This document shows, piece after piece, positions 1-64,000 of a stretch of 64,000 nucleotides of DNA. The DNA is from Emticicia sp. C21 (lineage in GTDB: Bacteria > Bacteroidota > Bacteroidia > Cytophagales > Spirosomataceae). The notes beneath the pieces are model-generated. The model was not told the DNA's origin. It made no database searches and saw only the letters and a list, made by a program, of their open reading frames with translations. The position numbers were made by a program, and so were the translations under genes. How positions within the stretch are numbered: position 1 is the stretch's first letter; each line of letters begins with the position of its first letter. Where the stretch lies: NCBI RefSeq assembly GCF_003418935.1, contig NZ_QVMT01000009.1, positions 62,001 through 126,000 of the forward strand, given 5' to 3'.

Positions 1-662
1 TCTCTGATACCAAAGAAAGTTTTCAACGCATTTGTAAGTAATGCTTCTTCAAGGCCCCGATAATGTACATCAACAATTTGTTGCATGGTTTCCTTATCCG
101 GGAATCGGATAAAATGGAAGAAGCAACGACGCAGAAAAGCATCAGGCAGTTCCTTTTCATTATTAGATGTGATAATAATAATTGGTCGATGTTTGGCTTT
201 TATGGTTTGCTTTAACTCATAACAATAGAACTCCATCCTGTCGAGTTCCTGCAATAAATCGTTTGGAAATTCAATATCGGCTTTATCAATTTCATCAATC
301 AATAATACACTCTGCTCGTCGGTATCGAATGCCTCCCAGATTTTACCTTTCTTAATATAATTCTCCACATGATTCACTCGGGTATCACCTAATTGAGAAT
401 CACGCAAGCGAGAAACCGCATCATACTCATATAAGCCTTGCTGAGCAGTTGTAGTAGACTTAATATGCCAGGTAAAAAGTTGCTTTCCTAAAGCCCTGGC
501 AACCTCAAAAGCCAGAAGTGTTTTGCCAGTACCAGGCTCGCCCTTTATAAGCAAAGGTCTTTGCAAGGATATAGAAGCATTTACTGCTGTTTGCAGTTCT
601 CTGGTTGCTACATAATCAGATGTACCTGTAAAGCTATTGTTTTTATCGAAATTGCCTGCCAT
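1..662 (-). CDS. MoxR-type AAA+ ATPase (C-terminus beyond the window)
   Basis: The frame is open from an ATG at 662 to the left edge, so only the first ~220 residues are visible. A Walker A motif GEPGTGKT lies at about residues 41-48 and a Walker B motif LLIDEIDKAD at about 120-129. A sensor-like stretch IIITSNNEKELPDAFLRR follows, with the arginine-rich end typical of MoxR/RavA/CoxD ATPases. Family members act as chaperone-like ATPases that mature or activate partner proteins, often with a von Willebrand A-domain protein encoded next to them; such a partner would lie outside this window. The gene sits 21 bases downstream of the unknown acidic protein gene ending at 684 and probably shares its transcript. 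The ATPase assignment is firm; the client is unknown. Confidence 0.88.
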   Translation of the reverse strand, partial: MAGNFDKNNSFTGTSDYVATRELQTAVNASISLQRPLLIKGEPGTGKTLLAFEVARALGKQLFTWHIKSTTTAQQGLYEYDAVSRLRDSQLGDTRVNHVENYIKKGKIWEAFDTDEQSVLLIDEIDKADIEFPNDLLQELDRMEFYCYELKQTIKAKHRPIIIITSNNEKELPDAFLRRCFFHFIRFPDKETMQQIVDVHYRGLEEALLTNALKTFFGIR

Positions 663-683
663 AATTGTTCTGATTGCCGATGA

Positions 684-1217
684 TTACTCTTCCTCACTCA
701 TGAAGCTATATAAAGTCGGGTCAAGCTTTAACGTACCTGCATTAAATTCATTCACGAATTTAGTAATGACTTCACTGTCAATCTCTTCTACATTCAAGGC
801 AATATCTAAACCAATACCGTACTCAAAGTCTTCGTCAATCTCTAAAGTCTCTGCTACCTGAATCACTTCTTCTTCTTCCAATTCTTCTATTATTTCTTCC
901 AGCATCAATTCCATGTCTTTATTGACCTTGTAATTGGGTTTACGTTTATCTACCTCTATGTAGTCTGGGTAAGATTTTTTCATTCTGTTCTCCGCCTCTT
1001 CAAAAACCAGACTGCTATGATTTAAGCGTAATGTTCCCATTACGGCATCATAAATTACTTCCTGTCCATTATGCTTGCCAACAAACTGAAAATGTGCAAA
1101 TTCGCCTGAATCATTCATGCCGTCTTCATCCTCTACTATTACATAGTTTTGTCCTTCCTGCTGACATTCGGCTTTTAGTTCGGCTATTTCCTGTGGGTCA
1201 AATCCTTCGTTTTTCAT
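684..1217 (-). CDS. Acidic protein of unknown function (177 aa)
   Basis: I do not recognise this family. The protein has no signal peptide or membrane segment and is strongly acidic, with an E-rich run (EEIIEELEEEE) near residue 110 and an acidic C-terminus (SFMSEEE). The N-terminal half has the pattern of a small alpha/beta domain (YVIVEDEDG, GEFAHFQFVGKHNGQEVIYDAVMGTLRLNH). It lies between the MBOAT acyltransferase gene (its start overlaps no neighbour; that stop is at 1220) and the MoxR ATPase, all on one strand and closely packed, so co-transcription is likely. A role as a partner or client of the ATPase is only a guess from position. Confidence 0.7.
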   Translation of the reverse strand: MKNEGFDPQEIAELKAECQQEGQNYVIVEDEDGMNDSGEFAHFQFVGKHNGQEVIYDAVMGTLRLNHSSLVFEEAENRMKKSYPDYIEVDKRKPNYKVNKDMELMLEEIIEELEEEEVIQVAETLEIDEDFEYGIGLDIALNVEEIDSEVITKFVNEFNAGTLKLDPTLYSFMSEEE

Positions 1218-1219
1218 AT

Positions 1220-2665
1220 CTAAAATTGGAAATAAATAAATTGTGAATTATTATAAACACCATAGCATAAAATCATAAAAAGTACCAGATAATATGCCCC
1301 CCATCTTTGCCAGCGTGGTTTGGCATCAATCCAGGATGATAAGTTTTTACCTCTCTGCAACCACTGAACTACTTCCATGATAACGAATGAAATGATAATT
1401 AAATATAGTTCATTTTTACCGATCATGTATAGCACATGGTCTAAAGAATGTGATGGGGCTTTGAAAATATTTTTGGCAATATAAATAGCATCTGCATTTG
1501 TATTGGCTCTAAAGAAAATCCAGGCAAAGGCTACTAATACAAATGTAATTGCCCCGTGAAGCAGTTTTTGAGGAATGGTAGCATGTTCCAGCGAGGTTTT
1601 AACACCTGTAATTTTCCTTTGAAATGCACCAGTAATTTGACCAACAATCAAGTAAAATCCATGCAATGCTCCCCATATTACATAATGCCAATTAGCACCA
1701 TGCCATAAACCACTTACCATGAACACAAAAAAACGATTAAAGTATTGTCGAGGCTTTGAAACACGGTTTCCACCTAATGGTATATAAAGGTAATCACGAA
1801 ACCAGGTAGAAAGTGATATATGCCAACGTCGCCAGAACTCTCCTACTGATTTAGATAAATAAGGTCTATCAAAGTTTTTCATCAGTTCAAAGCCCATCAC
1901 GCGAGCCGAACCCAGAGCAATATCCGAATAACCAGAAAAATCGCAATATATCTGAAAGGTGAAGAATATTGTGGCTACAATAAGCGGTAATCCCTGATAT
2001 TCTGTAGGATTATTATAAATCAGGTTTACAAATTTGGCAAGCCTATCAGCAATGACTACTTTTTTGAACATTCCCCACAGCATCAGGCGAAGCCCACTGA
2101 CAACCATATTGTAATCAAAATTATGTTTTTCATAAAACTGATGTATCACATTTTGTGGACGCTCAATTGGACCTGCTACTAATTGGGGGTAAAACATGAC
2201 ATATAAAGCATAAATACCAAAGTGCCGCTCGGCTTTCTGATTTCCCCTATACACCTCAATGGTATAACTCATGGCTTGAAACGTGTGGAACGACAAGCCA
2301 ATGGGTAGGATAATATCCCAATAAGGTAGAAGTTGTTCAGGATTGATTTTGAACAAGACTGAATTAAAATTCTCAATAAAGAAGTTGTAATATTTAAAAA
2401 TTGCCAATACGCCGATATTTGCCACTAAACTCATCACCAACGCCCATTTCCTTTTCTTTCCGTGAGATTGCTCTATCCAGATTCCGGCAAAGTAATCAAT
2501 GATGATGGTAAAAAAAAGGATAAGTATATAGTAAGGGATAAAGAAGCTATAAAAAATACAGCTTGCTACCAATAAGTGAAACCAGCGGTATTTGTGCGGA
2601 AGAGCAAAATAAAGAAGCGTGACAACAGGAAAAAATATTAAAAACTCTAGCGAATTAAAAAGCAT
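1220..2665 (-). CDS. MBOAT family O-acyltransferase (AlgI/DltB-like)
   Basis: This polytopic membrane protein of about 481 residues has the canonical MBOAT opening MLFNSLEFLIFFPVV. That opening is why I place the start at 2665 rather than at an in-frame ATG five codons upstream. Diagnostic motifs are FWRRWHISLSTWFRDYLYIP and the catalytic-histidine region SGLWHGANWHYVIWG. AlgI-type enzymes move acyl groups, usually acetyl, across the membrane onto exported polysaccharides or other envelope acceptors. The usual partner, an SGNH/AlgJ-like periplasmic protein, is not adjacent here, so the acceptor cannot be named. It lies directly upstream of the acidic protein and MoxR genes. Confidence 0.9.
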   Translation of the reverse strand: MLFNSLEFLIFFPVVTLLYFALPHKYRWFHLLVASCIFYSFFIPYYILILFFTIIIDYFAGIWIEQSHGKKRKWALVMSLVANIGVLAIFKYYNFFIENFNSVLFKINPEQLLPYWDIILPIGLSFHTFQAMSYTIEVYRGNQKAERHFGIYALYVMFYPQLVAGPIERPQNVIHQFYEKHNFDYNMVVSGLRLMLWGMFKKVVIADRLAKFVNLIYNNPTEYQGLPLIVATIFFTFQIYCDFSGYSDIALGSARVMGFELMKNFDRPYLSKSVGEFWRRWHISLSTWFRDYLYIPLGGNRVSKPRQYFNRFFVFMVSGLWHGANWHYVIWGALHGFYLIVGQITGAFQRKITGVKTSLEHATIPQKLLHGAITFVLVAFAWIFFRANTNADAIYIAKNIFKAPSHSLDHVLYMIGKNELYLIIISFVIMEVVQWLQRGKNLSSWIDAKPRWQRWGAYYLVLFMILCYGVYNNSQFIYFQF

Positions 2666-2749
2666 CTTCAGGTGGTTCAAAGTTCGAATCTCAAAGTTCT
2701 CGCTTTAATGTTAGATTTTAAAACAAATCGAGTGTTTTTGAATCAAAAA

Positions 2750-2842
2750 TTATTTATTAAAATACAGAACTGGCTTAACATTCTTGGTCTCTTTCAAAAA
2801 GTTTCCCACCATATTGGTAACCTTTTCTGGTTCCGTTTTCAT
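2750..2842 (-). CDS. Possible micro-ORF (30 aa), copy 1 of a tandem pair
   Basis: A 30-codon frame begins MKTEPEKVT and contains VKPVLYF near its end. It closely matches the micro-ORF at 2891-3001, which starts with the same nine residues and has VKQVLYF at the equivalent place. The frame runs without insertion or deletion for the 21 codons after the shared start, and several conserved residues (K, V, L) differ only at third codon positions. The flanking non-coding DNA is similarly conserved, however, so this could equally be a decaying duplication. No known family is recognised. Confidence 0.25.
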   Translation of the reverse strand: MKTEPEKVTNMVGNFLKETKNVKPVLYFNK

Positions 2843-2890
2843 GGTTAGTAATGCAAGACTGGGCGTCCCTTAAATCTCCGGTTTTTGGAT

Positions 2891-3001
2891 TTAGTTTTCA
2901 AGTCGAAAATCATTTATAAAATATAGGACTTGTTTAACTTTACTATTCCCGGTCAAAAAGGTATTCACCATAATGGTAACCTTTTCTGGTTCTGTTTTCA
3001 T
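2891..3001 (-). CDS. Possible micro-ORF (36 aa), copy 2 of a tandem pair
   Basis: A 36-codon frame begins MKTEPEKVTIMV and ends LEN. It is the paralogue of 2750-2842 and differs by a longer C-terminus (FINDFRLEN). An in-frame ATG also exists at 3025, eight codons upstream, but the upstream extension is not shared with copy 1, so 3001 is the better start. No signal peptide or hydrophobic segment is present. Expression is unproven. Confidence 0.25.
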   Translation of the reverse strand: MKTEPEKVTIMVNTFLTGNSKVKQVLYFINDFRLEN

Positions 3002-3157
3002 GGTTGGTAATACATGACTGGGCATTCACTAAATTTCCGGTTTTGGATTGTCTTTTCAAAGTGTTTGAAAGGTTTTTAATATTATCAGACTGTTGCTTAT
3101 ATTAGCAAGGCGGCTTCCTAGTCTGGGTTTCATTATCTTTATGAGTTATTGCATAAA

Positions 3158-3189
3158 ATAATAAGAGGTCTGAACTGTCAGACCTCTTA
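3158..3189 (-). terminator. Rho-independent terminator of the E2 gene
   Basis: A perfect 12-bp stem (TAAGAGGTCTGA at 3162-3173 with its complement at 3178-3189) closes a 4-base loop. On the minus strand it begins 7 bases past the stop codon of the E2 gene and is followed by a T-rich run. Confidence 0.85.
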
Positions 3190-3195
3190 AATATA

Positions 3196-4518
3196 CTAAA
3201 ACAATTTTCTATCTAAATCAAAATTTTCAAGATAATCCGAAACACGCTTTACGAATTGGCCTCCCAAGGAGCCATCTACAACCCGATGGTCATAAGAATG
3301 AGAAATTATCATTTTCTGGCGGATACCAATGGTATCGCCATGAGGGGTTTCTATGACTGAAACCTTTTTCTGAATTACACCAAACGCCAGAATCGACACC
3401 TGTGGTTGCATGATAATTGGTGTGCCTGCAATATTACCAAATGAACCAATATTAGATACCGTCAGAGTTCCATCAGATAAATCATCGGCCTTTAGTTTAT
3501 TCGCCCTGGCACGATTGGCAAGTTCATTTACCTTTTTGGTAAGGCCAATTAAACTATAAGAATCAGCTTCATGTACTACCGGAACAATCAGGTTTCCTGA
3601 TTGTAAAGCTACCGCCATACCTATATTAATTTTTCCTTTACGGATGATTTTTTCACCATCTACCTGAATATTAATTAAAGGAAAATCCTTAATTGCTTTT
3701 ACTACCGCATCAATTAATAATGGTGTAAAAGTAATATTTTCGCCGGTTTCCTCATGAAATTTCTTTTTGATTTTATCTCTCCATAAGGAGATATTCGTCA
3801 TATCCGTTTCAACAAATGAGGTAACGTGAGCTGATATTCTTTTCGACTCCACCATTCTTTCAGCAATCATTTTTCTCATTCTGTCCATTTCTATAATCTG
3901 GTCAGTTGAGCTTGGAATATAGGTTGCTGGCTGAGCAGGTATAGCTATTGATGGACTAGAAACCGCTTGTATTCCTTTTTCTTTTTTCTGTTTTACGTAT
4001 GCCAGAATATCATCTTTGGTCACACGATTTTCTGCGCCTGAGCCTTTGATACTTTCTAATTCTTCGCTTGATATGTTTTCTTCTTTGGCAATATTCTGTA
4101 CTAAAGGTGAATAAAAACGACCAGTCAGCGAATTAGCCTTTGGCTCAGCATTTTCAATAAGAATCGAAGTTAATTGTGATTGTTTTTCCAGCTCATTAGC
4201 TACGTTTTCAATTTCTTTTTCTTCTACTGGTGTTGTTACAGCGGCCTGTTTATCTTTAGAAACAGGTGTATTTTCAGCATCTGTTTCAATAATACATATG
4301 GGTTTACCTATAGTGGCAATTTCTCCCTTTTGAACCAGTATTTGTTTCAGAATGCCATCAAAAGCCGAGCCTATCTCTGTATCGATTTTATCGGTTGCCA
4401 CTTCAAGAATCATTTCATCTGATTCTATTTTATCGCCTACATTTTTCAACCAACTCAATACAGTACATTCAAATATACTTTCACCCATCTTAGGCATTAT
4501 CATTTCTACAAGCGCCAT
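3196..4518 (-). CDS. 2-oxo acid dehydrogenase E2 component (dihydrolipoamide acyltransferase)
   Basis: This 440-residue subunit passes acyl groups from E1 to CoA in a pyruvate, 2-oxoglutarate or branched-chain 2-oxo acid dehydrogenase complex. It has an N-terminal lipoyl domain with the lipoylated lysine at about K44 in EVATDKIDTE. A peripheral-subunit binding domain lies near residues 137-170, followed by a Pro/Ala-containing linker. The C-terminal catalytic domain carries DHRVVDG with the catalytic His at about 411. No E1 or E3 gene is adjacent, and the lipoyl motif suggests the branched-chain type, but the substrate is not decided by sequence alone. A Bacteroidota -7 box (TACCTTTG on the minus strand, 4596-4603) lies about 80 bases upstream of the start. 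A perfect hairpin ends the transcript at 3162-3189. Confidence 0.9.
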   Translation of the reverse strand: MALVEMIMPKMGESIFECTVLSWLKNVGDKIESDEMILEVATDKIDTEIGSAFDGILKQILVQKGEIATIGKPICIIETDAENTPVSKDKQAAVTTPVEEKEIENVANELEKQSQLTSILIENAEPKANSLTGRFYSPLVQNIAKEENISSEELESIKGSGAENRVTKDDILAYVKQKKEKGIQAVSSPSIAIPAQPATYIPSSTDQIIEMDRMRKMIAERMVESKRISAHVTSFVETDMTNISLWRDKIKKKFHEETGENITFTPLLIDAVVKAIKDFPLINIQVDGEKIIRKGKINIGMAVALQSGNLIVPVVHEADSYSLIGLTKKVNELANRARANKLKADDLSDGTLTVSNIGSFGNIAGTPIIMQPQVSILAFGVIQKKVSVIETPHGDTIGIRQKMIISHSYDHRVVDGSLGGQFVKRVSDYLENFDLDRKLF

Positions 4519-4644
4519 AGTCTATTTTTAGATTTTGTTGATGTCAAATTGAGGATATGCTTAAAATAATTATTAAACAAATATCATTCTGACAGCAAAG
4601 GTAGCTTTTTTAATTATCCTTTTTGGTCAAAAAACAATATTTCC

Positions 4645-5919
4645 CTATGATTCATAATCGCCATTCAGCATTTTTCTCAAAAGATTCATGGCCACCACAC
4701 TTCCATAATTTATATTAGTTTCTCTCTGGTTAGACATCTGAATTTTGCGGGCTATAGTCCTTCCTTCCATTGCACAGGCAATCCAAAGTGTGCCTACAGG
4801 TTTTTCAGGTGTTCCACCCTCAGGGCCAGCCACACCGCTGGTAGCAATCGCATAATCGGTCTTCATTAATCCTCTCACACCCTCGGCCATTTGCGTTACG
4901 GTTTCTTCACTTACCGCTCCATAGGTTTCAATGGTTTCAGATTTTACACCGAGAACATTAACTTTTACTGAATTATCATAACTCACAACCCCACCCATAA
5001 AATAGGCCGAACTTCCCGGAACCTTAGTGAATAGGTGTGAGATAAATCCACCTGTACAACTTTCTGCCGTTGAAACGGTTTTGCCTTTACTTTTTAAGAG
5101 TTTGCCCAAAGCCACTTCTAGATCATCATCGTCGTATCCGAAAATAAAGGATTGAATTAAAGGTAATACTTTATCAACTTCATTTTGTACCTCTTGTTTC
5201 AGAATTTCTTCATTTTCACCTACTCCGGTCAGTCTTAAACGTACCTGGCCGAAACTCGGGAGATACGCTAATTTAATATGTTGCGGTAAACTATCCTCCC
5301 ATTTTTCAATTTTCTCTGCCAGAAATGACTCACCTACCCCAATCGTTCGAATCATTTTATGATATATTATCGGTGTTTCAAAGTATTTCTTTAGTCTGGG
5401 AATTACTTCGTTTGCCATCAGATACTTCATTTCATGAGGAACACCCGGCATTGAAACAAAAATTTTGCCTTTTGCCGAACCTTCTGATTTTTCAAACCAC
5501 ATTCCTGGCGCTGTACCGGTTTTATTCGCGAGATAGGTGCAATGTTTAGGCACCATTGCTTGTAGTCGATTTAACTCCGTCATCGGTCGCCCTCTTTTTG
5601 TAAAAAATTCTGTGATAAAAGCTAAGGCATCGTCATTGATGATTAGTTCGTCATCAAAATATTTGCAGAGAGTTTTCTTAGTTATATCGTCTTTGGTGGG
5701 GCCTAATCCTCCTGTTAATAATATAATATCAGCCCTTGATTCCGCTTCTGGCAGAATTTGCAAAATTTTATCCTCCTGGTCTCCTACCGATGACTTTCGC
5801 ACTGTTTTGATTCCAATTTTATCCAATTCAGTACTCATCCACTGGGTATTTGTGTCGGTTATTTGTCCGTACAAAATTTCATCACCAATTGTTACTACTT
5901 CCGCTAAAATCTGTCTCAT
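4645..5919 (-). CDS. cinA: CinA: competence/damage-inducible protein A / NMN deamidase-type
   Basis: The 424 residues have the full two-domain CinA architecture. The N-terminal MoCF-like domain opens AEVVTIGDEILYGQITDTN and includes LTGGLGPTKDDITK. The C-terminal domain contains VSTAESCTGGFISHL and ATSGVAGPEGGTPEKPVGT, the nicotinamide-mononucleotide deamidase signature. In characterised members it hydrolyses ADP-ribose and deamidates NMN, recycling pyridine nucleotides. The length matches the family. It is monocistronic here, divergent from the DUF4197 lipoprotein across a 239-base gap. Confidence 0.95.
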   Translation of the reverse strand: MRQILAEVVTIGDEILYGQITDTNTQWMSTELDKIGIKTVRKSSVGDQEDKILQILPEAESRADIILLTGGLGPTKDDITKKTLCKYFDDELIINDDALAFITEFFTKRGRPMTELNRLQAMVPKHCTYLANKTGTAPGMWFEKSEGSAKGKIFVSMPGVPHEMKYLMANEVIPRLKKYFETPIIYHKMIRTIGVGESFLAEKIEKWEDSLPQHIKLAYLPSFGQVRLRLTGVGENEEILKQEVQNEVDKVLPLIQSFIFGYDDDDLEVALGKLLKSKGKTVSTAESCTGGFISHLFTKVPGSSAYFMGGVVSYDNSVKVNVLGVKSETIETYGAVSEETVTQMAEGVRGLMKTDYAIATSGVAGPEGGTPEKPVGTLWIACAMEGRTIARKIQMSNQRETNINYGSVVAMNLLRKMLNGDYES

Positions 5920-6000
5920 AGATGTGGCACGGGTTTTTGTTATTTTCTTAAGTATGAATTAAACCAGAAATTGTTTGAATTGTCTTAATGAAAAATGAGA

Positions 6001-6016
6001 TACCTTTGCAAAAATA
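6001..6016. promoter_or_regulatory. Back-to-back -7 elements in the cinA/DUF4197 divergent region
   Basis: TACCTTTG (6001-6008, plus strand) is immediately followed by CAAAAATA (6009-6016), which reads TATTTTTG on the minus strand. Both match the Bacteroidota -7 consensus TAnnTTTG. A TTTG lies at 5974-5977, but with a 23-base spacer that is longer than ideal, and no good -33 box is seen for the minus direction. The elements lie between divergent genes, as promoters would. Confidence 0.4.
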
Positions 6017-6158
6017 TGGGTGTTTAAATGCTACTCATTTTAATTTAGGAAATTAGGCTTGAACAATTTCTTAATTTGCACAAAAATACAATTTTCGATG
6101 TTCATTCGTTAGTAAGACAATTATTAATTCAAAAAAAACAATTTTAAACGCGTCAAAA

Positions 6159-6887
6159 ATGAGAAGATTACTTATTCTTTCGTTGATTATTAGTGTTTTA
6201 AGCCTACAGAGTTGTGCGGGGCAGAAAATAAATCTGGGTAAAGTTTTAGACAATATTTCTAAATCTACCCAAGGTGGTGGTTTGAGTACGGAAGAGGTTA
6301 TATCAGGTTTAAAACAGGCACTTCAGGTAGGAATTAATAAGGGTGCTGATAGTGCATCAAGATTGAATGGGTATTATCTGAATCCAATCATTAAAATTGC
6401 GTTTCCTCCAGAAGTAGCAAAAGTGGAAGCAGCTTTGAGAAAGGTAGGTTTGGGTGGCGAAGTGGATAAATTTGTAATGGCTTTAAACAGAGGCGCAGAA
6501 GAAGCAGCCAAGGAAGCTAAGCCTATTTTCATTAATGCCATTTTTAGTATGAATATTTCTGATGCGTGGGGAATTCTGAGAGGAGAAAAAAATGCAGCCA
6601 CTATGTATCTGAAACGCACGACTTCAGATCAATTAATAGCAGCCTTTTCACCTGTTGTTGAAAAAGCTTTACAAAAAACACAAGCAACAAGATATTACAC
6701 CGATTTAGCTAATACTTATAATAGATTGCCTTTTGTGCAAAAAGTAAACCCTGATTTGAAAGGGTATGCAACTCAAAAAGCCATCGACGGGTTGTTTATA
6801 TTAGTTGAAAACGAAGAAGCCAAAATCAGAGAAAACCCTTGGGCCAGAACCACCGATTTATTGAAAAGAGTATTTGGCTCTATTTGA
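6159..6887 (+). CDS. DUF4197 family lipoprotein
   Basis: The 242-residue protein starts with a lipoprotein signal peptide ending in a lipobox-like LQSC at residue 19, so the mature protein should be membrane-anchored through Cys19. The body matches the DUF4197 family as I know it: GLKQALQVGINKGADSAS early, VEAALRKVG and FVMALNRGAEEAAKEA in the middle, and AATMYLKRTTSDQL later. It is predicted to be mostly helical. The function of the family is unknown. The gene stands alone and ends before a bidirectional terminator at 6906-6936. Confidence 0.85.
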   Translation: MRRLLILSLIISVLSLQSCAGQKINLGKVLDNISKSTQGGGLSTEEVISGLKQALQVGINKGADSASRLNGYYLNPIIKIAFPPEVAKVEAALRKVGLGGEVDKFVMALNRGAEEAAKEAKPIFINAIFSMNISDAWGILRGEKNAATMYLKRTTSDQLIAAFSPVVEKALQKTQATRYYTDLANTYNRLPFVQKVNPDLKGYATQKAIDGLFILVENEEAKIRENPWARTTDLLKRVFGSI

Positions 6888-6905
6888 TAAAAACCTTATT
6901 TACGC

Positions 6906-6936
6906 AAAAAGGACACCCTCAGAGGTGTCCTTTTTT
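6906..6936. terminator. Bidirectional terminator between DUF4197 and GH105 genes
   Basis: GGACACC (6911-6917) pairs with GGTGTCC (6924-6930), flanked by a run of A on the left and T on the right. This serves both convergent genes. Confidence 0.85.
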
Positions 6937-6960
6937 GTTGGTGTCTATCATGCAAAACTA

Positions 6961-8310
6961 TTATTTGCTAAATATTACCGCACTATCATTTAAATCAAAC
7001 TTTTTGCTTTTCAATAATTTTATCATTTCTGAACCTGCTAAGAGAACCGGGCCATAGCCATGCGCTGCGTATACATTTACAGGACGATAGTAATAGAAAG
7101 CAGGGTCAAAACCCATTCCTGTTCCCACACAAACACCTTCTATCTGGCCTTTTTCATTTACTTTAGTTGCTACGGCATTCCAACCTAATAGAGCCATTGG
7201 GCCATAAGTGGTGGCATCTAACCAACCTCTGTTTATGGCTTTGGCGATGCTATGAGTATAAATAGCTGTGGCAGAAGTTTCCAGGTAAGAATCGTGACGG
7301 TCAAGTAATTGGTGCCAGAAACCTGAACCTGATTGTTGTGCAGCTAATCCTTTTGCATGCGCTTTTAGCTGATTAAGTACAGCTGCCCTGCCTGGATGGT
7401 TTTCAGGTAATACTTCCAATAATTCTACCATTGTCAGAATTGCCCAGCCGTTGGCTCTTGCCCAATGGAATTCGGGATGCGTCTCCATTTCTTGTACCCA
7501 ACCATGCATATAAATGCCTAGGTCTTTGTTGAACATTCTCCTTGAAAACTGTAAGACTTGCTTAACCGCATCGTCATAATATTTTTTATCTCCCGTCAGG
7601 CTTCCCATTTGGGCAATGGCCGGCACGCCCATAAACATATCATCCAGCCATAAAGTATTGGGCAATGGTCTGTTCCTGGCCAAAGTGCCATCTTTCAGAC
7701 GCAACTCTTTAGTGAAAATATAATTAATATAATTGTCAATAATTGGTCTTAAATTAGTATTCCTCATCAAACCACTCTTTGTTGCGCGAATCATAGCTGC
7801 ACACATAGCCCCACAATCGTCTAAAGCATGAGGGGCAATGATTTGTCTCAACGAAGTTTGAGGGTTTGTTTTGTAAACTTCTCTGAAATAAGGCACTACA
7901 TCAGCCAGAAACTTGAATCTTTTGGTGGTATAATTAGTAAATGATGTATCGCCTGTTACTTCGCCTGCCAGAAGCATAGCCTCATAAGTGACTCCCCATT
8001 CATAACTGGTCAGACTGAAATCTCCTTTTAATACAATTGAGTTCATATTAATTTTTGAGTAATCGCTGATTTCAGCATTCGTATTTTTATCTACTACTTT
8101 AATTGGAGTGGCTTTATCTAAATAACTTTTTACTCTATTCATCACACTAATAATATCTTCAGGCTTTGTTGTGCCATATAAAGTAGGATAATCAGGCTTT
8201 GCAGTATGTAGCGCATCTGAATGTAGAGTAGAGGCTGGTGCTTGCACCTGGGCATAGCCCTGCCATGTGACTGCCAAACTAATGGCCATCAGTTTAATTG
8301 ATCTTAACAT
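6961..8310 (-). CDS. GH88/GH105 family unsaturated glycuronyl hydrolase, secreted
   Basis: This 449-residue protein has a signal peptide (MLRSIKLMAISLAVTWQGYAQ). Its (alpha/alpha)6-barrel motifs include LWLDDMFMGVPAIAQMG, HWARANGWAILTMVELLE, GSGFWHQLLDR and ETSATAIYTHSIAKAI. Those point to GH105 (YteR-type unsaturated rhamnogalacturonyl hydrolase), which removes the unsaturated uronate left by polysaccharide lyases. The downstream product would include rhamnose, which fits the neighbouring rhaT and rhaM genes. The gene is separated from rhaT by only 12 bases and is the last gene of the operon. GH88 is the main alternative, but the rhamnose context favours GH105. Confidence 0.85.
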   Translation of the reverse strand: MLRSIKLMAISLAVTWQGYAQVQAPASTLHSDALHTAKPDYPTLYGTTKPEDIISVMNRVKSYLDKATPIKVVDKNTNAEISDYSKINMNSIVLKGDFSLTSYEWGVTYEAMLLAGEVTGDTSFTNYTTKRFKFLADVVPYFREVYKTNPQTSLRQIIAPHALDDCGAMCAAMIRATKSGLMRNTNLRPIIDNYINYIFTKELRLKDGTLARNRPLPNTLWLDDMFMGVPAIAQMGSLTGDKKYYDDAVKQVLQFSRRMFNKDLGIYMHGWVQEMETHPEFHWARANGWAILTMVELLEVLPENHPGRAAVLNQLKAHAKGLAAQQSGSGFWHQLLDRHDSYLETSATAIYTHSIAKAINRGWLDATTYGPMALLGWNAVATKVNEKGQIEGVCVGTGMGFDPAFYYYRPVNVYAAHGYGPVLLAGSEMIKLLKSKKFDLNDSAVIFSK

Positions 8311-8322
8311 ATAAATAATAGT

Positions 8323-9363
8323 TTAATGAACGAAATAGCTTCCCATTCCGATAAAAGCCGAAGAAAGTACTATCAGGAATAAACCAATATACAAAACACG
8401 CATGGTTGGAGTACTTGCACCTTTCCACTCTTTATAAAATAGTCCCCAAAGTGTACCTACTAGAATAATGAAAGCCATATGGAGCGTCCAGGAAGCAAAG
8501 TCTAACGATTTACCTAGTTTAGACTGCCCCATTCCATAGAAAAAGAACTGAAAATACCAGGTTACTCCTGCCAGTAAAGCCCATAAATAATTGTTTTTTA
8601 AAGGTGCTTTACTATTGGAGTAATCACCAAAAGACTTATTTTTGAAATTGAGAATCATACACCAGACAAAATTGGTGGCAAATCCGCCAATCAATAATAC
8701 CGGCAAAATTGCATTATTCTTAAATAGCGGGTCTGTCCCATTGGTTTCAGCCTGAGTGGCTATGGGTGCACCAACTGCTAATCCGAAAGCGAAACAGGCA
8801 CTCATAATGCCACAGAAAGTCCCAACCAATAACCCCTTTTTCAAATTAAACTCTTTGACAGTTTCTTGTTTGGCCTTATCGTCCAATTCTTTTTCTTTCA
8901 TCATTCCTGCTTTACCACACACAAAAATCCCTATCACACAAAGAACCACCCCTCCCAGAGTGATTTGTCCAGAACTTGTGGCCATTAATTCACCAAAACG
9001 ACCTTCATAAATCGGTGGAATAAGTGTACCAAATGCCGCACAGAAACCTAAAGCAACAGCGACACCTAATGAAACACCCAAATAACGCATGGTAAGCCCG
9101 TAGGTAAGCCCACCAAAACCCCACAATACACCAAATAAGATGGTATAGAAGATAGTCTGGCTGTCAGCTGACTGAATACTTGGTATTAAATCTTTGACGG
9201 TCAGAAAACCAAAAAGCCAGGGAGCAATGATCCATGAGGCCACGCCTCCTATAATCCAACCACTCTCCCACGACCATTTTTTAATGTTTTTATAAGGAAT
9301 ATAAAAGCTACCGGAAGCAAAGCCACCGATAAAATGAAAAATAATTCCAAGAATTGCGTTCAT
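8323..9363 (-). CDS. rhaT: L-rhamnose/proton symporter RhaT
   Basis: This 346-residue membrane protein has about ten hydrophobic segments. It begins MNAILGIIFHFIGGFASGSF and continues YIPYKNIKKWSWESGWIIGG, which is characteristic of RhaT. A charged cytoplasmic loop (MKEKELDDKAKQETVKEF) divides the two halves. It imports L-rhamnose across the inner membrane. Its operon position between the mutarotase and the GH105 gene supports the substrate assignment. No rhamnose isomerase, kinase or aldolase gene is seen in the window, so catabolism must be encoded elsewhere. Confidence 0.93.
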   Translation of the reverse strand: MNAILGIIFHFIGGFASGSFYIPYKNIKKWSWESGWIIGGVASWIIAPWLFGFLTVKDLIPSIQSADSQTIFYTILFGVLWGFGGLTYGLTMRYLGVSLGVAVALGFCAAFGTLIPPIYEGRFGELMATSSGQITLGGVVLCVIGIFVCGKAGMMKEKELDDKAKQETVKEFNLKKGLLVGTFCGIMSACFAFGLAVGAPIATQAETNGTDPLFKNNAILPVLLIGGFATNFVWCMILNFKNKSFGDYSNSKAPLKNNYLWALLAGVTWYFQFFFYGMGQSKLGKSLDFASWTLHMAFIILVGTLWGLFYKEWKGASTPTMRVLYIGLFLIVLSSAFIGMGSYFVH

Positions 9364-9376
9364 AAAGGTTTATGTA

Positions 9377-9694
9377 TTAGGGTAAGTAAAAGACTTCTTT
9401 TAATGAAACTGAAACAGGCGATTTATCAGGATTAGTATCCATAATATCAGCCATATAAGTCCACCAACGTTTCACCGTTTCAGTTTGGGGCAGAGTATCT
9501 AAAAGCTCCGGATTTTCAATTTTCAGCGAAGCAAACAGAATATTTGTTTCCTCATCCAGAAAAATGGCATAATCTTCAATGCCAATGCTTTTTAATAATT
9601 CTTTCATTTCAGGCCACAACTCATCATGACGGCGTTTATATTCTTCCGTTTGACCTGCATGTAATTTCATTTTAAGAGCGACTCTCTGCATCAT
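9377..9694 (-). CDS. rhaM: L-rhamnose mutarotase
   Basis: This small protein (about 105 residues) interconverts the alpha and beta anomers of L-rhamnose. Family signatures are YKRRHDELWPEM (with the conserved catalytic His), IEDYAIFLDEETNILFA, KRWWTYMADIM and the C-terminal SLKEVFYLP. A longer frame reaches 9733, but that would overlap the end of the upstream gene. The family normally starts just before the xRxALKMKLH strand, so I choose the ATG at 9694 (a second ATG follows at 9691). It lies 13 bases upstream of rhaT. Confidence 0.92.
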   Translation of the reverse strand: MMQRVALKMKLHAGQTEEYKRRHDELWPEMKELLKSIGIEDYAIFLDEETNILFASLKIENPELLDTLPQTETVKRWWTYMADIMDTNPDKSPVSVSLKEVFYLP

Positions 9695-9705
9695 AGCTTT
9701 ATATT

Positions 9706-11844
9706 CTAAAAAAACTTTTTCAAACCTTCCCACTGCACTTTCCAGCTTCCATCTTTTGGAAAACCTGGATTAGTTATTTTACAATCATCATATCCGGCAC
9801 ACATTAAGGCTACAGCCGTTAATAAACCTCCGTTACCTGGCATATATAATCTTAGTCTTTGGTCTTGAAAATTATGACCATTATTCAGATACGTATTCGT
9901 TCTGATATTCATCAATAAACCATCAATGGCATATTCAGGCATATCCAAGCGAGTAGCTGACATGGCGACCATCGGAAAATCCCAGCCCCAGGTATCATCC
10001 CAATGCCAAACTTTCCATACTTTTTCAAAAGTATTTTTCATGATTTTGGTATCAAGCATAGGTGTTTCTGGCAGCATGCCAAAAGTAGCCAATACTGATG
10101 GGTGGTCGGTTAAATATAGAGGATTTGTGTAAGAATCAGGAGAGCTTTCAGTGGCCAAATAAACTTCATCTTTTACAGGCAGAGGGGATAATTTATCAAT
10201 TACCTCCTGCCATGATTTATCAGGCTGCAGGCCAAGCCTTTTTCGCCAGTTTTGCGCAGCATTTAATGCCCAATACCAGTAATTAATTTCATAGGTTGGG
10301 TTAAAGGTCTCTTCCGGTTTGAATCTTTCCTGAGCAGGGATGAGTCCCTTGCCTAAAATGTATTTACCTTTTTGTTTATCAAAATACGCATAAGAAGCCA
10401 TGAAATGGGCTGTCTCAAAAATCAGCTCTTTGTATTTTTCGAGTGTTTGTTTAGTTGGTTTTTCACGATAGCACAACTCGGCAAAAGTAATAATATGGGG
10501 TTGCTGCCAGATAAGATAAGCCCCCACTGAAGAACCGGTTTCACCGCCTTTATTATCTGTCATTTTTTGCCATCTTGCTCCTCTGAATCCTTGTCGCTGC
10601 GCAATTTTCTTTGCGGTTGGCAAAGCAATTCTATACCAATCAAGACTTTTTTCCAATAAATCTATTCTTCCCCACAAAGCAAAATGAACACTATGCCACC
10701 AGTGCATCTCTAAATGAGGCTTACCAAACCAGCTATTATAGGTCAATCCGGTTTCTTGAGGAGGCGTATTGGTTGTTCCTTGTACTTTTGTAAGATATTG
10801 AGATAAGATAATTCGTCTTTCTAATTCATTAGCCCGAGTATCAGTACTTCCTGAAAAATCTATCGCCCCGCCAGAGTTCCAGAATTTATTCCAGCCTTGC
10901 TGACTATTTGTTTCGATTGCTGCAAAAGTTAATGGAATAGTTGATGGTGCTTTTTCAGCAAAATCACAGGTAAAAGACCATTTATCAGTTTGGATAGATG
11001 GCTGAATGATAAAATAATGCGATTGTCTGATTTGAGACTTAATATTCTGGTCTGAGGCAAATGCTATAGCATAGTTTAGATTATCTATTTTATGCTGAAT
11101 AGCTACTCGCTTTTCACCTTGTTTGGTAACAATTGATGAATGTTTATCTGCGTTAGCCCAATTATTGCCATTATCCAAAAATTTATCAGTCGGATAAGGA
11201 ATTCTTATTCGTACCATTAACTGCCCGGTTTTTAGCAAAGGAGACTCAACTGAAACACCTATCACATCTTTTTGTTGATGGCTAACGGTTTTTACATTGA
11301 CTGGCTGACCATCAAATACAAAATGGCTTATAATCTCTCCTGTCCATAAATTGAGTGTCTGGTCAACTTGGCTTATATCATTAATCTGAGCCTTTGTACC
11401 ATCTTTTTTATACAATTCGAAGCCAATATTTCCAAGATGTACCCTATGCGGATTTTGACGCAGGAAATTGATTGCGTCTTTTTTTCGTTGCGGCTCTGAA
11501 AACTGCGGCGTATAAATAACTTTTCGTCCATGGCTATTCATCTCTTTAAAACCCTCTTCAATTGAGTAGTTTTCTTTATTTGGGAAGCTATGCCAGCTCC
11601 ATTCTGATTGTGTACCTAACGGTATTCCGTTAGCATAATAATCAGGGAAAGTTTGTAGTCCGGTAGCATCAACAGTAAAGGCGAAACTACCATTACCAAC
11701 AGTGAGAGAAGATAGGGTATCTAATGACTTTACTAAAACTTTATGTCTGTTAACCAATGCTTCACGGTCAATCTTTTGGGCAAAGACAAGCAGAGGACAG
11801 ATAAGAAATAAATAAAGTTTAAGCAGACGCGAAAGGTTAATCAT
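9706..11844 (-). CDS. Secreted GH65-like (alpha/alpha)6-barrel glycosidase of uncertain family
   Basis: About 712 residues long with a signal peptide MINLSRLLKLYLFLICPLLV ending in FAQ. An N-terminal beta-rich domain (LTVGNGSFAFTVDATGLQTFP) is followed by a helical barrel. Barrel motifs include HWWHSVHFALWGR, GARWQKMT, GGETGSSVGAYLIWQQPH, PAQERFKPEETFNPTYEINYWYW and MPGNGGLL. The layout resembles GH65 and related six-hairpin enzymes. TYE in the NPTYEINYW stretch sits where a catalytic acid would be expected, but I cannot assign a CAZy family with certainty. As first gene of the rhamnose operon it probably acts on rhamnose-containing oligosaccharides. A -7 box (TATCTTTG, minus strand, 11872-11879) overlaps the longer possible start at 11874, which supports the start at 11844. 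Confidence 0.65.
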   Translation of the reverse strand: MINLSRLLKLYLFLICPLLVFAQKIDREALVNRHKVLVKSLDTLSSLTVGNGSFAFTVDATGLQTFPDYYANGIPLGTQSEWSWHSFPNKENYSIEEGFKEMNSHGRKVIYTPQFSEPQRKKDAINFLRQNPHRVHLGNIGFELYKKDGTKAQINDISQVDQTLNLWTGEIISHFVFDGQPVNVKTVSHQQKDVIGVSVESPLLKTGQLMVRIRIPYPTDKFLDNGNNWANADKHSSIVTKQGEKRVAIQHKIDNLNYAIAFASDQNIKSQIRQSHYFIIQPSIQTDKWSFTCDFAEKAPSTIPLTFAAIETNSQQGWNKFWNSGGAIDFSGSTDTRANELERRIILSQYLTKVQGTTNTPPQETGLTYNSWFGKPHLEMHWWHSVHFALWGRIDLLEKSLDWYRIALPTAKKIAQRQGFRGARWQKMTDNKGGETGSSVGAYLIWQQPHIITFAELCYREKPTKQTLEKYKELIFETAHFMASYAYFDKQKGKYILGKGLIPAQERFKPEETFNPTYEINYWYWALNAAQNWRKRLGLQPDKSWQEVIDKLSPLPVKDEVYLATESSPDSYTNPLYLTDHPSVLATFGMLPETPMLDTKIMKNTFEKVWKVWHWDDTWGWDFPMVAMSATRLDMPEYAIDGLLMNIRTNTYLNNGHNFQDQRLRLYMPGNGGLLTAVALMCAGYDDCKITNPGFPKDGSWKVQWEGLKKFF

Positions 11845-11871
11845 TAGAGCAATTAAGGTATTTCCTTGTAC

Positions 11872-11879
11872 CAAAGATA
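11872..11879 (-). promoter_or_regulatory. -7 element of the rhamnose operon promoter
   Basis: CAAAGATA on the plus strand reads TATCTTTG on the minus strand, matching TAnnTTTG. It sits 27 bases before the chosen start of the glycosidase. No clear TTTG was found at the expected -33 position, so an activator may be needed. Confidence 0.4.
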
Positions 11880-12002
11880 CAGATTATATCGAATTATTCT
11901 CTCATGCACACTCATGTTAATTAAATTTTTTCATTGAAAAGTCACATTTTGGTCAATTTACCATCAGAAAAGAAAAAGACTTTACCAGAATTTTACATGG
12001 AT

Positions 12003-12033
12003 TTTGAACTTTCTGACAGAAAAAATAATTTTG
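12003..12033 (+). promoter_or_regulatory. Bacteroidota housekeeping promoter of gldC
   Basis: TTTG at 12003-12006, a 19-base spacer and TAATTTTG at 12026-12033 match the consensus for the primary sigma factor of this phylum. Transcription would start near 12040, giving a 5' leader of about 80 bases. Confidence 0.65.
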
Positions 12034-12118
12034 TAACTATGACTTAAGTATTGCACTGCTCATAGAATCATAAACGACACGGATTAAGAACCCGTTTTAC
12101 TTATCTAATATTAGTTGA

Positions 12119-12463
12119 ATGAAGAAATCAGAAATTAATTTTACTGTCGAACTAGACGATACCAGAATCCCGGAGAAAATTTTCTGGGATGCTACAGAGA
12201 ATCCAAATGAGGGAATCAATGAAAGTAAAGCCATTTCAATAAGTGTATGGGACCATTATCATAAAGGTTTATTAGGAATTAACCTTTGGACAAAAGATAT
12301 GGCCTCAGACGAAATGAAGCATTTTGCCATAGATATTGTTGGAAATGTGGCTCAGATGGTAGCTGATTCTACAGGAGATAAGAAAATGATTGAGATTTTG
12401 GAAAGTACCTGTAGAAGTCTGAAAAGACATTTAGACGAAGAATTGAAGAGTAACCCTCAATAA
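12119..12463 (+). CDS. gldC: Gliding motility protein GldC
   Basis: This 114-residue cytoplasmic protein opens KKSEINFTVELDDTRIPEKI and has WDATENP and SVWDHYHKGLLGINLWTKDM, the typical GldC sequence. In Flavobacterium, gldC mutants have impaired gliding. The usual partner gldB is not next to it here. It has its own promoter (12003-12033) and ends at a hairpin (12481-12524). The presence of this gene is part of the case for a gliding or T9SS-bearing Bacteroidota host. Confidence 0.93.
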   Translation: MKKSEINFTVELDDTRIPEKIFWDATENPNEGINESKAISISVWDHYHKGLLGINLWTKDMASDEMKHFAIDIVGNVAQMVADSTGDKKMIEILESTCRSLKRHLDEELKSNPQ

Positions 12464-12480
12464 GGATTATCAAAAATGAT

Positions 12481-12524
12481 AAAAAATGGGCATTCTAACG
12501 ATTTGTTATGAATGCCCATTTTTT
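12481..12524. terminator. Bidirectional terminator between gldC and the desaturase
   Basis: AAAAAATGGGCATT (12481-12494) is exactly complementary to 12511-12524, with a 16-base loop. The right arm runs into the stop codon of the convergent desaturase gene. Confidence 0.8.
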
Positions 12525-13304
12525 TTAATGAGTGTGAGTATGTGTATGAACGGAGTTCTTTGCCGCTCGTTTTGGCTTAATAATCTTTGTCCAGGTAAGG
12601 AACTTAATAACCGGATAAGTTGGGTCTATCTCATACCATTTCTTTCCGAAATTAGTCGACATCGGATGCATGTGGTGGTTATTTTGGAATAATTCACCTA
12701 ACATCAGGAAGTCAAAGAATAATGAGTTTTTAGACTCATCTTTATTATCAAAATTCTGATATCCGTATTTATGACCACTCCAATTTACAATAGCACCGTG
12801 AATTGGGCCCATCAGAAAGTGAATCGGTAATAAGAAAAAGAATCCCCAGTGGATATCAAAATAGAAAAAGCCTAATACATAAAATAATACATAACTTGTT
12901 CCCCAGCTGATTCTTGAAATCCAGGTATCGCCGATTTTATCAATGATTTTCCATTCAGGTAAATCCTTTTCAAATCTTTCTTCGATTTTATATTTATAAT
13001 TCAATAAGGCATTATAAATCTCTTTGGTTTTCCACATCATGGTAAATACGTTTTCAGTATGATGTGGTGAATGAGGGTCTCTTTCTGTATCGCTATAAGC
13101 GTGGTGCATGCGATGTAAAATAGCATAAGAGCGTGGATTAAGATAAGATGAACCTTGTGAAACGTAAGTAAGAAAATAAAAGAATTTTTCCCAGAACTTA
13201 TTCATAGTGAACATTTTATGCGCAGAATATCTGTGCAAAAAGAATGTTTGGCTAAACAATGATAAGTACCAGTGTCCAATAAAAAACGATAAAGCGGCAA
13301 CCAT
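12525..13304 (-). CDS. Membrane fatty-acid / acyl-CoA desaturase
   Basis: The 259-residue integral membrane di-iron enzyme has three histidine boxes: HRYSAH (residues 24-29), HRMHH (about 64-68) and NNHHMHP (about 212-218). These bind the di-iron centre that introduces a double bond into an acyl chain. Hydrophobic segments flank the boxes as in delta-9-type bacterial desaturases. The extreme C-terminus is HTHTHTH, an unusual natural histidine tail. The gene is monocistronic. A possible minus-strand promoter is TATATTTG (13335-13342) with a TTTG 21 bases further upstream. Confidence 0.88.
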
Positions 13305-13450
13305 TTTGTTATATTAAGTAATTAGATTAAAATACAAATATACGGGGTAAACGCCAAAATTGACAAAAATGTTACCTTGTTGCAAAAGAAACAAGAAAGT
13401 TCTTTAAAATGTCCAAATCTTATTCTACGAATTATCCAATTCGTATTTTA

Positions 13451-14125
13451 TCAATAATTCGTAAAAGCGTATTGCACTAAATTTGCCCCCATTTGGAGAG
13501 CTTTCAGGCGAAGCTCCTCAGGATCGTGATAGACACTCTGGTCTTCCCACCCGTTTCCTAAATCACACTCAAAACTGAAATAAGAAACCAATCGCCCCTG
13601 CCAGATCAATCCAAAGCCTTGTGGAGGCTGGTTATCATGTTCATGCACTTTAGGCAATCCCGCCGGAAATTTATACTTCTGCTGATAGATTGGGTGATTA
13701 TAGGGTAACTCAATAAATTCTAATTCAGGAAATACTTTTTTCATTTCTCGTCTGATGAATTTATTCAAACCATAATTATCATCAATATGCAAAAAACCAC
13801 CAGAAATAAGATATTTACGTAGGTTCTGCACTTCTGCATCTGTAAAAACTACGTTGCCGTGACCAGTCATATGAATGAACGGGTATTGAAAAATATCTCC
13901 GCTACCCACCTCAACAATGTCCTCTTCGGGATATAAATTCATTTTCAGATTCTGATTACAAAACTTAATCAGGTTTGGTAGAGACGTTTTATTGGCATAC
14001 CAATCTCCACCACCACCATAGCGTAGTTTGGCAATTTTCAAAGTGGGTTGTTGGGCAATTGCCTGTATAAGTAAGGCAAAAATCAACGACAGACTTAGTA
14101 AAGAAATTTTAATAATCTTTTTCAT
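13451..14125 (-). CDS. DUF4159 domain protein, secreted
   Basis: The 224-residue protein has a signal peptide ending LLIQAIAQQ. The rest is a DUF4159 domain, with LRYGGGGDWYANKTSLPNL, the central FIHMTGHGNVVFTDAEVQNL and GGFLHIDDNYGLN. The fold resembles class I glutamine-amidotransferase-like domains, but no catalytic function is established. It is 28 bases downstream of rsmE on the same strand, so they are probably co-transcribed. A weak hairpin (TACGAATT at 13426-13433 with its complement at 13438-13445) lies just after the stop. Confidence 0.88.
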   Translation of the reverse strand: MKKIIKISLLSLSLIFALLIQAIAQQPTLKIAKLRYGGGGDWYANKTSLPNLIKFCNQNLKMNLYPEEDIVEVGSGDIFQYPFIHMTGHGNVVFTDAEVQNLRKYLISGGFLHIDDNYGLNKFIRREMKKVFPELEFIELPYNHPIYQQKYKFPAGLPKVHEHDNQPPQGFGLIWQGRLVSYFSFECDLGNGWEDQSVYHDPEELRLKALQMGANLVQYAFTNY

Positions 14126-14153
14126 CGAATTAATCTAAGCGGTTAATTGTATT

Positions 14154-14849
14154 TTATCGAAGCAAATTGTTGCTTAAAGTACAGGCAACTAGGCCTGCGG
14201 TTTCTGTTCGTAATCTTGCATTTCCTAGAGTAACCCATACAAAGTTTTCGTGTTTCGCCTGCAAAATCTCTTCACTTGAAAAGTCTCCTTCCGGGCCAAT
14301 CATGATGCAATAAGATGATTGGGGTTTTAGCAAACTTACTAAAGGTTGTGAATCATCAGTCAGGTGCGCCAAAAACTTTTGTTCCTGCTTGACCGTTTGT
14401 AGAAATTTATCAAAAGGCATTAATTCATTGATTTTCGGCAAATATGCTTTTAGCGATTGTTTCATAGCAGAAATAGCTATTTTTTCGAGCCTTTCTACTT
14501 TCTGTTGTTTTCGTTCTGAATGCTTTGTTTGTATTAACGAAATTTCATCTATTCCTATTTCAACACATTTCTCAATAAACCATTCCAACCTGTCTGCATT
14601 TTTAGTGGGTGCAATAGCAATATGCAAATAACTATCTCTTTGCTGAAAATTTTTCTGCTCCGAAATAATCTTAAACTCACATTTCTTATCATTGCCTTTA
14701 ATGATTTCACACTCATACAGCCCTCCTACACCATCCACAATATGAATGATATCTTTGGTAGTTTTTCTTAAAACTTTGACACAGTGACGGGAGTCTTCAA
14801 CATCAAGGAAATGATTCTGAGAAATATTTGGCTGAAAGAAAAGAAGCAT
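14154..14849 (-). CDS. rsmE: 16S rRNA (uracil-1498-N3)-methyltransferase RsmE
   Basis: This 231-residue SPOUT-class methyltransferase modifies U1498 of 16S rRNA using SAM. The N-terminal PUA-like part contains SRHCVKVLR, and the C-terminal SAM-binding knot contains MIGPEGDFSSEE and LGNARLRTETAGL. Length and motifs fit the family well. It is followed closely by the DUF4159 gene. Confidence 0.95.
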   Translation of the reverse strand: MLLFFQPNISQNHFLDVEDSRHCVKVLRKTTKDIIHIVDGVGGLYECEIIKGNDKKCEFKIISEQKNFQQRDSYLHIAIAPTKNADRLEWFIEKCVEIGIDEISLIQTKHSERKQQKVERLEKIAISAMKQSLKAYLPKINELMPFDKFLQTVKQEQKFLAHLTDDSQPLVSLLKPQSSYCIMIGPEGDFSSEEILQAKHENFVWVTLGNARLRTETAGLVACTLSNNLLR

Positions 14850-14879
14850 GTAATCTTTTATATTGTTACGAAAGACCGT

Positions 14880-16886
14880 TTATTCGTTTTTACATCCACC
14901 TATTTGGGCTGTAAAGACACTCCCATGTGAGGCATCAAAACCGGGATTCAGGTCTATAAATTTATTTGCTTCCAAAGTTAGTTGTTTTGTGCTATTTAAC
15001 GAAATGATTGCCGTAATTGAAGTATTGGCACCGATATAAGCCAGTTGCGTTATATTTTTTAATAAGACGCTATCAAGGCACTTTAACAGCACATCTTTTA
15101 CAGCCGATTGCGCTGTTTCAGAAGTAACTTTATAATAGTATGTATTATTCAACTCTACTTGTGTATCATAATAATTATCGCCTTTAATAGTTCCTATTTC
15201 AGTGAGATTATTAGCGTTATTTACACTTCTGAATATATGATATTTGGTTTGGGCATCTCCATTCCATGTCAATTTAACCATCATTTCTTCATTTGTACTT
15301 ACTGTTAAATCTAATGAAGTAGGCGTAACCGGAGGGTCTGGGTTGTTTGGGCCGGGAGGATCTACCGGAGGTTCAGGATTAGTTGGTGGGTCTGGATTGA
15401 CTGGTGGCTCCGGGTTTGTCGGAGGGTCAGGAGTAGTAGGTATTTCGGGTGCTTGTCCACCAATCTGCACATTATCAAAGCTAAAAGCCCGCATACCCCA
15501 ACTGTTCTTGATATGTACGCCATTATAAAACGGATAAGTATTATCTGCAAACCAGTCAGGTAAGTATGAGACTGTTTTAGGATTATTAATATTGGCTAAA
15601 CTCAAATAAATCTTGTTGCCTATCCCCTCTCCATACTGCACAACATTGTTTTTCCCATCCACGTAGATATAATCTTTCATACTTCTTAATGTGAAGTTTG
15701 CTGTAGAATCTTTCGGATATATCATTTGCATACCCGCATCAAATTCCAATACTAATCGGTTACCTTCCCAATAAATTCTTTGAATATCAGGTGAATAAAT
15801 TTCATTTGATTCAAAATTGCCATAAATCTCTCTTCCAATAAGCCTTGATAATTCAAAAGCTGTTTGTTGATAGCCTTCAAAGACATAATGGAGCCCATCA
15901 TACCCTCTTGTACCAACTGTGCTCAGTGTACTGATTTTGGGATATAAATATTTAGTACGTCTCTGAAAATCTCTTAAAAACCCTGCTTTATGATTAGATT
16001 GTGTTAAAATATTTGCCTGCAGGTTATAAATTTTACGAAGATTAGGAAAATCACTATTTAAATAGTTGTACAATGTTGTAAACTGTTCAGGATAGGCTTC
16101 TGAATCAGCAAAATAATAACCATCACTTTCGCCATGTCTGAATACCAGATATTTAATCTGGTCTTTCAAACCGCTGGCATGAGCTTGAATAAGCATTTTG
16201 CCGTAATTATCATTAGGATTTGAAGGATTTTGCGCATTTCTATCATTTAAAGCTTTGATAGCAGCCCCTCCTACTGCTGCTACCACAACCCCAACAGGAT
16301 AATTGTATTTCTGGCTCAATAACCTTTGCAACTCTAGAGCAATCAGGCCTGTCCCAGGCCATTGTGAAGATTCAAAAGGCACTAACCATTCACCAGTATT
16401 ATTGTTAAAATCGTACATGACATAGTACCGCAAAAATGGGTCTTTGGCAGGTTGGTATTCATTTATACCCCCATAACCCAAAGCATTTGACTGCCCATAA
16501 ACTAAAAATACATCTCCGGCTGCTACTCTTGTAGCCGATTTTACTTCCTTACCATCTAAATATAGTCTGACCGAATAATTATATTTTCCTGCCCGGATTG
16601 TTGGCGAAAATTCAAATGAAGCAACACCTGAAACATTGATGGTATTATCATAAACTATATTTTCTTCCTGAAATATTTTCAGGTTAATAGAAGAATGGTT
16701 TCTTTCTGTAATCAGTCCTTTTACATTAACAATTGCTTCGTTTTGTTCATTTCTTTGAAGAACCTGATTTGAAAGGGGGAATTTCTGATAAGAGATCTGT
16801 GCGTAAGATACCTGCCAACAAGATACTATTGGCAAAACAAGTTTTAGAAAACTATTCTTCAGGTAAAAATGGCTTAGTTTAAACAC
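14880..16886 (-). CDS. Secreted SGNH/sialate O-acetylesterase-type esterase with GC-terminal domain
   Basis: The 668-residue protein has a signal-like N-terminus and an N-terminal beta domain shared with the paralogues at 17004 and 47572. Its SGNH-type esterase domain has nucleophile motif VYGQSNALG, FRHGESD, and the D-x-x-H pair in YDGLHYVFEGYQQ. A proline-rich linker made of repeated PDPP/NPEPP units (about residues 485-530) leads to a fibronectin III-like domain. The C-terminus (LEANKFIDLNPGF, then a final GGC) resembles the Cys-terminated domain common on exported Bacteroidota proteins. It probably deacetylates glycans at or outside the cell surface. It is a tandem paralogue of 17004-19247, but with a different C-terminus. 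Confidence 0.8.
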   Translation of the reverse strand: MFKLSHFYLKNSFLKLVLPIVSCWQVSYAQISYQKFPLSNQVLQRNEQNEAIVNVKGLITERNHSSINLKIFQEENIVYDNTINVSGVASFEFSPTIRAGKYNYSVRLYLDGKEVKSATRVAAGDVFLVYGQSNALGYGGINEYQPAKDPFLRYYVMYDFNNNTGEWLVPFESSQWPGTGLIALELQRLLSQKYNYPVGVVVAAVGGAAIKALNDRNAQNPSNPNDNYGKMLIQAHASGLKDQIKYLVFRHGESDGYYFADSEAYPEQFTTLYNYLNSDFPNLRKIYNLQANILTQSNHKAGFLRDFQRRTKYLYPKISTLSTVGTRGYDGLHYVFEGYQQTAFELSRLIGREIYGNFESNEIYSPDIQRIYWEGNRLVLEFDAGMQMIYPKDSTANFTLRSMKDYIYVDGKNNVVQYGEGIGNKIYLSLANINNPKTVSYLPDWFADNTYPFYNGVHIKNSWGMRAFSFDNVQIGGQAPEIPTTPDPPTNPEPPVNPDPPTNPEPPVDPPGPNNPDPPVTPTSLDLTVSTNEEMMVKLTWNGDAQTKYHIFRSVNNANNLTEIGTIKGDNYYDTQVELNNTYYYKVTSETAQSAVKDVLLKCLDSVLLKNITQLAYIGANTSITAIISLNSTKQLTLEANKFIDLNPGFDASHGSVFTAQIGGCKNE

Positions 16887-17003
16887 AAATAAAAGATTTC
16901 AGATATGTTTTCAGTATTAAATCAGAAAAAAACGTGCCAAATTTTTGCAAAGTGAATATGGCTTGGTAAAAGCTTAACTATCAGGTATATATAAAGATTT
17001 GAA

Positions 17004-19247
17004 TTACTGAATAACTATTTTTCCGGAATTGATAATTTCGCCACTTCCTATTTTATAAAAATAAACCCCTTTATCCAATTTTTTTGTGGAAATTTTCTGT
17101 TGTTCATAGAACTGCGCTTCCTCAATTAATCTTCCGTTGATATCGAACAACCTAAAAACTGTTAAGACTTTATTGTGCGTGTTAATCATAAAATAGTCTG
17201 AAGCTGGATTCGGATAAACCTTAATTAATTGAGAATTACCCGGCTCGTTCACCAGAATTATCTTTTTCACGTCTATTTTAGCTGCGCCTTCTACCTTACC
17301 ATTGCCACACACATTTCTTACTTCCAATACAGAATAAGTTGTTGTTGCCAGCGGTTTTACAATTAAATCTAATTCATTTTTTGTTGCTCTATGAACTGAT
17401 GAGTCAGAAAGTCTGAAGTCAAATGGAGCTAACCCTGTAAATTTCAAATGGAGAATTCCCGCCGACCCTTCATTGATTTGCGGTGTTTCGGTTGAAATGG
17501 TAACTGATGGCTTTATCTGAACCGCAAAGCTGTTGGTGGTCATTTCATTCGTTTTATTATCAACAATAAGTCTAATTTTATAATTATTGCCAGCTTTAAT
17601 ATCTTCTGAAAAACCCACAGTTATGGGCGATGTTTTTCCCTCACCAATAATTTTACTTGTAGTGAAAGACCCATTTTCATCTGATAATTGCACCTTAAAT
17701 ACAACATCTGAAACATCTTCGTAGGTGGTATAATGCACCTCTCCTTGTGTTCCAATACATTTGGTGGTGGAATCAATATAGAGTGTCAAAGGCCCTAAAT
17801 GTGGTGAGACTTCAATAGGATTATTTTTGATATTTACGTTATCGAAACTAAATGCCCGCATGCCTAAGGAATTGGTAAAATGAGTACCCTCATAAAAAGA
17901 GAGTGGTGAAGTATTACCATAAGAAGAGGGTAAATAAGAAACAAATGAGCCTTTGGCTATCGTATTGAGGTAAATCTTATTTCCAACCCCACTTCCTGAA
18001 CTGACTAAGCCACTTTTACCATCAATATAGATAAAGTCTTTCATTCGCCAGACATGATTGTTGATAGTTGTATCTTTTGGATATTTCATCTGCATATTCT
18101 CATCGAATTCTAATACCAATTGATTGTTTTCCCAATAGGTTTTTTTTAAATCAGGGGAATAAATCTCCGCTGATTCTTTGATTCCATAAACCTCCTTCCC
18201 GAGTATTCTGGATAATTCAAAGGCTGTTTGCTGATAGCCTTCTGTATGGTAATGTAAGCCATCGTAACCTTTCGTGCCAACCGTACTGATATTGGTAATG
18301 ATTGAAGATACATTTTCAGAATTTCGCTGAAACTCTCTTAAAAAACCGGCTTTGGTGTTGTGGGTATTCAGTATATTCGTCTGGAAATTGTATATCTTTT
18401 TTATATGAGGAATATCTGTTTTCAGGTAAGTGAGGAGCTTGGTAAACTGATGCGGATAGGTTTCAGATAAACCGTAAAACGTTGCATCGCTCTCACCATG
18501 TCTGAAAATCAAGTATTTTATCTGATCCTTTATTCCGCTTGCGTTTACTTGTGTTAATAGCTTCCCATAATCAGTGCGAACATCTGTAGGGTTAGAAGCG
18601 TTGCGGTTATTCAAGGTAGCAATATCAGCACCACCGACTGCTCCTACTACCACTCCAATAGGATATTTATGCTTCTCATAAAGCATTCTTTCTAATTCTA
18701 AAGGAAGCAGACCTGTCCCAGGCCATTGTGAGGTTTCAAAGGGTACCAGCCATTCACTTTCCTTATTATCAAAATTATACATTACAAAATAGCGGAGGTA
18801 AACGCTTCTTAATGGTCGGTATTCATTAATACCGCTATAGCCAAGCGCATTAGATTGGCCGTAAAACAAATAAATATCACCAGCTACTACCCTATCAGCC
18901 TTTTTTACTTCATTATCATTAAAGTACACTTTTACATAATAATTATGCTCACCAGCCTTGATTTTAGGAGTAAAACTGATTTGGGTTTGACCAGTAAGAT
19001 TAATTTCGCTTTCTGTATACAAGCTTTCTTCCTGCCATATTTTTAAAGTCAATTTGCCTCTTAGAGCAGTATTCACTGTTCCTGTAATAGGAATCACCGC
19101 CTCATCTTTTTCATCCCTTTGAAAAATCTGATTATGAGTTGGGAATTTCTGGAATTCAACCTGGGAAAAGCAATGAAATGTGGATAATAGAGACAAAATA
19201 AGCACAAGCATACTTTGTCTACCAAAGTAGAAATTTTGATTTTTCAT
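17004..19247 (-). CDS. Secreted SGNH/sialate O-acetylesterase-type esterase with T9SS type A sorting domain
   Basis: 747 residues. It shares the N-terminal and esterase domains of the adjacent paralogue, with FYGQSNALGYSG, FRHGESDATFYG and GYDGLHYHTEGYQQ. It differs after the esterase domain, having two beta-sandwich-like regions and then a classical Por secretion tail. That tail contains KVYPNPASDYFMI, LFDINGRLIEE and GVYFYKIGSGE. It should be exported by Sec and then the type IX system. The two genes are 117 bases apart in the same orientation and are products of duplication. A -7-like element (TATATTTG, minus strand, 19268-19275) precedes it. Confidence 0.85.
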   Translation of the reverse strand: MKNQNFYFGRQSMLVLILSLLSTFHCFSQVEFQKFPTHNQIFQRDEKDEAVIPITGTVNTALRGKLTLKIWQEESLYTESEINLTGQTQISFTPKIKAGEHNYYVKVYFNDNEVKKADRVVAGDIYLFYGQSNALGYSGINEYRPLRSVYLRYFVMYNFDNKESEWLVPFETSQWPGTGLLPLELERMLYEKHKYPIGVVVGAVGGADIATLNNRNASNPTDVRTDYGKLLTQVNASGIKDQIKYLIFRHGESDATFYGLSETYPHQFTKLLTYLKTDIPHIKKIYNFQTNILNTHNTKAGFLREFQRNSENVSSIITNISTVGTKGYDGLHYHTEGYQQTAFELSRILGKEVYGIKESAEIYSPDLKKTYWENNQLVLEFDENMQMKYPKDTTINNHVWRMKDFIYIDGKSGLVSSGSGVGNKIYLNTIAKGSFVSYLPSSYGNTSPLSFYEGTHFTNSLGMRAFSFDNVNIKNNPIEVSPHLGPLTLYIDSTTKCIGTQGEVHYTTYEDVSDVVFKVQLSDENGSFTTSKIIGEGKTSPITVGFSEDIKAGNNYKIRLIVDNKTNEMTTNSFAVQIKPSVTISTETPQINEGSAGILHLKFTGLAPFDFRLSDSSVHRATKNELDLIVKPLATTTYSVLEVRNVCGNGKVEGAAKIDVKKIILVNEPGNSQLIKVYPNPASDYFMINTHNKVLTVFRLFDINGRLIEEAQFYEQQKISTKKLDKGVYFYKIGSGEIINSGKIVIQ

Positions 19248-19394
19248 AGAGTTATGTAGTCTAAAAACAAATATACCTTTTTCTAAGGAAAAAGTACAGT
19301 TCTTTTTAAGACTAACGATTTATTAATAATGATAATACGCTATGAAATGGGAATTGTTTCCGAAAATTGATTTTAAGGTTGATTTTCTTATATG

Positions 19395-20132
19395 CTATAA
19401 TAGTTCATACTTACCTTCAGCATTGATTTTCACAGTAGGTAGCTGTTTGTTTTTCTCGAAAGATTCGTACACGGGTTTTAAGTTTGACCAGAACGACAGT
19501 AAGTCGGGATTATCCTCATAATGGGATTTTAGTTTTGAATAGGCTTTACTATTCATGTGTGATGGAAATATATGTACCTGAATTATACCTCCTGCATTTT
19601 TTGCTTTAGCTGCTAATAGATATAATTCTTCAATATTATCGTCTCCCAAGGGAATGCATCCAATAGAGACACAATCGCCATGGATATAAATATCATTGCC
19701 TGGATTCTTTTTGTCAGCAAAAACCAAATCTGATTTATTCGGATAATTTATTTTAAAAGAAAGATGATACGAGCTCTGTGGATTGAAATTACTTACCTGA
19801 TAAACACCTTCCGGAATCTGCAAGTCTCCCGATTTTCTCTTTGGGCCTAAGGTGCCCGAGAATGTACAGAAATCGTAAGTTTTAATTAAAGTAAAAATTT
19901 TTTGATTCTTGTTTTTAGCCCATACTTCCAATTTTTGCTCTTTTTTTAAAGCACGCAGAAACAGGTCGAATTTTGAATTATAAATATCATTGGAACTTAA
20001 TAGTATGTCAACTTCTTTTCCCTTAGAATGATAAGCTTTGGCAACTCTTGGAAACTCTAATTGTTTCTTAAAAAAATCTGGTTCAGAAATAAAAGGTAAC
20101 ATGCTTAGGATAGTTAGCAATAGCGATTTCAT
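19395..20132 (-). CDS. YafK-type L,D-transpeptidase family protein
   Basis: The 245-residue exported protein has the YkuD-type catalytic motif IYIHGDCVSIGCIPLGDD, including the nucleophilic Cys after SIG. Upstream are YDFCTFSGTLGPKRKSGDLQIPEGVY, which match the YafK/ErfK branch. Family members cut or form L,D linkages in peptidoglycan or attach and release proteins from it. The N-terminus is hydrophobic, consistent with export. It lies 10 bases downstream of the DUF5686 gene and is the last gene of that operon. Confidence 0.88.
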   Translation of the reverse strand: MKSLLLTILSMLPFISEPDFFKKQLEFPRVAKAYHSKGKEVDILLSSNDIYNSKFDLFLRALKKEQKLEVWAKNKNQKIFTLIKTYDFCTFSGTLGPKRKSGDLQIPEGVYQVSNFNPQSSYHLSFKINYPNKSDLVFADKKNPGNDIYIHGDCVSIGCIPLGDDNIEELYLLAAKAKNAGGIIQVHIFPSHMNSKAYSKLKSHYEDNPDLLSFWSNLKPVYESFEKNKQLPTVKINAEGKYELL

Positions 20133-20142
20133 ATAGTGTTTA

Positions 20143-22761
20143 TTACATAGTTACACCCAGTTTTACACCCCACCTTTGGTACTTTCCATTCTCATAACTC
20201 ATAACAGCTTCTAGACGGATTGCTTTCAGAATGCCGTCTACTCCATAGCCAATCTCTACATAATTCTTTAAGGTAGGCGAATTAAGATAATTTACAAATA
20301 TATCTTCTTTTAAGCCCCAGATTCTAACCAGCGGAACCTGAGTTAAAAGCAATTTCTTAAACTCATTAATTACATGTCCCTGTAAATAACGTCCTTTGGT
20401 GCTAAATCTGTAAGGATTCAGATAAGTTATATTTTCTTCTCCCTGAACAGGAACACGGGTTTCCAATAAACGATATCGTGCGAATAACCCTGTCTGCAGC
20501 GCATTCAGGTAGTTATTATTGATATGCTTTAAATCCATCAGATATACTTTCCTGTCATTCAAAAAGTCTCCTGCTTCAATCGTATAATCTAATTTACCCA
20601 ATTGGCCAAGACTGATATTTTGTTTGATATTAAGACTTAAGTAGTCAAAATCTGTATCAATCATGCCTTTTTTATAGGTAAGGGTAATTGCCGGAGCTTT
20701 TCCCATCAAAATCTTTCGTATGCCATTCCGTATAGTAACCTTAGAAGATGGAGTCCATCTTACCTGCCACTGCCAGATAAGTGCTTTATGTTTTGGGAAA
20801 GCGCCATCACCTAGTTCAATACTTGGCGGATTATTGACAGAGAAGCCATTTTTTGGATAGTCTTTTATGACATAAATCTTGCTCAGGTTTTCTAAGGGAG
20901 ACCTTTTAGCCAATTCAATATTTGTCGATAAAGATAATCTCGGGTCTCTTTCGAAAGTATAACCGAGAGTGAGATATTTTTTATCGTAAATTTTCAGGAA
21001 GTTCTGCTCATTGAGAAGCGTCGTCACCGAGTTCATCCATTCAAAAATAAAACTGTTTGGGTCAAACTGCGTGATGTATTTACCTACTCCAACCGCTAGT
21101 TTAGAAGGCCCTTTGTCGAATTCAAAACCTAGTCTTCCTCTTAAGCCTTTTTCTTCAAAAGCATATCTAATATTGCCATAAACATTGTATTTAAAGGGTA
21201 CTCTTGGACTGAAAAGTGTATGATTTTTATATCCTAGACCCAAGTCTGCCACTATGCCTTCTACAGAATTATAGTTTAAGCCGACTAATGGCATATAAGG
21301 TGGCTCGAAATGCAGGTATTTGCCATTTTTGAGTTTAAAATCATAGTTCATAATAAAATATTGCCACGATTTGCGAATGGAGTCTTTCTTGAGACTGTCT
21401 CTTTTTAAAACACGGGCAACTTTTATGCTATCTCCAAATTTATAACTCTTCTTTTCTTCGGTTGTTAATGGAATATTCCGAACTGAACTCCAGAAAGTTG
21501 AATCTCTGGCACTAGCTTGTGGGTCAATTTCAATTACTTCGCTACTGAGAATACCTAAATCCTGATTTTTTTCTTTAGCACGTTCCCTTTCCTCTTTCTC
21601 AAAATCCTTCATTATTTTCTTTATATTCTTTATCGAAAACTCTTTCTGGTCTTTCAGCAATTCTTCAGTTTTTGAGTTTTTTAAAGATTTTTTAGAAAGT
21701 GCATCCTGAAATTTACCCTCCTTGGTTTCATCTATAAGTTTTATTTCTTCAACAAAAGCCGGATTAGTTTTAATGGTTGAATAATTAGCATTTACCTGAG
21801 CTTTTATCAGGAAATCAAATCCAAAAAGTTTCCCTGAAAAATCAAGCCGCTGATTGATGGGCAACCAGACTTTTTCTATAGGGCCATAATACTGGCTTAG
21901 TTTGAGATTCAGTCCATTATCAATGGTTTCTACATCGACGCTATGGATATTCCAATAATCATCAATGATATGAATTGTGCCCTGCCATACACCATCTCCA
22001 TAAGATTTCGGGATAATTTTAATTTTATTGACAATTAATCCTCTATCTTCAAAGAATCCTTCATATTCAAATCTGTAATATTTAAAAGCCAAAGGAGACA
22101 ATGGGGAAACCCGATTAGTGCCGGGGTCGTAGAAGTCAAAAAGATAAAAACCGTCAGACATCGAAATGCCATCAAAAGTACTCTTCTGTCCAAAAACCTT
22201 GGTGTATTTTGAATTAGGCTGTTCAAAGCTAATTTCCATTACCGATTCTGACAGAAAAGGGACACCCTCTTTAATGTTCTGCTTATTAAGATCCTTTCGT
22301 AAAACGAGGGGAATTTTATTGAGTAGGACTGAATTTTTGACATACGCTTTCGCCTGATAGCTAATAATCTGCTTTTGGTGAATCTTGCTTTTTGCAATGG
22401 CTTTCCGCATAATGGTGTAAGCGGGATCCTCTTCTTTAGAACTTATTTTTACCTCTTTCAGCGTGACGGTCTGCTCTTCTAATCTGATATTCAATTCGAT
22501 AAATTCCTGACTGATTGTTACACGTTTAGTCAAAGTTTTATAGCCCAAGAACTGGAAATTCACATCATATATACCAGGCTTCAGATTCATCAGATAAGCT
22601 CCTTCGGCATTTGCCATCGTTCCGGAGTTTTGTCCTTTTACGATAACAGAAGTAAAAGGCAATCTTTCGCCTTTTGTATTGGTTATAATCCCTTTTATAC
22701 CGCCTGCGTGAATTTCAGTGTAGAAAAAGAAGAAAAGATAAATAAGTGTTAGTCTGAACAT
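20143..22761 (-). CDS. DUF5686 outer-membrane protein with N-terminal carboxypeptidase-like regulatory domain
   Basis: The 872-residue exported protein begins with a signal peptide. A carboxypeptidase-D-regulatory-like beta domain follows (GGIKGIITNTKGERLPF, GTMANAEGAYLMNLKPG). The rest is the DUF5686 region, rich in alternating aromatic beta strands and ending in VMSYENGKYQRWGVKLGVTM, which looks like a C-terminal beta-barrel strand. This combination is common in Bacteroidota and is thought to sit in the outer membrane; its role is not established. A charged coiled-coil-like insert lies near residues 345-400. The gene is between an esterase gene (38-base gap) and the L,D-transpeptidase gene. 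Confidence 0.85.
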   Translation of the reverse strand: MFRLTLIYLFFFFYTEIHAGGIKGIITNTKGERLPFTSVIVKGQNSGTMANAEGAYLMNLKPGIYDVNFQFLGYKTLTKRVTISQEFIELNIRLEEQTVTLKEVKISSKEEDPAYTIMRKAIAKSKIHQKQIISYQAKAYVKNSVLLNKIPLVLRKDLNKQNIKEGVPFLSESVMEISFEQPNSKYTKVFGQKSTFDGISMSDGFYLFDFYDPGTNRVSPLSPLAFKYYRFEYEGFFEDRGLIVNKIKIIPKSYGDGVWQGTIHIIDDYWNIHSVDVETIDNGLNLKLSQYYGPIEKVWLPINQRLDFSGKLFGFDFLIKAQVNANYSTIKTNPAFVEEIKLIDETKEGKFQDALSKKSLKNSKTEELLKDQKEFSIKNIKKIMKDFEKEERERAKEKNQDLGILSSEVIEIDPQASARDSTFWSSVRNIPLTTEEKKSYKFGDSIKVARVLKRDSLKKDSIRKSWQYFIMNYDFKLKNGKYLHFEPPYMPLVGLNYNSVEGIVADLGLGYKNHTLFSPRVPFKYNVYGNIRYAFEEKGLRGRLGFEFDKGPSKLAVGVGKYITQFDPNSFIFEWMNSVTTLLNEQNFLKIYDKKYLTLGYTFERDPRLSLSTNIELAKRSPLENLSKIYVIKDYPKNGFSVNNPPSIELGDGAFPKHKALIWQWQVRWTPSSKVTIRNGIRKILMGKAPAITLTYKKGMIDTDFDYLSLNIKQNISLGQLGKLDYTIEAGDFLNDRKVYLMDLKHINNNYLNALQTGLFARYRLLETRVPVQGEENITYLNPYRFSTKGRYLQGHVINEFKKLLLTQVPLVRIWGLKEDIFVNYLNSPTLKNYVEIGYGVDGILKAIRLEAVMSYENGKYQRWGVKLGVTM

Positions 22762-22799
22762 AAATGATTTAAAAGTGAATTAACGCATGCCATGAGGAT

Positions 22800-23684
22800 T
22801 TATTTCCCGACCAACCATTTCAGGAAAACAGGCATGGCTTCGCTCCATGTTTTCTGGTTGTGCTCCCCGTCTTTTACCTCATAATACACTATATCAACGG
22901 CTTTTTTATATCCATGGTTTTCTAATTCTGTAATTAAGTCAAGCGTATCTTCAATTGAATCTATAATTCCGTTATTGTTACGGTCATCTTTTTCGTCATT
23001 AGTACCACATTCGAACCAGAATTTTTGTCCCCTATGATAGGTGCCATTTTTGACAATGTTGTGCATAATTCTATCTGAATCGTCATTGTAGCCTTCTTCG
23101 TATGCTTTTTTTCGCCACCAGAAAGATCCACTGAAAACACCTGCTTTTGAGAATTTGTCAGGGTTATTCCAGACAATATCCATAGCCGAAAGCCCACCTA
23201 ATGAAAAACCGCAGAAGAAATTATCTGCTTTGTCTAACGATACAGCATACTTACTCCTGATATATGGTAGAAATTCTTTAATAATAAAGCTATTATAATT
23301 ATCAGCTAAATCCCCTCTGTTTTTATAGTCGGCCATTCCTGCTGTTCCATACTCCCTTATACGGTTTTCGTTAGTATGAATAGCCACTAAAACAAAAGGC
23401 TCTATTTCGGAGTTTTGATAAAGATTCTGGATTACCTGCTCCATATTTAGTGCAGATAAATCCTGCCCATCATTCATCAATAACAGGCTGCTCAGAGAAG
23501 CTTGAATTATGTAGTCGGGTGGTAAGATTACGTCATAAATAACATCTCTATTTAGGAATTCTGAATGGATTTTAAGTTCTTTCTTAACGGAAATCTTTCG
23601 CACTTGTGAATAGGTTTTAATTGGTAAAAAGACTGATAAAAAAGCTATTAGTCTGATTGACTGAACAAAATTTTTGAAAATCAT
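22800..23684 (-). CDS. Secreted alpha/beta-hydrolase esterase (esterase D/feruloyl-esterase-like)
   Basis: This 294-residue protein has a signal peptide ending KTYSQ. Its hydrolase core has LLLMNDGQDL (oxyanion-side strand), the nucleophile elbow FFCGFSLGGLSAMD and a C-terminal DGEHNQKTW with the likely catalytic His. An Asp-rich loop, DEKDDRNNNGIIDSIED, looks like a calcium-binding dockerin/EF-type loop inserted in the domain. The substrate cannot be told from sequence. It is the first gene of an operon with the DUF5686 and L,D-transpeptidase genes. A TATTTTTG -7 box on the minus strand (23737-23744) may be its promoter. Confidence 0.82.
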   Translation of the reverse strand: MIFKNFVQSIRLIAFLSVFLPIKTYSQVRKISVKKELKIHSEFLNRDVIYDVILPPDYIIQASLSSLLLMNDGQDLSALNMEQVIQNLYQNSEIEPFVLVAIHTNENRIREYGTAGMADYKNRGDLADNYNSFIIKEFLPYIRSKYAVSLDKADNFFCGFSLGGLSAMDIVWNNPDKFSKAGVFSGSFWWRKKAYEEGYNDDSDRIMHNIVKNGTYHRGQKFWFECGTNDEKDDRNNNGIIDSIEDTLDLITELENHGYKKAVDIVYYEVKDGEHNQKTWSEAMPVFLKWLVGK

Positions 23685-23977
23685 TTGTATGATTGATTAA
23701 AATCGACTAATATTTCAGTTCAATGTTTTATTCTGACAAAAATACAAATTCAATACTCGAAAACACCAAATCAACACAAAACAATATTTTATATTTTCAC
23801 ATAAACTTTTTACAAAATTTTATATTTACACTAAAGCTCAAAGCAATTAACAATCAGAATTTTATTTTGCAAAACATTTTTTCATTAATAGATTATCTAC
23901 GATTTTTGCATTAAAATATTTTCATCAACCAAATAAACTGCTCTAAAGCTACGAGCCTTTTAAGCATTCTAAGCTGT

Positions 23978-24697
23978 ATGGACGAAAAACATATAAAATT
24001 CTTTTCTCATTTTTTAGGTCGCGACATTGACTTATTGGTAAGTGGGCATTGGGGTTATCCTGTTCTTATGTTTCCGACTTCAATGGGAAACTATCTACAA
24101 AACCGAGATTTCGGGCTCAATAACTCTATTGCTAATCTGGTAAACGAAGGCAAAATAAAACTATATAATGTTGACAGTATAGACTTTCAGAGTTTTTATG
24201 CACAAGGCTTATCGCCTAACGTGAAGATTTTCAATTATAACTTATATACCAGGTTTATCCGCGAAGAACTTATTCCTTCTATTCAAAGAGAATGTAGCGT
24301 ACATAGGATTGCTGTAGCAGGCTGTAGTTTTGGTGGGTATCACTGTACTAATTTCGCCCTGAAATATCCAGATGTAGTTGATTACTGCTTCAGTATGAGC
24401 GGAGCTTTTGATATAAAGAGCTTTATGAAAGGCTATTTTGACGATAATGTGTATTTCAATAATCCAATTGATTATATGCAGAATCAGGATGGTTGGAAGT
24501 ACAATCACATGAAAATAGTATTGGGTACATCGGATTGGGATATTTGCAAAGATGATAATATCAATATGTCGCGAATTTTAGCAGCCAGAAGCGTTAATCA
24601 TTGGTATGATGAGAAAAAATGGGCGTCTCATGACTGGCCTTTATGGAGAATGATGTTCCCTGAATATATCGGCAAGATGTTAGCCGGACAACTATAA
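23978..24697 (+). CDS. Cytosolic alpha/beta-hydrolase (esterase family), first gene of the amidoligase cluster
   Basis: 239 residues with no signal peptide, unlike the divergent esterase at 22800. The nucleophile elbow is VAGCSFGGYH with Ser at about 117. A catalytic Asp is likely in GTSDWDIC, and the His in WASHDWPLWR at about 221. It belongs to the esterase-D-like group often annotated only as 'esterase family protein'. It heads a run of five same-strand genes with two ATP-grasp proteins, a GCS2 ligase and an amidotransferase. In that setting it could hydrolyse or transfer an ester or peptide product of the ligases; this is inference from context. Confidence 0.82.
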   Translation: MDEKHIKFFSHFLGRDIDLLVSGHWGYPVLMFPTSMGNYLQNRDFGLNNSIANLVNEGKIKLYNVDSIDFQSFYAQGLSPNVKIFNYNLYTRFIREELIPSIQRECSVHRIAVAGCSFGGYHCTNFALKYPDVVDYCFSMSGAFDIKSFMKGYFDDNVYFNNPIDYMQNQDGWKYNHMKIVLGTSDWDICKDDNINMSRILAARSVNHWYDEKKWASHDWPLWRMMFPEYIGKMLAGQL

Positions 24698-24792
24698 TAA
24701 AGTGACTAATCAGGCACTGAAAGGTTAGATAATGAATTGATTAAACTTACATTTAATAAAAAATAAAGCAATTATTTAATTAAGACTTGTTT

Positions 24793-25899
24793 ATGAAAAA
24801 AATAGGAATTCTTTTTGGCATGGAAGACACTTTTCCGTGGGCATTTATTGAAGAAGTAAATAAAACCGCTCCTGCCGGAATCATTGCTGAACCTGTATCT
24901 ATTGCTAAGGTAGAGCAAGGTGTCCCAACCGATTATGCAGTAATTATTGATAGAATTTCGCAAGACGTACCTTTTTACAGAGCTTATCTGAAAAATGCAG
25001 CGCTTTGTGGCACAGCAGTTATTAATAACCCATTCTGGTGGAGTGCTGACGAAAAGTTTTTCAATAACTGTCTGGCGGTGCAATTGGGCGTTCCAGTACC
25101 TAAAACAGTACTTTTACCTTCAAAAGAAAGACCAACAGATACAACAGATAAATCATTCAGAAACCTGAAATTTCCGATGGATTGGGAATATATGTTTGGC
25201 CAGATTGGTTTTCCGGCATATATGAAACCTCATGCAGGTGGTGGCTGGAAAAGCGTATACAAAGTTTATGACCCTAACGACCTTTGGCAAAAACATGAAG
25301 AAACAGGCCAATTAGTGATGTTGTTGCAAGAAGAAATTGAGTTTACTGATTATTATCGTTGTTATTGCCTAAATGGTAAATATATACATATTATGCCATA
25401 TGAGCCTCGCAACCCACATCATCTACGTTATGCAACTCAACCTAAAACACAGGGTGAAGAGCATAAAAAACTGATGGCAACTATTACAGATTATGTATTA
25501 AAATTAAATAAAGCCTTAGGGTATGATTTCAATACTGTAGAATTTGCCGTTCGCAATGGAATCCCTTATGCTATTGATTTCTGTAACCCTGCGCCAGATG
25601 CTGATGTAAATTCGGTAGGACAACAAAACTTTGAATGGATTGTAGAGAATGCAGCAAAAATGGCTATTGAAAGAGCAATTAAGCAAAAAGATGGCCAGAA
25701 TAACTGTACATGGGGTACATTCGTAGGTTCGGCAGTAGGAAATATTTCTGCTCCAACACCTCAGGCTCCGGCAGCTGAGAAAAAACCTGCTCTTGCAAAA
25801 AAGGCAATAGCTGAGGCAACACCGAAAGCGGCTCCTGCTAAAAAAGCGCCTGCAGCCAAAAAAGAAGAAGTTCCCAAAACAGCAGTTAGGAAAAAATAA
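24793..25899 (+). CDS. ATP-grasp ligase with Lys/Ala/Pro-rich C-terminal tail
   Basis: About 368 residues. I start at the ATG at 24793; an in-frame TTG lies two codons before. The N-terminal pre-ATP-grasp part (IGILFGMEDTFPWAF) is followed by ATP-grasp motifs. These are the glycine-rich loop AYMKPHAGGGWKSVYK, QEEIEFTDYYRCYCLNGKYIHI, and the metal-binding end FNTVEFAVRNGIPYAIDFCN. Such enzymes couple a carboxylate to an amine with ATP through an acyl phosphate. The last ~49 residues (from about 320) are low-complexity, basic and alanine/proline-rich, with repeated AKKA/APAKK units like histone H1 tails. That tail is not needed for catalysis in the family and is unusual here. A hairpin (25912-25922/25931-25941) follows the stop. 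Confidence 0.85.
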   Translation: MKKIGILFGMEDTFPWAFIEEVNKTAPAGIIAEPVSIAKVEQGVPTDYAVIIDRISQDVPFYRAYLKNAALCGTAVINNPFWWSADEKFFNNCLAVQLGVPVPKTVLLPSKERPTDTTDKSFRNLKFPMDWEYMFGQIGFPAYMKPHAGGGWKSVYKVYDPNDLWQKHEETGQLVMLLQEEIEFTDYYRCYCLNGKYIHIMPYEPRNPHHLRYATQPKTQGEEHKKLMATITDYVLKLNKALGYDFNTVEFAVRNGIPYAIDFCNPAPDADVNSVGQQNFEWIVENAAKMAIERAIKQKDGQNNCTWGTFVGSAVGNISAPTPQAPAAEKKPALAKKAIAEATPKAAPAKKAPAAKKEEVPKTAVRKK

Positions 25900-25984
25900 G
25901 CTATCGACCTTGGTTGGCAATGAACCTCTCCATTGCCAACCACACTAAACTGTTCCACTGTTAACCCCCTGAACTAAGAAAATT

Positions 25985-27082
25985 ATGTCACAATTCACAT
26001 TAGGTATTGAGGAAGAATTTCAGACTATTGACCCAAAAACGCGTGAGCTTCGCTCACATATGTCAAAATTAGTTGAGGGTGGCCAGGTTATTTTACAGGA
26101 AAGAATTAAACAGGAAATGCATCAGGCGGTAGTTGAAATGATTTCGAGTGTTTGCGAGAATATTCAACAGGCCAGAGAAGAAGTGACTTATCTGAGGAAA
26201 ATGCTGTTTGATTTGGCTGCCAAGCAGAATCTTCATATAGCCGCAGCAGGCACTCATCCATTTTCAGACTGGCAGAACCAATTGATCACTCCTAATGAAA
26301 GATATGAGAAGTTGATTGATGATATGCGCGATGTGGCCCGCGGAAATCTGATTTTTGGTTTACACGTGCACGTAGGTATTCCAAATCGGGAAGAGGGTAT
26401 GCAGATATTGAACACAGCTAGGTATTTTTTGCCCCATATCTATGCACTTTCAACAAATTCCCCTTTCTGGTGCGGGCGTAATACCGGTTTTAAATCTTAT
26501 CGTTCAAAAGTATTTGATAAATTTCCTAGAACTGGTATTCCTGATTTTTTTTCAAGTGTAGCAGAATACGACAATTATATTAATCTTTTAGTGAAAACTA
26601 ACTGTATTGATAATGGGAAGAAAATCTGGTGGGATATCCGTTTACACCCATTCTACCCTACTGTTGAGTTCAGGATTTGCGATATTCCTATGCGCGTGGA
26701 TGAAACGATTTGTCTCGCGGCTCTGATGCAGGCAATTATTGCCAAAATCCATAAGTTGCACCAGCAGAATCTAAGTTTCCGTCCTTATCATAGAATGTTG
26801 ATTAGTGAAAACAAGTGGCGCGCAGCAAGATATGGTATTCAAGGAAATCTGATTGATTTTGGTAAAGAAATTGAAGTACCTTATTCACATCTGGCAGAAG
26901 AATTAATAGAATTCGTGGATGATGTACTGGACGAATTAGGAAGCCGTAAAGAGGTAGAATACATTCATGAAATATTAAGAATGGGCAGTGGCGCAGACAG
27001 ACAATTAAAAGTATTTGAAGAAACTAATAGTCTGAAATCTGTAGTAGATTATATAGTATCTGAGACCAAAGTCGGTCTGTAA
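25985..27082 (+). CDS. GCS2-family carboxylate-amine ligase (YbdK-like)
   Basis: The 365-residue protein belongs to the glutamate-cysteine-ligase-like COG2170 group. Signatures are FTLGIEEEFQTIDPKTREL at the start, HVHVGIPNREEGM and SPFWCGRNTGFKSYR in the centre, and TVEFRICDIPMRVDET for metal and nucleotide binding. YbdK-type enzymes have weak gamma-glutamyl-cysteine ligase activity in vitro, and the true substrates are mostly unknown. The neighbouring ATP-grasp gene could suggest glutathione synthesis. The extra ligase, amidotransferase and hydrolase genes make a different glutamyl-type product more likely. Confidence 0.88.
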   Translation: MSQFTLGIEEEFQTIDPKTRELRSHMSKLVEGGQVILQERIKQEMHQAVVEMISSVCENIQQAREEVTYLRKMLFDLAAKQNLHIAAAGTHPFSDWQNQLITPNERYEKLIDDMRDVARGNLIFGLHVHVGIPNREEGMQILNTARYFLPHIYALSTNSPFWCGRNTGFKSYRSKVFDKFPRTGIPDFFSSVAEYDNYINLLVKTNCIDNGKKIWWDIRLHPFYPTVEFRICDIPMRVDETICLAALMQAIIAKIHKLHQQNLSFRPYHRMLISENKWRAARYGIQGNLIDFGKEIEVPYSHLAEELIEFVDDVLDELGSRKEVEYIHEILRMGSGADRQLKVFEETNSLKSVVDYIVSETKVGL

Positions 27083-27125
27083 CAAGGGAACGAAATAGTG
27101 CTAGAATACTGTTATCCCTTTTTAG

Positions 27126-27168
27126 ACAAGTAAATCCTGTAAGCGAGATGCTTGCAGGATTTACTTGT
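27126..27168. terminator. Long hairpin between the GCS2 and amidotransferase genes
   Basis: A 19-bp stem with one wobble (27126-27144 paired with 27150-27168) closes a 5-base loop. The following T-run is short (TGTTT), so it may be a weak terminator, an attenuator or an mRNA-stability element. Confidence 0.6.
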
Positions 27169-27271
27169 TTAATGAATCACTACATCAACTAATCCGCAAT
27201 TTTTTGTTAAATTTGTATTAATTTCTTACTAATATAAGCCTTGTTGAAAAATAACAAGCCTGTTGTGTTTT

Positions 27272-28084
27272 ATGAATATTGCAATTTTAGACCTATACGA
27301 TGGCAGACCCAATGAGGGAATGCGTTGTATAAAGATGTTATGCGACCAGTTTTTATCGCAGGAAGGGATTGGTGGTGGCTATGATATTTTTGATGTTCGT
27401 CAAAAAAATGAAATCCCTGATATTAATGAATATCAGATATTTATTTCTACCGGAGGCCCAGGCAGTCCATTACCTGAGGGACATGTTTGGGAGAAGAAAT
27501 TTAATGATTTTATAGACTCGATTTTTGAATACAATCAACAAAATGAGGTAAAGAAATATCTATTTCTGATTTGCCATTCTTTCCAGATTGCAAGTAATCA
27601 TTTAGGATTTGGCGAAGTTTGTAAAAGAAGATCAACTTCTTTTGGCGTGATGCCCATTCACCGCACAGAAGACGGTGAAAGCGAACCATTATTCGATAAA
27701 TTACCAGAGCTTTTCTTTGCGGTTGACTCAAGAGATTATCAGTTGATTCAGCCAAACTGGAAAAAAATCAATGCATTTGGGGCAAAAATATTGTGTTTAG
27801 AAAAAGAACGTCCTTATGTGCCTTTGGAACGTGCGGTAATGGCAATAAGATTCTCCAACGAAGTATTTGGCACACAGTTTCATCCGGAAGCCGATTCAGA
27901 GGGGATGATGCATTATTTTAAACAACCTGAAAAAATGCTGGCGGTTATCAAAGAGTATGGTTCGGATAAATATGAAGAAATGATTGACCGTTTAGATGAT
28001 CCTGACAAGATTATGCTTACCGAATCCGTCATTATTCCAACATTCTTAAGAAATGCTGCTGAAAATATATTAGAATTAGCATAA
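27272..28084 (+). CDS. Class I glutamine-amidotransferase-like protein
   Basis: About 270 residues, from the ATG at 27272 (a TTG three codons upstream is also in frame). The GATase-1 fold is shown by MNIAILDLYDG, the FISTGGPGSP loop, the nucleophile region FLICHSFQ with Cys at about 101, and GTQFHPEADSEGM with the catalytic His. The usual nucleophile elbow is GxCxG; here both glycines are replaced (I-C-H-S-F), though Cys and His remain. The protein may hydrolyse gamma-glutamyl bonds or supply ammonia to a ligase. It is fourth in the cluster, after a hairpin-containing 189-base gap, and its own terminator follows at 28097-28124. Confidence 0.83.
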   Translation: MNIAILDLYDGRPNEGMRCIKMLCDQFLSQEGIGGGYDIFDVRQKNEIPDINEYQIFISTGGPGSPLPEGHVWEKKFNDFIDSIFEYNQQNEVKKYLFLICHSFQIASNHLGFGEVCKRRSTSFGVMPIHRTEDGESEPLFDKLPELFFAVDSRDYQLIQPNWKKINAFGAKILCLEKERPYVPLERAVMAIRFSNEVFGTQFHPEADSEGMMHYFKQPEKMLAVIKEYGSDKYEEMIDRLDDPDKIMLTESVIIPTFLRNAAENILELA

Positions 28085-28096
28085 ATCATTTGAGAG

Positions 28097-28127
28097 AGAG
28101 GTTGAAAATGCGTTTTCAACCTCTTTT
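28097..28127 (+). terminator. Terminator after the amidotransferase-like gene
   Basis: AGAGGTTGAAAA (28097-28108) pairs perfectly with 28113-28124 around a TGCG loop, followed by TTT. Confidence 0.7.
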
Positions 28128-28194
28128 CTGATTAGTTTATTTGTGCTTTCTATCCACAACCTTTATATTCACTTCATTAATAATCCCATCATTT

Positions 28195-29391
28195 ATGATT
28201 CCTGAAATCCGTCATGAATTCAATAAAAGTTTTTCAACTGAAAAATATCAGGCTCTCTTAGCCGAAATTGAAAAAGATTTCCCATCTCAATTAGATTTTC
28301 GAGTGGCAGAAACTCCGGTATTCGTTCCCCAATCGCTCAAAATCAAGATTCTGCAAGCTTGTAATGATATTATTGATACGCTCCTAAAAGACGACTTTAA
28401 AAGCAAGACTGATAGAGCCATTCCAATCAATCAGAACGTGCCCAATGAGGATTCACACCCGAATTTTTTAGCAATAGATTTTGCAGTTTGCCTGGATGAA
28501 AAAGGAGAATTAAGCCCTCAATTGATTGAACTACAAGGTTTCCCATCCTTATTTGGCTACCAATGGTATATCGGACAGAAGTACAAAAAATTCTTTTTTA
28601 ACCCTAAGAACTTTAGCCAATATTTTAATCGCCTGAATTTGGCGAGTTACGTGGAGTTCATGAAAAAAGTTTTCTTAGGTGGTGAAAAGGCAGAGAACGT
28701 TATTCTATTAGAGATTTATCCTGAAAAACAAAAGACTCGCCTGGATTTTGAGATTACCAAACAATTGTGGGGTATTGAGCCTGTTTGCTTAACCAAAATA
28801 AAAAAAGAAGGAAGAAAGCTATATTATGAAAAAGATGGTAAAAAAATTGAAATAAAGCGTATTTATAACCGTCTGATTTTTGATGATATACTGCAAAATT
28901 TCCCTGATTTAGAAACAGAATTTAAGTTAACTGACGATGTAGACGTAAAATGGGTAACACACCCAAACTGGTTTTTCAGAATCAGCAAGTTTACTTTGCC
29001 TCTACTCAATAGTCCGTTTGTGCCTAAAAGTGAGTATTTGTCTGAATTAAAAGAATATCCTGCAGACTTAGAAAATTATGTTTTGAAACCATTATTTTCG
29101 TTTGCTGGAAGTGGCGTAAAACTGAATTTCAGCAAAGAAGATTTAGATGCCATTGAAGATAAAGAAAACTTCTTAATTCAAAGAAAAGTAAAATATGAAC
29201 CGATTATTGAAGACCCTGAAGGCAATCTGATAAAAACTGAAATCAGAATGTTATTTGCCTGGGAAGATTCAACGCCACGCCCTACTCTGGTTACCAATCT
29301 TGCCAGATTAAGCCGTGGAGAAATGATTGGTGTAAATTTCAATAAGAATTTTGATTGGGTTGGTGGTAGTTGTGCCTTTTTTGAAGATTAA
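28195..29391 (+). CDS. Divergent ATP-grasp-like protein, last gene of the amidoligase cluster
   Basis: About 398 residues from the ATG at 28195. I prefer this to a TTG 18 codons upstream, because the upstream stretch is hydrophobic and overlaps the intergenic region. ATP-grasp features are in the C-terminal half: NYVLKPLFSFAGSGVKL (phosphate/nucleotide loop), FLIQRKVKYEPI, and KTEIRMLFAWED followed by SRGEMIGVNFNKNFDWVGG. A central IYNRLIFDDIL stretch resembles circularly permuted or glutathionylspermidine-synthase-like members. I do not recognise a characterised homologue. It probably forms a second amide bond in the same pathway as the other cluster genes. A strong terminator follows. Confidence 0.65.
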   Translation: MIPEIRHEFNKSFSTEKYQALLAEIEKDFPSQLDFRVAETPVFVPQSLKIKILQACNDIIDTLLKDDFKSKTDRAIPINQNVPNEDSHPNFLAIDFAVCLDEKGELSPQLIELQGFPSLFGYQWYIGQKYKKFFFNPKNFSQYFNRLNLASYVEFMKKVFLGGEKAENVILLEIYPEKQKTRLDFEITKQLWGIEPVCLTKIKKEGRKLYYEKDGKKIEIKRIYNRLIFDDILQNFPDLETEFKLTDDVDVKWVTHPNWFFRISKFTLPLLNSPFVPKSEYLSELKEYPADLENYVLKPLFSFAGSGVKLNFSKEDLDAIEDKENFLIQRKVKYEPIIEDPEGNLIKTEIRMLFAWEDSTPRPTLVTNLARLSRGEMIGVNFNKNFDWVGGSCAFFED

Positions 29392-29421
29392 TAGAGAATA
29401 GTTTTAATTTAAATATATTTC

Positions 29422-29459
29422 ATGCCGATAAATGATGATGCATTTATCGGCATTTTTTT
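29422..29459 (+). terminator. Terminator of the amidoligase cluster
   Basis: ATGCCGATAAATG (29422-29434) pairs perfectly with 29441-29453 around a 6-base loop and is followed by a run of T. Confidence 0.88.
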
Positions 29460-29542
29460 GTAAGAAATTTATCAAGCTTTACAATTTTATGGATTTTATT
29501 GATTAGTTTGGAATTCTATTCAATCAAGAATTCCTATAACAC

Positions 29543-30910
29543 ATGAAATCAATTCGACCTTATTTAACTTTATTACTCCTTTTTACTAGTACTGGCATCT
29601 ATGCTCAAACCTTTTCAGTCAGTGAAAACAAGCGGTTTATTCTAAAAGAAGGTAAACCTTTCTTTTGGTTAGCTGATACGGCCTGGGAGCTATTCCATCG
29701 ACTTGACCGTGAGGATGCCGATTATTATCTAAGAAAACGCGCTTCACAGGCATACACGGTTATTCAAGCGGTGGCACTTGCAGAATTTGATGGTTTAAAT
29801 GAGCCAAATCCTTATGGAGAAAAACCATTAATTAATAATGACCCAACTAAACCAAATGAAGCTTATTTTAAGCATGTGGATTATATCATTGACAAAGCAG
29901 CCGATTATGGCTTAACGATTGGTTTCTTGCCAACCTGGGGGGATAAACTGAATAAATCAACCTGGGGAAAAGGCCCGGAAGTGTTTAACGTAGATAATGC
30001 CAAGACTTATGGAAAATGGCTGGCTACTAGATATAAAAACAAAAAAAATATCATATGGATATTAGGTGGTGACAGACAACCCCGTGCTAATACCAACGAT
30101 GTAGAAGTCTGGAGAGCAATGGCTGCAGGGATTGTTGAGGGTGCTGGTGGCAACGATAAAGCGCTGATAACCTATCACCCACAACCCAATAAAGAAGGTT
30201 CAAGTGAATGGTTTCATAGTGATGATTGGTTTGATTTTAATATGTTTCAGAACGGACATTGCAGAGATATGCCCATTTATGATAACATCAAAGGTTCTTA
30301 TGATAGAGCCGTTGTGAAACCCGTAATAGATGGAGAGCCGTTGTATGAAGACCATCCTGTTTGCTTCAATGTGCACGATTTAGGGACATCTAATGCTTAT
30401 GATGTACGTAAATACGCTTATCTCGACCTTTTTGCAGGAGCTTTCGGACATACCTACGGTTGCCATGACATCTGGCAGATGTATTCTCCTAATCGAGAGG
30501 CTGTTAATGGTCCTCATATTTACTGGCAACAGGCTATGGAATTACCAGGGGCCAAACAAATGCAACACGCCAGAAGACTAGTTGAATCTCGTCCTTTTTT
30601 GGATAGAATGCCTGACCAGTCTTTAATAGTTGAAAATAATCAGGCTCCTAGTGAACGAATTCAGGCCACAAGAGGGAAAGATTATGCCTTTATCTATTCT
30701 GCAGCTGGAAAGTCATTTACTGTTAATTTGGGCAAAATATCAGGTACGCAACTGAATGCTTACTGGTTTGACCCAAGAAATGGTAAGGTACAAGATCTGG
30801 CTAAAGTTGAGAATAAAGGAACTCGAAAATTCACTCCTCCGCGTTCTGGATATGGGCAAGATTGGGTTTTAGTTTTGGATGATGATTCTAAGAATTTTTT
30901 GAAGCCGTAA
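29543..30910 (+). CDS. GH140-type glycoside hydrolase (apiosidase-like, DUF4038/DUF5060)
   Basis: 455 residues with a signal peptide ending GIYAQ. The DUF4038 barrel has FFWLADTAWELFHRLDRED early, IIWILGGDRQPR in the middle and VIDGEPLYEDHP, where active-site acidic residues of GH140 lie. A small C-terminal beta domain follows (YAFIYSAAGKSFTVNLG, YWFDPRNGKVQ), matching the DUF5060-type putative collagen-binding fold. Characterised GH140 members release apiose chains from rhamnogalacturonan II; that exact activity is not proven here. It would complement the pectin/rhamnose genes at 7-12 kb. The gene is alone, after the cluster terminator. Confidence 0.83.
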   Translation: MKSIRPYLTLLLLFTSTGIYAQTFSVSENKRFILKEGKPFFWLADTAWELFHRLDREDADYYLRKRASQAYTVIQAVALAEFDGLNEPNPYGEKPLINNDPTKPNEAYFKHVDYIIDKAADYGLTIGFLPTWGDKLNKSTWGKGPEVFNVDNAKTYGKWLATRYKNKKNIIWILGGDRQPRANTNDVEVWRAMAAGIVEGAGGNDKALITYHPQPNKEGSSEWFHSDDWFDFNMFQNGHCRDMPIYDNIKGSYDRAVVKPVIDGEPLYEDHPVCFNVHDLGTSNAYDVRKYAYLDLFAGAFGHTYGCHDIWQMYSPNREAVNGPHIYWQQAMELPGAKQMQHARRLVESRPFLDRMPDQSLIVENNQAPSERIQATRGKDYAFIYSAAGKSFTVNLGKISGTQLNAYWFDPRNGKVQDLAKVENKGTRKFTPPRSGYGQDWVLVLDDDSKNFLKP

Positions 30911-30964
30911 TTTATTTCTATTCCTAATTTTCAGAATTTGGCTACTATTTTTTACGGGCTCATC

Positions 30965-31677
30965 CTAGAAATCTCTATACTCAATACTAGAACCTCCGAT
31001 AATAATTAAAGTCCAGCTCTGGGTAGAAGAAGTTAGTTTTAATGAATAAGAAAAGTTTTCATTATCTATCTCCAATAAGTCTATTGGAATATTGGTGCTG
31101 AGAATAATGGAATTAGAAGAAGCAGGAGTATTAAAAGTAAAAATACTTGTAGCCCCATTAAAATTATCTAATGGTGCGCGAATAATCTCCCCGGTTATTG
31201 ATACTGAATTAGTATTACTGTTATTAAACAAAAACTTAATGCCACTTAGTTTACTTTTATGAGGAAAAAAAGTGGAGCATAAAGCGCCCTGTTTGTGCTG
31301 GGCTCTAAAAATATAACATACTGATCGCCATAATAAGTAAAATCTGATCCATATGCTGTAGATGCTCTATCTGAATTAATATCGTAACTTAATTTGAAAG
31401 CCGAAGGGTGGATACTAAAGTAACCCGTTACATATCCTGTAACTAAAAACCCATCATTGTTTGCATAAACTGGTCTCGCTATAAAAAGGTTTCCTGTAGC
31501 AAGTCCATTGATTCTAACTGAGTTACTTTCTGTTACACCTGATACCTTTACGTTCCCTTTAATATCTTGAATATTATCACCATTAGGATCAATAGTAACT
31601 GATTTGGGTTGTGGGACTTGTGCAATACACTTAATACTTAAAAAGATAAATACAAGAATAATAGGTGTGTTCTTCAT
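30965..31677 (-). pseudogene. Secreted Bacteroidota hypothetical protein split by a one-base frameshift
   Basis: The first frame (31677 to 31246) encodes 143 residues with a signal peptide ending KCIAQ and a beta-rich body, ending early after LYAPLFFLIKVN. The next frame continues downstream with no good start and reads FPHKSKLSGIKFLF, then a beta-rich C-terminus ending SIEYRDF at 30965. The join falls in a run of seven A on the plus strand (31265-31271; seven T on the coding strand). One more base there would give a continuous protein of about 237 residues with YAPLFFPHKSKLSGIKF, a pattern seen in intact relatives. It could be a real pseudogene, phase variation in a homopolymer, or a sequencing error. 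Confidence 0.75.
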
Positions 31678-31769
31678 TTGGTTCGCTATTCTTTAATATC
31701 TCAAAATAAGTCAATAATCAAGATGTTGTAAATAGCATAATAGTGTTAGGGATGCGTTGCACAGAAGCC

Positions 31770-31802
31770 ATAAAAAAATATCCTGCGTTTCCACAGGATA
31801 TT
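31770..31802 (-). terminator. Terminator of the aconitase gene
   Basis: AATATCCTG (31777-31785) pairs with CAGGATATT (31794-31802). On the minus strand this lies just past the stop at 31828 and is followed by a run of seven T. Confidence 0.82.
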
Positions 31803-31827
31803 CTTAGTTAATACATACTACTCAGGA

Positions 31828-34092
31828 TTAAACCTCTGCAGCAATCAGATTTAAGGCAGAACCAGCTTTAAACCAGCCGATTTGACTTGTATTATACGTA
31901 TGGTTCAATTTAATTTCATCCTTTGAACCATCTGCATGATGTGCTACTAAGGTTAATGGAACTCCCTCAGCGAAGGTGGTTAGACCTAAAATATCAAAAG
32001 TATCATTTTCCTGGATTTTATCATAATCCGCTGGCTCAGCAAATGTTAGGGCCAACATACCTTGTTTTTTAAGGTTTGTTTCATGGATACGTGCAAATGA
32101 ACGAACAACAATCGCACGAACACCTAAGTGACGTGGCTCCATTGCAGCGTGCTCACGTGATGAACCTTCACCATAGTTTTCATCTCCTACTACGATAGTT
32201 CCCACGCCAGCGGCTTTATAAGCACGTTGTACAGCAGGTACTTCGCCATATTCGCCTGTTAATTGGTTTTTTACTTTGTTGGCAGTGCCATTTGCAAAGT
32301 TGATTGCACCAATCAATAAGTTATTAGAGATATTATCTAAGTGACCACGGTATTTTAACCAAGGACCAGCCATAGAAATATGATCAGTTGTACATTTACC
32401 CTTAGCTTTAATCAACAATTTTAAACCTGTCAGGTCAGTGCCTTCCCATGCTTTAAATGGATCTAACAACTGAAGACGATCAGATGTCGGGCTAACAGCA
32501 ACTTTCACACCGCTACCATCTTTTTTAGGTTTCTGATATCCGGCATCTTTTACATCATAACCTAGAGGAGGTAATTCAAGTCCTTGAGGAGGGTCTAATT
32601 TTACCTGCTCGCCTTTTTCGTTTGTCAAAGTATCTTTCGCAGGATTGAAAGTCAGACTACCCGCAATAGCAAATGCTGTTACGATTTCAGGAGAAGCTAC
32701 GAATGCATGTGTATTTGGGTTACCATCGGCACGTTTAGCAAAATTTCTATTAAATGAGGTGATGATAGAGTTTTTCTCCCCTTTCTCTGCCCCATGTCTG
32801 GCCCATTGACCAATGCATGGTCCACAAGCATTAGCTAATACTACCCCACCTATTGCATTAAACGTATTAAAGATTCCGTCTCTTTCGGCTGTATAACGAA
32901 CCAATTCAGAGCCTGGCGTAATAGTAAATTCGGATTTAGCAACCACATTTTTAGAAGCTGCTTGCGCTGCTATTGAAGCCGCACGAGTCATGTCTTCATA
33001 AGAAGAGTTTGTACATGAACCAATCAAACCTACATCCAGTTTTTCAGGCCATTTGTTTTTCTTAACTGCTTTAGCAAATTTTGAAAGAGGCCAGGCCAAA
33101 TCTGGTGTGAAAGGACCATTGATTCTTGGCTCTAATCTTGAAAGATTGATTTCGATTACCTGATCGTAATACGCTTCCGGATTATCAATGCACTCCTGAT
33201 CAGTGCGAAGTAAATCTTTAATACCATTGGCTAAAGAAGCTACTTTTGCACGGCCGGTTGCTTTCAGATAAGCAGCCATTTTGCGGTCATAACCGAATAA
33301 TGAAGTAGTAGCACCGATCTCTGCACCCATATTACAGATAGTACCTTTACCGGTTGCTGATAGGGCATCAGCACCTTTACCTATATATTCCACAATGTAA
33401 CCTGTTCCGCCTTTTACAGTTAAGCGACCAGCTACTTCAAGAATTACGTCTTTAGCAGATGCCCAGCCCTTTAATTTTCCGGTTAGTTTAACACCGATTA
33501 ATTTAGGCATTTTTAACTCCCATGCCAGACCTGACATCACGTCACAGGCGTCTGCACCACCAACACCAATCGCCACCATACCTAAACCACCCGCATTTGG
33601 TGTATGTGAGTCGGTACCAATCATCATACCACCCGGGAAAGCGTAGTTTTCAATCACTACCTGGTGAATGATACCCGCACCTGCTTTCCAGAATCCGATA
33701 CCATATTTATTAGAAACCGATGAAAGAAAATCGTAAACCTCTTTATTTTTTTCGTTAGCAACTTTTAAGTCTTCAGCAGCACCTACTTTTGCCTGAATCA
33801 AGTGGTCGCAGTGTACAGTAGAAGGAACGGCAACTTTTGGACGCCCTGTAGTCATAAATTGCAATAATGCCATCTGTGCAGTGGCATCTTGCATGGCTAC
33901 ACGGTCAGGAGCAAAATCCACGTAATCAACCCCTCTGTTATATGCTTTTGCGGGAGCTCCTTCCCATAGGTGAGAATAAAGAATTTTTTCCGCCAAAGTC
34001 AAAGGTCTACCCACAATTTTGCGAGCAGCCTCTACTCTTTCGGGCATTCGAGCGTAAACGCTCTTAATCATATCTAAATCAAAAACTGCCAT
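31828..34092 (-). CDS. Aconitate hydratase (mitochondrial-type)
   Basis: The 754-residue [4Fe-4S] enzyme interconverts citrate and isocitrate in the TCA cycle. Cluster-binding cysteines are in [12 protein letters not shown] and [15 protein letters not shown]. Other signatures are [28 protein letters not shown] and the swivel-domain loop [22 protein letters not shown]. The length and motifs fit the short mitochondrial-type family rather than AcnA or AcnB of enterobacteria. It is monocistronic and divergent from topA. A TAATTTTG -7 box on the minus strand lies at 34156-34163, without a clear -33 box. Confidence 0.95.
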
Positions 34093-34399
34093 TTGTTAAA
34101 GAAAATTTTAAATGTTAAAAACTCAAATCTGGATTGATGAGATGAAGGATTGCGCCAAAATTACAAAACATCGTCAAATTATAAATAGTAAATTTTCAAA
34201 TATTGCTAAAAATCTACACTTAAATGCAGATAAAACCATTTTCAGCAAAAATGCGTCTATAAGAATAACCTAAAAGTCATGCTTTTTTGTTCAAATCTTT
34301 TCCGTTTTATAATTTTTTAATAATTTTTCTAAAACTTTTGTATTCAGTTTTGCATTTATATCTTAATATCGCACAAAAATTAAATCGAAAGGCCAAAGA

Positions 34400-36868
34400 A
34401 TGTCTAAGAACTTAGTAATAGTTGAGTCCCCCGCAAAAGCAAAAACCATTGAAGGTTATCTCGGAAAAGATTTTACAGTCAAATCAAGTTTTGGACACGT
34501 AAGAGATTTACCTGAGAAGGAATTAGGAATTGATATCAGTAAAAATTTTGCACCCAAATATACTATTTCCTCAGACAAAATAAAGGTGATTAATGAGCTG
34601 AAGAAACTGGCCAAAGAATCTGAAACTGTATGGCTAGCGACTGACGACGACCGTGAGGGAGAGGCCATTTCATGGCATTTGAAAGAATCTCTGGGTTTAA
34701 AAGATTCGACGCCAAGAATTGTTTTCAGAGAAATTACAAAAAAAGCAATAACTACAGCCATTCAGAACCCTAGGACAATAGATATGGATTTGGTAAATGC
34801 TCAACAGGCACGCCGAATTCTCGACCGTCTGGTGGGCTTTGAATTATCTCCTGTATTGTGGCAAAAAATCAGAACCGGTGAAAGAACTAATTTATCGGCA
34901 GGTAGAGTACAATCGGTGGCTGTAAGAGTAATTGTTGAAAGAGAAAGAGAAATTGATAATCATAATTCGAAGTCTTCATTTAAGGTAATAGCACAGTTTA
35001 TAGTAGATAAAGGCAAAGTACTGAATGCTGAATTACCTAAGAATTTTGAAACAGAAGCACAAGCAAAGGCATTTTTAGAAAAATGTATCAGCGCTATTTT
35101 TACCATAAAAAATTTAGAGGTAAAACCTGCCAGGAAATCGCCTGCAGCGCCTTTTACTACTTCAACCTTACAACAGGAAGCGTCAAGAAAATTAGGATTT
35201 TCGGTTTTACAAACTATGACGGTGGCCCAGAAACTTTATGAATCTGGTAAGATTTCATACATGAGAACTGACTCGACAAATTTATCGGGTGAAGCCATTG
35301 AGAAAGCCAAAATTCAGATTGAGAATGCTTATGGTGAAAAATATGTAAAAGTAAGACAGTATAAAACCAAAAGTGAGTCGGCACAGGAAGCTCACGAAGC
35401 TATCAGGCCTACTGATTTTGGTGTTGAGAGAGTTGATGGTGACCGTAGCGAACAGCGTCTGTATGAATTAATATGGAAGCGCTCGATAGCTTCTCAGATG
35501 GCTGATGCTGAACTGGAAAGAACGATTGCCACTATTGGTATCTCAACTACGCCGGAAGAACTGGTAGCCACTGGTGAAGTAATTAAATTTGATGGGTTCC
35601 TGAAAGTATATCTGGAGTCAAGCGATGATGAGGATGAAGAAAGCAAAGGTATGCTGCCACCCTTAATTATCGGTCAGACACTTGATCTTTCAGAAATGAA
35701 GGCTACCGAAAGATTTACTAAACCTGCGGCAAGATATACAGAGGCAAGTCTAGTAAAAAAACTGGAGGAAATGGGAATCGGACGACCATCTACCTATGCT
35801 CCAACTATTACAACGATTATTAAGCGTAATTATGTAGTAAAAGAAGACAGGCCGGGTAAAGAGCGAAACTTCAAGGAGTTTTCGTTGAAGAACAATGCTA
35901 TTTCTGAAAAAGTAGGTAAAGAAACCTACGGTACTGAAAAAGCCAAGTTATTCCCTACCAATACTGGAATAGTGGTTAACGATTTCTTAGTCGATAATTT
36001 CGATGATGTAATTGATTATAGTTTTACGGCCAATGTCGAGAAAGACTTTGATAAAGTAGCAGATGGCAAAGTAGAATGGCAAAAAATGATTGCTGATTTT
36101 TACAAAGACTTCCATCAGAAAGTTGAACAGGCAGACGGTGTCAAAGCAACCAAGGGTGCAAGAGAATTGGGTATTGATCCTAGAACTGGCAAGAAGGTAT
36201 CAGTTAAGATAGGGAAATTCGGGCCATATGTACAATTGGGTGATATAAACGATGAAGAAAAACCTGTATTTGCCAGCTTACTAAAAACCCAATTGGTTGA
36301 TTCTATTACTTTAGATGATGCCCTGGCTTTATTTGATATGCCTAAGCTCCCACGCGAGGTGGGTTTTTATGAAGATAAGCCACTGGTGGTTGCCATTGGT
36401 AAATTCGGGCCTTATATCAAGCATGACGATAAGTTTTATAACTTAGAAAAAAGCGATGACCCATATCTCGTAACAGAGGAAAGAGCCATTGAAATTATTG
36501 AAGCCAAACGCAACAGCGGAGATTTATCTCAACCAAAAGACTTGGGTATCTATGAAGGATTAGCTGTGAATATAGGCAAAGGCAGATTTGGCTTCTATGT
36601 AAAACATGGCGACAAATATTATAATATTGAAAAAGGTATTGTAGCCGCTGAAGTGACCATTGAGAAAGCGATTGAGATTATCAAAGCAAAAAAAGCTGCA
36701 GAAAGTAATAAGATTATTAAGGAATTCCCTGAAGATAAAACGATTCAAGTATTGAACGGACAATATGGACCGTACATCAAAGTGGGAAAAAGAAATGTAA
36801 AAATACCAAAGGGAACAGACCCCTCATCTCTCACTCTGGAAGATTGCAAGAAACTGGCAAATGGATAA
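34400..36868 (+). CDS. topA: DNA topoisomerase I
   Basis: The 822-residue type IA enzyme relaxes negative supercoils. The N-terminal TOPRIM domain has LVIVESPAKAKTIEGYLG and ATDDDREGEAISWHL. The active-site tyrosine is in SYMRTDSTNLS (about residue 292). GIGRPSTYAPTITTI follows. In place of zinc fingers the C-terminus has several repeats of the form GKFGPYV/GRFGFYV/GQYGPYI, about 60-80 residues apart, as in other Bacteroidota. The sirtuin gene begins 40 bases after the stop and may be co-transcribed. Confidence 0.96.
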   Translation: MSKNLVIVESPAKAKTIEGYLGKDFTVKSSFGHVRDLPEKELGIDISKNFAPKYTISSDKIKVINELKKLAKESETVWLATDDDREGEAISWHLKESLGLKDSTPRIVFREITKKAITTAIQNPRTIDMDLVNAQQARRILDRLVGFELSPVLWQKIRTGERTNLSAGRVQSVAVRVIVEREREIDNHNSKSSFKVIAQFIVDKGKVLNAELPKNFETEAQAKAFLEKCISAIFTIKNLEVKPARKSPAAPFTTSTLQQEASRKLGFSVLQTMTVAQKLYESGKISYMRTDSTNLSGEAIEKAKIQIENAYGEKYVKVRQYKTKSESAQEAHEAIRPTDFGVERVDGDRSEQRLYELIWKRSIASQMADAELERTIATIGISTTPEELVATGEVIKFDGFLKVYLESSDDEDEESKGMLPPLIIGQTLDLSEMKATERFTKPAARYTEASLVKKLEEMGIGRPSTYAPTITTIIKRNYVVKEDRPGKERNFKEFSLKNNAISEKVGKETYGTEKAKLFPTNTGIVVNDFLVDNFDDVIDYSFTANVEKDFDKVADGKVEWQKMIADFYKDFHQKVEQADGVKATKGARELGIDPRTGKKVSVKIGKFGPYVQLGDINDEEKPVFASLLKTQLVDSITLDDALALFDMPKLPREVGFYEDKPLVVAIGKFGPYIKHDDKFYNLEKSDDPYLVTEERAIEIIEAKRNSGDLSQPKDLGIYEGLAVNIGKGRFGFYVKHGDKYYNIEKGIVAAEVTIEKAIEIIKAKKAAESNKIIKEFPEDKTIQVLNGQYGPYIKVGKRNVKIPKGTDPSSLTLEDCKKLANG

Positions 36869-36907
36869 ACTTTACAATTATTAAGACATAAACTCTTACT
36901 CTATCTC

Positions 36908-37603
36908 ATGAAAAAACTGGTTGTGTTAACAGGTGCAGGCATTAGTGCCGAAAGTGGCCTTAAAACCTTTAGAGATAGTGATGGTTTATGGGAAAATCAT
37001 AGAATTGAAGATGTAGCGACTCCCGAAGGCTGGGCTAAAAACCCAGCCCTTGTTCTGCAATTTTACAACGAACGCCGGGCTAAGGCGGTTGATGCCAAAC
37101 CAAATGCAGGACATTTAGCTTTGGCAGAATTAGAAAAGTATTTTGAGGTAAATATTATAACCCAAAATGTAGATAACCTCCACGAAAAGGCAGGCTCTAC
37201 CAATGTTCTGCACCTACACGGAGAATTGACCAAAGTTCGAAGCGTTAAAAATCAACATTTAATTACGGATATTGGTGGCAAAGCGATTGAAATTGGCGAT
37301 TTAGGAGAAGATGGGCAACAGCTTCGCCCTCATATAGTATGGTTTGGTGAAGCCGTACCTATGATTGAATCTGCTACTGATATATCGATGAACGCGGATA
37401 TTTTTGTAGTAGTGGGTACCTCTTTACAAGTATATCCTGCTGCTGGGTTAATTCATTACGTGAACAAGACAGTACCAAAGTTCATTGTTGACCCACATAT
37501 CCCAGAGGCTTCTTCCAATTACAGAAGCATTACCTTTATTACTGAGACAGCCACTGTGGGCGTCCCTCAGTTGGCTGAAATTCTGATTCGTGATTTTCAA
37601 TAA
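36908..37603 (+). CDS. SIR2-family NAD-dependent protein deacylase (no zinc-binding cysteines)
   Basis: The 231-residue sirtuin has VLTGAGISAESGLKTFRD (NAD binding), ITQNVDNLHEKAG with the motif QNVDNLH, and HLHGEL with the catalytic His. PHIVWFGEAVP follows. FYNERR matches the Tyr/Arg pair of class III (SIRT5/CobB-type) enzymes that accept acidic acyl groups such as succinyl. The region between HLHGEL and RPHIVWFGE, where two CxxC pairs usually bind zinc, contains no cysteine. This is typical of some Bacteroidota sirtuins as I recall them. It lies between topA and a serine hydrolase gene. Confidence 0.88.
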   Translation: MKKLVVLTGAGISAESGLKTFRDSDGLWENHRIEDVATPEGWAKNPALVLQFYNERRAKAVDAKPNAGHLALAELEKYFEVNIITQNVDNLHEKAGSTNVLHLHGELTKVRSVKNQHLITDIGGKAIEIGDLGEDGQQLRPHIVWFGEAVPMIESATDISMNADIFVVVGTSLQVYPAAGLIHYVNKTVPKFIVDPHIPEASSNYRSITFITETATVGVPQLAEILIRDFQ

Positions 37604-37632
37604 TCATAATAGTGATAAATCACTTAAACTTC

Positions 37633-38727
37633 ATGAGAAAAACCATTTTATTACTACTAATGGCAAATATTTCGCTTGCACAAAGTTTGCAGAAGAAATT
37701 AGACTCTCTTTTACAGGCACATGTAAAGAAAGATGAAGCAGGAATGGCTGTATTGGTGATGAAAAATGGGAAGACTCTCTATAAAGAAGGTTTTGGGTTC
37801 GCGAATATTGATGCACAAACGCCAATTACACCGCTGACTAATTTCAGAATGGCTTCGGTGTCAAAACAGTTCACAGCAGCTTGTATAATTCTTCTTGAAA
37901 ACAGGAAGAAATTAAGCTATGAAGATAATCTCTTGAAATTCTTTCCTGATTTTAATAAAGAGGTTGGCTCAAAGATAAAAGTGAAACATTTGCTTACGCA
38001 TACCTCAGGAATTTTAGATTATGAAGAATTAATATCTGATAATCAGAAAGATCAGTTATTGGATGAAGATGTATTACAATTTCTGAAAACTCAATCTAAA
38101 ACGTATTTCAAATCTGGCGAAAAATTTCACTACAGCAATTCAGGGTTCTGTTTATTGGAGCAAATCATCGAGCGCGCATCAGGGCAAAATTTTGTAACCT
38201 TTATCAAAGCGAATATTTTTGAGCCTTTAGGCATGAACAATAGTACCATTTATGAAGCAGGAAGACCAATGCCCAATAGAGCGATGGGTTATGCTCGAAA
38301 TAAAGAAGGTAAGCTTGTTTTTTCAGACCAGAGTATCACAAGCGCTACCAAAGGTGATGGCTGCGTTTATTCTTCTTTAGAGGATTATGCCAAATGGTAC
38401 CATGCTATAGTAGAGAATAAACTAATTAATATAGATAAAGAGCTAAAAAAGATAAATCATCAGATTGAAGGCACAAAAAATATTAATTATGGCTTAGGTT
38501 GGTTTAATGGAGATGGAACAAAAGTTACAGAGTTATATCATACAGGCAGCACCTGCGGATTCAGCAATGTAGTGAATATAGTACCCGATAAACAATTCTT
38601 ATTCGTTTGTTTTTCTAACATTGCCAATAATCACGCCGTTGAAAAACTAATCAGAGATTTATTAAGAGCAGAAAAAATTGATGATACGTCTATAGACTTT
38701 AGCAAAACTTTGAGTTTGACAAACTGA
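37633..38727 (+). CDS. Secreted serine hydrolase of the beta-lactamase/penicillin-binding (class C) family
   Basis: About 364 residues from the ATG at 37633, which gives the proper signal peptide MRKTILLLLMANISLAQ; a GTG seven codons upstream is less likely. The active-site triad motifs are SVSK (in MASVSKQFTAAC), YSN (in FHYSNSGFCLLE) and HTG (in LYHTGSTCGFSN). These define the class C beta-lactamase fold, used by D,D-peptidases, esterases and beta-lactamases. Length and context do not decide among these. It ends before a bidirectional hairpin. Confidence 0.86.
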   Translation: MRKTILLLLMANISLAQSLQKKLDSLLQAHVKKDEAGMAVLVMKNGKTLYKEGFGFANIDAQTPITPLTNFRMASVSKQFTAACIILLENRKKLSYEDNLLKFFPDFNKEVGSKIKVKHLLTHTSGILDYEELISDNQKDQLLDEDVLQFLKTQSKTYFKSGEKFHYSNSGFCLLEQIIERASGQNFVTFIKANIFEPLGMNNSTIYEAGRPMPNRAMGYARNKEGKLVFSDQSITSATKGDGCVYSSLEDYAKWYHAIVENKLINIDKELKKINHQIEGTKNINYGLGWFNGDGTKVTELYHTGSTCGFSNVVNIVPDKQFLFVCFSNIANNHAVEKLIRDLLRAEKIDDTSIDFSKTLSLTN

Positions 38728-38746
38728 TTTTCAAATAATCAAAAGC

Positions 38747-38785
38747 AAAAGAGCCGGATTATCAGATGATAACGCGGCTCTTTTT
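38747..38785. terminator. Bidirectional terminator between the serine hydrolase and trxA
   Basis: AAAAGAGCCG (38747-38756) pairs with CGGCTCTTTT (38775-38784). The loop contains a smaller TTATC/GATAA stem. Confidence 0.8.
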
Positions 38786-38797
38786 ATGCATATATAA

Positions 38798-39124
38798 TTA
38801 GTTCAACTGAGCTTCTAATTTTGAAGTAAGTATATGTTTTGGAACAGCCCCAACAATTTTATCAACTAACTGACCATTTTTAAAGATCATTAAAGTTGGG
38901 ATTGAACGGATACCAAAGTTCATAGGAACATTTGAGTTAGCATCTACGTCCATTTTACCAATAATTGCTTTGCCTTCATAATCACCCGCCATTTCTTCAA
39001 CTACCGGCCCGATCATTTTACAAGGTCCACACCATTCTGCCCAAAAATCTACTAGTACTGGTTTGTCAGAGTTAATCAGTTCAGCGAAATTTGCATCCGT
39101 GATTTCAATTGCTTTATGTGCCAT
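38798..39124 (-). CDS. trxA: Thioredoxin
   Basis: This 108-residue protein has the redox motif WCGPC with Cys32 and Cys35, preceded by KPVLVDFWAEW and followed by the cis-proline strand IRSIPTLMIFKNG. It is cytoplasmic and reduces disulfides of target proteins using electrons from thioredoxin reductase. It lies 102 bases downstream of dnaE on the same strand. Confidence 0.96.
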   Translation of the reverse strand: MAHKAIEITDANFAELINSDKPVLVDFWAEWCGPCKMIGPVVEEMAGDYEGKAIIGKMDVDANSNVPMNFGIRSIPTLMIFKNGQLVDKIVGAVPKHILTSKLEAQLN

Positions 39125-39226
39125 TTTATAATGATTTAGTACCTTTTACGCTATTTACGTTAAGGTTTTTTATTTATTATTTTGTTTGTTATAGGTCTAA
39201 CAAATGAGCATTTAATAAAAGTTCCA

Positions 39227-42200
39227 TCACGAGAAGACAACATTTTCTTCCCCAACAATTTGCTTCAATTCTTTAACAAAATCATTAGTAGAAGCCACTT
39301 TTGCCTTTCTTGAAAGCAGTAAAACATCCAGTCTTTCGTCGGCATCGTGCACAGATAATTTGAAATCAAAATTACCCGGATACCGTGTGGCCATAGCATC
39401 AATTTCTTCAATGAGTTGTGCATTGATTTGCTGTAAACCCAGGATAATTTTAATTTCCTTAAACATCTTATTCCTTAGCTCACTCAATAGTTCCATGCTC
39501 ACAGGTTTGAAGTCCCATTCACCTTCCCTACCCCATTTATTCTGCAATTTTCCTCTGATAAAAAGGAATAGGCCCATATTCAGGAATTTCGAGAAATTGA
39601 CATAATCCTGCCCGAAAAGCATCATCTCCATACTTGAGCCATAATCTTCAATTTTCAGGATTCCGAATGGATTACCGTTTTTAGATTGCTTATGCTGCAC
39701 ATTGGTAACTACGCCACCAATAGTAATTTCCTTATTTTGGTTAAGAGGGTCGAAAACCTGATCAAGTGCCACACAACGCTTCATTTCCATCGAAAATTCA
39801 TCTAATGGATGGCCTGAGATGTAGAAGCCAACCACATCTTTTTCTAAACGGAGTTTTTCAATATCTCCCCATTTCTCACAAATATTCACTTTTGGCTTGG
39901 CAATATCAAAGCCACTTCCACCCATCGCACCAAATAAAGAGTTTTGTCCAGCGGAAGCGTTTTCATGATATTTGTTAGCATATCTGATTAATTTCTCAAT
40001 TAGGGTAGCGCCATCAGAATTATCAAAATACTGGGCTCTGTGCAAATCTGTAAAGCAGTCAAAAGCTCCCGCATAAGCAAAAGATTCGAGTGTCTTTTTA
40101 TTCACTGTGCGCAGATTTACTCTGATTATAAAATCAAAAATATCTTTGAATGCCCCCCCTTTCTTTCTTTCTTCAATAACCGCATCAACGGCTGCATCGC
40201 CTGAGCCTTTTATGCCACCCATACCGAAGCGAATCTCTCCTTTCTTATTTACACTGAATTGCTTTTGCGATTCATTCACATCCGGCCCTAAAATTGTTAA
40301 GCCTTTAGATTTACATTCCTCCATAAAGAAGGTAATCTTTTCAATATTACCTAATTGAGAAGTCAAGACGGCCGCCATATATTCTGATGGGTAATGGGCT
40401 TTCAGATAGGCAGTCTGATAGGCCACAAAGGCGTAACAGGTTGAGTGCGATTTATTAAAGGCATAAGAAGCAAACGCCTCCCAGTCTGTCCAGATTTTCT
40501 CTAATTTCTTTTCAGGATGTCCTTTAGCTTTTGCTCCTTCCAGAAACTGAGGTTTCAGTTTATCCAGCGTTTTCCGGTCTTTTTTACCCATTGCCTTACG
40601 CAACACGTCGGCATCTCCTTTTGTAAATCCGGCCAACTTTTGTGAAAGTAGCATAACCTGCTCCTGATATACAGTAATACCATAGGTTTCTCCTAAATAC
40701 TCTTCCATATCGGGCAAGTCATAACTTACTTCCTGCAGACCATGTTTACGCTTAATAAAATCTGGAATATAAGCAATGGGGCCTGGACGATATAGGGCAT
40801 TCATGGCAATTAAATCATCCAGACGGTCAGGTTTGAGGTCTTTCATGTACTTTTTCATACCGTCAGACTCGAATTGGAACACCGCATTGGTCTCCCCTCT
40901 CTGGAATAACTCGTAAGTAAGCGTATCGTCAAGCGGAATATTATCAATGTCGATTTCTACATCATGATTTTCTTTAATCATACGCAGACAATCTTTAATA
41001 ATCGTTAAATTTCGCAGACCCAAAAAATCCATCTTGATTACCCCTGCGTCTTCAATGATCTTCCCTTCATATTGGGTCACTAATAAGTCAGAATCTTTGG
41101 AAGTAGATACAGGCAGAATATTAAATAGCTCTTCGGGAGCAATAATAATACCTGCCGCATGGATACCTGTATTTCGAATCGTACCTTCTAATTTCTCGGC
41201 TTGTTGCATAACCTTAGCAGTAAGGTCATTGCCGTGATAAAAAGCACGCACTTTCTTTACATTCTCAATTTCATCTGGTTGTAAGCCAATCTCTGTCAAA
41301 CTTTTTGGTCCCTCTAAAGGATAATGAATTAACTTCTTAAAATCAATCTGATAAGTAGGTTTATCAGGTATCAGTTTTGCGATATAATTGGCATCGGCTA
41401 ATGGCAACTCCATGACACGGGCTACATCCTTTATTGACGATTTGGTAGCCATTGTACCATAAGTGATAATTTGTGCTACCTGATTTTTGGTATATTTCTG
41501 CACCACATAGTCAATCACTTTCTGACGGCCTTCGTCGTCAAAATCGGTATCGATATCGGGCATTGACTTACGGTCAGGATTCAGGAAACGCTCAAAAAGC
41601 AGATTATACTTAATTGGGTCGATATTCGTGATGCCAATACAGTAAGCTACTGCGCTACCCGCAGCACTACCACGGCCAGGCCCAATCATAACACCCAAAT
41701 CACGTCCGGCTTTAATAAAGTCAGCTACAATCAGGAAATACCCGGCAAATCCCATTGATTTGATAGTAAATAACTCAAAATCCAGACGTTCCTGTACTTC
41801 TGATTGAATTTCTCCATAGCGTTGACGTGCACCCTCATAAGTTAAGTGCTTCAAATATTCCCATTGGTTCATCACATCATCTACATGAACTTTAAATTCC
41901 TTAGGAATCGGGAAGTTTGGAAGCATGATATCTCGCTTCAATTTTAGCGTTTCTACTTTATCTACAATCTCATTCGTATTATCAATCGACTCAGGAATAT
42001 CGCTGAAAAGCGTTGTCATTTCCTGCGTATTTTTGAAATAGAACTGATCGTTGAAGAAGGCAAAACGTGTATCTCTTGACATCGCCTCATCATCATTAAA
42101 CTCTTTAGCTGATGGCGTTGACAATTTTTCGTTGGTATTGACACATAACAAAATATCATGCGCTACCCAATCCTGTTGATCAACATAGTGACTATCATTG

Positions 42201-42811
42201 GATGCAATTACTTTTACTCCATACTTTTTGGCAAACTTTAACAATACTTCATTTGCCCTGATTTGCTCAGGAATTTCATGACGCTGAATCTCTACATAAT
42301 AATCCTCTCCGAATCTGTCAAGCCACCACTTAAATTCTTTTTCTCCCTCTTCTTCTCCCTTTTTCAATATAGTTTTAGGCACTGAGGCACCAATACAGCA
42401 AGTAGTGGCAATTAGTCCTTCTTTATGTTGTTCTATCAGGGCTTTAGTAATACGCGGAAACTTACCATATAAGCCTTCGATGAAACCTAAAGAGCAAAGT
42501 TTTGTCAAATTTTTATACCCTGTCGCATTTTTTGCCAATAAGAGTTGATGGAAGCGCTGGTCCTTTTGCTCTTTAGTAAATTGCTTGCGAGTATGGTCTT
42601 CTACCACATAAAACTCGCAGCCTACAATGGGTTTTACATTGTATTTTCCGGCTGTAGCTACAAAATCAAAGACACCGAACATATTGCCATGGTCGGTAAT
42701 AGCCATTGCCGGCATGCCATCAGCCTCTGCTTTGGCAAATAGTTTTTTTATGTCGGAGGCACCATCAAGGAGCGAGAATTGTGTGTGGTTATGTAAATGA
42801 GAAAACTTCAT
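39227..42811 (-). CDS. dnaE: DNA polymerase III subunit alpha
   Basis: The 1194-residue replicative polymerase subunit begins with a PHP domain (FSHLHNHTQFSLLDGASDI, ITDHGNMFG). The catalytic aspartates lie in MPDIDTDFDDEGR within the C-family palm, after MIGPGRGSAAGSAVAYC. FNKSHSTCYAFVAYQTAYLKAHYP marks the helix-hairpin region. A C-terminal OB-fold (ITIGGVVTNVQHKQSKNG) completes the DnaE1 layout. It polymerises the new strand together with the sliding clamp. Editing is usually supplied by a separate DnaQ. Confidence 0.97.
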   Translation of the reverse strand: MKFSHLHNHTQFSLLDGASDIKKLFAKAEADGMPAMAITDHGNMFGVFDFVATAGKYNVKPIVGCEFYVVEDHTRKQFTKEQKDQRFHQLLLAKNATGYKNLTKLCSLGFIEGLYGKFPRITKALIEQHKEGLIATTCCIGASVPKTILKKGEEEGEKEFKWWLDRFGEDYYVEIQRHEIPEQIRANEVLLKFAKKYGVKVIASNDSHYVDQQDWVAHDILLCVNTNEKLSTPSAKEFNDDEAMSRDTRFAFFNDQFYFKNTQEMTTLFSDIPESIDNTNEIVDKVETLKLKRDIMLPNFPIPKEFKVHVDDVMNQWEYLKHLTYEGARQRYGEIQSEVQERLDFELFTIKSMGFAGYFLIVADFIKAGRDLGVMIGPGRGSAAGSAVAYCIGITNIDPIKYNLLFERFLNPDRKSMPDIDTDFDDEGRQKVIDYVVQKYTKNQVAQIITYGTMATKSSIKDVARVMELPLADANYIAKLIPDKPTYQIDFKKLIHYPLEGPKSLTEIGLQPDEIENVKKVRAFYHGNDLTAKVMQQAEKLEGTIRNTGIHAAGIIIAPEELFNILPVSTSKDSDLLVTQYEGKIIEDAGVIKMDFLGLRNLTIIKDCLRMIKENHDVEIDIDNIPLDDTLTYELFQRGETNAVFQFESDGMKKYMKDLKPDRLDDLIAMNALYRPGPIAYIPDFIKRKHGLQEVSYDLPDMEEYLGETYGITVYQEQVMLLSQKLAGFTKGDADVLRKAMGKKDRKTLDKLKPQFLEGAKAKGHPEKKLEKIWTDWEAFASYAFNKSHSTCYAFVAYQTAYLKAHYPSEYMAAVLTSQLGNIEKITFFMEECKSKGLTILGPDVNESQKQFSVNKKGEIRFGMGGIKGSGDAAVDAVIEERKKGGAFKDIFDFIIRVNLRTVNKKTLESFAYAGAFDCFTDLHRAQYFDNSDGATLIEKLIRYANKYHENASAGQNSLFGAMGGSGFDIAKPKVNICEKWGDIEKLRLEKDVVGFYISGHPLDEFSMEMKRCVALDQVFDPLNQNKEITIGGVVTNVQHKQSKNGNPFGILKIEDYGSSMEMMLFGQDYVNFSKFLNMGLFLFIRGKLQNKWGREGEWDFKPVSMELLSELRNKMFKEIKIILGLQQINAQLIEEIDAMATRYPGNFDFKLSVHDADERLDVLLLSRKAKVASTNDFVKELKQIVGEENVVFS

Positions 42812-43076
42812 ATATGGGGCTTTGTGTATTCTATTATAACACTAAATTACGAAAAAATCTCTCTTCTGCATTGATTATTTTTTCTAAAGAACGATAAAAC
42901 CTTCAATATCAGTAGTCGCTTTTTATATTTTTTCAGTCTTATAAAAAGACTATTTTTTATGATAATAAGTTTTAAAGGTTTTTAGTCTCTATTTAGCATT
43001 TTTTTAGCAATTTTACCACCCTCATCTATTTTGTATTTTTAAAATAAAACTTAGCAAGAATTTAATATCCTGACGA

Positions 43077-44099
43077 ATGCCTATTATCAAAAGTGAAATT
43101 GAAGCCATTTTTAATAGAATTAGTAACCTGCGAGTTGGAGTCATTGGCGATTTTGCAGTCGATTTTTATTATGACATTAATTATCAGACCGGAGAATTTT
43201 CGGTTGAAACAAATAAAGAGGTTTTCTGGGCAAGTAAACCTCACTCTTCTTTAGGAGCTGCAGGGAACGTAGTTAATAATCTAAGTGCTTTGGGGGTTAA
43301 AAATATTCAGGTTTTTGGATGTATAGGAAATGATATTTATGGAAGGGAAATGCAAAGCCTTTTTCATGAAATTCATGCCAATACCCAACATTTAAAAATC
43401 CTTAATTCTGATTGGGACACTTGTACATATACCAAGCCGATGGCTAAAGAAGGTGAATCTAACCGACTTGATTTTGGTACTAATAACCAATTATCTGATG
43501 ATTTATTTAATGAATTGCTTGATACACTGGCAAAGGCTTTACCAAATTTAGATGTTTTAGTTATCAATCAGCAATTTCCGAATCCTTTACTTAATCCTAA
43601 GCGAATTGAACAATTAAATGCCTTAATCGCTCAATCTTCTGATTGTCTTTTTGTCTCTGATTTGCGTGCTTACGGATATTGTATAAAAAATACCATTCTG
43701 AAAGTAAATACGGAGGAAATGGCTAGACTGCTTAACATTAAGGAAGTGGATGAAGCTGATGAAAAAGCATGCATTGAACATGGCAAAAATTTACAAGCCC
43801 AAATTGGCGATTGTTTAATAGTAACTCGTGGAGAGCATGGCATTTTATATATGGATAAAGAAGAAACACAGAACGTAAAAGCTATTCCCCTTAAAAATGA
43901 AATTGATACGGTTGGGGCGGGTGATACTGTGGTTGCGGCGTTTTCGGCTACCAAAGGTGCAGGTGCCTCCATCAAACAGTCTTTAGAAATAGCCAACCTG
44001 GCAGCGGCTGTTACAGTGCAAAAACTAAGACAGACCGGGACAGCGACATTGGACGAAATTTTAACAGTTTATCAGGCAAATTCAATTCAAAATATATAA
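43077..44099 (+). CDS. PfkB-family sugar kinase (RfaE-like)
   Basis: The 340-residue kinase has the PfkB signatures SLGAAGNVVNNLSALG near the N-terminus and DTVGAGDTVVAAF with the catalytic Asp near the C-terminus. The arrangement is closest to the ADP-heptose-synthesis kinase (RfaE/HldE domain 1) and related kinases. VWxx-type substrate residues cannot be read from sequence, and no nucleotidyltransferase domain is attached. It is followed after 7 bases by the AGE epimerase gene, so a shared sugar pathway is likely: the epimerase makes the sugar that the kinase phosphorylates. The substrate is not known. Confidence 0.8.
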   Translation: MPIIKSEIEAIFNRISNLRVGVIGDFAVDFYYDINYQTGEFSVETNKEVFWASKPHSSLGAAGNVVNNLSALGVKNIQVFGCIGNDIYGREMQSLFHEIHANTQHLKILNSDWDTCTYTKPMAKEGESNRLDFGTNNQLSDDLFNELLDTLAKALPNLDVLVINQQFPNPLLNPKRIEQLNALIAQSSDCLFVSDLRAYGYCIKNTILKVNTEEMARLLNIKEVDEADEKACIEHGKNLQAQIGDCLIVTRGEHGILYMDKEETQNVKAIPLKNEIDTVGAGDTVVAAFSATKGAGASIKQSLEIANLAAAVTVQKLRQTGTATLDEILTVYQANSIQNI

Positions 44100-44106
44100 C
44101 ACACCT

Positions 44107-45384
44107 ATGTACTCAAAAGAAACCGCTATTCAACTTCGCGATGAAATAATTAATTACCTTAACACTGGTCTTCTACCATTCTGGATTAGCCGTACGGTTG
44201 ATAATCAATATGGAGGATTTCTGACTCATTTTGACCAATTTGGCAATGATTCGGGAGAAGACGAAAAATCTTTGATTGCCCAATCCCGTTCAGTTTTCAC
44301 GTATTCTTCTGCACACAGAGCAGGATATGGTGGCGGTAAGCTGGCTGAAATGGCTCGGCATGGTGTTGATTTTCTATTAGATAAAATGTGGGATCATGAA
44401 TACGGTGGCTTCTACTGGATGGTAAACCGTAAAGGAGAAGTGACGATTGATGAAAAAATTGTATATGGTCATAGTTTTGCCATTTATAGTCTAAGTGAGT
44501 ACACCTTGGCAACAGGAGACCCAAGAGGAAAAGAATATGCCGAAAAAGTATTTGACCTTTTGCAAAAATATGCTGTCGATACCCATTATGGCGGTTATTG
44601 GGAGATGTTCTTAAGAAATTGGGACTTGAAAGGCCCGGGTGCAGCAGGTGGAGACAGAAAAACATTGGATGCACATATGCACTTAATGGAAGCCTTTACT
44701 ACACTTTATGAATGTACTGGTCAACAAGTTCATAGACGTAAATTATTAGAAATAATAGAATTATTGACCAGGAAAATCATGCACCCGGAATATGGCACAG
44801 GTATTCCGCAGTTCTGGGCCGATTGGTCAATAGCACCGCAAATCAAGTTTGATATTGTATGGGGTTGGGATAGGTTCTCAGAAGATGGCCAAAAGGCTTC
44901 TGCAGAAGACAATACCAGCTACGGCCATAATTCTGAATTTGCCTGGTTATTAATGCATGCACTGGATATTCTTGGGCTGCCTTATGATACACATCGTGAG
45001 CAAATCATAAAATCTTATAGCCATTCGGTTGATAATGGCGTGGACTGGGAATTTGGCGGTGTATTTGTTGAAGGCTCCCATGCAGGTGAGGTCTACGACC
45101 GTGAAAAAGAATTCTGGCAACAAGCAGAAATGCTGATTGGTATGTTAGATGCTTTCAGATACCTGAAAGATGAAAAATACTGGAATGCATATGTAAATAT
45201 TCATCGGTTCGTATTCGACAAAATGATTAACCATGCTTTGGGTGAGTGGTGGCCTTTAATGACCCGCCAGGGAGAGCCAATTTGGAAGCATATGAGCCAT
45301 TCCTGGAAAATAAATTATCATGATGTGCGCTCAATGGTACAATCTGTGGTGCGTTTAAACAAGATTTTAGACTCAGGTTTGTAA
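44107..45384 (+). CDS. AGE-family epimerase/isomerase (cellobiose 2-epimerase-like)
   Basis: The 425-residue (alpha/alpha)6-barrel protein has YGGFLTHFDQFGN at the start, then FYWMVNRKGEV, YGHSFAIYSLSEY and LDAHMHLMEAFTTLYE. Conserved histidines are in YGHNSEFAWLLMHA and WKHMSHSWKINYHDVRS. These match the N-acylglucosamine 2-epimerase superfamily, and the length favours the cellobiose 2-epimerase/mannose isomerase branch. The enzyme epimerises or isomerises a free sugar in the cytoplasm. The stop region overlaps the -33 box of the ribosomal-protein promoter downstream. Confidence 0.85.
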   Translation: MYSKETAIQLRDEIINYLNTGLLPFWISRTVDNQYGGFLTHFDQFGNDSGEDEKSLIAQSRSVFTYSSAHRAGYGGGKLAEMARHGVDFLLDKMWDHEYGGFYWMVNRKGEVTIDEKIVYGHSFAIYSLSEYTLATGDPRGKEYAEKVFDLLQKYAVDTHYGGYWEMFLRNWDLKGPGAAGGDRKTLDAHMHLMEAFTTLYECTGQQVHRRKLLEIIELLTRKIMHPEYGTGIPQFWADWSIAPQIKFDIVWGWDRFSEDGQKASAEDNTSYGHNSEFAWLLMHALDILGLPYDTHREQIIKSYSHSVDNGVDWEFGGVFVEGSHAGEVYDREKEFWQQAEMLIGMLDAFRYLKDEKYWNAYVNIHRFVFDKMINHALGEWWPLMTRQGEPIWKHMSHSWKINYHDVRSMVQSVVRLNKILDSGL

Positions 45385-45409
45385 AAACAAGAATTAAATT
45401 GTAATTTTG
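45378..45409 (+). promoter_or_regulatory. Bacteroidota housekeeping promoter of rpmI-rplT
   Basis: TTTG at 45378-45381 and TAATTTTG at 45402-45409 are separated by 20 bases. The -33 box lies inside the last codons of the AGE gene. The transcript would start near 45416, about 38 bases before rpmI. Confidence 0.7.
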
Positions 45410-45453
45410 CAGCCCAATTTACTTTTTTGTTCAATACTTAAAGTTTCAGTACA

Positions 45454-45648
45454 ATGCCAAAACAAAAAACCAATTCTGGAGCGAAAAAACGCTTCAAAAT
45501 TACAGGTACTGGTAAAATCAAGCGTAAACACGCTTTCCATAGCCACATCCTGACCAAAAAATCAAACAAACGTAAAAGAAACTTAGTTTCTGCTACATTA
45601 GTAAGCCCGGCTGATACTAACCGTATCGAGTCATTACTAAGCATGTAA
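45454..45648 (+). CDS. rpmI: 50S ribosomal protein L35
   Basis: The 64-residue basic protein reads [21 protein letters not shown], then [14 protein letters not shown], the standard L35 sequence. It is a structural part of the large subunit. It is transcribed with rplT, 105 bases downstream. The usual upstream partner infC (IF3) is absent here; the epimerase gene takes its place. Confidence 0.97.
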
Positions 45649-45753
45649 TTGTAGTCTCAGGACTCTTACATTTGGTTCAATTGTTTCACCCGATGAATGG
45701 CACCGAAGAGTTCAGATTTTCTGGACCGCCAAAGTCAAAAAACTAACAAAAAA

Positions 45754-46098
45754 ATGCCTAGAAGTGTCAATCACGTTGCCTCAAGAGCAAGACGTAAAAA
45801 AGTTTTAAAATTAGCCAAAGGCTATTATGGACGTCGTAAGAACGTCTGGACGGTTGCTAAAAACGCCGTTGAAAAAGGTTTAGTTTACGCCTACGAAGGT
45901 CGTAAACAAAAGAAAAGAAGTTACCGCCGTTTGTGGATTGTTCGTATCAACGCAGGGGTTCGTCCATTAGGATTATCTTACTCTGTTTTAATCGACAAAT
46001 TAAACAAGGCTGGCATTGAATTAAACAGAAAAGTATTGGCCGACTTGGCGATGAACCACCCTGAGGCGTTCAGAGCTGTAGTTGAGAGAGTAAAATAA
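45754..46098 (+). CDS. rplT: 50S ribosomal protein L20
   Basis: I start at the ATG at 45754, which gives the canonical 114-residue [20 protein letters not shown]. An upstream in-frame start at 45697 would add 19 non-conserved residues. [20 protein letters not shown] and [19 protein letters not shown] confirm L20. It binds 23S rRNA early in large-subunit assembly and represses its own operon in other bacteria. A perfect terminator follows. Confidence 0.97.
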
Positions 46099-46124
46099 GC
46101 AGCAGATTTTCAATTCTCTGTTAT

Positions 46125-46162
46125 AAGAGGTGTCAATATAAATTGACACCTCTTCTTTTTTA
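46125..46162 (+). terminator. Terminator of rpmI-rplT
   Basis: AAGAGGTGTCAAT (46125-46137) pairs perfectly with 46142-46154 around a 4-base loop, followed by CTTTTTT. It may also serve the convergent nuclease-inhibitor gene, whose stop is at 46170. Confidence 0.88.
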
Positions 46163-46169
46163 TAGAAAA

Positions 46170-46625
46170 TCAGCTTTCAATAATCAACGTCTTTAATCCT
46201 TTCCATTTGCCCTCAAAGTCTTTTCCGATAAGATAAGCTTCAACCTCCACCCTTCCCGCTCTTAAGTACTCTAGTTCAGTGAGGTTTTCTTGCATAATCG
46301 CTTTGATTCTGGCAAACTTCTCTGCTCTTTGTTTTTCAAAGTCAGTCCACCAATCTTGTTTGTCGAGTACTACAGTAAAAAACTTTTCCCAAGGCAAGGT
46401 TTCTACTCTGTCTGAAGGAGTCAGACCAATGTATTTTCTGAAAAGGATTGGACTAAAGGGTGCAGGATGATCAGCCTGCCAATCTATCACCTTTAATTTT
46501 TCATCCGATTCACTCGGATATAAGACATCAATCACACTATCTTTTAATAATTCAACAACCGATTTCTGAGCTAAGTTTGTTTCTTTAGAAGATTCTGACT
46601 CAACATTATTTTTTTCTGATTCCAT
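46170..46625 (-). CDS. Nuclease A inhibitor (NuiA)-like protein
   Basis: The 151-residue protein has a charged, low-complexity N-terminus followed by a domain with the NuiA pattern. LYPSESDEKLKVIDWQADHP and FRKYIGLTP come first, then LPWEKFFTVVLDKQDWW, LEYLRAGRVEVEAYLIGKDFEGKW and the closing GLKTLIIES. In Anabaena, NuiA binds and blocks the non-specific nuclease NucA. No NucA-type endonuclease gene is in this window, so the target is unknown. The call rests on pattern similarity remembered from the family. Confidence 0.68.
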   Translation of the reverse strand: MESEKNNVESESSKETNLAQKSVVELLKDSVIDVLYPSESDEKLKVIDWQADHPAPFSPILFRKYIGLTPSDRVETLPWEKFFTVVLDKQDWWTDFEKQRAEKFARIKAIMQENLTELEYLRAGRVEVEAYLIGKDFEGKWKGLKTLIIES

Positions 46626-46743
46626 TTTGTTACTTTACAAAAATTTATTAGTCTAAACATCGCGTATTTAAACTAGATTCTGGTTTAAATGTAGACAAAA
46701 AATATAATATTGTACCCCTTAACAACCATAAAAATTCAAGAAA

Positions 46744-47322
46744 ATGTTAGAAGTTTTGCAAGGTCTTATTCAACAATACGGCCAGGGAGCCGTAGTTAAC
46801 AATCCTGCCGTACCCAATCAACATAATGAAGGTGTTATGAACGAGGTTATGGAAGGACTTATGGGCGGCTTGTCTAACCAAGCTAATAGCCAAGGTGGTC
46901 TTGGAAGTCTATTGGGTTTGCTTGGTGGTGGGTCTGGTTCTGGCCAAAGCATGATGTCGAATCCAATTGTTGGAAACATTGCTCAAAGCGTAATCAGAAA
47001 CCTTATGGAAAAATTTGGCTTATCAAATTCTGCCGCAGCAAGTGTAGTAGCAAGCATGCTTCCTCAGGTATTAGGCAGTTTGATTAATAAAGCGAATGAC
47101 CCTGATGATGATTCTGTAAATACTGGAGGTATTATGGATGTATTGTCGGGAGGTAAAACATCAGGCATTGATTTTGGCAGTATTTTAAGCCGTGGAGCAG
47201 GAGCATTAGCTGATGGCAAATTAGACATGAACGATTTAATTAATATTGCCGGTGGTGGCAGACAACAAGGTGGCGGAAGTGGAATTGGAGGTCTGCTTGG
47301 TGGTTTATTTGGCGGAAAATAA
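46744..47322 (+). CDS. Gly/Gln-rich YidB/DUF937-like protein
   Basis: The 192-residue protein begins MLEVLQGLIQQYGQGAVVNN, the usual opening of the DUF937/YidB-like family. It has no signal peptide. Glycine-rich stretches (GSLLGLLGGGSGSGQ, GGGSGIGGLLGGLFGGK at the C-terminus) flank a central helical domain, NIAQSVIRNLMEKFGLSNSAAASVV. The function is unknown. It ends before a long wobble-containing hairpin and T-run. Confidence 0.72.
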   Translation: MLEVLQGLIQQYGQGAVVNNPAVPNQHNEGVMNEVMEGLMGGLSNQANSQGGLGSLLGLLGGGSGSGQSMMSNPIVGNIAQSVIRNLMEKFGLSNSAAASVVASMLPQVLGSLINKANDPDDDSVNTGGIMDVLSGGKTSGIDFGSILSRGAGALADGKLDMNDLINIAGGGRQQGGGSGIGGLLGGLFGGK

Positions 47323-47349
47323 TTCTTAAGTTTAATAATCAGGTCTACC

Positions 47350-47416
47350 AAATCATAAAATCAAAACCGTAAAATCAATTATGGCTTTGATTTTGTGGTT
47401 TGGTTTTTGTTTTTTT
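47350..47416 (+). terminator. Terminator of the YidB-like gene
   Basis: A 16-base arm (47350-47365) pairs with 47386-47401 with two G-U pairs, and is followed by TTTTTGTTTTTTT. Confidence 0.65.
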
Positions 47417-47571
47417 AATATTTTTGTATTGGTTTTATGCCCCGGAAAGTAATGAAGCGTAAACTGTCAGATTATTTATTACAATTCTCTTCTATCTGAA
47501 TATCAAGCAGTTGCCTGATTGTAGGGTGGGCATCTTAATTTAATAATTTGGCAGTGTCTAATAAAAAAAAC

Positions 47572-50151
47572 ATGAATTTTAAATCCTCTTTTTTACTATC
47601 TGTTCTTTTGCTGACTACAGTTTATGCGAATGCCCAGATAAGCATCACTTTTCCTATGGAAAAGGCTGTATTCCAAAGAAATCAAAGCAATTTTGCTACA
47701 CTCTCTATTGCAGGTAGCTATCCTGTTAATATTTCTCTCAGTTATGTTCAGGCGCGTCTCATAAACCCCTACAACGAAAGCGTTGCTATGGGTTGGACCA
47801 CTATCCAGAATAATCCATCCGGAGGAGTTTTTAATGGAACACTCCAAGGTGTACCTGCAGGATGGTACAGATTAGAAGTGCAAAGTTATTCAGGCGGGGT
47901 AATTAGTGGGACTGCGACGCTTAATCGTGTGGGCGTAGGGGAAGTTTTTATCATTGCGGGCCAATCAAATGCGCAAGGGCTGGAGGGATTTTCAACTATA
48001 GCGAACGATGAGCGTGTAGTAACTCATAATGAAGTTACATGGTATGATAGCAATGCAGGGCAATGCAACAATAAATTCCCTAATTACCCAACGTTTTCAC
48101 AGATTTCGGGAGGCTACATTTCTAAAACAGGGGTAAGTACATGGGCGTATGGAAGATTGGGTGACTTACTGACAAGCCGATTGGGCATTCCGGTAGCTTT
48201 TTTTAACGCAGCTGCCACTTCGACCTCAAGCATAAACTGGAAACAAAGTTCGGATGGGCAACCAACTGAAAATCATTATAATCCGGCCCAGACAACATTC
48301 TGTAATCAGTTAGGAGTTCCCTATTCAGGCTTAAAAAGAGTTATGAACTATTATGCTTCTACTTTTGGTGTTAGAGCCATCTTATGGCATCATGGCGAAA
48401 CTGATAATTTTATTAATACCTTAGGTAGCGAATATCAAAGTAATGTTTCTTACGTAATCAATAAAAGCAGAAATGACTTTGGCAGTCAAATTCCATGGGT
48501 CATTTCAAAAGCTACTTTGTTTAATACTAACGAGACTCAAGCGGACATTAGAGTTGCTCAACAAAACCTTGGGACAGATACAGGTAATCTGGGCAAGGTG
48601 TTTTCCGGTCCTGATACAGATGTACTTAATGCTTCGTATCGGCAAGATGATGTACACTTTAATATGAGTGGCGTTATAGAGTTAGCTAATTTGTGGAATG
48701 CAGCACTTACTAATACTTTTTTTTCTGATGCCACCCCAATACCTGCAAAACAGTTACCATTTGTAAATGTTACTCAAATTAATTCTGAATTCCAATTGGC
48801 TGCTCCGGGTGGGTATACTGCATACAAATGGGTTAGACTGGATATTGGTAATTCAGACTTTGAAGATCCATCAGAATCAACCTCTCAGGTTATTAGTAGA
48901 ACTAGCGGCATTTATCGGTGTTATTTAACTGATAATCAAGGTAATATTACATTTACACAACCTGTTAACTGCGGTTGTCTGGGTGCATTAAATTGTAATG
49001 GAGTTACTTATCTCTCAGATATGGTTGCTTGTACAGCTATTGATGGACGCGATAATACTATAAAATATGATAAAAGTATTGATGGTGCTCCTATCAAATT
49101 AAATGGAACTACTTATCCTAAAGGTATTGGTTGTCATGCCAATTCAGAAATTATATATAAATTAAATGGAAATTTTAGTCGCTTTATCAGTGACATTGGT
49201 ATTGATGACGAAATTGCCTCTCCTCCTACTCTAGGATCAGTTTATTTTAGAGTATATGCCGATAATACTTTACGTTATGAAAGCCCGCTTTTAAATAATA
49301 CCAGTACTACAATCAAACTCAACATTGATGTACAGGGCGTTCAGGAACTGAAAATAATTACTAATCAAGGCCCTGATAATTTCAATTTTGACCATACAGA
49401 CTGGGCAGGTGCAAGATTACATTGTATTGATAATCAGGCTCCTTCAATCCCTCAAAATCCGAATGTAAGTCAAGTTGGCCAGAACTGTGCAACGGTTGTG
49501 TGGACGGCCTCTAATGATAATATGGAAGTTGAAAAATATGAAATTTATGTTGATGATGTTTTAGTTGGTTCTGTAGATGCACCTGCCACAAGTTATAATA
49601 TTCAAGGACTTGAACCTATGCATTATTACACAGTTAAAATCAGAGCTAAAGATTTTTCTGGTAATGTGTCAGCCCTTAGTAATATGACTGAAATTGTAAC
49701 TTCTTCGTATCTTTTAATTGCGGCAACTCCTAAAACAATAAATGCAGGCCAATCGGTTGTATTAGATACCTACGGGTGTACAGGTGGTTCAATCATCTGG
49801 AGTCCGGGAATTACTGCTCAAACCCAATCAGTTATTGTAAATCCTACTGTAACCACAGAGTACTCAGCTTCTTGTAAAATCGGGAATTGTATAAGTAGCC
49901 CGGTTAAAATTACAATTAATGTATTACCTAACTGTGCAACTTCTTATAATTTAGTAAGCCCTGATAATGATTTTTATGGATCAAATATAAACCTGACTTT
50001 CAGAGCTTCAACAATTATTACAGCTCAAAATATAATTTTACCTGATTCTAAGGTTACGTATCAGGCTGGGCAATCCGTCACTTTACAGCCAGGTTTTCAG
50101 GCTGAATTTGGCACAGTTTTCCGGGTTCAGATAGCCGGTTGCAATAATTAA
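47572..50151 (+). CDS. Large secreted SGNH esterase with NPCBM, Fn3 and GC-terminal domains
   Basis: About 859 residues from the ATG at 47572, giving signal peptide MNFKSSFLLSVLLLTTVYA; a TTG at 47548 would add eight residues. The N-terminal domain (ITFPMEKAVFQRNQ) is shared with the esterases at 14880 and 17004. The esterase domain has FIIAGQSNAQG, LWHHGETDNF and DDVHFNMSG. An NPCBM carbohydrate-binding module follows (YPKGIGCHANSEIIYKLNG, DWAGARLHC). After it come an Fn3 domain (VEKYEIYVDDVLVG), an Ig-like domain and a Cys-containing C-terminus (VTLQPGFQAEFGTVFRVQI, then AGCNN). It probably removes acyl groups from a surface-bound or extracellular glycan. It stands alone. Confidence 0.83.
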   Translation: MNFKSSFLLSVLLLTTVYANAQISITFPMEKAVFQRNQSNFATLSIAGSYPVNISLSYVQARLINPYNESVAMGWTTIQNNPSGGVFNGTLQGVPAGWYRLEVQSYSGGVISGTATLNRVGVGEVFIIAGQSNAQGLEGFSTIANDERVVTHNEVTWYDSNAGQCNNKFPNYPTFSQISGGYISKTGVSTWAYGRLGDLLTSRLGIPVAFFNAAATSTSSINWKQSSDGQPTENHYNPAQTTFCNQLGVPYSGLKRVMNYYASTFGVRAILWHHGETDNFINTLGSEYQSNVSYVINKSRNDFGSQIPWVISKATLFNTNETQADIRVAQQNLGTDTGNLGKVFSGPDTDVLNASYRQDDVHFNMSGVIELANLWNAALTNTFFSDATPIPAKQLPFVNVTQINSEFQLAAPGGYTAYKWVRLDIGNSDFEDPSESTSQVISRTSGIYRCYLTDNQGNITFTQPVNCGCLGALNCNGVTYLSDMVACTAIDGRDNTIKYDKSIDGAPIKLNGTTYPKGIGCHANSEIIYKLNGNFSRFISDIGIDDEIASPPTLGSVYFRVYADNTLRYESPLLNNTSTTIKLNIDVQGVQELKIITNQGPDNFNFDHTDWAGARLHCIDNQAPSIPQNPNVSQVGQNCATVVWTASNDNMEVEKYEIYVDDVLVGSVDAPATSYNIQGLEPMHYYTVKIRAKDFSGNVSALSNMTEIVTSSYLLIAATPKTINAGQSVVLDTYGCTGGSIIWSPGITAQTQSVIVNPTVTTEYSASCKIGNCISSPVKITINVLPNCATSYNLVSPDNDFYGSNINLTFRASTIITAQNIILPDSKVTYQAGQSVTLQPGFQAEFGTVFRVQIAGCNN

Positions 50152-50280
50152 AGGTGCTGTGACAGTTTGTACATCCTGATTTTTCTCTAAACATACTCAT
50201 TAAGCCAAAATCGCTTAATTTGGCACTGATTCAATATTTCACTACTGCCAATCTGTCAGTTTTTCCTGCCAAATACAGGC

Positions 50281-50296
50281 TTGGCACGTCCATTGA
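50281..50296 (+). promoter_or_regulatory. Possible sigma-54 type (-24/-12) promoter of dnaK
   Basis: TTGGCACG, 4 bases and TTGA fit the -24/-12 consensus (TTGGCACG-N4-TTGC) with correct spacing; the only key mismatch is the second base of the -12 GC (A instead of C). It is 48 bases upstream of dnaK. TGCCAA (about 50258-50263) and TTGGCA form an inverted repeat around it. No TAnnTTTG box is obvious. Confidence 0.35.
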
Positions 50297-50344
50297 GGAA
50301 GTAGTAATAAATACTTTGAATTAATTTACTGATAAATAAAAAAT

Positions 50345-52243
50345 ATGGGAAAAATTATTGGAATCGACTTAGGAACAACAAACTCATGCGTTGCCGTAAT
50401 GGAAGGTAACGAACCAGTTGTTATTGCTAACAGCGAAGGTGCCCGCACAACTCCTTCAATCGTAGCGTTTTTAGAGAATGGTGAGAAAAAAGTAGGTGCT
50501 CCTGCTAAGCGTCAGGCAATCACTAACCCTAAAAATACTATACAATCTATTAAACGCTTCATGGGAAAACGTTTCAATGAAGTGAGTTCTGAAATGAAAA
50601 CCATCTCTTATGATGTAGAGCAAGGACCAAATAATACTCCTCGCGTACGCATTGGAGACCGTCAATATACTCCTCAGGAAATCTCAGCTTTTATTCTTCA
50701 AAAAATGAAACAAACTGCTGAAGATTACTTAGGAACAACTGTATCTGAAGCTGTTATCACGGTTCCGGCCTATTTTAATGACGCTGAACGCCAGGCAACT
50801 AAAGAAGCAGGACTGATTGCAGGCTTAGATGTAAAACGTATCATTAACGAGCCTACTGCGGCAGCTCTTGCCTATGGCCTTGATAAACAAGGCAAAGACA
50901 TGACTGTAGCTGTATTTGACTTAGGTGGTGGTACATTTGATATTTCGGTTCTTGAATTAGGTGATGGTGTATTTGAAGTAAAAGCTACAGATGGCGATAC
51001 CCATTTAGGTGGTGACGACTTCGACCAGGTGATTATTGAATGGTTGGCTGACGAATTCAAGAAAGATGAGGGTATCGACCTACGTCAGGATGCGATGGCT
51101 TTACAACGTTTGAAAGAGGCTGCTGAAAGAGCTAAAATCGAGTTATCAAGCTCGGCACAGACTGAAATCAATTTGCCGTATATCTTCCCGGTTAATGGTA
51201 TTCCAAAACACTTGGTAAGAAGCCTAAGCCGCGCGAAATTTGAACAACTGGCTGATTCATTAATCCAGAGAGCAATGGAGCCTTGCCGTAGAGCGATGAA
51301 AAACGCGGGCATGAGCAATAGCGATATTGATGAGGTAATCTTAGTAGGCGGTTCAACACGTATTCCTCGTGTACAGGAAGAAGTTGAGAAATTCTTCGGT
51401 AAAAAACCATCTAAAAATGTAAATCCGGATGAAGCAGTAGCAGTTGGTGCTGCCATTCAAGGTGGTGTATTAACAGGTGAGGTAAAAGATATTCTTTTGT
51501 TAGACGTTATTCCGCTTTCATTAGGTATTGAAACTATGGGTAGTGTATTTACCAAAATGATTGAGTCAAATACAACCATCCCAACTAAAAAAGTCGAGAC
51601 TTTCTCAACAGCTGCGGATAATCAACCTTCGGTAGAATTACATATTCTTCAAGGTGAGCGCCCAATGGCATCTCAGAACCGTACGCTTGGTAGATTTCAC
51701 TTAGATAGTATCCCTCCAGCACCACGTGGCGTGCCTCAGATTGAAGTAACATTCGATGTTGACGCTAATGGGATTTTACATGTAACTGCTAAAGATAAAG
51801 GTACTGGTAAAGAACAAAAAATCCGTATTGAAGCATCTTCTGGTTTGTCTGATGCTGAAATCCAAAAAATGCGTGATGAAGCGAAAGCTAATGAAGAAGC
51901 AGATAAAGCAGAAAGAGAAAAAGTTGAGAAAGTAAATGCGGCTGATACTATGATTTTCACTACTGAAAAGCAGTTGAAAGAATTTGGTGACAAATTATCA
52001 GAAGGTAATAAATCAGCAATCGAAAGTGCTTTGGCAGAATTAAGAGCTGCTCATGGTACAAGAGATGCAGCAGCCATTGATGCCTCAATGGAAAAAATAA
52101 ATAATGCATGGCAGGCGGCTTCTCAGGAAATCTATGCTGCAGGTGGCGGTGCTCCAGCAGGAGAACCGACCAGCAGTGGCCCGGCAACAGGTAGCGGAAA
52201 AGATGAAGAAGTCACTGATGTAAATTACGAAGAAGTAAAATAA
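50345..52243 (+). CDS. dnaK: Molecular chaperone DnaK (Hsp70)
   Basis: The 632-residue chaperone has the actin-like ATPase signatures [32 protein letters not shown] and [14 protein letters not shown]. The substrate-binding domain contains [28 protein letters not shown], and the C-terminal lid ends in the acidic [12 protein letters not shown]. It folds and protects proteins with DnaJ and GrpE. Neither partner gene is adjacent; the gene stands alone with a possible stress-type promoter and its own terminator. Confidence 0.98.
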
Positions 52244-52262
52244 GTCGGTGCTTGTAAAATAT

Positions 52263-52294
52263 AAAAAACTCCCTTAGCGATAAGGGAGTTTTTT
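52263..52294. terminator. Bidirectional terminator between dnaK and DUF2147
   Basis: AAAAAACTCCCTTA (52263-52276) pairs perfectly with 52281-52294 around GCGA. It serves both convergent genes. Confidence 0.92.
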
Positions 52295-52313
52295 GTTACA
52301 ATCAATTTTGATA

Positions 52314-52739
52314 TTAATCAGCTTTTGTAAAATGCTCTGTTCGGCCAATAATAGATAACCCGATAAAACCCCTTACGTCTAAAGTTGTAGGGCTTGTGAG
52401 TGTCATTTTACATGAATATGTTTTACCATTTTTAGGATCATATACTTCTCCATCTTCCCATGAATCTTTATCTGTCTGCTTAAAATTTTTAAGATTTACT
52501 AATCCTATTAAAGGCCTTGTACGCAGTTTTTCATCGGGATTCTGTTTGTCAGTACGTGGCTTACCAGCTTCATTAGGTTCTTTAAGCCATACAATTTTTC
52601 CAAAATATTTGTCTCCTTGCTTAAAAAATTGAATTTTACCACTTTTTTCCTGATTATACCAGGTTCCTTGGGTAATATCCTGAGCGAAAGAAAGTGTTGA
52701 AAATAAAAGTAAAACGACAAATAAAGATAGTTTTTTCAT
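52314..52739 (-). CDS. DUF2147 domain secreted protein
   Basis: The 141-residue protein has a signal peptide MKKLSLFVVLLLFSTLSFAQ. The DUF2147 beta-barrel-like domain follows, with GTWYNQEKSGKIQFFKQGDKYFGKIVWLKEPN and GEVYDPKNGKTYSCKM. The family is found across Bacteroidota and Proteobacteria and is of unknown function, possibly binding small ligands. It is 25 bases downstream of the PAP2 gene and so may be part of the trpS operon. Confidence 0.87.
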   Translation of the reverse strand: MKKLSLFVVLLLFSTLSFAQDITQGTWYNQEKSGKIQFFKQGDKYFGKIVWLKEPNEAGKPRTDKQNPDEKLRTRPLIGLVNLKNFKQTDKDSWEDGEVYDPKNGKTYSCKMTLTSPTTLDVRGFIGLSIIGRTEHFTKAD

Positions 52740-52764
52740 GTTTTGATGCGAGAATCCCTCAGTT

Positions 52765-53328
52765 TTAAGTTAGTAATGATTGCTTAAATTTAATTATAAC
52801 AAAATAAATGATTAGAGTAACTAATACGCCAACAATGGCCCCTACTATTAAATCAGTTGGAAAATGTACCCCTACATATATACGACTATAAGAAACGAAA
52901 ATTGCCCACAAAAACAGAAAATATTTCCACTTATTAGCATTATTATTTATTAAAAGAAAAGCCAGTGCCAATGCAAAAGTATTCGCTGCATGGCTGGACG
53001 CAAAACCATATTGCCCGCCACAGCCGCCAACCACATGTACCAGATTCTGTATAGCAGGGTCATGGCAAGGTCTGAAACGCATAAAGTAGGGTTTCATGAG
53101 TCCAGACGTAACGCGGTCAGACAACCCCACAGAAGCCATGATAAAAAAGAGTTTATACCAGGCGTTTTTCCTGATAACAACCAAAGTATAATAAATCAGA
53201 AAAATGTATAGGGGTATCCATGTAAAACGGTGGGTAACCCAATACATAATTATATCCCAGAATGGAGAATGGAAGCTGTTGAGCCAAAGAAACCATTCAT
53301 ATTCGGCATTTCTGATAATTTCAATCAT
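52765..53328 (-). CDS. PAP2-family membrane phosphatase
   Basis: This 187-residue polytopic membrane protein has the three phosphatase motifs: KPYFMRFRP, FASSHAANTFALALA (in place of PSGH) and SRIYVGVHFPTD. The catalytic His residues lie in the second and third. Members dephosphorylate lipid phosphates, commonly undecaprenyl pyrophosphate or phosphatidylglycerophosphate. The substrate here is not decided. It begins one base after the stop of trpS, so translation is probably coupled. Confidence 0.88.
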   Translation of the reverse strand: MIEIIRNAEYEWFLWLNSFHSPFWDIIMYWVTHRFTWIPLYIFLIYYTLVVIRKNAWYKLFFIMASVGLSDRVTSGLMKPYFMRFRPCHDPAIQNLVHVVGGCGGQYGFASSHAANTFALALAFLLINNNANKWKYFLFLWAIFVSYSRIYVGVHFPTDLIVGAIVGVLVTLIIYFVIIKFKQSLLT

Positions 53329-53329
53329 A

Positions 53330-54304
53330 TCAATTAAATCCTAGAGCATTTCTGACATCCTGAATAGTTTTTCTGGCAATTTCTCCCGCTTTCTCCTCGC
53401 CCTCTTTTAATTTTTTATCTAATGCCTCATTATTCTCTATATAATAATTATAAAGCTCTCTTTCCTTGCTGAATCTTTTCAGAATCAATTCATAAAGCGC
53501 TTGTTTAGCGTGTCCATATCCAAATCCTCCATTCAGGTAATTCTGGCGTAAGGTTTCTGTTTCTGCCTCTTCAGCTATTAAAGAATATAATTTAAAGGTT
53601 ACATCAGTATCAGGATTCTTAGGTTCTTCTAGAGGTGTACTGTCTGAAATGATGGATTTTATCGTCTTTAATAATTGTTTTTCAGGCAAAAATATGTCTA
53701 TATAGTTATTATATGACTTGCTCATCTTTGAACCATCAGTTCCCGGAATTACCATTACACTCTCATCAATTAATGGCTCAGGAAGCTTAAAGACCTCGCC
53801 ATAAGTTCTATTGAAGGCAGCGGCAATATCTTTCGACATCTCCAGATGTTGTTTCTGGTCTTTACCTACCGGAACAAAATCGGCATGATACAAGACAATA
53901 TCGGCTGTCTGTAATACAGGATAAGTGAAAAGCCCTGCATTTACATCTGAAAGCCTGTCTGCTTTATCTTTGAATGAATGCGCATTGGCAAGCATAGGGT
54001 ATGGTGTCTGGCATGAAAGATACCATAGAAGCTCGGTATGATAAGCCGCTAAACGTGACTGACGATAGAAGAAGTTTTTATCAGCATCAAAACCACATGC
54101 TAACCATGCAGAAGCCACAGCACGGGTGTTTTCGGCCAGGGTTTCAGCATTCTTAACTGCTGTTAGAGAATGTAAGTCTGCGATAAATAAAAAAGACTCG
54201 GAATCTGATTTCTGAGAAAGCTTGATTGCAGGTAAAATGGCGCCTAAAATATTACCCAGGTGCGGACGACCAGTTGCTTGTATACCTGTCAGAATTCTTG
54301 CCAT
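53330..54304 (-). CDS. trpS: Tryptophan--tRNA ligase
   Basis: The 324-residue class I aminoacyl-tRNA synthetase has a HIGH-like motif in GRPHLGNILGA and KMSKS in GSKMSKSYNN. Other family landmarks are PVGKDQKQHLEMSKDIA and FIADLHSLTA. It joins tryptophan to tRNA(Trp). It begins an operon with the PAP2 gene. It is divergent from the DUF2461 gene across 62 bases. Confidence 0.95.
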   Translation of the reverse strand: MARILTGIQATGRPHLGNILGAILPAIKLSQKSDSESFLFIADLHSLTAVKNAETLAENTRAVASAWLACGFDADKNFFYRQSRLAAYHTELLWYLSCQTPYPMLANAHSFKDKADRLSDVNAGLFTYPVLQTADIVLYHADFVPVGKDQKQHLEMSKDIAAAFNRTYGEVFKLPEPLIDESVMVIPGTDGSKMSKSYNNYIDIFLPEKQLLKTIKSIISDSTPLEEPKNPDTDVTFKLYSLIAEEAETETLRQNYLNGGFGYGHAKQALYELILKRFSKERELYNYYIENNEALDKKLKEGEEKAGEIARKTIQDVRNALGFN

Positions 54305-54366
54305 AAAATATTAATAATTGTTTCGATAATATAATGTAATTTGAAGCAAAAATAGACAAATTAATA

Positions 54367-55035
54367 ATGCCTACTCAACATACACTTCAATTTTTAAAGA
54401 ATCTGGAAGAAAATAATAACAGAGAATGGTTTCAGGCCCATCGGCAAGACTATGAAATAGCTAAAGCTTCGTTTGAAAAACTTTGTGAAGAAATATTAGA
54501 TGGCTTATGTAAAGTGCAGGACGATTTAGCCAATACCAAAGTAAAAGACTGCATATTCAGAATCAATCGGGACATACGTTTTGCGAAAGACAAATCTCCT
54601 TATAAAAAATTCTTTTCAGCAGCATTTGGTCCTGGTGGTAGGTCATCAGGAAGAATTGACTTTTTTCTTCAAATACAGCCTGGTAATCAATCAACGCTGG
54701 GCGGTGGTATGTGGGAACCTACTGCAGCCCATTTAGCCTCATTCAGGCAAGAGATAGATTATAATCCTGAGCATCTCAAAAGCATTATTGAAGATGAGCA
54801 ATTTAAAGCCTATTATCCTAATATCTGGGGCGAAAAGGTGAAGAACATGCCAAAAGGTTATTCGGCGGATCATCCGGACATTGAATTACTAAAGTATAAA
54901 CAGTTATTCTTTTATCATAAGTATACAGATAAAGAGGTGCTTGCTGAAGATTTTGGGCAAGAAGTAATCAAAGGTTGTCTCATTCTGAAACCTTATCTTA
55001 ATTATCAAAACGAGCTTTTTTATGACAATATCTGA
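54367..55035 (+). CDS. DUF2461/TIGR02453 family protein
   Basis: The 222-residue cytoplasmic protein opens TLQFLKNLEENNNREWFQAHR and contains FRINRDIRFAKDKSPYKKFFSAAFGPGGR, the conserved core of the family. The function is unknown. Its stop codon is only two bases from the stop of the convergent aminotransferase gene at 55038, so the two mRNAs probably overlap at their 3' ends. Confidence 0.88.
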   Translation: MPTQHTLQFLKNLEENNNREWFQAHRQDYEIAKASFEKLCEEILDGLCKVQDDLANTKVKDCIFRINRDIRFAKDKSPYKKFFSAAFGPGGRSSGRIDFFLQIQPGNQSTLGGGMWEPTAAHLASFRQEIDYNPEHLKSIIEDEQFKAYYPNIWGEKVKNMPKGYSADHPDIELLKYKQLFFYHKYTDKEVLAEDFGQEVIKGCLILKPYLNYQNELFYDNI

Positions 55036-55037
55036 AA

Positions 55038-56231
55038 CTAGTCTATACTTGCCAAAATAACTTTGCAGGCTTGTCTGATTTCTTCTTCTGTAATAATTAA
55101 TGGCGGAGCTATACGCATAGAGTTATCGCAATACAAAAACCAATCAGTAATGACTCCTTTGCTCATAGCTTTATCAATAATAGGTTTCAGTGTATCGAAA
55201 TCTTCAAACTCAACGGCCATCATCAACCCTTTATTTCGGACTTCTTTAATTTTAGGGTGAAGTAATAACTTCTTGAAGAGGTTGGCTTTCTCTTCAACAT
55301 CTCTGGTCAGATTCTCTTCCAGAATCGTATTAAGCGTAGCAAAAGATGCGGCACAGCTAACCGGATGGCCTCCAAAGGTAGTTATATGCCCTAAAATCGG
55401 ATTCTCTTTAAAAACTGACATTATCAATTTCGGCGCAATAAAAGCACCGATGGGCATGCCACCACCCATGCCTTTCGCACATAGCAAAATATCAGGGACA
55501 ACATCATATTGCTCAAAAGCCCAGAAAGTGCCTGTTCTGCCAAAACCTGATTGTACTTCATCAAAAACCAATAAAGCGCCTACTTCATCGCAACGCTTTC
55601 TTAATTGTTTCAGATAAATATGATTAGCAGGACGAATACCGGATTCCCCTCCCACAGGCTCAAAAAAAACTGCAGCGGTATTGGCAGTTATTTTTTCTAA
55701 ATCGATTAACTGGTTTCGATGGATTTTAATAATTGATGGTAGCAATGGTCGGAAATTTCTTTTGAAATGCTCGTCTCCCAGCGATAAGGCGCCCTGTGTA
55801 GATCCATGATAAGAACTATGGCAAGCAACAATCCCGGTGCGTCCTGTATAGCGTTTCGCAAGCTTCATAGCTCCCTCCACAGCCTCTGCTCCGGAATTAG
55901 TAAAATATACGTTATCTAATGTTAAACCTGAGGTTGTTTGAAAATTGACTAGTGTCATTGTTATAGCATCTGCTAGCATCACTTGCGGCTGCTGAATGTA
56001 TTCTCCGTACACCATCAGATGCATATATTTATCAACTTGTGATTTAATTGCATTTACTACATTCGGGTGCCGGTGCCCCACATTACTTACACCTATACCC
56101 GAGATTAAATCCATGTATCTTTCACCATTTTTTCCATACAAGTAAATGCCTTCTGCCTTTTCTATTTCAAGAGCTAAGGGGAAATCAGAAGTTTGTGCAA
56201 TATTCTGTAAGAAAATTTGTCGATGATTCAT
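55038..56231 (-). CDS. Class III PLP-dependent aminotransferase (acetylornithine/aspartate aminotransferase family)
   Basis: The 397-residue enzyme has NSGAEAVEGAMKLAKRYTGR, LVFDEVQSGFGRTGTFWAFEQYDV and the PLP lysine in LLCAKGMGGGMPIGAF. GHITTFGGHPVSCAASFATL is also typical. It transfers an amino group between an omega-amino or alpha-amino acid and a keto acid. ArgD or ornithine aminotransferase are possible, but no arginine biosynthesis genes are nearby, so the substrate is left open. The start lies 45 bases after the terminator at 56275-56307. Confidence 0.87.
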   Translation of the reverse strand: MNHRQIFLQNIAQTSDFPLALEIEKAEGIYLYGKNGERYMDLISGIGVSNVGHRHPNVVNAIKSQVDKYMHLMVYGEYIQQPQVMLADAITMTLVNFQTTSGLTLDNVYFTNSGAEAVEGAMKLAKRYTGRTGIVACHSSYHGSTQGALSLGDEHFKRNFRPLLPSIIKIHRNQLIDLEKITANTAAVFFEPVGGESGIRPANHIYLKQLRKRCDEVGALLVFDEVQSGFGRTGTFWAFEQYDVVPDILLCAKGMGGGMPIGAFIAPKLIMSVFKENPILGHITTFGGHPVSCAASFATLNTILEENLTRDVEEKANLFKKLLLHPKIKEVRNKGLMMAVEFEDFDTLKPIIDKAMSKGVITDWFLYCDNSMRIAPPLIITEEEIRQACKVILASID

Positions 56232-56274
56232 TTTAATTAAATTCTAATGATTAATTTTAACGCAAAATTGAGAT

Positions 56275-56307
56275 AAAAAAAACTCGCAAGCAAAGCTCGC
56301 GAGTTTT
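56275..56307 (-). terminator. Strong minus-strand rho-independent terminator
   Basis: AAAACTCGC/GCGAGTTTT arms extended to 13 bp (one G-U) close a 3-base loop; on the minus strand the hairpin is followed by a T-run (8 T including stem bases). It is upstream of the aminotransferase start and far downstream of the LytTR stop (56621), so it probably ends a separate short transcript. Confidence 0.85.
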
Positions 56308-56512
56308 ACGTACTAACCTATTATTTATGAGTAGATATTTACTCCATTTCCAAAATTCCCACCGCACTTCCTGAATCAGCTTTATTTGTTTAAACAACAA
56401 CTTGTTTGCAAGTTTGTCTTTGGCTGGCTTCCTCACCTCCTTTTAAGAATTGAGCTAGACTTCAGTTTATACTCAAAACTATTTGACACTGTGCGTAGGA
56501 GAACTCTCTTTG
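56275..56512 (-). ncRNA. Candidate structured small RNA (about 240 nt)
   Basis: The 389-base gap between the LytTR gene and the aminotransferase holds a -7 box (TATATTTG, minus strand, 56519-56526), about 235 bases of RNA and a strong terminator. The transcript would contain several hairpins: AACTC/GAGTT near the 5' end, TTGAG/CTCAA, AACTTG-CAAA-CAAGTT, and GAGTA/TACTC near the 3' end. A long-range pair CGCAC (56491-56495) and GTGCG (56363-56367) could enclose about 120 bases. No good -33 box was seen, and no ORF with an ATG start covers it. It could be a 6S-like RNA or an unknown sRNA. A purely leader role for the aminotransferase is the alternative. Confidence 0.4.
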
Positions 56513-56620
56513 AGTTTACAAATATAAAGACGTTGATTTGCTCTGAAGAGATGCACAATATTAAACATATATGTACCTTTAATAAAATACTTTCGACAAA
56601 ACACCCGATTCTCGCGACGT

Positions 56621-57346
56621 CTATTTACCCCCTATTCTACGCATTAGTTCTTCCGAGAACTGCTCACTAACAGGTATCTGGTGAGTACCAATGCTAATTT
56701 TGAGATTTCTGATAGACTCAATCTTGTTGAGAGAGACAATGAAAGATTTATGAACACGCATAAAAGGTAGTGAAGAGAGCTTTTCTTCTATACCTTTCAT
56801 GGTCATACGGGTGATAACAGGGCGGCTTTGTGTGGCCAGATATATTTTGATATAATCTTTTAAGCCTTCAATATAAAGTATATCGTTGTAACGGATTTTT
56901 ACTAACGAATATTCAGCATTGACAAAGAAATGTTCTTCTAGAGCAACTGGAGCTGCCACTGGTTGTGGTATACTCTTTAATTGATATAACTCATGGGCAC
57001 GATTACAAGCTTTCAGGAAACGTTCAAATGATACCGGCTTTAAAAGATAGTCTATAACATTCAGTTCAAAACCCTCCAAAGCAAATTGTTCGTAGGCAGT
57101 AATGAAAATAACCATCGGATTCGTCACAAGGCTTTTAAGGAATTGAACCCCAGTAATACCAGGCATTTGAATATCTAAAAAAAGTAAGTCTATCTGACGA
57201 GACTCTGCTTTTTCTTTCTGAATCAACTGTATAGCTTCAAAAGCGTTTCTACAGCGTCCGACTAATTCTAAATAAGGAACCTGCCTGATATTATCTTCTA
57301 ATAAATCTAATGCAAGAGGTTCGTCATCAATGGCTATACAACGCAT
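56621..57346 (-). CDS. LytTR-family response regulator
   Basis: The 241-residue regulator has a receiver domain with phosphorylated Asp58 (LLFLDIQMPG), acidic pocket IDDEP, Lys in YLLKPVSFERF, and a C-terminal LytTR DNA-binding domain (VKIRYNDILYIEGLKDYIKIYL, MRVHKSFIVSLNKIESI). It binds DNA through beta strands at promoters. Its partner kinase gene lies 133 bases upstream on the same strand. Its targets are not visible here. No autoregulatory repeat was found. Confidence 0.92.
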   Translation of the reverse strand: MRCIAIDDEPLALDLLEDNIRQVPYLELVGRCRNAFEAIQLIQKEKAESRQIDLLFLDIQMPGITGVQFLKSLVTNPMVIFITAYEQFALEGFELNVIDYLLKPVSFERFLKACNRAHELYQLKSIPQPVAAPVALEEHFFVNAEYSLVKIRYNDILYIEGLKDYIKIYLATQSRPVITRMTMKGIEEKLSSLPFMRVHKSFIVSLNKIESIRNLKISIGTHQIPVSEQFSEELMRRIGGK

Positions 57347-57479
57347 ATTATTTGGGGTTTTCAGATGAAAATTTCGCTAAAGAAACGAAAGTTTCTCTAT
57401 TAAATAAAATACAAACCTACTGAAATCTAAACGATAATTAAATTCCGCTATGAATGTGAACGCAATTAAGAAGAAATGG

Positions 57480-58505
57480 TTAAGCAACCTGTCTTAAATT
57501 CAATTTCAGCTCAGTTGTATAAAAATTATCTTTTTCTTGCACTTTTAATGAATGCTGATCAGGATAAAGTAATTCTAATCTTCTTTTTACATTGGTCAGA
57601 CCAATGCCTGAAGCACCATCTTTTACTTCCTGAATATCAGTATTAAATTTATTCGTTACCTTAAACAGCAACTGGTTTTCCACTGTTTGCAATTCAACTC
57701 TGATAATAGGCTTTTCTATCATACCCACCCCATGTTTAAACGCATTTTCTACAAATGGTATCAAAAGCATAGGTTCTATATTTTTACTGAAAGTAGGGGC
57801 TTTTACTGAAAAGTCTATATCTACATAATCTCCGAACCGCAATTTCTGTAAGTCTATATAGTTTTGGAGGTACTTTACTTCATTATCAAGCGAAATCTGT
57901 TTATCATCTTTTTCGTAAAGCATATATCTTAGTAAATCCGACATCTTTAATAAAACAGGCTCTACCAGATTTGATTTTTTTCTATTTAGAGCCACCAGAC
58001 TATTGAGCAGATTAAACATAAAGTGTGGAGAAATCTGCGAGCGAAGAAACGCCAGCTCAGACTTCAATCTTTCATGCTCATTATCGCGTTTAGAACTTTG
58101 TTGACGCTGGTAGTCAGTGAAGAAACTATAAGAAGCGCTGATACCAAAAATATACAGGTATTGCAGGAAGCCGTTTATATAAAATAGAGTCTGATTGATA
58201 TCATTGCCAACAAAATTCACACGAGCCAGAAAACGCCCCACAAGCAATATAGCAATAACCAGAATCAGATAGATAAAGTACCGGATAGGCTTTTGTTTAT
58301 AAATTTTCGGGAAAAGATACTCAGAGTTAAAATAAAAAAGGATTATTGCAGAAAACGATGCATAAGCCCAATAATAGCCATTGCTATAAGGATTAATCTG
58401 TGGTCTTGAGCTATCTCGCAGATTGATATTCAATTGAGGCAAGGCGGTATAACCTAACCACATAATGATATGAAGAAATGGATATAAGTACCTGCTTTTA
58501 AACAT
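57480..58505 (-). CDS. LytS-type sensor histidine kinase
   Basis: This 341-residue membrane protein has several N-terminal transmembrane segments and a His_kinase domain (PF06580 type). The phosphoacceptor His is in QISPHFMFNLLNSL at about residue 160. YLQNYIDLQKLRFGDYVDI and the ATPase N-box IPFVENAFKHGVG complete the domain, with a G-box at GIGLTNVKRRL. The sensing part has no recognisable extracellular domain. It pairs with the LytTR regulator downstream. Confidence 0.9.
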   Translation of the reverse strand: MFKSRYLYPFLHIIMWLGYTALPQLNINLRDSSRPQINPYSNGYYWAYASFSAIILFYFNSEYLFPKIYKQKPIRYFIYLILVIAILLVGRFLARVNFVGNDINQTLFYINGFLQYLYIFGISASYSFFTDYQRQQSSKRDNEHERLKSELAFLRSQISPHFMFNLLNSLVALNRKKSNLVEPVLLKMSDLLRYMLYEKDDKQISLDNEVKYLQNYIDLQKLRFGDYVDIDFSVKAPTFSKNIEPMLLIPFVENAFKHGVGMIEKPIIRVELQTVENQLLFKVTNKFNTDIQEVKDGASGIGLTNVKRRLELLYPDQHSLKVQEKDNFYTTELKLNLRQVA

Positions 58506-58701
58506 TTGATCGGGTTTTCAGTACAATTTAGAATTATTTAAGCACAGAGAAATACTTTTAAGATAAAGCAGTAGTGGAATAAGACCATTTTTATAATTGT
58601 ATAGACTTACAATTATAGTGAATTAGAGCATTATAAATTAATCCAAAATAACTTAATCAAAGAATTTAGACTCAAAAGTTATATAAATTTTTAAAGAAAA
58701 A

Positions 58702-58732
58702 CCATATACCGATCGGTTATTTCAGTATATGG
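58702..58732 (-). terminator. Terminator of the MFS transporter transcript
   Basis: CCATATAC (58702-58709) pairs with GTATATGG (58725-58732), followed on the minus strand by TTTTTC. It lies 45 bases after the transporter stop. The palindrome ACCGATCGGT (58708-58717) overlaps its left arm and loop. Confidence 0.65.
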
Positions 58733-58776
58733 CAGTTTGTGGAATTATACTATTTTTATGACAATATAAGCAATTT

Positions 58777-60321
58777 TCAATCTTTATCTTCTACCCTTAA
58801 GGCTAATAATCCCGCCAGAATCATTGATACTCCACCCAAAACAATAGTATTCAATGTATCAGCACCGAAAACTTTCATGGTAAAAAAGCCCAAAATAGTT
58901 GCAGCCACAATCTGTGGGATTACGATGAAAAAGTTAAATACTCCCATGTAATAACCCATTTTATTAGCTGGCAATGACCCGGAGAGAATTGCATAAGGCA
59001 TAGATAATATACTTGCCCACGCAATACCAACCATAGCCATAGAAAGAATAATGAGTTGCGGAGTGGTAACAAAATAAATAGAAATCAAACCAATGCCACC
59101 AATAAGCAAACAGATCATATGAGTAATTTTACGATTAGTCCGCAAGGCAATCAAAGGAATAATAAAGGCAAATAAGGCAGCTACGCCATTTCTTACGCTT
59201 GAACAAACATTCAGCCAGTCGGCTCCATCGTTGTATTCATGCTTTACCCTCTTCAATTCGCTTACTTCTACGGCACTCAAAGTATTTTCTTTATTCTCTT
59301 CAAAATAATTGGCAAGGTTTATTGAAATAGTTACAGGATTCTGGTTAGCTCTGTATTCATTTATTTCATTTATATCAGCTTGCAGAGATTTGAATATCTT
59401 ACTTTCCTTAGCATCGAGTTGAGGCGATTGCAATTTAGCTTGAAGTGCCGTTTCCATTTTATTTACCAGAGCCTTTTCTACTTTCATATTGTACTTAGTA
59501 CTGGTAACTGCATTAGTACTGTAAATCCACATAGCAAATAAGCCAAACCAAGTAAAAAACTGTACAATTGCTAATTGAGCCATAGTTTTAGGCATTTTAA
59601 AGATACCAACAAAGGTTTCTCTGAACCCATCCATGAAGCCGGCTTCTTTCACTTCTTTTTTAAAGGCCTCCATATCTTCCGGAGGAAATTCATCAGTGGT
59701 GAAAACCGTGTAAAATACAGCTACAATAAAGGCTATACCTCCTATATAAAAGCTATACTTGACCGAATCAGGGATTTCACCTGCTGCGGCGGTATTACTA
59801 AAGTGAAACCAGTTGGTAAATATCCATGGAAGCAAAGCTGCAATAACAGAACCCACCCCTATAAAGAAACTTTGCATGGCAAAGCCTGTAGTTCTTTGTT
59901 GAGAATTGAGTTTATCACCTACGAATGCCCTGAAAGGCTCCATAGATATATTAATGGAAGCATCCAGGATCCAAAGCATACCCCCAGCAACCCAAAGCAC
60001 AGACGAATTTGGCATCACAAAGAGGGCAATAGTGGCAAGGATAGCACCAATAAAGAAAAAAGGTCTTCTTCGTCCCCAATAGGGGTGCCAGGTTCGGTCA
60101 CTTAAATAACCGATAATTGGTTGAACTACTAACCCTGTAACAGGTGCCGCAATCCAGAGCAAAGGAATTTCGTCTTTATTTGCACCTAAAGTTTCAAAAA
60201 TACGGCTCACATTAGAGTTCTGTAATTCGAAACCGAATTGAATGCCGAAAAATCCGAAACTCATATTCCAAATCTGCCAGAACGAAAGCATTGGTTTGCC
60301 TTTATTGACAATTGTTGCCAT
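58777..60321 (-). CDS. MFS sugar transporter (SLC45-like)
   Basis: The 514-residue membrane protein has about twelve hydrophobic segments. It opens SFWQIWNMSFGFFGIQFGFEL and includes the MFS loop VQPIIGYLSDRTWHPYWGRRRPF, as in SLC45/GPH-like bacterial sugar carriers. A central hydrophilic loop of over 100 residues holds charged helices. Context with two GH13 enzymes suggests import of maltose or maltodextrin; the substrate is not proven. It lies 39 bases downstream of the alpha-amylase gene on the same strand. GTTAAAGGGTT (60343-60353) in that gap resembles the element in front of the GH13 genes. Confidence 0.85.
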   Translation of the reverse strand: MATIVNKGKPMLSFWQIWNMSFGFFGIQFGFELQNSNVSRIFETLGANKDEIPLLWIAAPVTGLVVQPIIGYLSDRTWHPYWGRRRPFFFIGAILATIALFVMPNSSVLWVAGGMLWILDASINISMEPFRAFVGDKLNSQQRTTGFAMQSFFIGVGSVIAALLPWIFTNWFHFSNTAAAGEIPDSVKYSFYIGGIAFIVAVFYTVFTTDEFPPEDMEAFKKEVKEAGFMDGFRETFVGIFKMPKTMAQLAIVQFFTWFGLFAMWIYSTNAVTSTKYNMKVEKALVNKMETALQAKLQSPQLDAKESKIFKSLQADINEINEYRANQNPVTISINLANYFEENKENTLSAVEVSELKRVKHEYNDGADWLNVCSSVRNGVAALFAFIIPLIALRTNRKITHMICLLIGGIGLISIYFVTTPQLIILSMAMVGIAWASILSMPYAILSGSLPANKMGYYMGVFNFFIVIPQIVAATILGFFTMKVFGADTLNTIVLGGVSMILAGLLALRVEDKD

Positions 60322-60360
60322 TATTTACCTGGGTTTATATAGGTTAAAGGGTTGAGTATA

Positions 60361-62163
60361 TCACTTAATTTCAAAAATCAAAACACTGTTTTGTGGAATA
60401 TCTATTTTTATCTTATCTGAATTCTGGTCTTTCATATTCAATTTATTGCCAAAAACTCCTTTAAAAGTATGTTTTTCTGATGGATCCAACTTCATCATTT
60501 CCCAGGCACCTTTTGGAATATTAACAGCGGTTGAATATGAATTTTCCAAGTCAAAGTTGCAAATAAACAACAATTTTTGTTTTTCAGTAAATCTTAGATA
60601 ACTAAATATTTTGAGGTCGTTATAATGTGGTGATTGTCCATTATTATTGACATATTGTAAATCAAAGAATTGTCCATTTTGTATGGCATCACTGCTATTG
60701 ACGAATTTTAACAAATCAGCATAAAACTTCCGGATTTTCTTTTGATCAGCCGTTAGTTTACCACCATCATACTTATGGTCATTTACCCAATTCTGAAATT
60801 CTGGTACGCCCCAATAATCAAAAATCGTAGTGCGTCCATCGTCTCCACTAAAGCCTTCTGGCTCCGTTGGATTGACTCCGACTTCCTGACCAAAGTATAA
60901 CATAACCGGGCCTGAGTGTAAAGTGGCACTAACTATCATAGATGGAATAGCTTTAAATGGATCACCAGCAAAATACTTTGAACTGATGCGGTGTTCATCA
61001 TGATTTTCCAGAAATCGTATCATATGATTAGCAAAATTGCCCGATTCGTTTTGCCAGACTTTTGTAATATCATTGGCATCACCTGCGCCTTGCATCAATC
61101 GCCTTAAACTATCATATAAACCCACTTTATCGTAGAGGTAATCAAACTTTCCCTCATCAATGTATGACCAGTAAGCAGATGGATTGTAGATTTCTGCAAT
61201 AAAAATGATATTTGGATTTATTTTCTTTACTTCAGGAATCACCCATCCCCAGAATTCCTTTGGTACCATTTCAGCCATATCACATCTGAAAGCGTCAACT
61301 CCTTTGCCAGCCCAGAAAAGCAAAATATCTCTCATTTTCAGCCAAGTACTTGGCACAGGATTAAAATAATGTGCCCGATCATCCAGATAATCAATTCCAT
61401 AGTTCAGCTTCACAGTTTCATACCAGTCTTTATTACTTGGGCTTGCCAGAAACACATCATTTCCTGTAACCTTTGCCGGAGATTCGATGTAAGGCTCTGT
61501 AACTTTTATGGGAGGGGTTATACTATCCGGCACTATAAAGTCTTGTCCTACCATATAATAGAAGTTATTATTAAAGGCAAAACCTTTTGACTTATCGTCA
61601 TCCTGGCCTAAATCTCTTACCCCTGCAGGCTTTACATCTGAATGATATTGGCGAGACACATGGTTTGGCACAAAATCTATGATAACCTTTAGCCCATTTT
61701 TGTGACTTCTTTGTACCAATGCTTCAAACTCTTTCATTCTGTTTTTTACATTCACTGCCAGATCAGGGTCAACATCATAATAATCTTTCACAGCGTAAGG
61801 TGAACCTGCCATTCCTTTTACAACTAATGGATTATCTTTTTGGATGCCCTGTTTAGAATAATCAGTCATGGTCGCATGTTCTATTACACCCGTATACCAT
61901 ACGTGCGACACTCCGAATTTTTTCAATGCCTGCAAAGCTGCATCATTAATATCATTAAATTTTCCGCAACCATTTTCCTTAATAGTTCCGTTGAACTTGT
62001 TGGTCGTTTTAGTATTTCCAAATAACCTTGTGTAGATCTGATACACTATCAGTTTATCGGCGTGTTTTTCAATTTTAGTTTTTTCTTTGGTCATTTTTGT
62101 TGGCGTTTGTGCTGTTGCTAACTGACAAAATAATATCAGAGCAAAGCATATATTCTTATACAT
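60361..62163 (-). CDS. Alpha-amylase family (GH13) enzyme, secreted
   Basis: The 600-residue enzyme has a signal peptide ending QLATAQ. The (beta/alpha)8 barrel motifs are IIDFVPNHVSRQ, the nucleophile GVDAFRCDMAEM, the acid/base IFIAEIYNP and FLENHDEHR. A C-terminal beta domain follows (KIKIDIPQNSVLIFEIK). It hydrolyses or transfers alpha-1,4-glucosyl bonds; the exact specificity is unclear. It shares a 102-base divergent region with the SusA-like gene. Confidence 0.88.
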   Translation of the reverse strand: MYKNICFALILFCQLATAQTPTKMTKEKTKIEKHADKLIVYQIYTRLFGNTKTTNKFNGTIKENGCGKFNDINDAALQALKKFGVSHVWYTGVIEHATMTDYSKQGIQKDNPLVVKGMAGSPYAVKDYYDVDPDLAVNVKNRMKEFEALVQRSHKNGLKVIIDFVPNHVSRQYHSDVKPAGVRDLGQDDDKSKGFAFNNNFYYMVGQDFIVPDSITPPIKVTEPYIESPAKVTGNDVFLASPSNKDWYETVKLNYGIDYLDDRAHYFNPVPSTWLKMRDILLFWAGKGVDAFRCDMAEMVPKEFWGWVIPEVKKINPNIIFIAEIYNPSAYWSYIDEGKFDYLYDKVGLYDSLRRLMQGAGDANDITKVWQNESGNFANHMIRFLENHDEHRISSKYFAGDPFKAIPSMIVSATLHSGPVMLYFGQEVGVNPTEPEGFSGDDGRTTIFDYWGVPEFQNWVNDHKYDGGKLTADQKKIRKFYADLLKFVNSSDAIQNGQFFDLQYVNNNGQSPHYNDLKIFSYLRFTEKQKLLFICNFDLENSYSTAVNIPKGAWEMMKLDPSEKHTFKGVFGNKLNMKDQNSDKIKIDIPQNSVLIFEIK

Positions 62164-62174
62164 CTTTCTAACAG

Positions 62175-62262
62175 GTTAAAGTGTTTTCAAATCTAATGAG
62201 TATTTTTTTATGAAAAAAAACTTTGTTTGTGTTATTTTGCCACATAAACGAAACACTTTAAC
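62175..62262. promoter_or_regulatory. Divergent control region with a 12-base element before each GH13 gene
   Basis: GTTAAAGTGTTT (62175-62186) and AAACACTTTAAC (62251-62262) are exact inverted copies. Relative to its own gene each reads AAACACTTTAAC, ending 11 bases before the amylase ATG and 3 bases before the SusA-like ATG. It may be a regulator-binding or translation-control site; see findings. Confidence 0.45.
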
Positions 62263-62265
62263 TCG

Positions 62266-64000
62266 ATGAAACTACACGGAAAACCTATTATTCTTGTTTT
62301 TATCCAATTATTATTATTTACGGAAATTTTTGGACAAAAACCTGATATACAACGCATCAATCCTACTAACTGGTGGGTTGGTATGAAAAATCCGAATCTC
62401 CAAATCTTGCTTTATGGCAAAAATATAGCTGCCCACAATCTCAGTTTAAAACCCTATTCAGGCGTAAAAATTAAAAAAGTTAACAAGGTTGAAAATCCTA
62501 ATTATTTATTTGTGGATTTAGAAATTGCTAAAACTGCTAAAGCAGGGAAGTTGGCTTTTAATTTAGGAACAGGAGCAAATGCTGCAACAATAGTCTACGA
62601 ACTAAAGACCCGGACAGCCAAACCTCAGGCAGTAACACAGGCAGATGTAATTTATCTGATTATGCCAGACCGTTTTTCAAACGGAGATGAATCAAATGAT
62701 AAATTTCCGGATATGGTTGACAATAATTCAGACAGGAAAAACCCTTGGCTGCGTCATGGTGGCGATTTGCAGGGGATTATTAATCATCTGGATTACTTTA
62801 AAGAGTTGGGTGTAACTTCTCTTTGGCTTACGCCAGTTGTTGAAAACAATCAGCCGATAACCAATGAGGGAGGCAGCATGCGCAGTGCTTACCATGGCTA
62901 TGGATTTACCGACCATTATAATGTTGACAAACGTTTAGGAGGTAACGAAACCTATCAGAAACTAATTAATACGGCCCATGAAAAAGGTATCAAGATAGTA
63001 CAGGATGCGGTTTATAATCATGCAGGAATTAACCATTGGTTTTTGAAAGATATGCCTTCAAAAGACTGGTTGAATCAATGGGATAATTATACAAATACTT
63101 CTTATAAAGACCAGCCTTTATTCGATATTCATGGATCTAGTTACGATAAAAAAGTTTCTTCAAACGGTTGGTTTGTCCCATTTTTGCCAGATTTGAATCA
63201 GAAAAATCCGTTCATGGCAAATTTCCTGATTCAACACGCGCTCTGGACAATTGAGTATTTTAATATTGATGCATGGCGCATAGACACTTATATCTATAAC
63301 GATATGGAATTTATGAACAGATGTAATAAGGCTATTTTAGACGAACACCCAAATATGCTATTATTTGGAGAATCAGCAGTAGGAACTGTAGTAAGTCAAT
63401 CTTATTTCACCAAGAACAATTATAATATTCCATTCAAATGCAATTTACCTTCTAGCTGTGATTTTCAGATACAAAATGCTATTAATACTGCTTTGAATGA
63501 GAAATTTGGTTGGAATGAGGGAGTAAACAGAGTTTACCAGGTAATCGCACAGGATATGGTTTATCAGAACCCTGAAAGATTAGTACCCTTTGTTGAAAAT
63601 CATGATAGTGACAGATATTTCTCAGTGATTGGCGAAGATTTCAACAAATATAAAATGGGTCTTACCTGGCTTTATACCCTCCGCGGGATTCCGCAAATGT
63701 ATTATGGAACTGAAATATTAATGAAAAACTTCAAAAACCCATCGGACGCTGAAGTACGCAGAGATTTTCCGGGTGGTTGGCAAGGTGATAAAGAAAATAA
63801 ATTTGTGGCAAGTGGAAGAAATGAGAAAGAAAATGAGGCCTTTGAATGGAATAAGAAATTACTGAATTATAGGAAAACATCAGAAGCACTTACGAAAGGC
63901 CGGATGATGCAATTCCTGCCATTTGATGGTATTTATGTATATTTCAGATACACCGAAAATCAAAGGGTCATGGTTATTAGTAATTCGAATAATGTAGAAA
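62266..64000 (+). CDS. SusA-like GH13 neopullulanase/cyclomaltodextrinase (C-terminus beyond the window)
   Basis: The frame runs from the ATG at 62266 to the right edge (about 578 codons). A signal-like N-terminus (IILVFIQLLLFTEIFGQ) is followed by an N-terminal beta domain (INPTNWWVGMKNPNLQILLYG) typical of the SusA/neopullulanase group. Barrel motifs include VIYLIMPDRFSNGD, GGDLQGIINHLDYFKELGV, nucleophile DAWRIDTYIYND, acid/base LLFGESAVG and FVENHDSDR. It would cut maltodextrins or cyclodextrins in the periplasm to feed the transporter. It is divergent from the amylase gene. SusC/D/E/F genes, if present, lie outside the window. Confidence 0.88.
   Translation, partial: MKLHGKPIILVFIQLLLFTEIFGQKPDIQRINPTNWWVGMKNPNLQILLYGKNIAAHNLSLKPYSGVKIKKVNKVENPNYLFVDLEIAKTAKAGKLAFNLGTGANAATIVYELKTRTAKPQAVTQADVIYLIMPDRFSNGDESNDKFPDMVDNNSDRKNPWLRHGGDLQGIINHLDYFKELGVTSLWLTPVVENNQPITNEGGSMRSAYHGYGFTDHYNVDKRLGGNETYQKLINTAHEKGIKIVQDAVYNHAGINHWFLKDMPSKDWLNQWDNYTNTSYKDQPLFDIHGSSYDKKVSSNGWFVPFLPDLNQKNPFMANFLIQHALWTIEYFNIDAWRIDTYIYNDMEFMNRCNKAILDEHPNMLLFGESAVGTVVSQSYFTKNNYNIPFKCNLPSSCDFQIQNAINTALNEKFGWNEGVNRVYQVIAQDMVYQNPERLVPFVENHDSDRYFSVIGEDFNKYKMGLTWLYTLRGIPQMYYGTEILMKNFKNPSDAEVRRDFPGGWQGDKENKFVASGRNEKENEAFEWNKKLLNYRKTSEALTKGRMMQFLPFDGIYVYFRYTENQRVMVISNSNNVE

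Follow-up and report, generated by a model that had tools for sequence, protein, structure and literature searches.

A conserved gene cluster with two ATP-grasp-type ligases and a GCS2 ligase in Emticicia sp. C21 and other Bacteroidota, a possible route to an amide-linked compound

In 2009, Iyer and co-workers reportedly predicted amidoligase gene-neighbourhood systems in which ATP-grasp enzymes, COOH-NH2 ligases and hydrolases are clustered, and the partners in these systems are said to be Alpha-E, transglutaminase and NTN peptidase proteins. The locus described here resembles them in having ATP-grasp, COOH-NH2 ligase and hydrolase enzymes encoded side by side. It consists of five genes, named A to E below. 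The biosynthesis of E-64 is also related to it through the fungal ligase Cp1B (9cjn), which is a fold match of E at an E-value of 8e-11. That system is fungal, unlike the Bacteroidota cluster, and its partner genes are said to differ from those of the five-gene cluster. Formation of E-64 by fungal ATP-grasp amide ligases is described as an NRPS-independent pathway (PMC12568646). A literature search by titles and abstract openings among the matches listed, with subscription papers largely outside its scope, returned no product or description of the cluster.

The five genes and the encoded proteins

The analysis covered 64,000 nucleotides of the genome of Emticicia sp. C21, referred to as the window. 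The first-pass annotation had described five consecutive genes on one strand, uninterrupted by any other gene, and this layout was confirmed. A (23978-24697), B (24793-25899), C (25985-27082), D (27272-28084) and E (28195-29391) lie on the forward strand, separated by 95, 85, 189 and 110 bases. The start codons of B, D and E are better placed at the ATGs at 24793, 27272 and 28195. Behind E, a forward-strand hairpin of 13 pairs followed by a T run (29422-29453) has the longest stem among the terminator-like sites of positions 23600-29700, where six sites were found against 3.8 expected by chance. By consensus match only, this putative terminator is probably the end of the operon. No Rfam match at gathering scores was obtained for positions 19000-32000 of the window. 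The glycogen gene names glgA, glgB and glgC were assigned by eye.

A is an alpha/beta-hydrolase (esterase) of PF00756 (41.7 bits, cut-off 22), and no signal peptide was seen by eye. Judged from the aligned sequences, its catalytic triad is probably Ser117/Asp188/His218; S117 and H218 are kept in 12 of 13 aligned orthologues and D188 in all 13. Active-site serine and histidine are both lost in orthologue L058. The divergent neighbour of A, est2 (22800-23684, reverse strand), encodes an enterochelin-esterase-like PF00756 protein (91.5 bits) with an N-terminus that is hydrophobic and, by eye, signal-peptide-like. est2 was divergent from and adjoining A in 22 of 33 fetched relatives (one truncated at the end of its contig) and in 44 of 80 named loci; this conserved neighbour was not mentioned in the first-pass annotation. 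In a plasmid collection A had 14 distant matches of 27-31% identity, and two of the four that were fetched lie directly behind an ATP-grasp gene (Peptoclostridium, Sinorhizobium). The Peptoclostridium ATP-grasp was not convincingly B-like (hhalign probability 7.9%), and searches of the collection with B, D and E gave no match at the limits used.

B passed no curated cut-off in Pfam or NCBIfam, and its assignment as a conventional ATP-grasp ligase is therefore based on the predicted fold, which bears out the original proposal. The predicted structure (pLDDT 76, weak stretches included) gave 470 Foldseek matches in the PDB at E-values of 0.001 or lower, of which the best 50 (1e-9 to 3e-12) are all ATP-grasp ligases by their titles. 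Among the fold neighbours are D-Ala ligases, the graspetide ligases MdnC and PsnB, and the carrier-protein ligase ArgX. B is 70-87% identical to 17 aligned orthologues, with conserved lysine 145 and glycines 149-151. It resembles D-alanine ligase, RimK, graspetide ligases and ArgX in its ATP-grasp fold, but differs from them in its lysine-rich tail, in having no Pfam or NCBIfam family of its own, and in scoring below the cut-offs of the RimK family TIGR00768 (28.2 bits, cut-off 143.4) and of R2K clade family 2, PF18299 (21.7 bits at residues 160-213, gathering score 26.2). An R2K conflict system was considered for B and rejected, as the R2K cut-off was not reached and the contexts differ from those of R2K systems (PMC4431377).

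C is a GCS2-family carboxylate-amine ligase, as had been proposed. It passed the cut-offs of PF04107 (217.6 bits, cut-off 21), NCBIfam PRK13515 (558.3 bits, cut-off 371) and the YbdK-family model TIGR02050 (308.9 bits, cut-off 176.4), and matched the YbdK structure 1r8g at an E-value of 6.6e-60. C thus belongs to the same GCS2 family as E. coli YbdK, but differs from it in being under the equivalog model PRK13516 (248.4 bits, cut-off 425) and over PRK13515 instead. D scored 31.5 bits against PF00117 (cut-off 22.8). Its residues C101, H204 and E206, invariant in 16 of 16 aligned orthologues, form a putative Cys-His-Glu triad, and the sequence agrees with the annotated class I glutamine-amidotransferase-like protein.

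E had no match at an E-value of 1 or better in Pfam and NCBIfam. Its predicted structure (pLDDT 89.7) gave 27 Foldseek matches at E-values of 0.001 or lower, all of the glutathione synthetase/GspS type by titles and with query-normalised TM-scores of 0.47-0.61; matches included 3n6x (2.6e-14), 8fbz (1.4e-13) and 7uk8 (2.7e-11). Human, yeast and plant glutathione synthetases were matched at 2e-10 to 1e-13, and comparison with YgiC by hhalign gave an E-value of 2.9e-5 and a probability of 74% over 84 columns including the ATP-binding loop. Because E is predicted to fold like eukaryotic glutathione synthetase, GspS and YgiC, it is suspected to be the second, divergent ATP-grasp of the first-pass annotation, of the permuted type. 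E shares this fold with YgiC/YjfC and glutathionylspermidine synthetase (GspS), and the ATP-loop motifs are alike (ENYVLKPLFSFAGSGV / EKYVVKPIFSREGANV). It differs from these enzymes in an identity of only about 15% in the structural alignment, in having no Pfam membership, and in sharing its operon with a GCS2 ligase and another ATP-grasp. YgiC is named 'peptide--spermidine ligase' in the NCBI K-12 record.

Gene order, co-occurrence and type II clusters

Of 80 named Bacteroidota loci, 65 have the order A-B-C-D-E on one strand, as do 25 of the 33 relatives that were fetched; the two sets are partly from the same species, and Chryseobacterium is over-represented in them. Extra genes intervene in some loci. 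By their titles the named loci span Flavobacteriia to Cytophagia. An alternative count gave 61 of 80 and 23 of 33; its ORF picking loses overlapping genes, and the higher counts were used. As the order recurs in this way, the arrangement is not due to chance. In many Cytophagales loci the cluster is part of a longer syntenic stretch with an aminotransferase, an acyl-CoA reductase, a ferredoxin and an ammonium transporter.

Among 395 Bacteroidota genomes, B was found in 134, C in 129, E in 114 and all three in 105. Each pair of B, C and E co-occurs with a Fisher p below 1e-59, although the genomes are related and these values overstate independence. The counts omit a 24-residue E match (G104; E from 115 to 114), three weak B matches of 22-24 bits (G271, G109 and G409; B from 137 to 134), and second pieces or weak second matches; C was counted at an E-value of 1e-20. 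In 30 of the 105 genomes no two of these three genes are within 6 kb of each other on the same strand, but most of the 30 are draft assemblies, whose contig ends may conceal linkage, and G100 and G115 alone consist of a single contig. B and C are on one contig, 9 to 55 kb apart, in seven of the 30. A was nevertheless present (at least 150 bits) in 29 of the 30, compared with 3 of 60 genomes in which B, C and E are missing (p 4e-19). No D gene was found in any of the 30, and D was therefore placed outside the core, which consists of A, B, C and E with D as an addition in some lineages. The neighbours of E in six non-adjacent loci (an aminotransferase, two amidohydrolases, a CNNM transporter, a cyclase and NamZ) had no common theme.

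E was missing from 24 of the 134 genomes with B, and eight of these 24 also had no D. Wherever B and D were found without E, in 16 genomes, a permuted ATP-grasp, X, lies between them. This type II form, which lacks E and has C either at another site or not at all, is a B-X-D tandem in 15 of the 16 genomes and split over contigs in the sixteenth. A second variant without C at the locus is A-B-D-E; C was not found in the 395-genome search in four genomes (f26) with B, D and E. The two X proteins scanned, of the 16, scored 37.3 (L184) and 24.3 bits (L182) against CP_ATPgrasp_2, PF14403 (gathering score 32), a family that reportedly stems from the line of work of Iyer and co-workers. Direct profile comparison of E and X by hhalign gave a probability of 1.6% and an E-value of 0.031, and their sole link is a common match to 3n6x, by fold for E and by sequence for X. 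For the five-gene unit first proposed, the result is thus divided: the order is conserved, but D is outside the core and C is missing from two variants. The same is true of scattering without synteny, which had been named as evidence against it, since synteny is kept in most loci and lost in some where the genes still co-occur.

Proposed pathway and alternative readings

Because the gene order is conserved and the genes co-occur even when unlinked, the three amide ligases and the hydrolases are assigned to one pathway, in agreement with the earlier proposal. We give a probability of about 0.5 to the reading that the five genes represent the type I version of a pathway in Bacteroidota to one small amide-linked, peptide-like and non-ribosomal compound. 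We infer its mechanism throughout, with fold and family as the sole guide to the chemistry of the individual steps. C would convert an amino-acid carboxylate, probably of glutamate, into an acyl phosphate and join it to an amine, and B, as a D-Ala-ligase-like ATP-grasp, would add a second unit. E may cap the product, using either another amino acid or a polyamine-like amine. D could supply ammonia from glutamine or remove a gamma-glutamyl group, and A, together with est2 outside the cytosol, may hydrolyse the product's ester or thioester bond in turnover or salvage.

Protein or peptide tagging is an unlikely competitor: B, being RimK/graspetide-like, would attach residues to a protein or form links on it, C and E would build or extend the tag, and the tail of B would dock on the target or be modified itself. 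This C-terminal tail (25723-25896, forward strand; 58 codons) is rich in lysine, alanine and proline. By one fixed rule 67 of 124 B proteins have a basic tail, as against none of 435 A, C, D and E proteins and 9 of 1472 other neighbours, which favours tagging, as do MdnC, PsnB and ArgX among the fold neighbours. However, the B fold is equally similar to D-Ala ligases. Roughly half of the B proteins have the lysine/alanine-rich tail, many have a short one or none, and only two of eight B genes from non-adjacent genomes conform to the rule. Nor did a precursor or carrier protein gene stand out among recurrent neighbours with ORFs of at least 100 codons, a limit that a shorter precursor would escape.

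An adjunct to nitrogen storage, making or recycling a cyanophycin-like or arginine/aspartate-containing compound, is less probable. It was examined because of neighbour genes in Chryseobacterium and Hymenobacter, the genera in which nearly all the cyanophycin-type neighbours occur: cyanophycinase in 15, isoaspartyl peptidase in 16 and cyanophycin synthetase in 8 of 153 loci. In 3 of 16 genomes the type II cluster, too, is followed by an isoaspartyl peptidase gene. In the genome of Emticicia sp. C21, however, the cyanophycin synthetase model TIGR02068 had no match at an E-value of 1e-100. Cyanophycin as a general role was rejected, the enrichment over the 395 genomes being only weak (21 of the 105 genomes that have B, C and E carry the synthetase, and 29 of the 290 others; odds 2.25, p 0.015).

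Slightly less probable again is glutathione or a close thiol tripeptide, with C as glutamate-cysteine ligase and E adding glycine. This reading was kept among the rivals on account of the eukaryotic glutathione synthetase fold of E; C is also the sole GCS2 match in the genome, which has no bacterial-type gshB match. Against it, every glutamate-cysteine ligase model that matched C did so with a score under its cut-off (scores and cut-offs 350.6/409, 310.1/332, 263.8/427, 243/437 and 216.4/395, and 58.3/249.05 with TIGR02048, 22/463.15 with TIGR01436 and 11.8/370.8 with EgtA). Furthermore, the bacillithiol gene bshC is present (401 bits; bshC alone was searched, not bshA or bshB), and A, B and D are unneeded for glutathione. 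The bacterial-type glutathione synthase model TIGR01380 gave no match in the genome at an E-value of 0.001, fused GshAB and E. coli-type GshA models being outside the search; the control matched in 8 of 14 and was over the cut-off in 3. Glutathione was rejected as the main reading on the C scores, bshC and the missing TIGR01380 match, and the set probably serves something other than ordinary glutathione synthesis, as first supposed. Joint inheritance of neighbours without a common pathway is very improbable because of the distribution of A in the control comparison, for while the longer Cytophagales stretch is syntenic too, the five genes remain together where the flanks differ, and A, B, C and E co-occur when non-adjacent.

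The preferred pathway to a small amide-linked compound may be extended, more tentatively than the pathway itself. Many Bacteroidota would make an undescribed cofactor or reserve compound of this kind through an esterase, an ATP-grasp and a permuted ATP-grasp, in two interchangeable builds (type I with the GCS2 ligase and E, type II with X), the histone-like basic tail of the ligase serving as a docking or acceptor site. With the exchange of E for X, a single chemical task may have two alternative enzyme sets. B and E, as ligases outside the existing Pfam and NCBIfam families, may be of use in enzymatic amide synthesis. Roughly one in four of the Bacteroidota genomes sampled has the set of B, C and E, and because the core enzymes co-occur so tightly, the compound could be named from a single set of knock-outs and a single metabolite comparison.

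The gene set and the predicted folds of its ligases

Five genes lie in a row on the forward strand of the window: A (23978-24697), a PF00756 esterase; B (24793-25899), an ATP-grasp protein by predicted fold, which reached no curated cut-off; C (25985-27082), a GCS2 ligase above the PRK13515 cut-off; D (27272-28084), a class I amidotransferase-like protein; and E (28195-29391), a permuted ATP-grasp protein by predicted fold. The families named in the first-pass annotation were correct. Gaps of 95, 85, 189 and 110 bases separate the genes (A/B, B/C, C/D and D/E), and a terminator-like hairpin of 13 pairs is found downstream of E. Catalytic residues are conserved within the set. The source genome (6.64 Mb, 33 contigs) is 99.94% complete.

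E gave no match in Pfam or NCBIfam at an E-value of 1 or better. AlphaFold models of B and E were built on alignments of 18 and 20 sequences, with pLDDT values of 76 and 89.7, respectively, and compared with the PDB using Foldseek. B grouped with D-alanine ligases, graspetide ligases and ArgX. E grouped with 3n6x, with human, yeast and plant glutathione synthetases, with the ligase Cp1B and with YgiC/YjfC of E. coli. The putative glutathionylspermidine synthase 3n6x topped this list, and all 27 of the 27 matches at E-values of 0.001 or below had the permuted ATP-grasp fold. An hhalign comparison of E with YgiC, named peptide--spermidine ligase in NCBI's K-12 record, gave an E-value of 2.9e-5 and a probability of 74% across the ATP-binding loop. 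At one locus (L159:5637-8237, genome G180) E forms the C-terminal part of an in-frame fusion with a sodium:solute symporter domain (PF00474, 125.9 bits), and genomes G326 and G443 have long open frames at E as well.

The fold of E leaves room for a glutathione-like product, but such a product is improbable: the glutamate-cysteine ligase models that hit C all scored it below their cut-offs, whereas it passed those of PRK13515 and TIGR02050, the bacterial glutathione synthase model TIGR01380 had no match in the source genome, and the bacillithiol gene bshC is present there (401 bits).

The C-terminus of B is by composition a lysine/alanine/proline-rich tail resembling histone H1, 58 residues long in the source genome (25723-25896, forward strand) and up to 165 elsewhere; it is also seen in L121, L084, L076 and other loci. 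For proteins of at least 150 residues, a tail was scored when the last 40 residues held at least 20% K+R and at least 35% A+P+T+S. Among B proteins 67 of 124 passed, though only 2 of 8 in genomes where the genes are not adjacent; none of the 435 A, C, D and E proteins did, and among the remaining neighbours the count was 9 of 1472. Through this tail B may attach to a polyanion, or the tail may act as an acceptor.

Conservation of order and co-occurrence

A search for E in 58 genomes, the source and its relatives, found it in 38, and 33 regions were compared. The order A-B-C-D-E on one strand was observed in 25 of the 33 relatives' regions. With the B alignment as query, at least 544 relatives were confirmed in a genome collection; among the best 80 of these, all Bacteroidota by title, 65 loci had the same order on one strand, and several of the remaining 15 were interrupted by contig ends. 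Additional genes lie inside the set at some loci. The divergent PF00756 esterase est2 (22800-23684, reverse strand) adjoins A in 22/33 relatives and 44/80 loci. At L058 (genome G029) the A orthologue lacks the active-site serine and histidine and is possibly a degenerate or inactive copy; the adjoining E is the most divergent of its family (48% identity).

Co-occurrence was studied in one evenly drawn set of 395 Bacteroidota genomes. Of these, 134 carry B, 129 carry C, 114 carry E and 105 carry all three, the B and E counts excluding fragmentary or weak hits such as a 24-residue E hit in genome G104. With closeness defined as within 6 kb on the same strand, all three genes were close in 59 of the 105, partially linked in 16 and nowhere close in 30. 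These 30 genomes are mostly drafts; in seven of them B and C lie on one contig, on opposite strands and separated by 9 to 55 kb. Among the 30, G100 consists of a single contig and has B, C and E more than 250 kb from each other. Matches to A of at least 150 bits were nevertheless found in 29 of the 30, compared to 3 of 60 genomes checked for absence of B, C and E (Fisher p 4e-19; p values are a guide only, as the sampled genomes share descent). The A search recovered 3/3 positive controls, and other esterases gave weak matches below 45 bits in many of the 60 genomes. D was found in none of the 30 in a repeated search that recovered 3/3 positive controls. If synteny alone linked the genes, independent loss of members would be expected in these genomes, which the retention of A contradicts. 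With A retained and D absent, A, B, C and E behave as a single unit, and D as a lineage-specific addition.

Cluster variants and neighbouring genes

E was missing from 24 B-bearing genomes, 16 with D and eight without. In 15 of the 16, a gene of about 450-500 codons for a probable permuted ATP-grasp, X, sits between B and D (type II clusters), and the sixteenth has A-B-X on one contig and D on another (loci L182, L184, L190-L202 and L203/L204). Two of the 16 X proteins were scanned against PF14403, circularly permuted ATP-grasp type 2 (cut-off 32), and scored 37.3 bits (L184) and 24.3 bits (L182). A profile of 12 X proteins matched 3n6x by sequence (5e-9); direct profile comparison of E with X was not significant (probability 1.6%). 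Within limits set by contig ends, A lies upstream of B in 12/16 type II genomes and another PF00756-type esterase, Y, downstream of D in 9/16; a third ATP-grasp gene and one for an isoaspartyl peptidase come after the cluster in 3/16. A variant with B, D and E and no C occurs in four genomes of group f26 and at L108; A adjoins the f26 clusters L174 and L175, not L178. Type II and C-less variants share B, D, one permuted ATP-grasp (E, or probably X) and mostly A, and the 30 non-adjacent genomes share A, B, C and E.

Neighbours at 153 loci were surveyed by clustering open reading frames with a minimum length of 100 codons and naming representatives. A class III aminotransferase was present in 34 loci, in Cytophagales mostly directly after E, an M17 aminopeptidase in 22, and a third ATP-grasp in 24, in 22 of them directly upstream of A (Chryseobacterium and kin by title). 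The latter order resembles that on plasmids of Peptoclostridium (L147:6788-8753) and Sinorhizobium (L148:6729-8744), where a distant A-type esterase lies directly behind an ATP-grasp_4 gene. In Hymenobacter (L123:7514-9028) an est2 relative apparently carries a YfiT-like bacillithiol transferase domain, which scored below the NCBIfam cut-off (38.2 of 160 bits). Genes resembling glgA, glgB and glgC flank the cluster at L091, L093, L095 and other Chryseobacterium loci, as does a second PF00756 esterase whose N-terminal extension is similar to a glycogen-binding domain, all named by eye.

Cyanophycinase (15 loci), isoaspartyl peptidase (16) and cyanophycin synthetase (8) genes, nearly all in Chryseobacterium and Hymenobacter, suggest a role in cyanophycin-like nitrogen storage, a minor alternative, as cyanophycin synthetase had no match in the source genome and was found in only 21 of the 105 genomes with B, C and E against 29 of 290 others (p 0.015).

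Proposed working of the gene set

No description of the cluster was found in the titles and abstract starts of the papers listed (at most 20 papers in three of the lists), a scope outside which the 2009 amidoligase survey falls. A passage of PMC4431377, drawing on earlier work, describes linked ATP-grasp and COOH-NH2 ligases as often performing successive ligations. In the proposed working, C, B and E would form amide bonds successively, in ATP-dependent steps, on one small compound, D would be a glutaminase or gamma-glutamyl hydrolase, and A and est2 would be ester hydrolases. Between the cluster types E is exchanged for X. The general idea of an amide-ligase set, put forward in the first-pass annotation, is upheld by the widely conserved order and the co-occurrence; the gene set is real and widely conserved.
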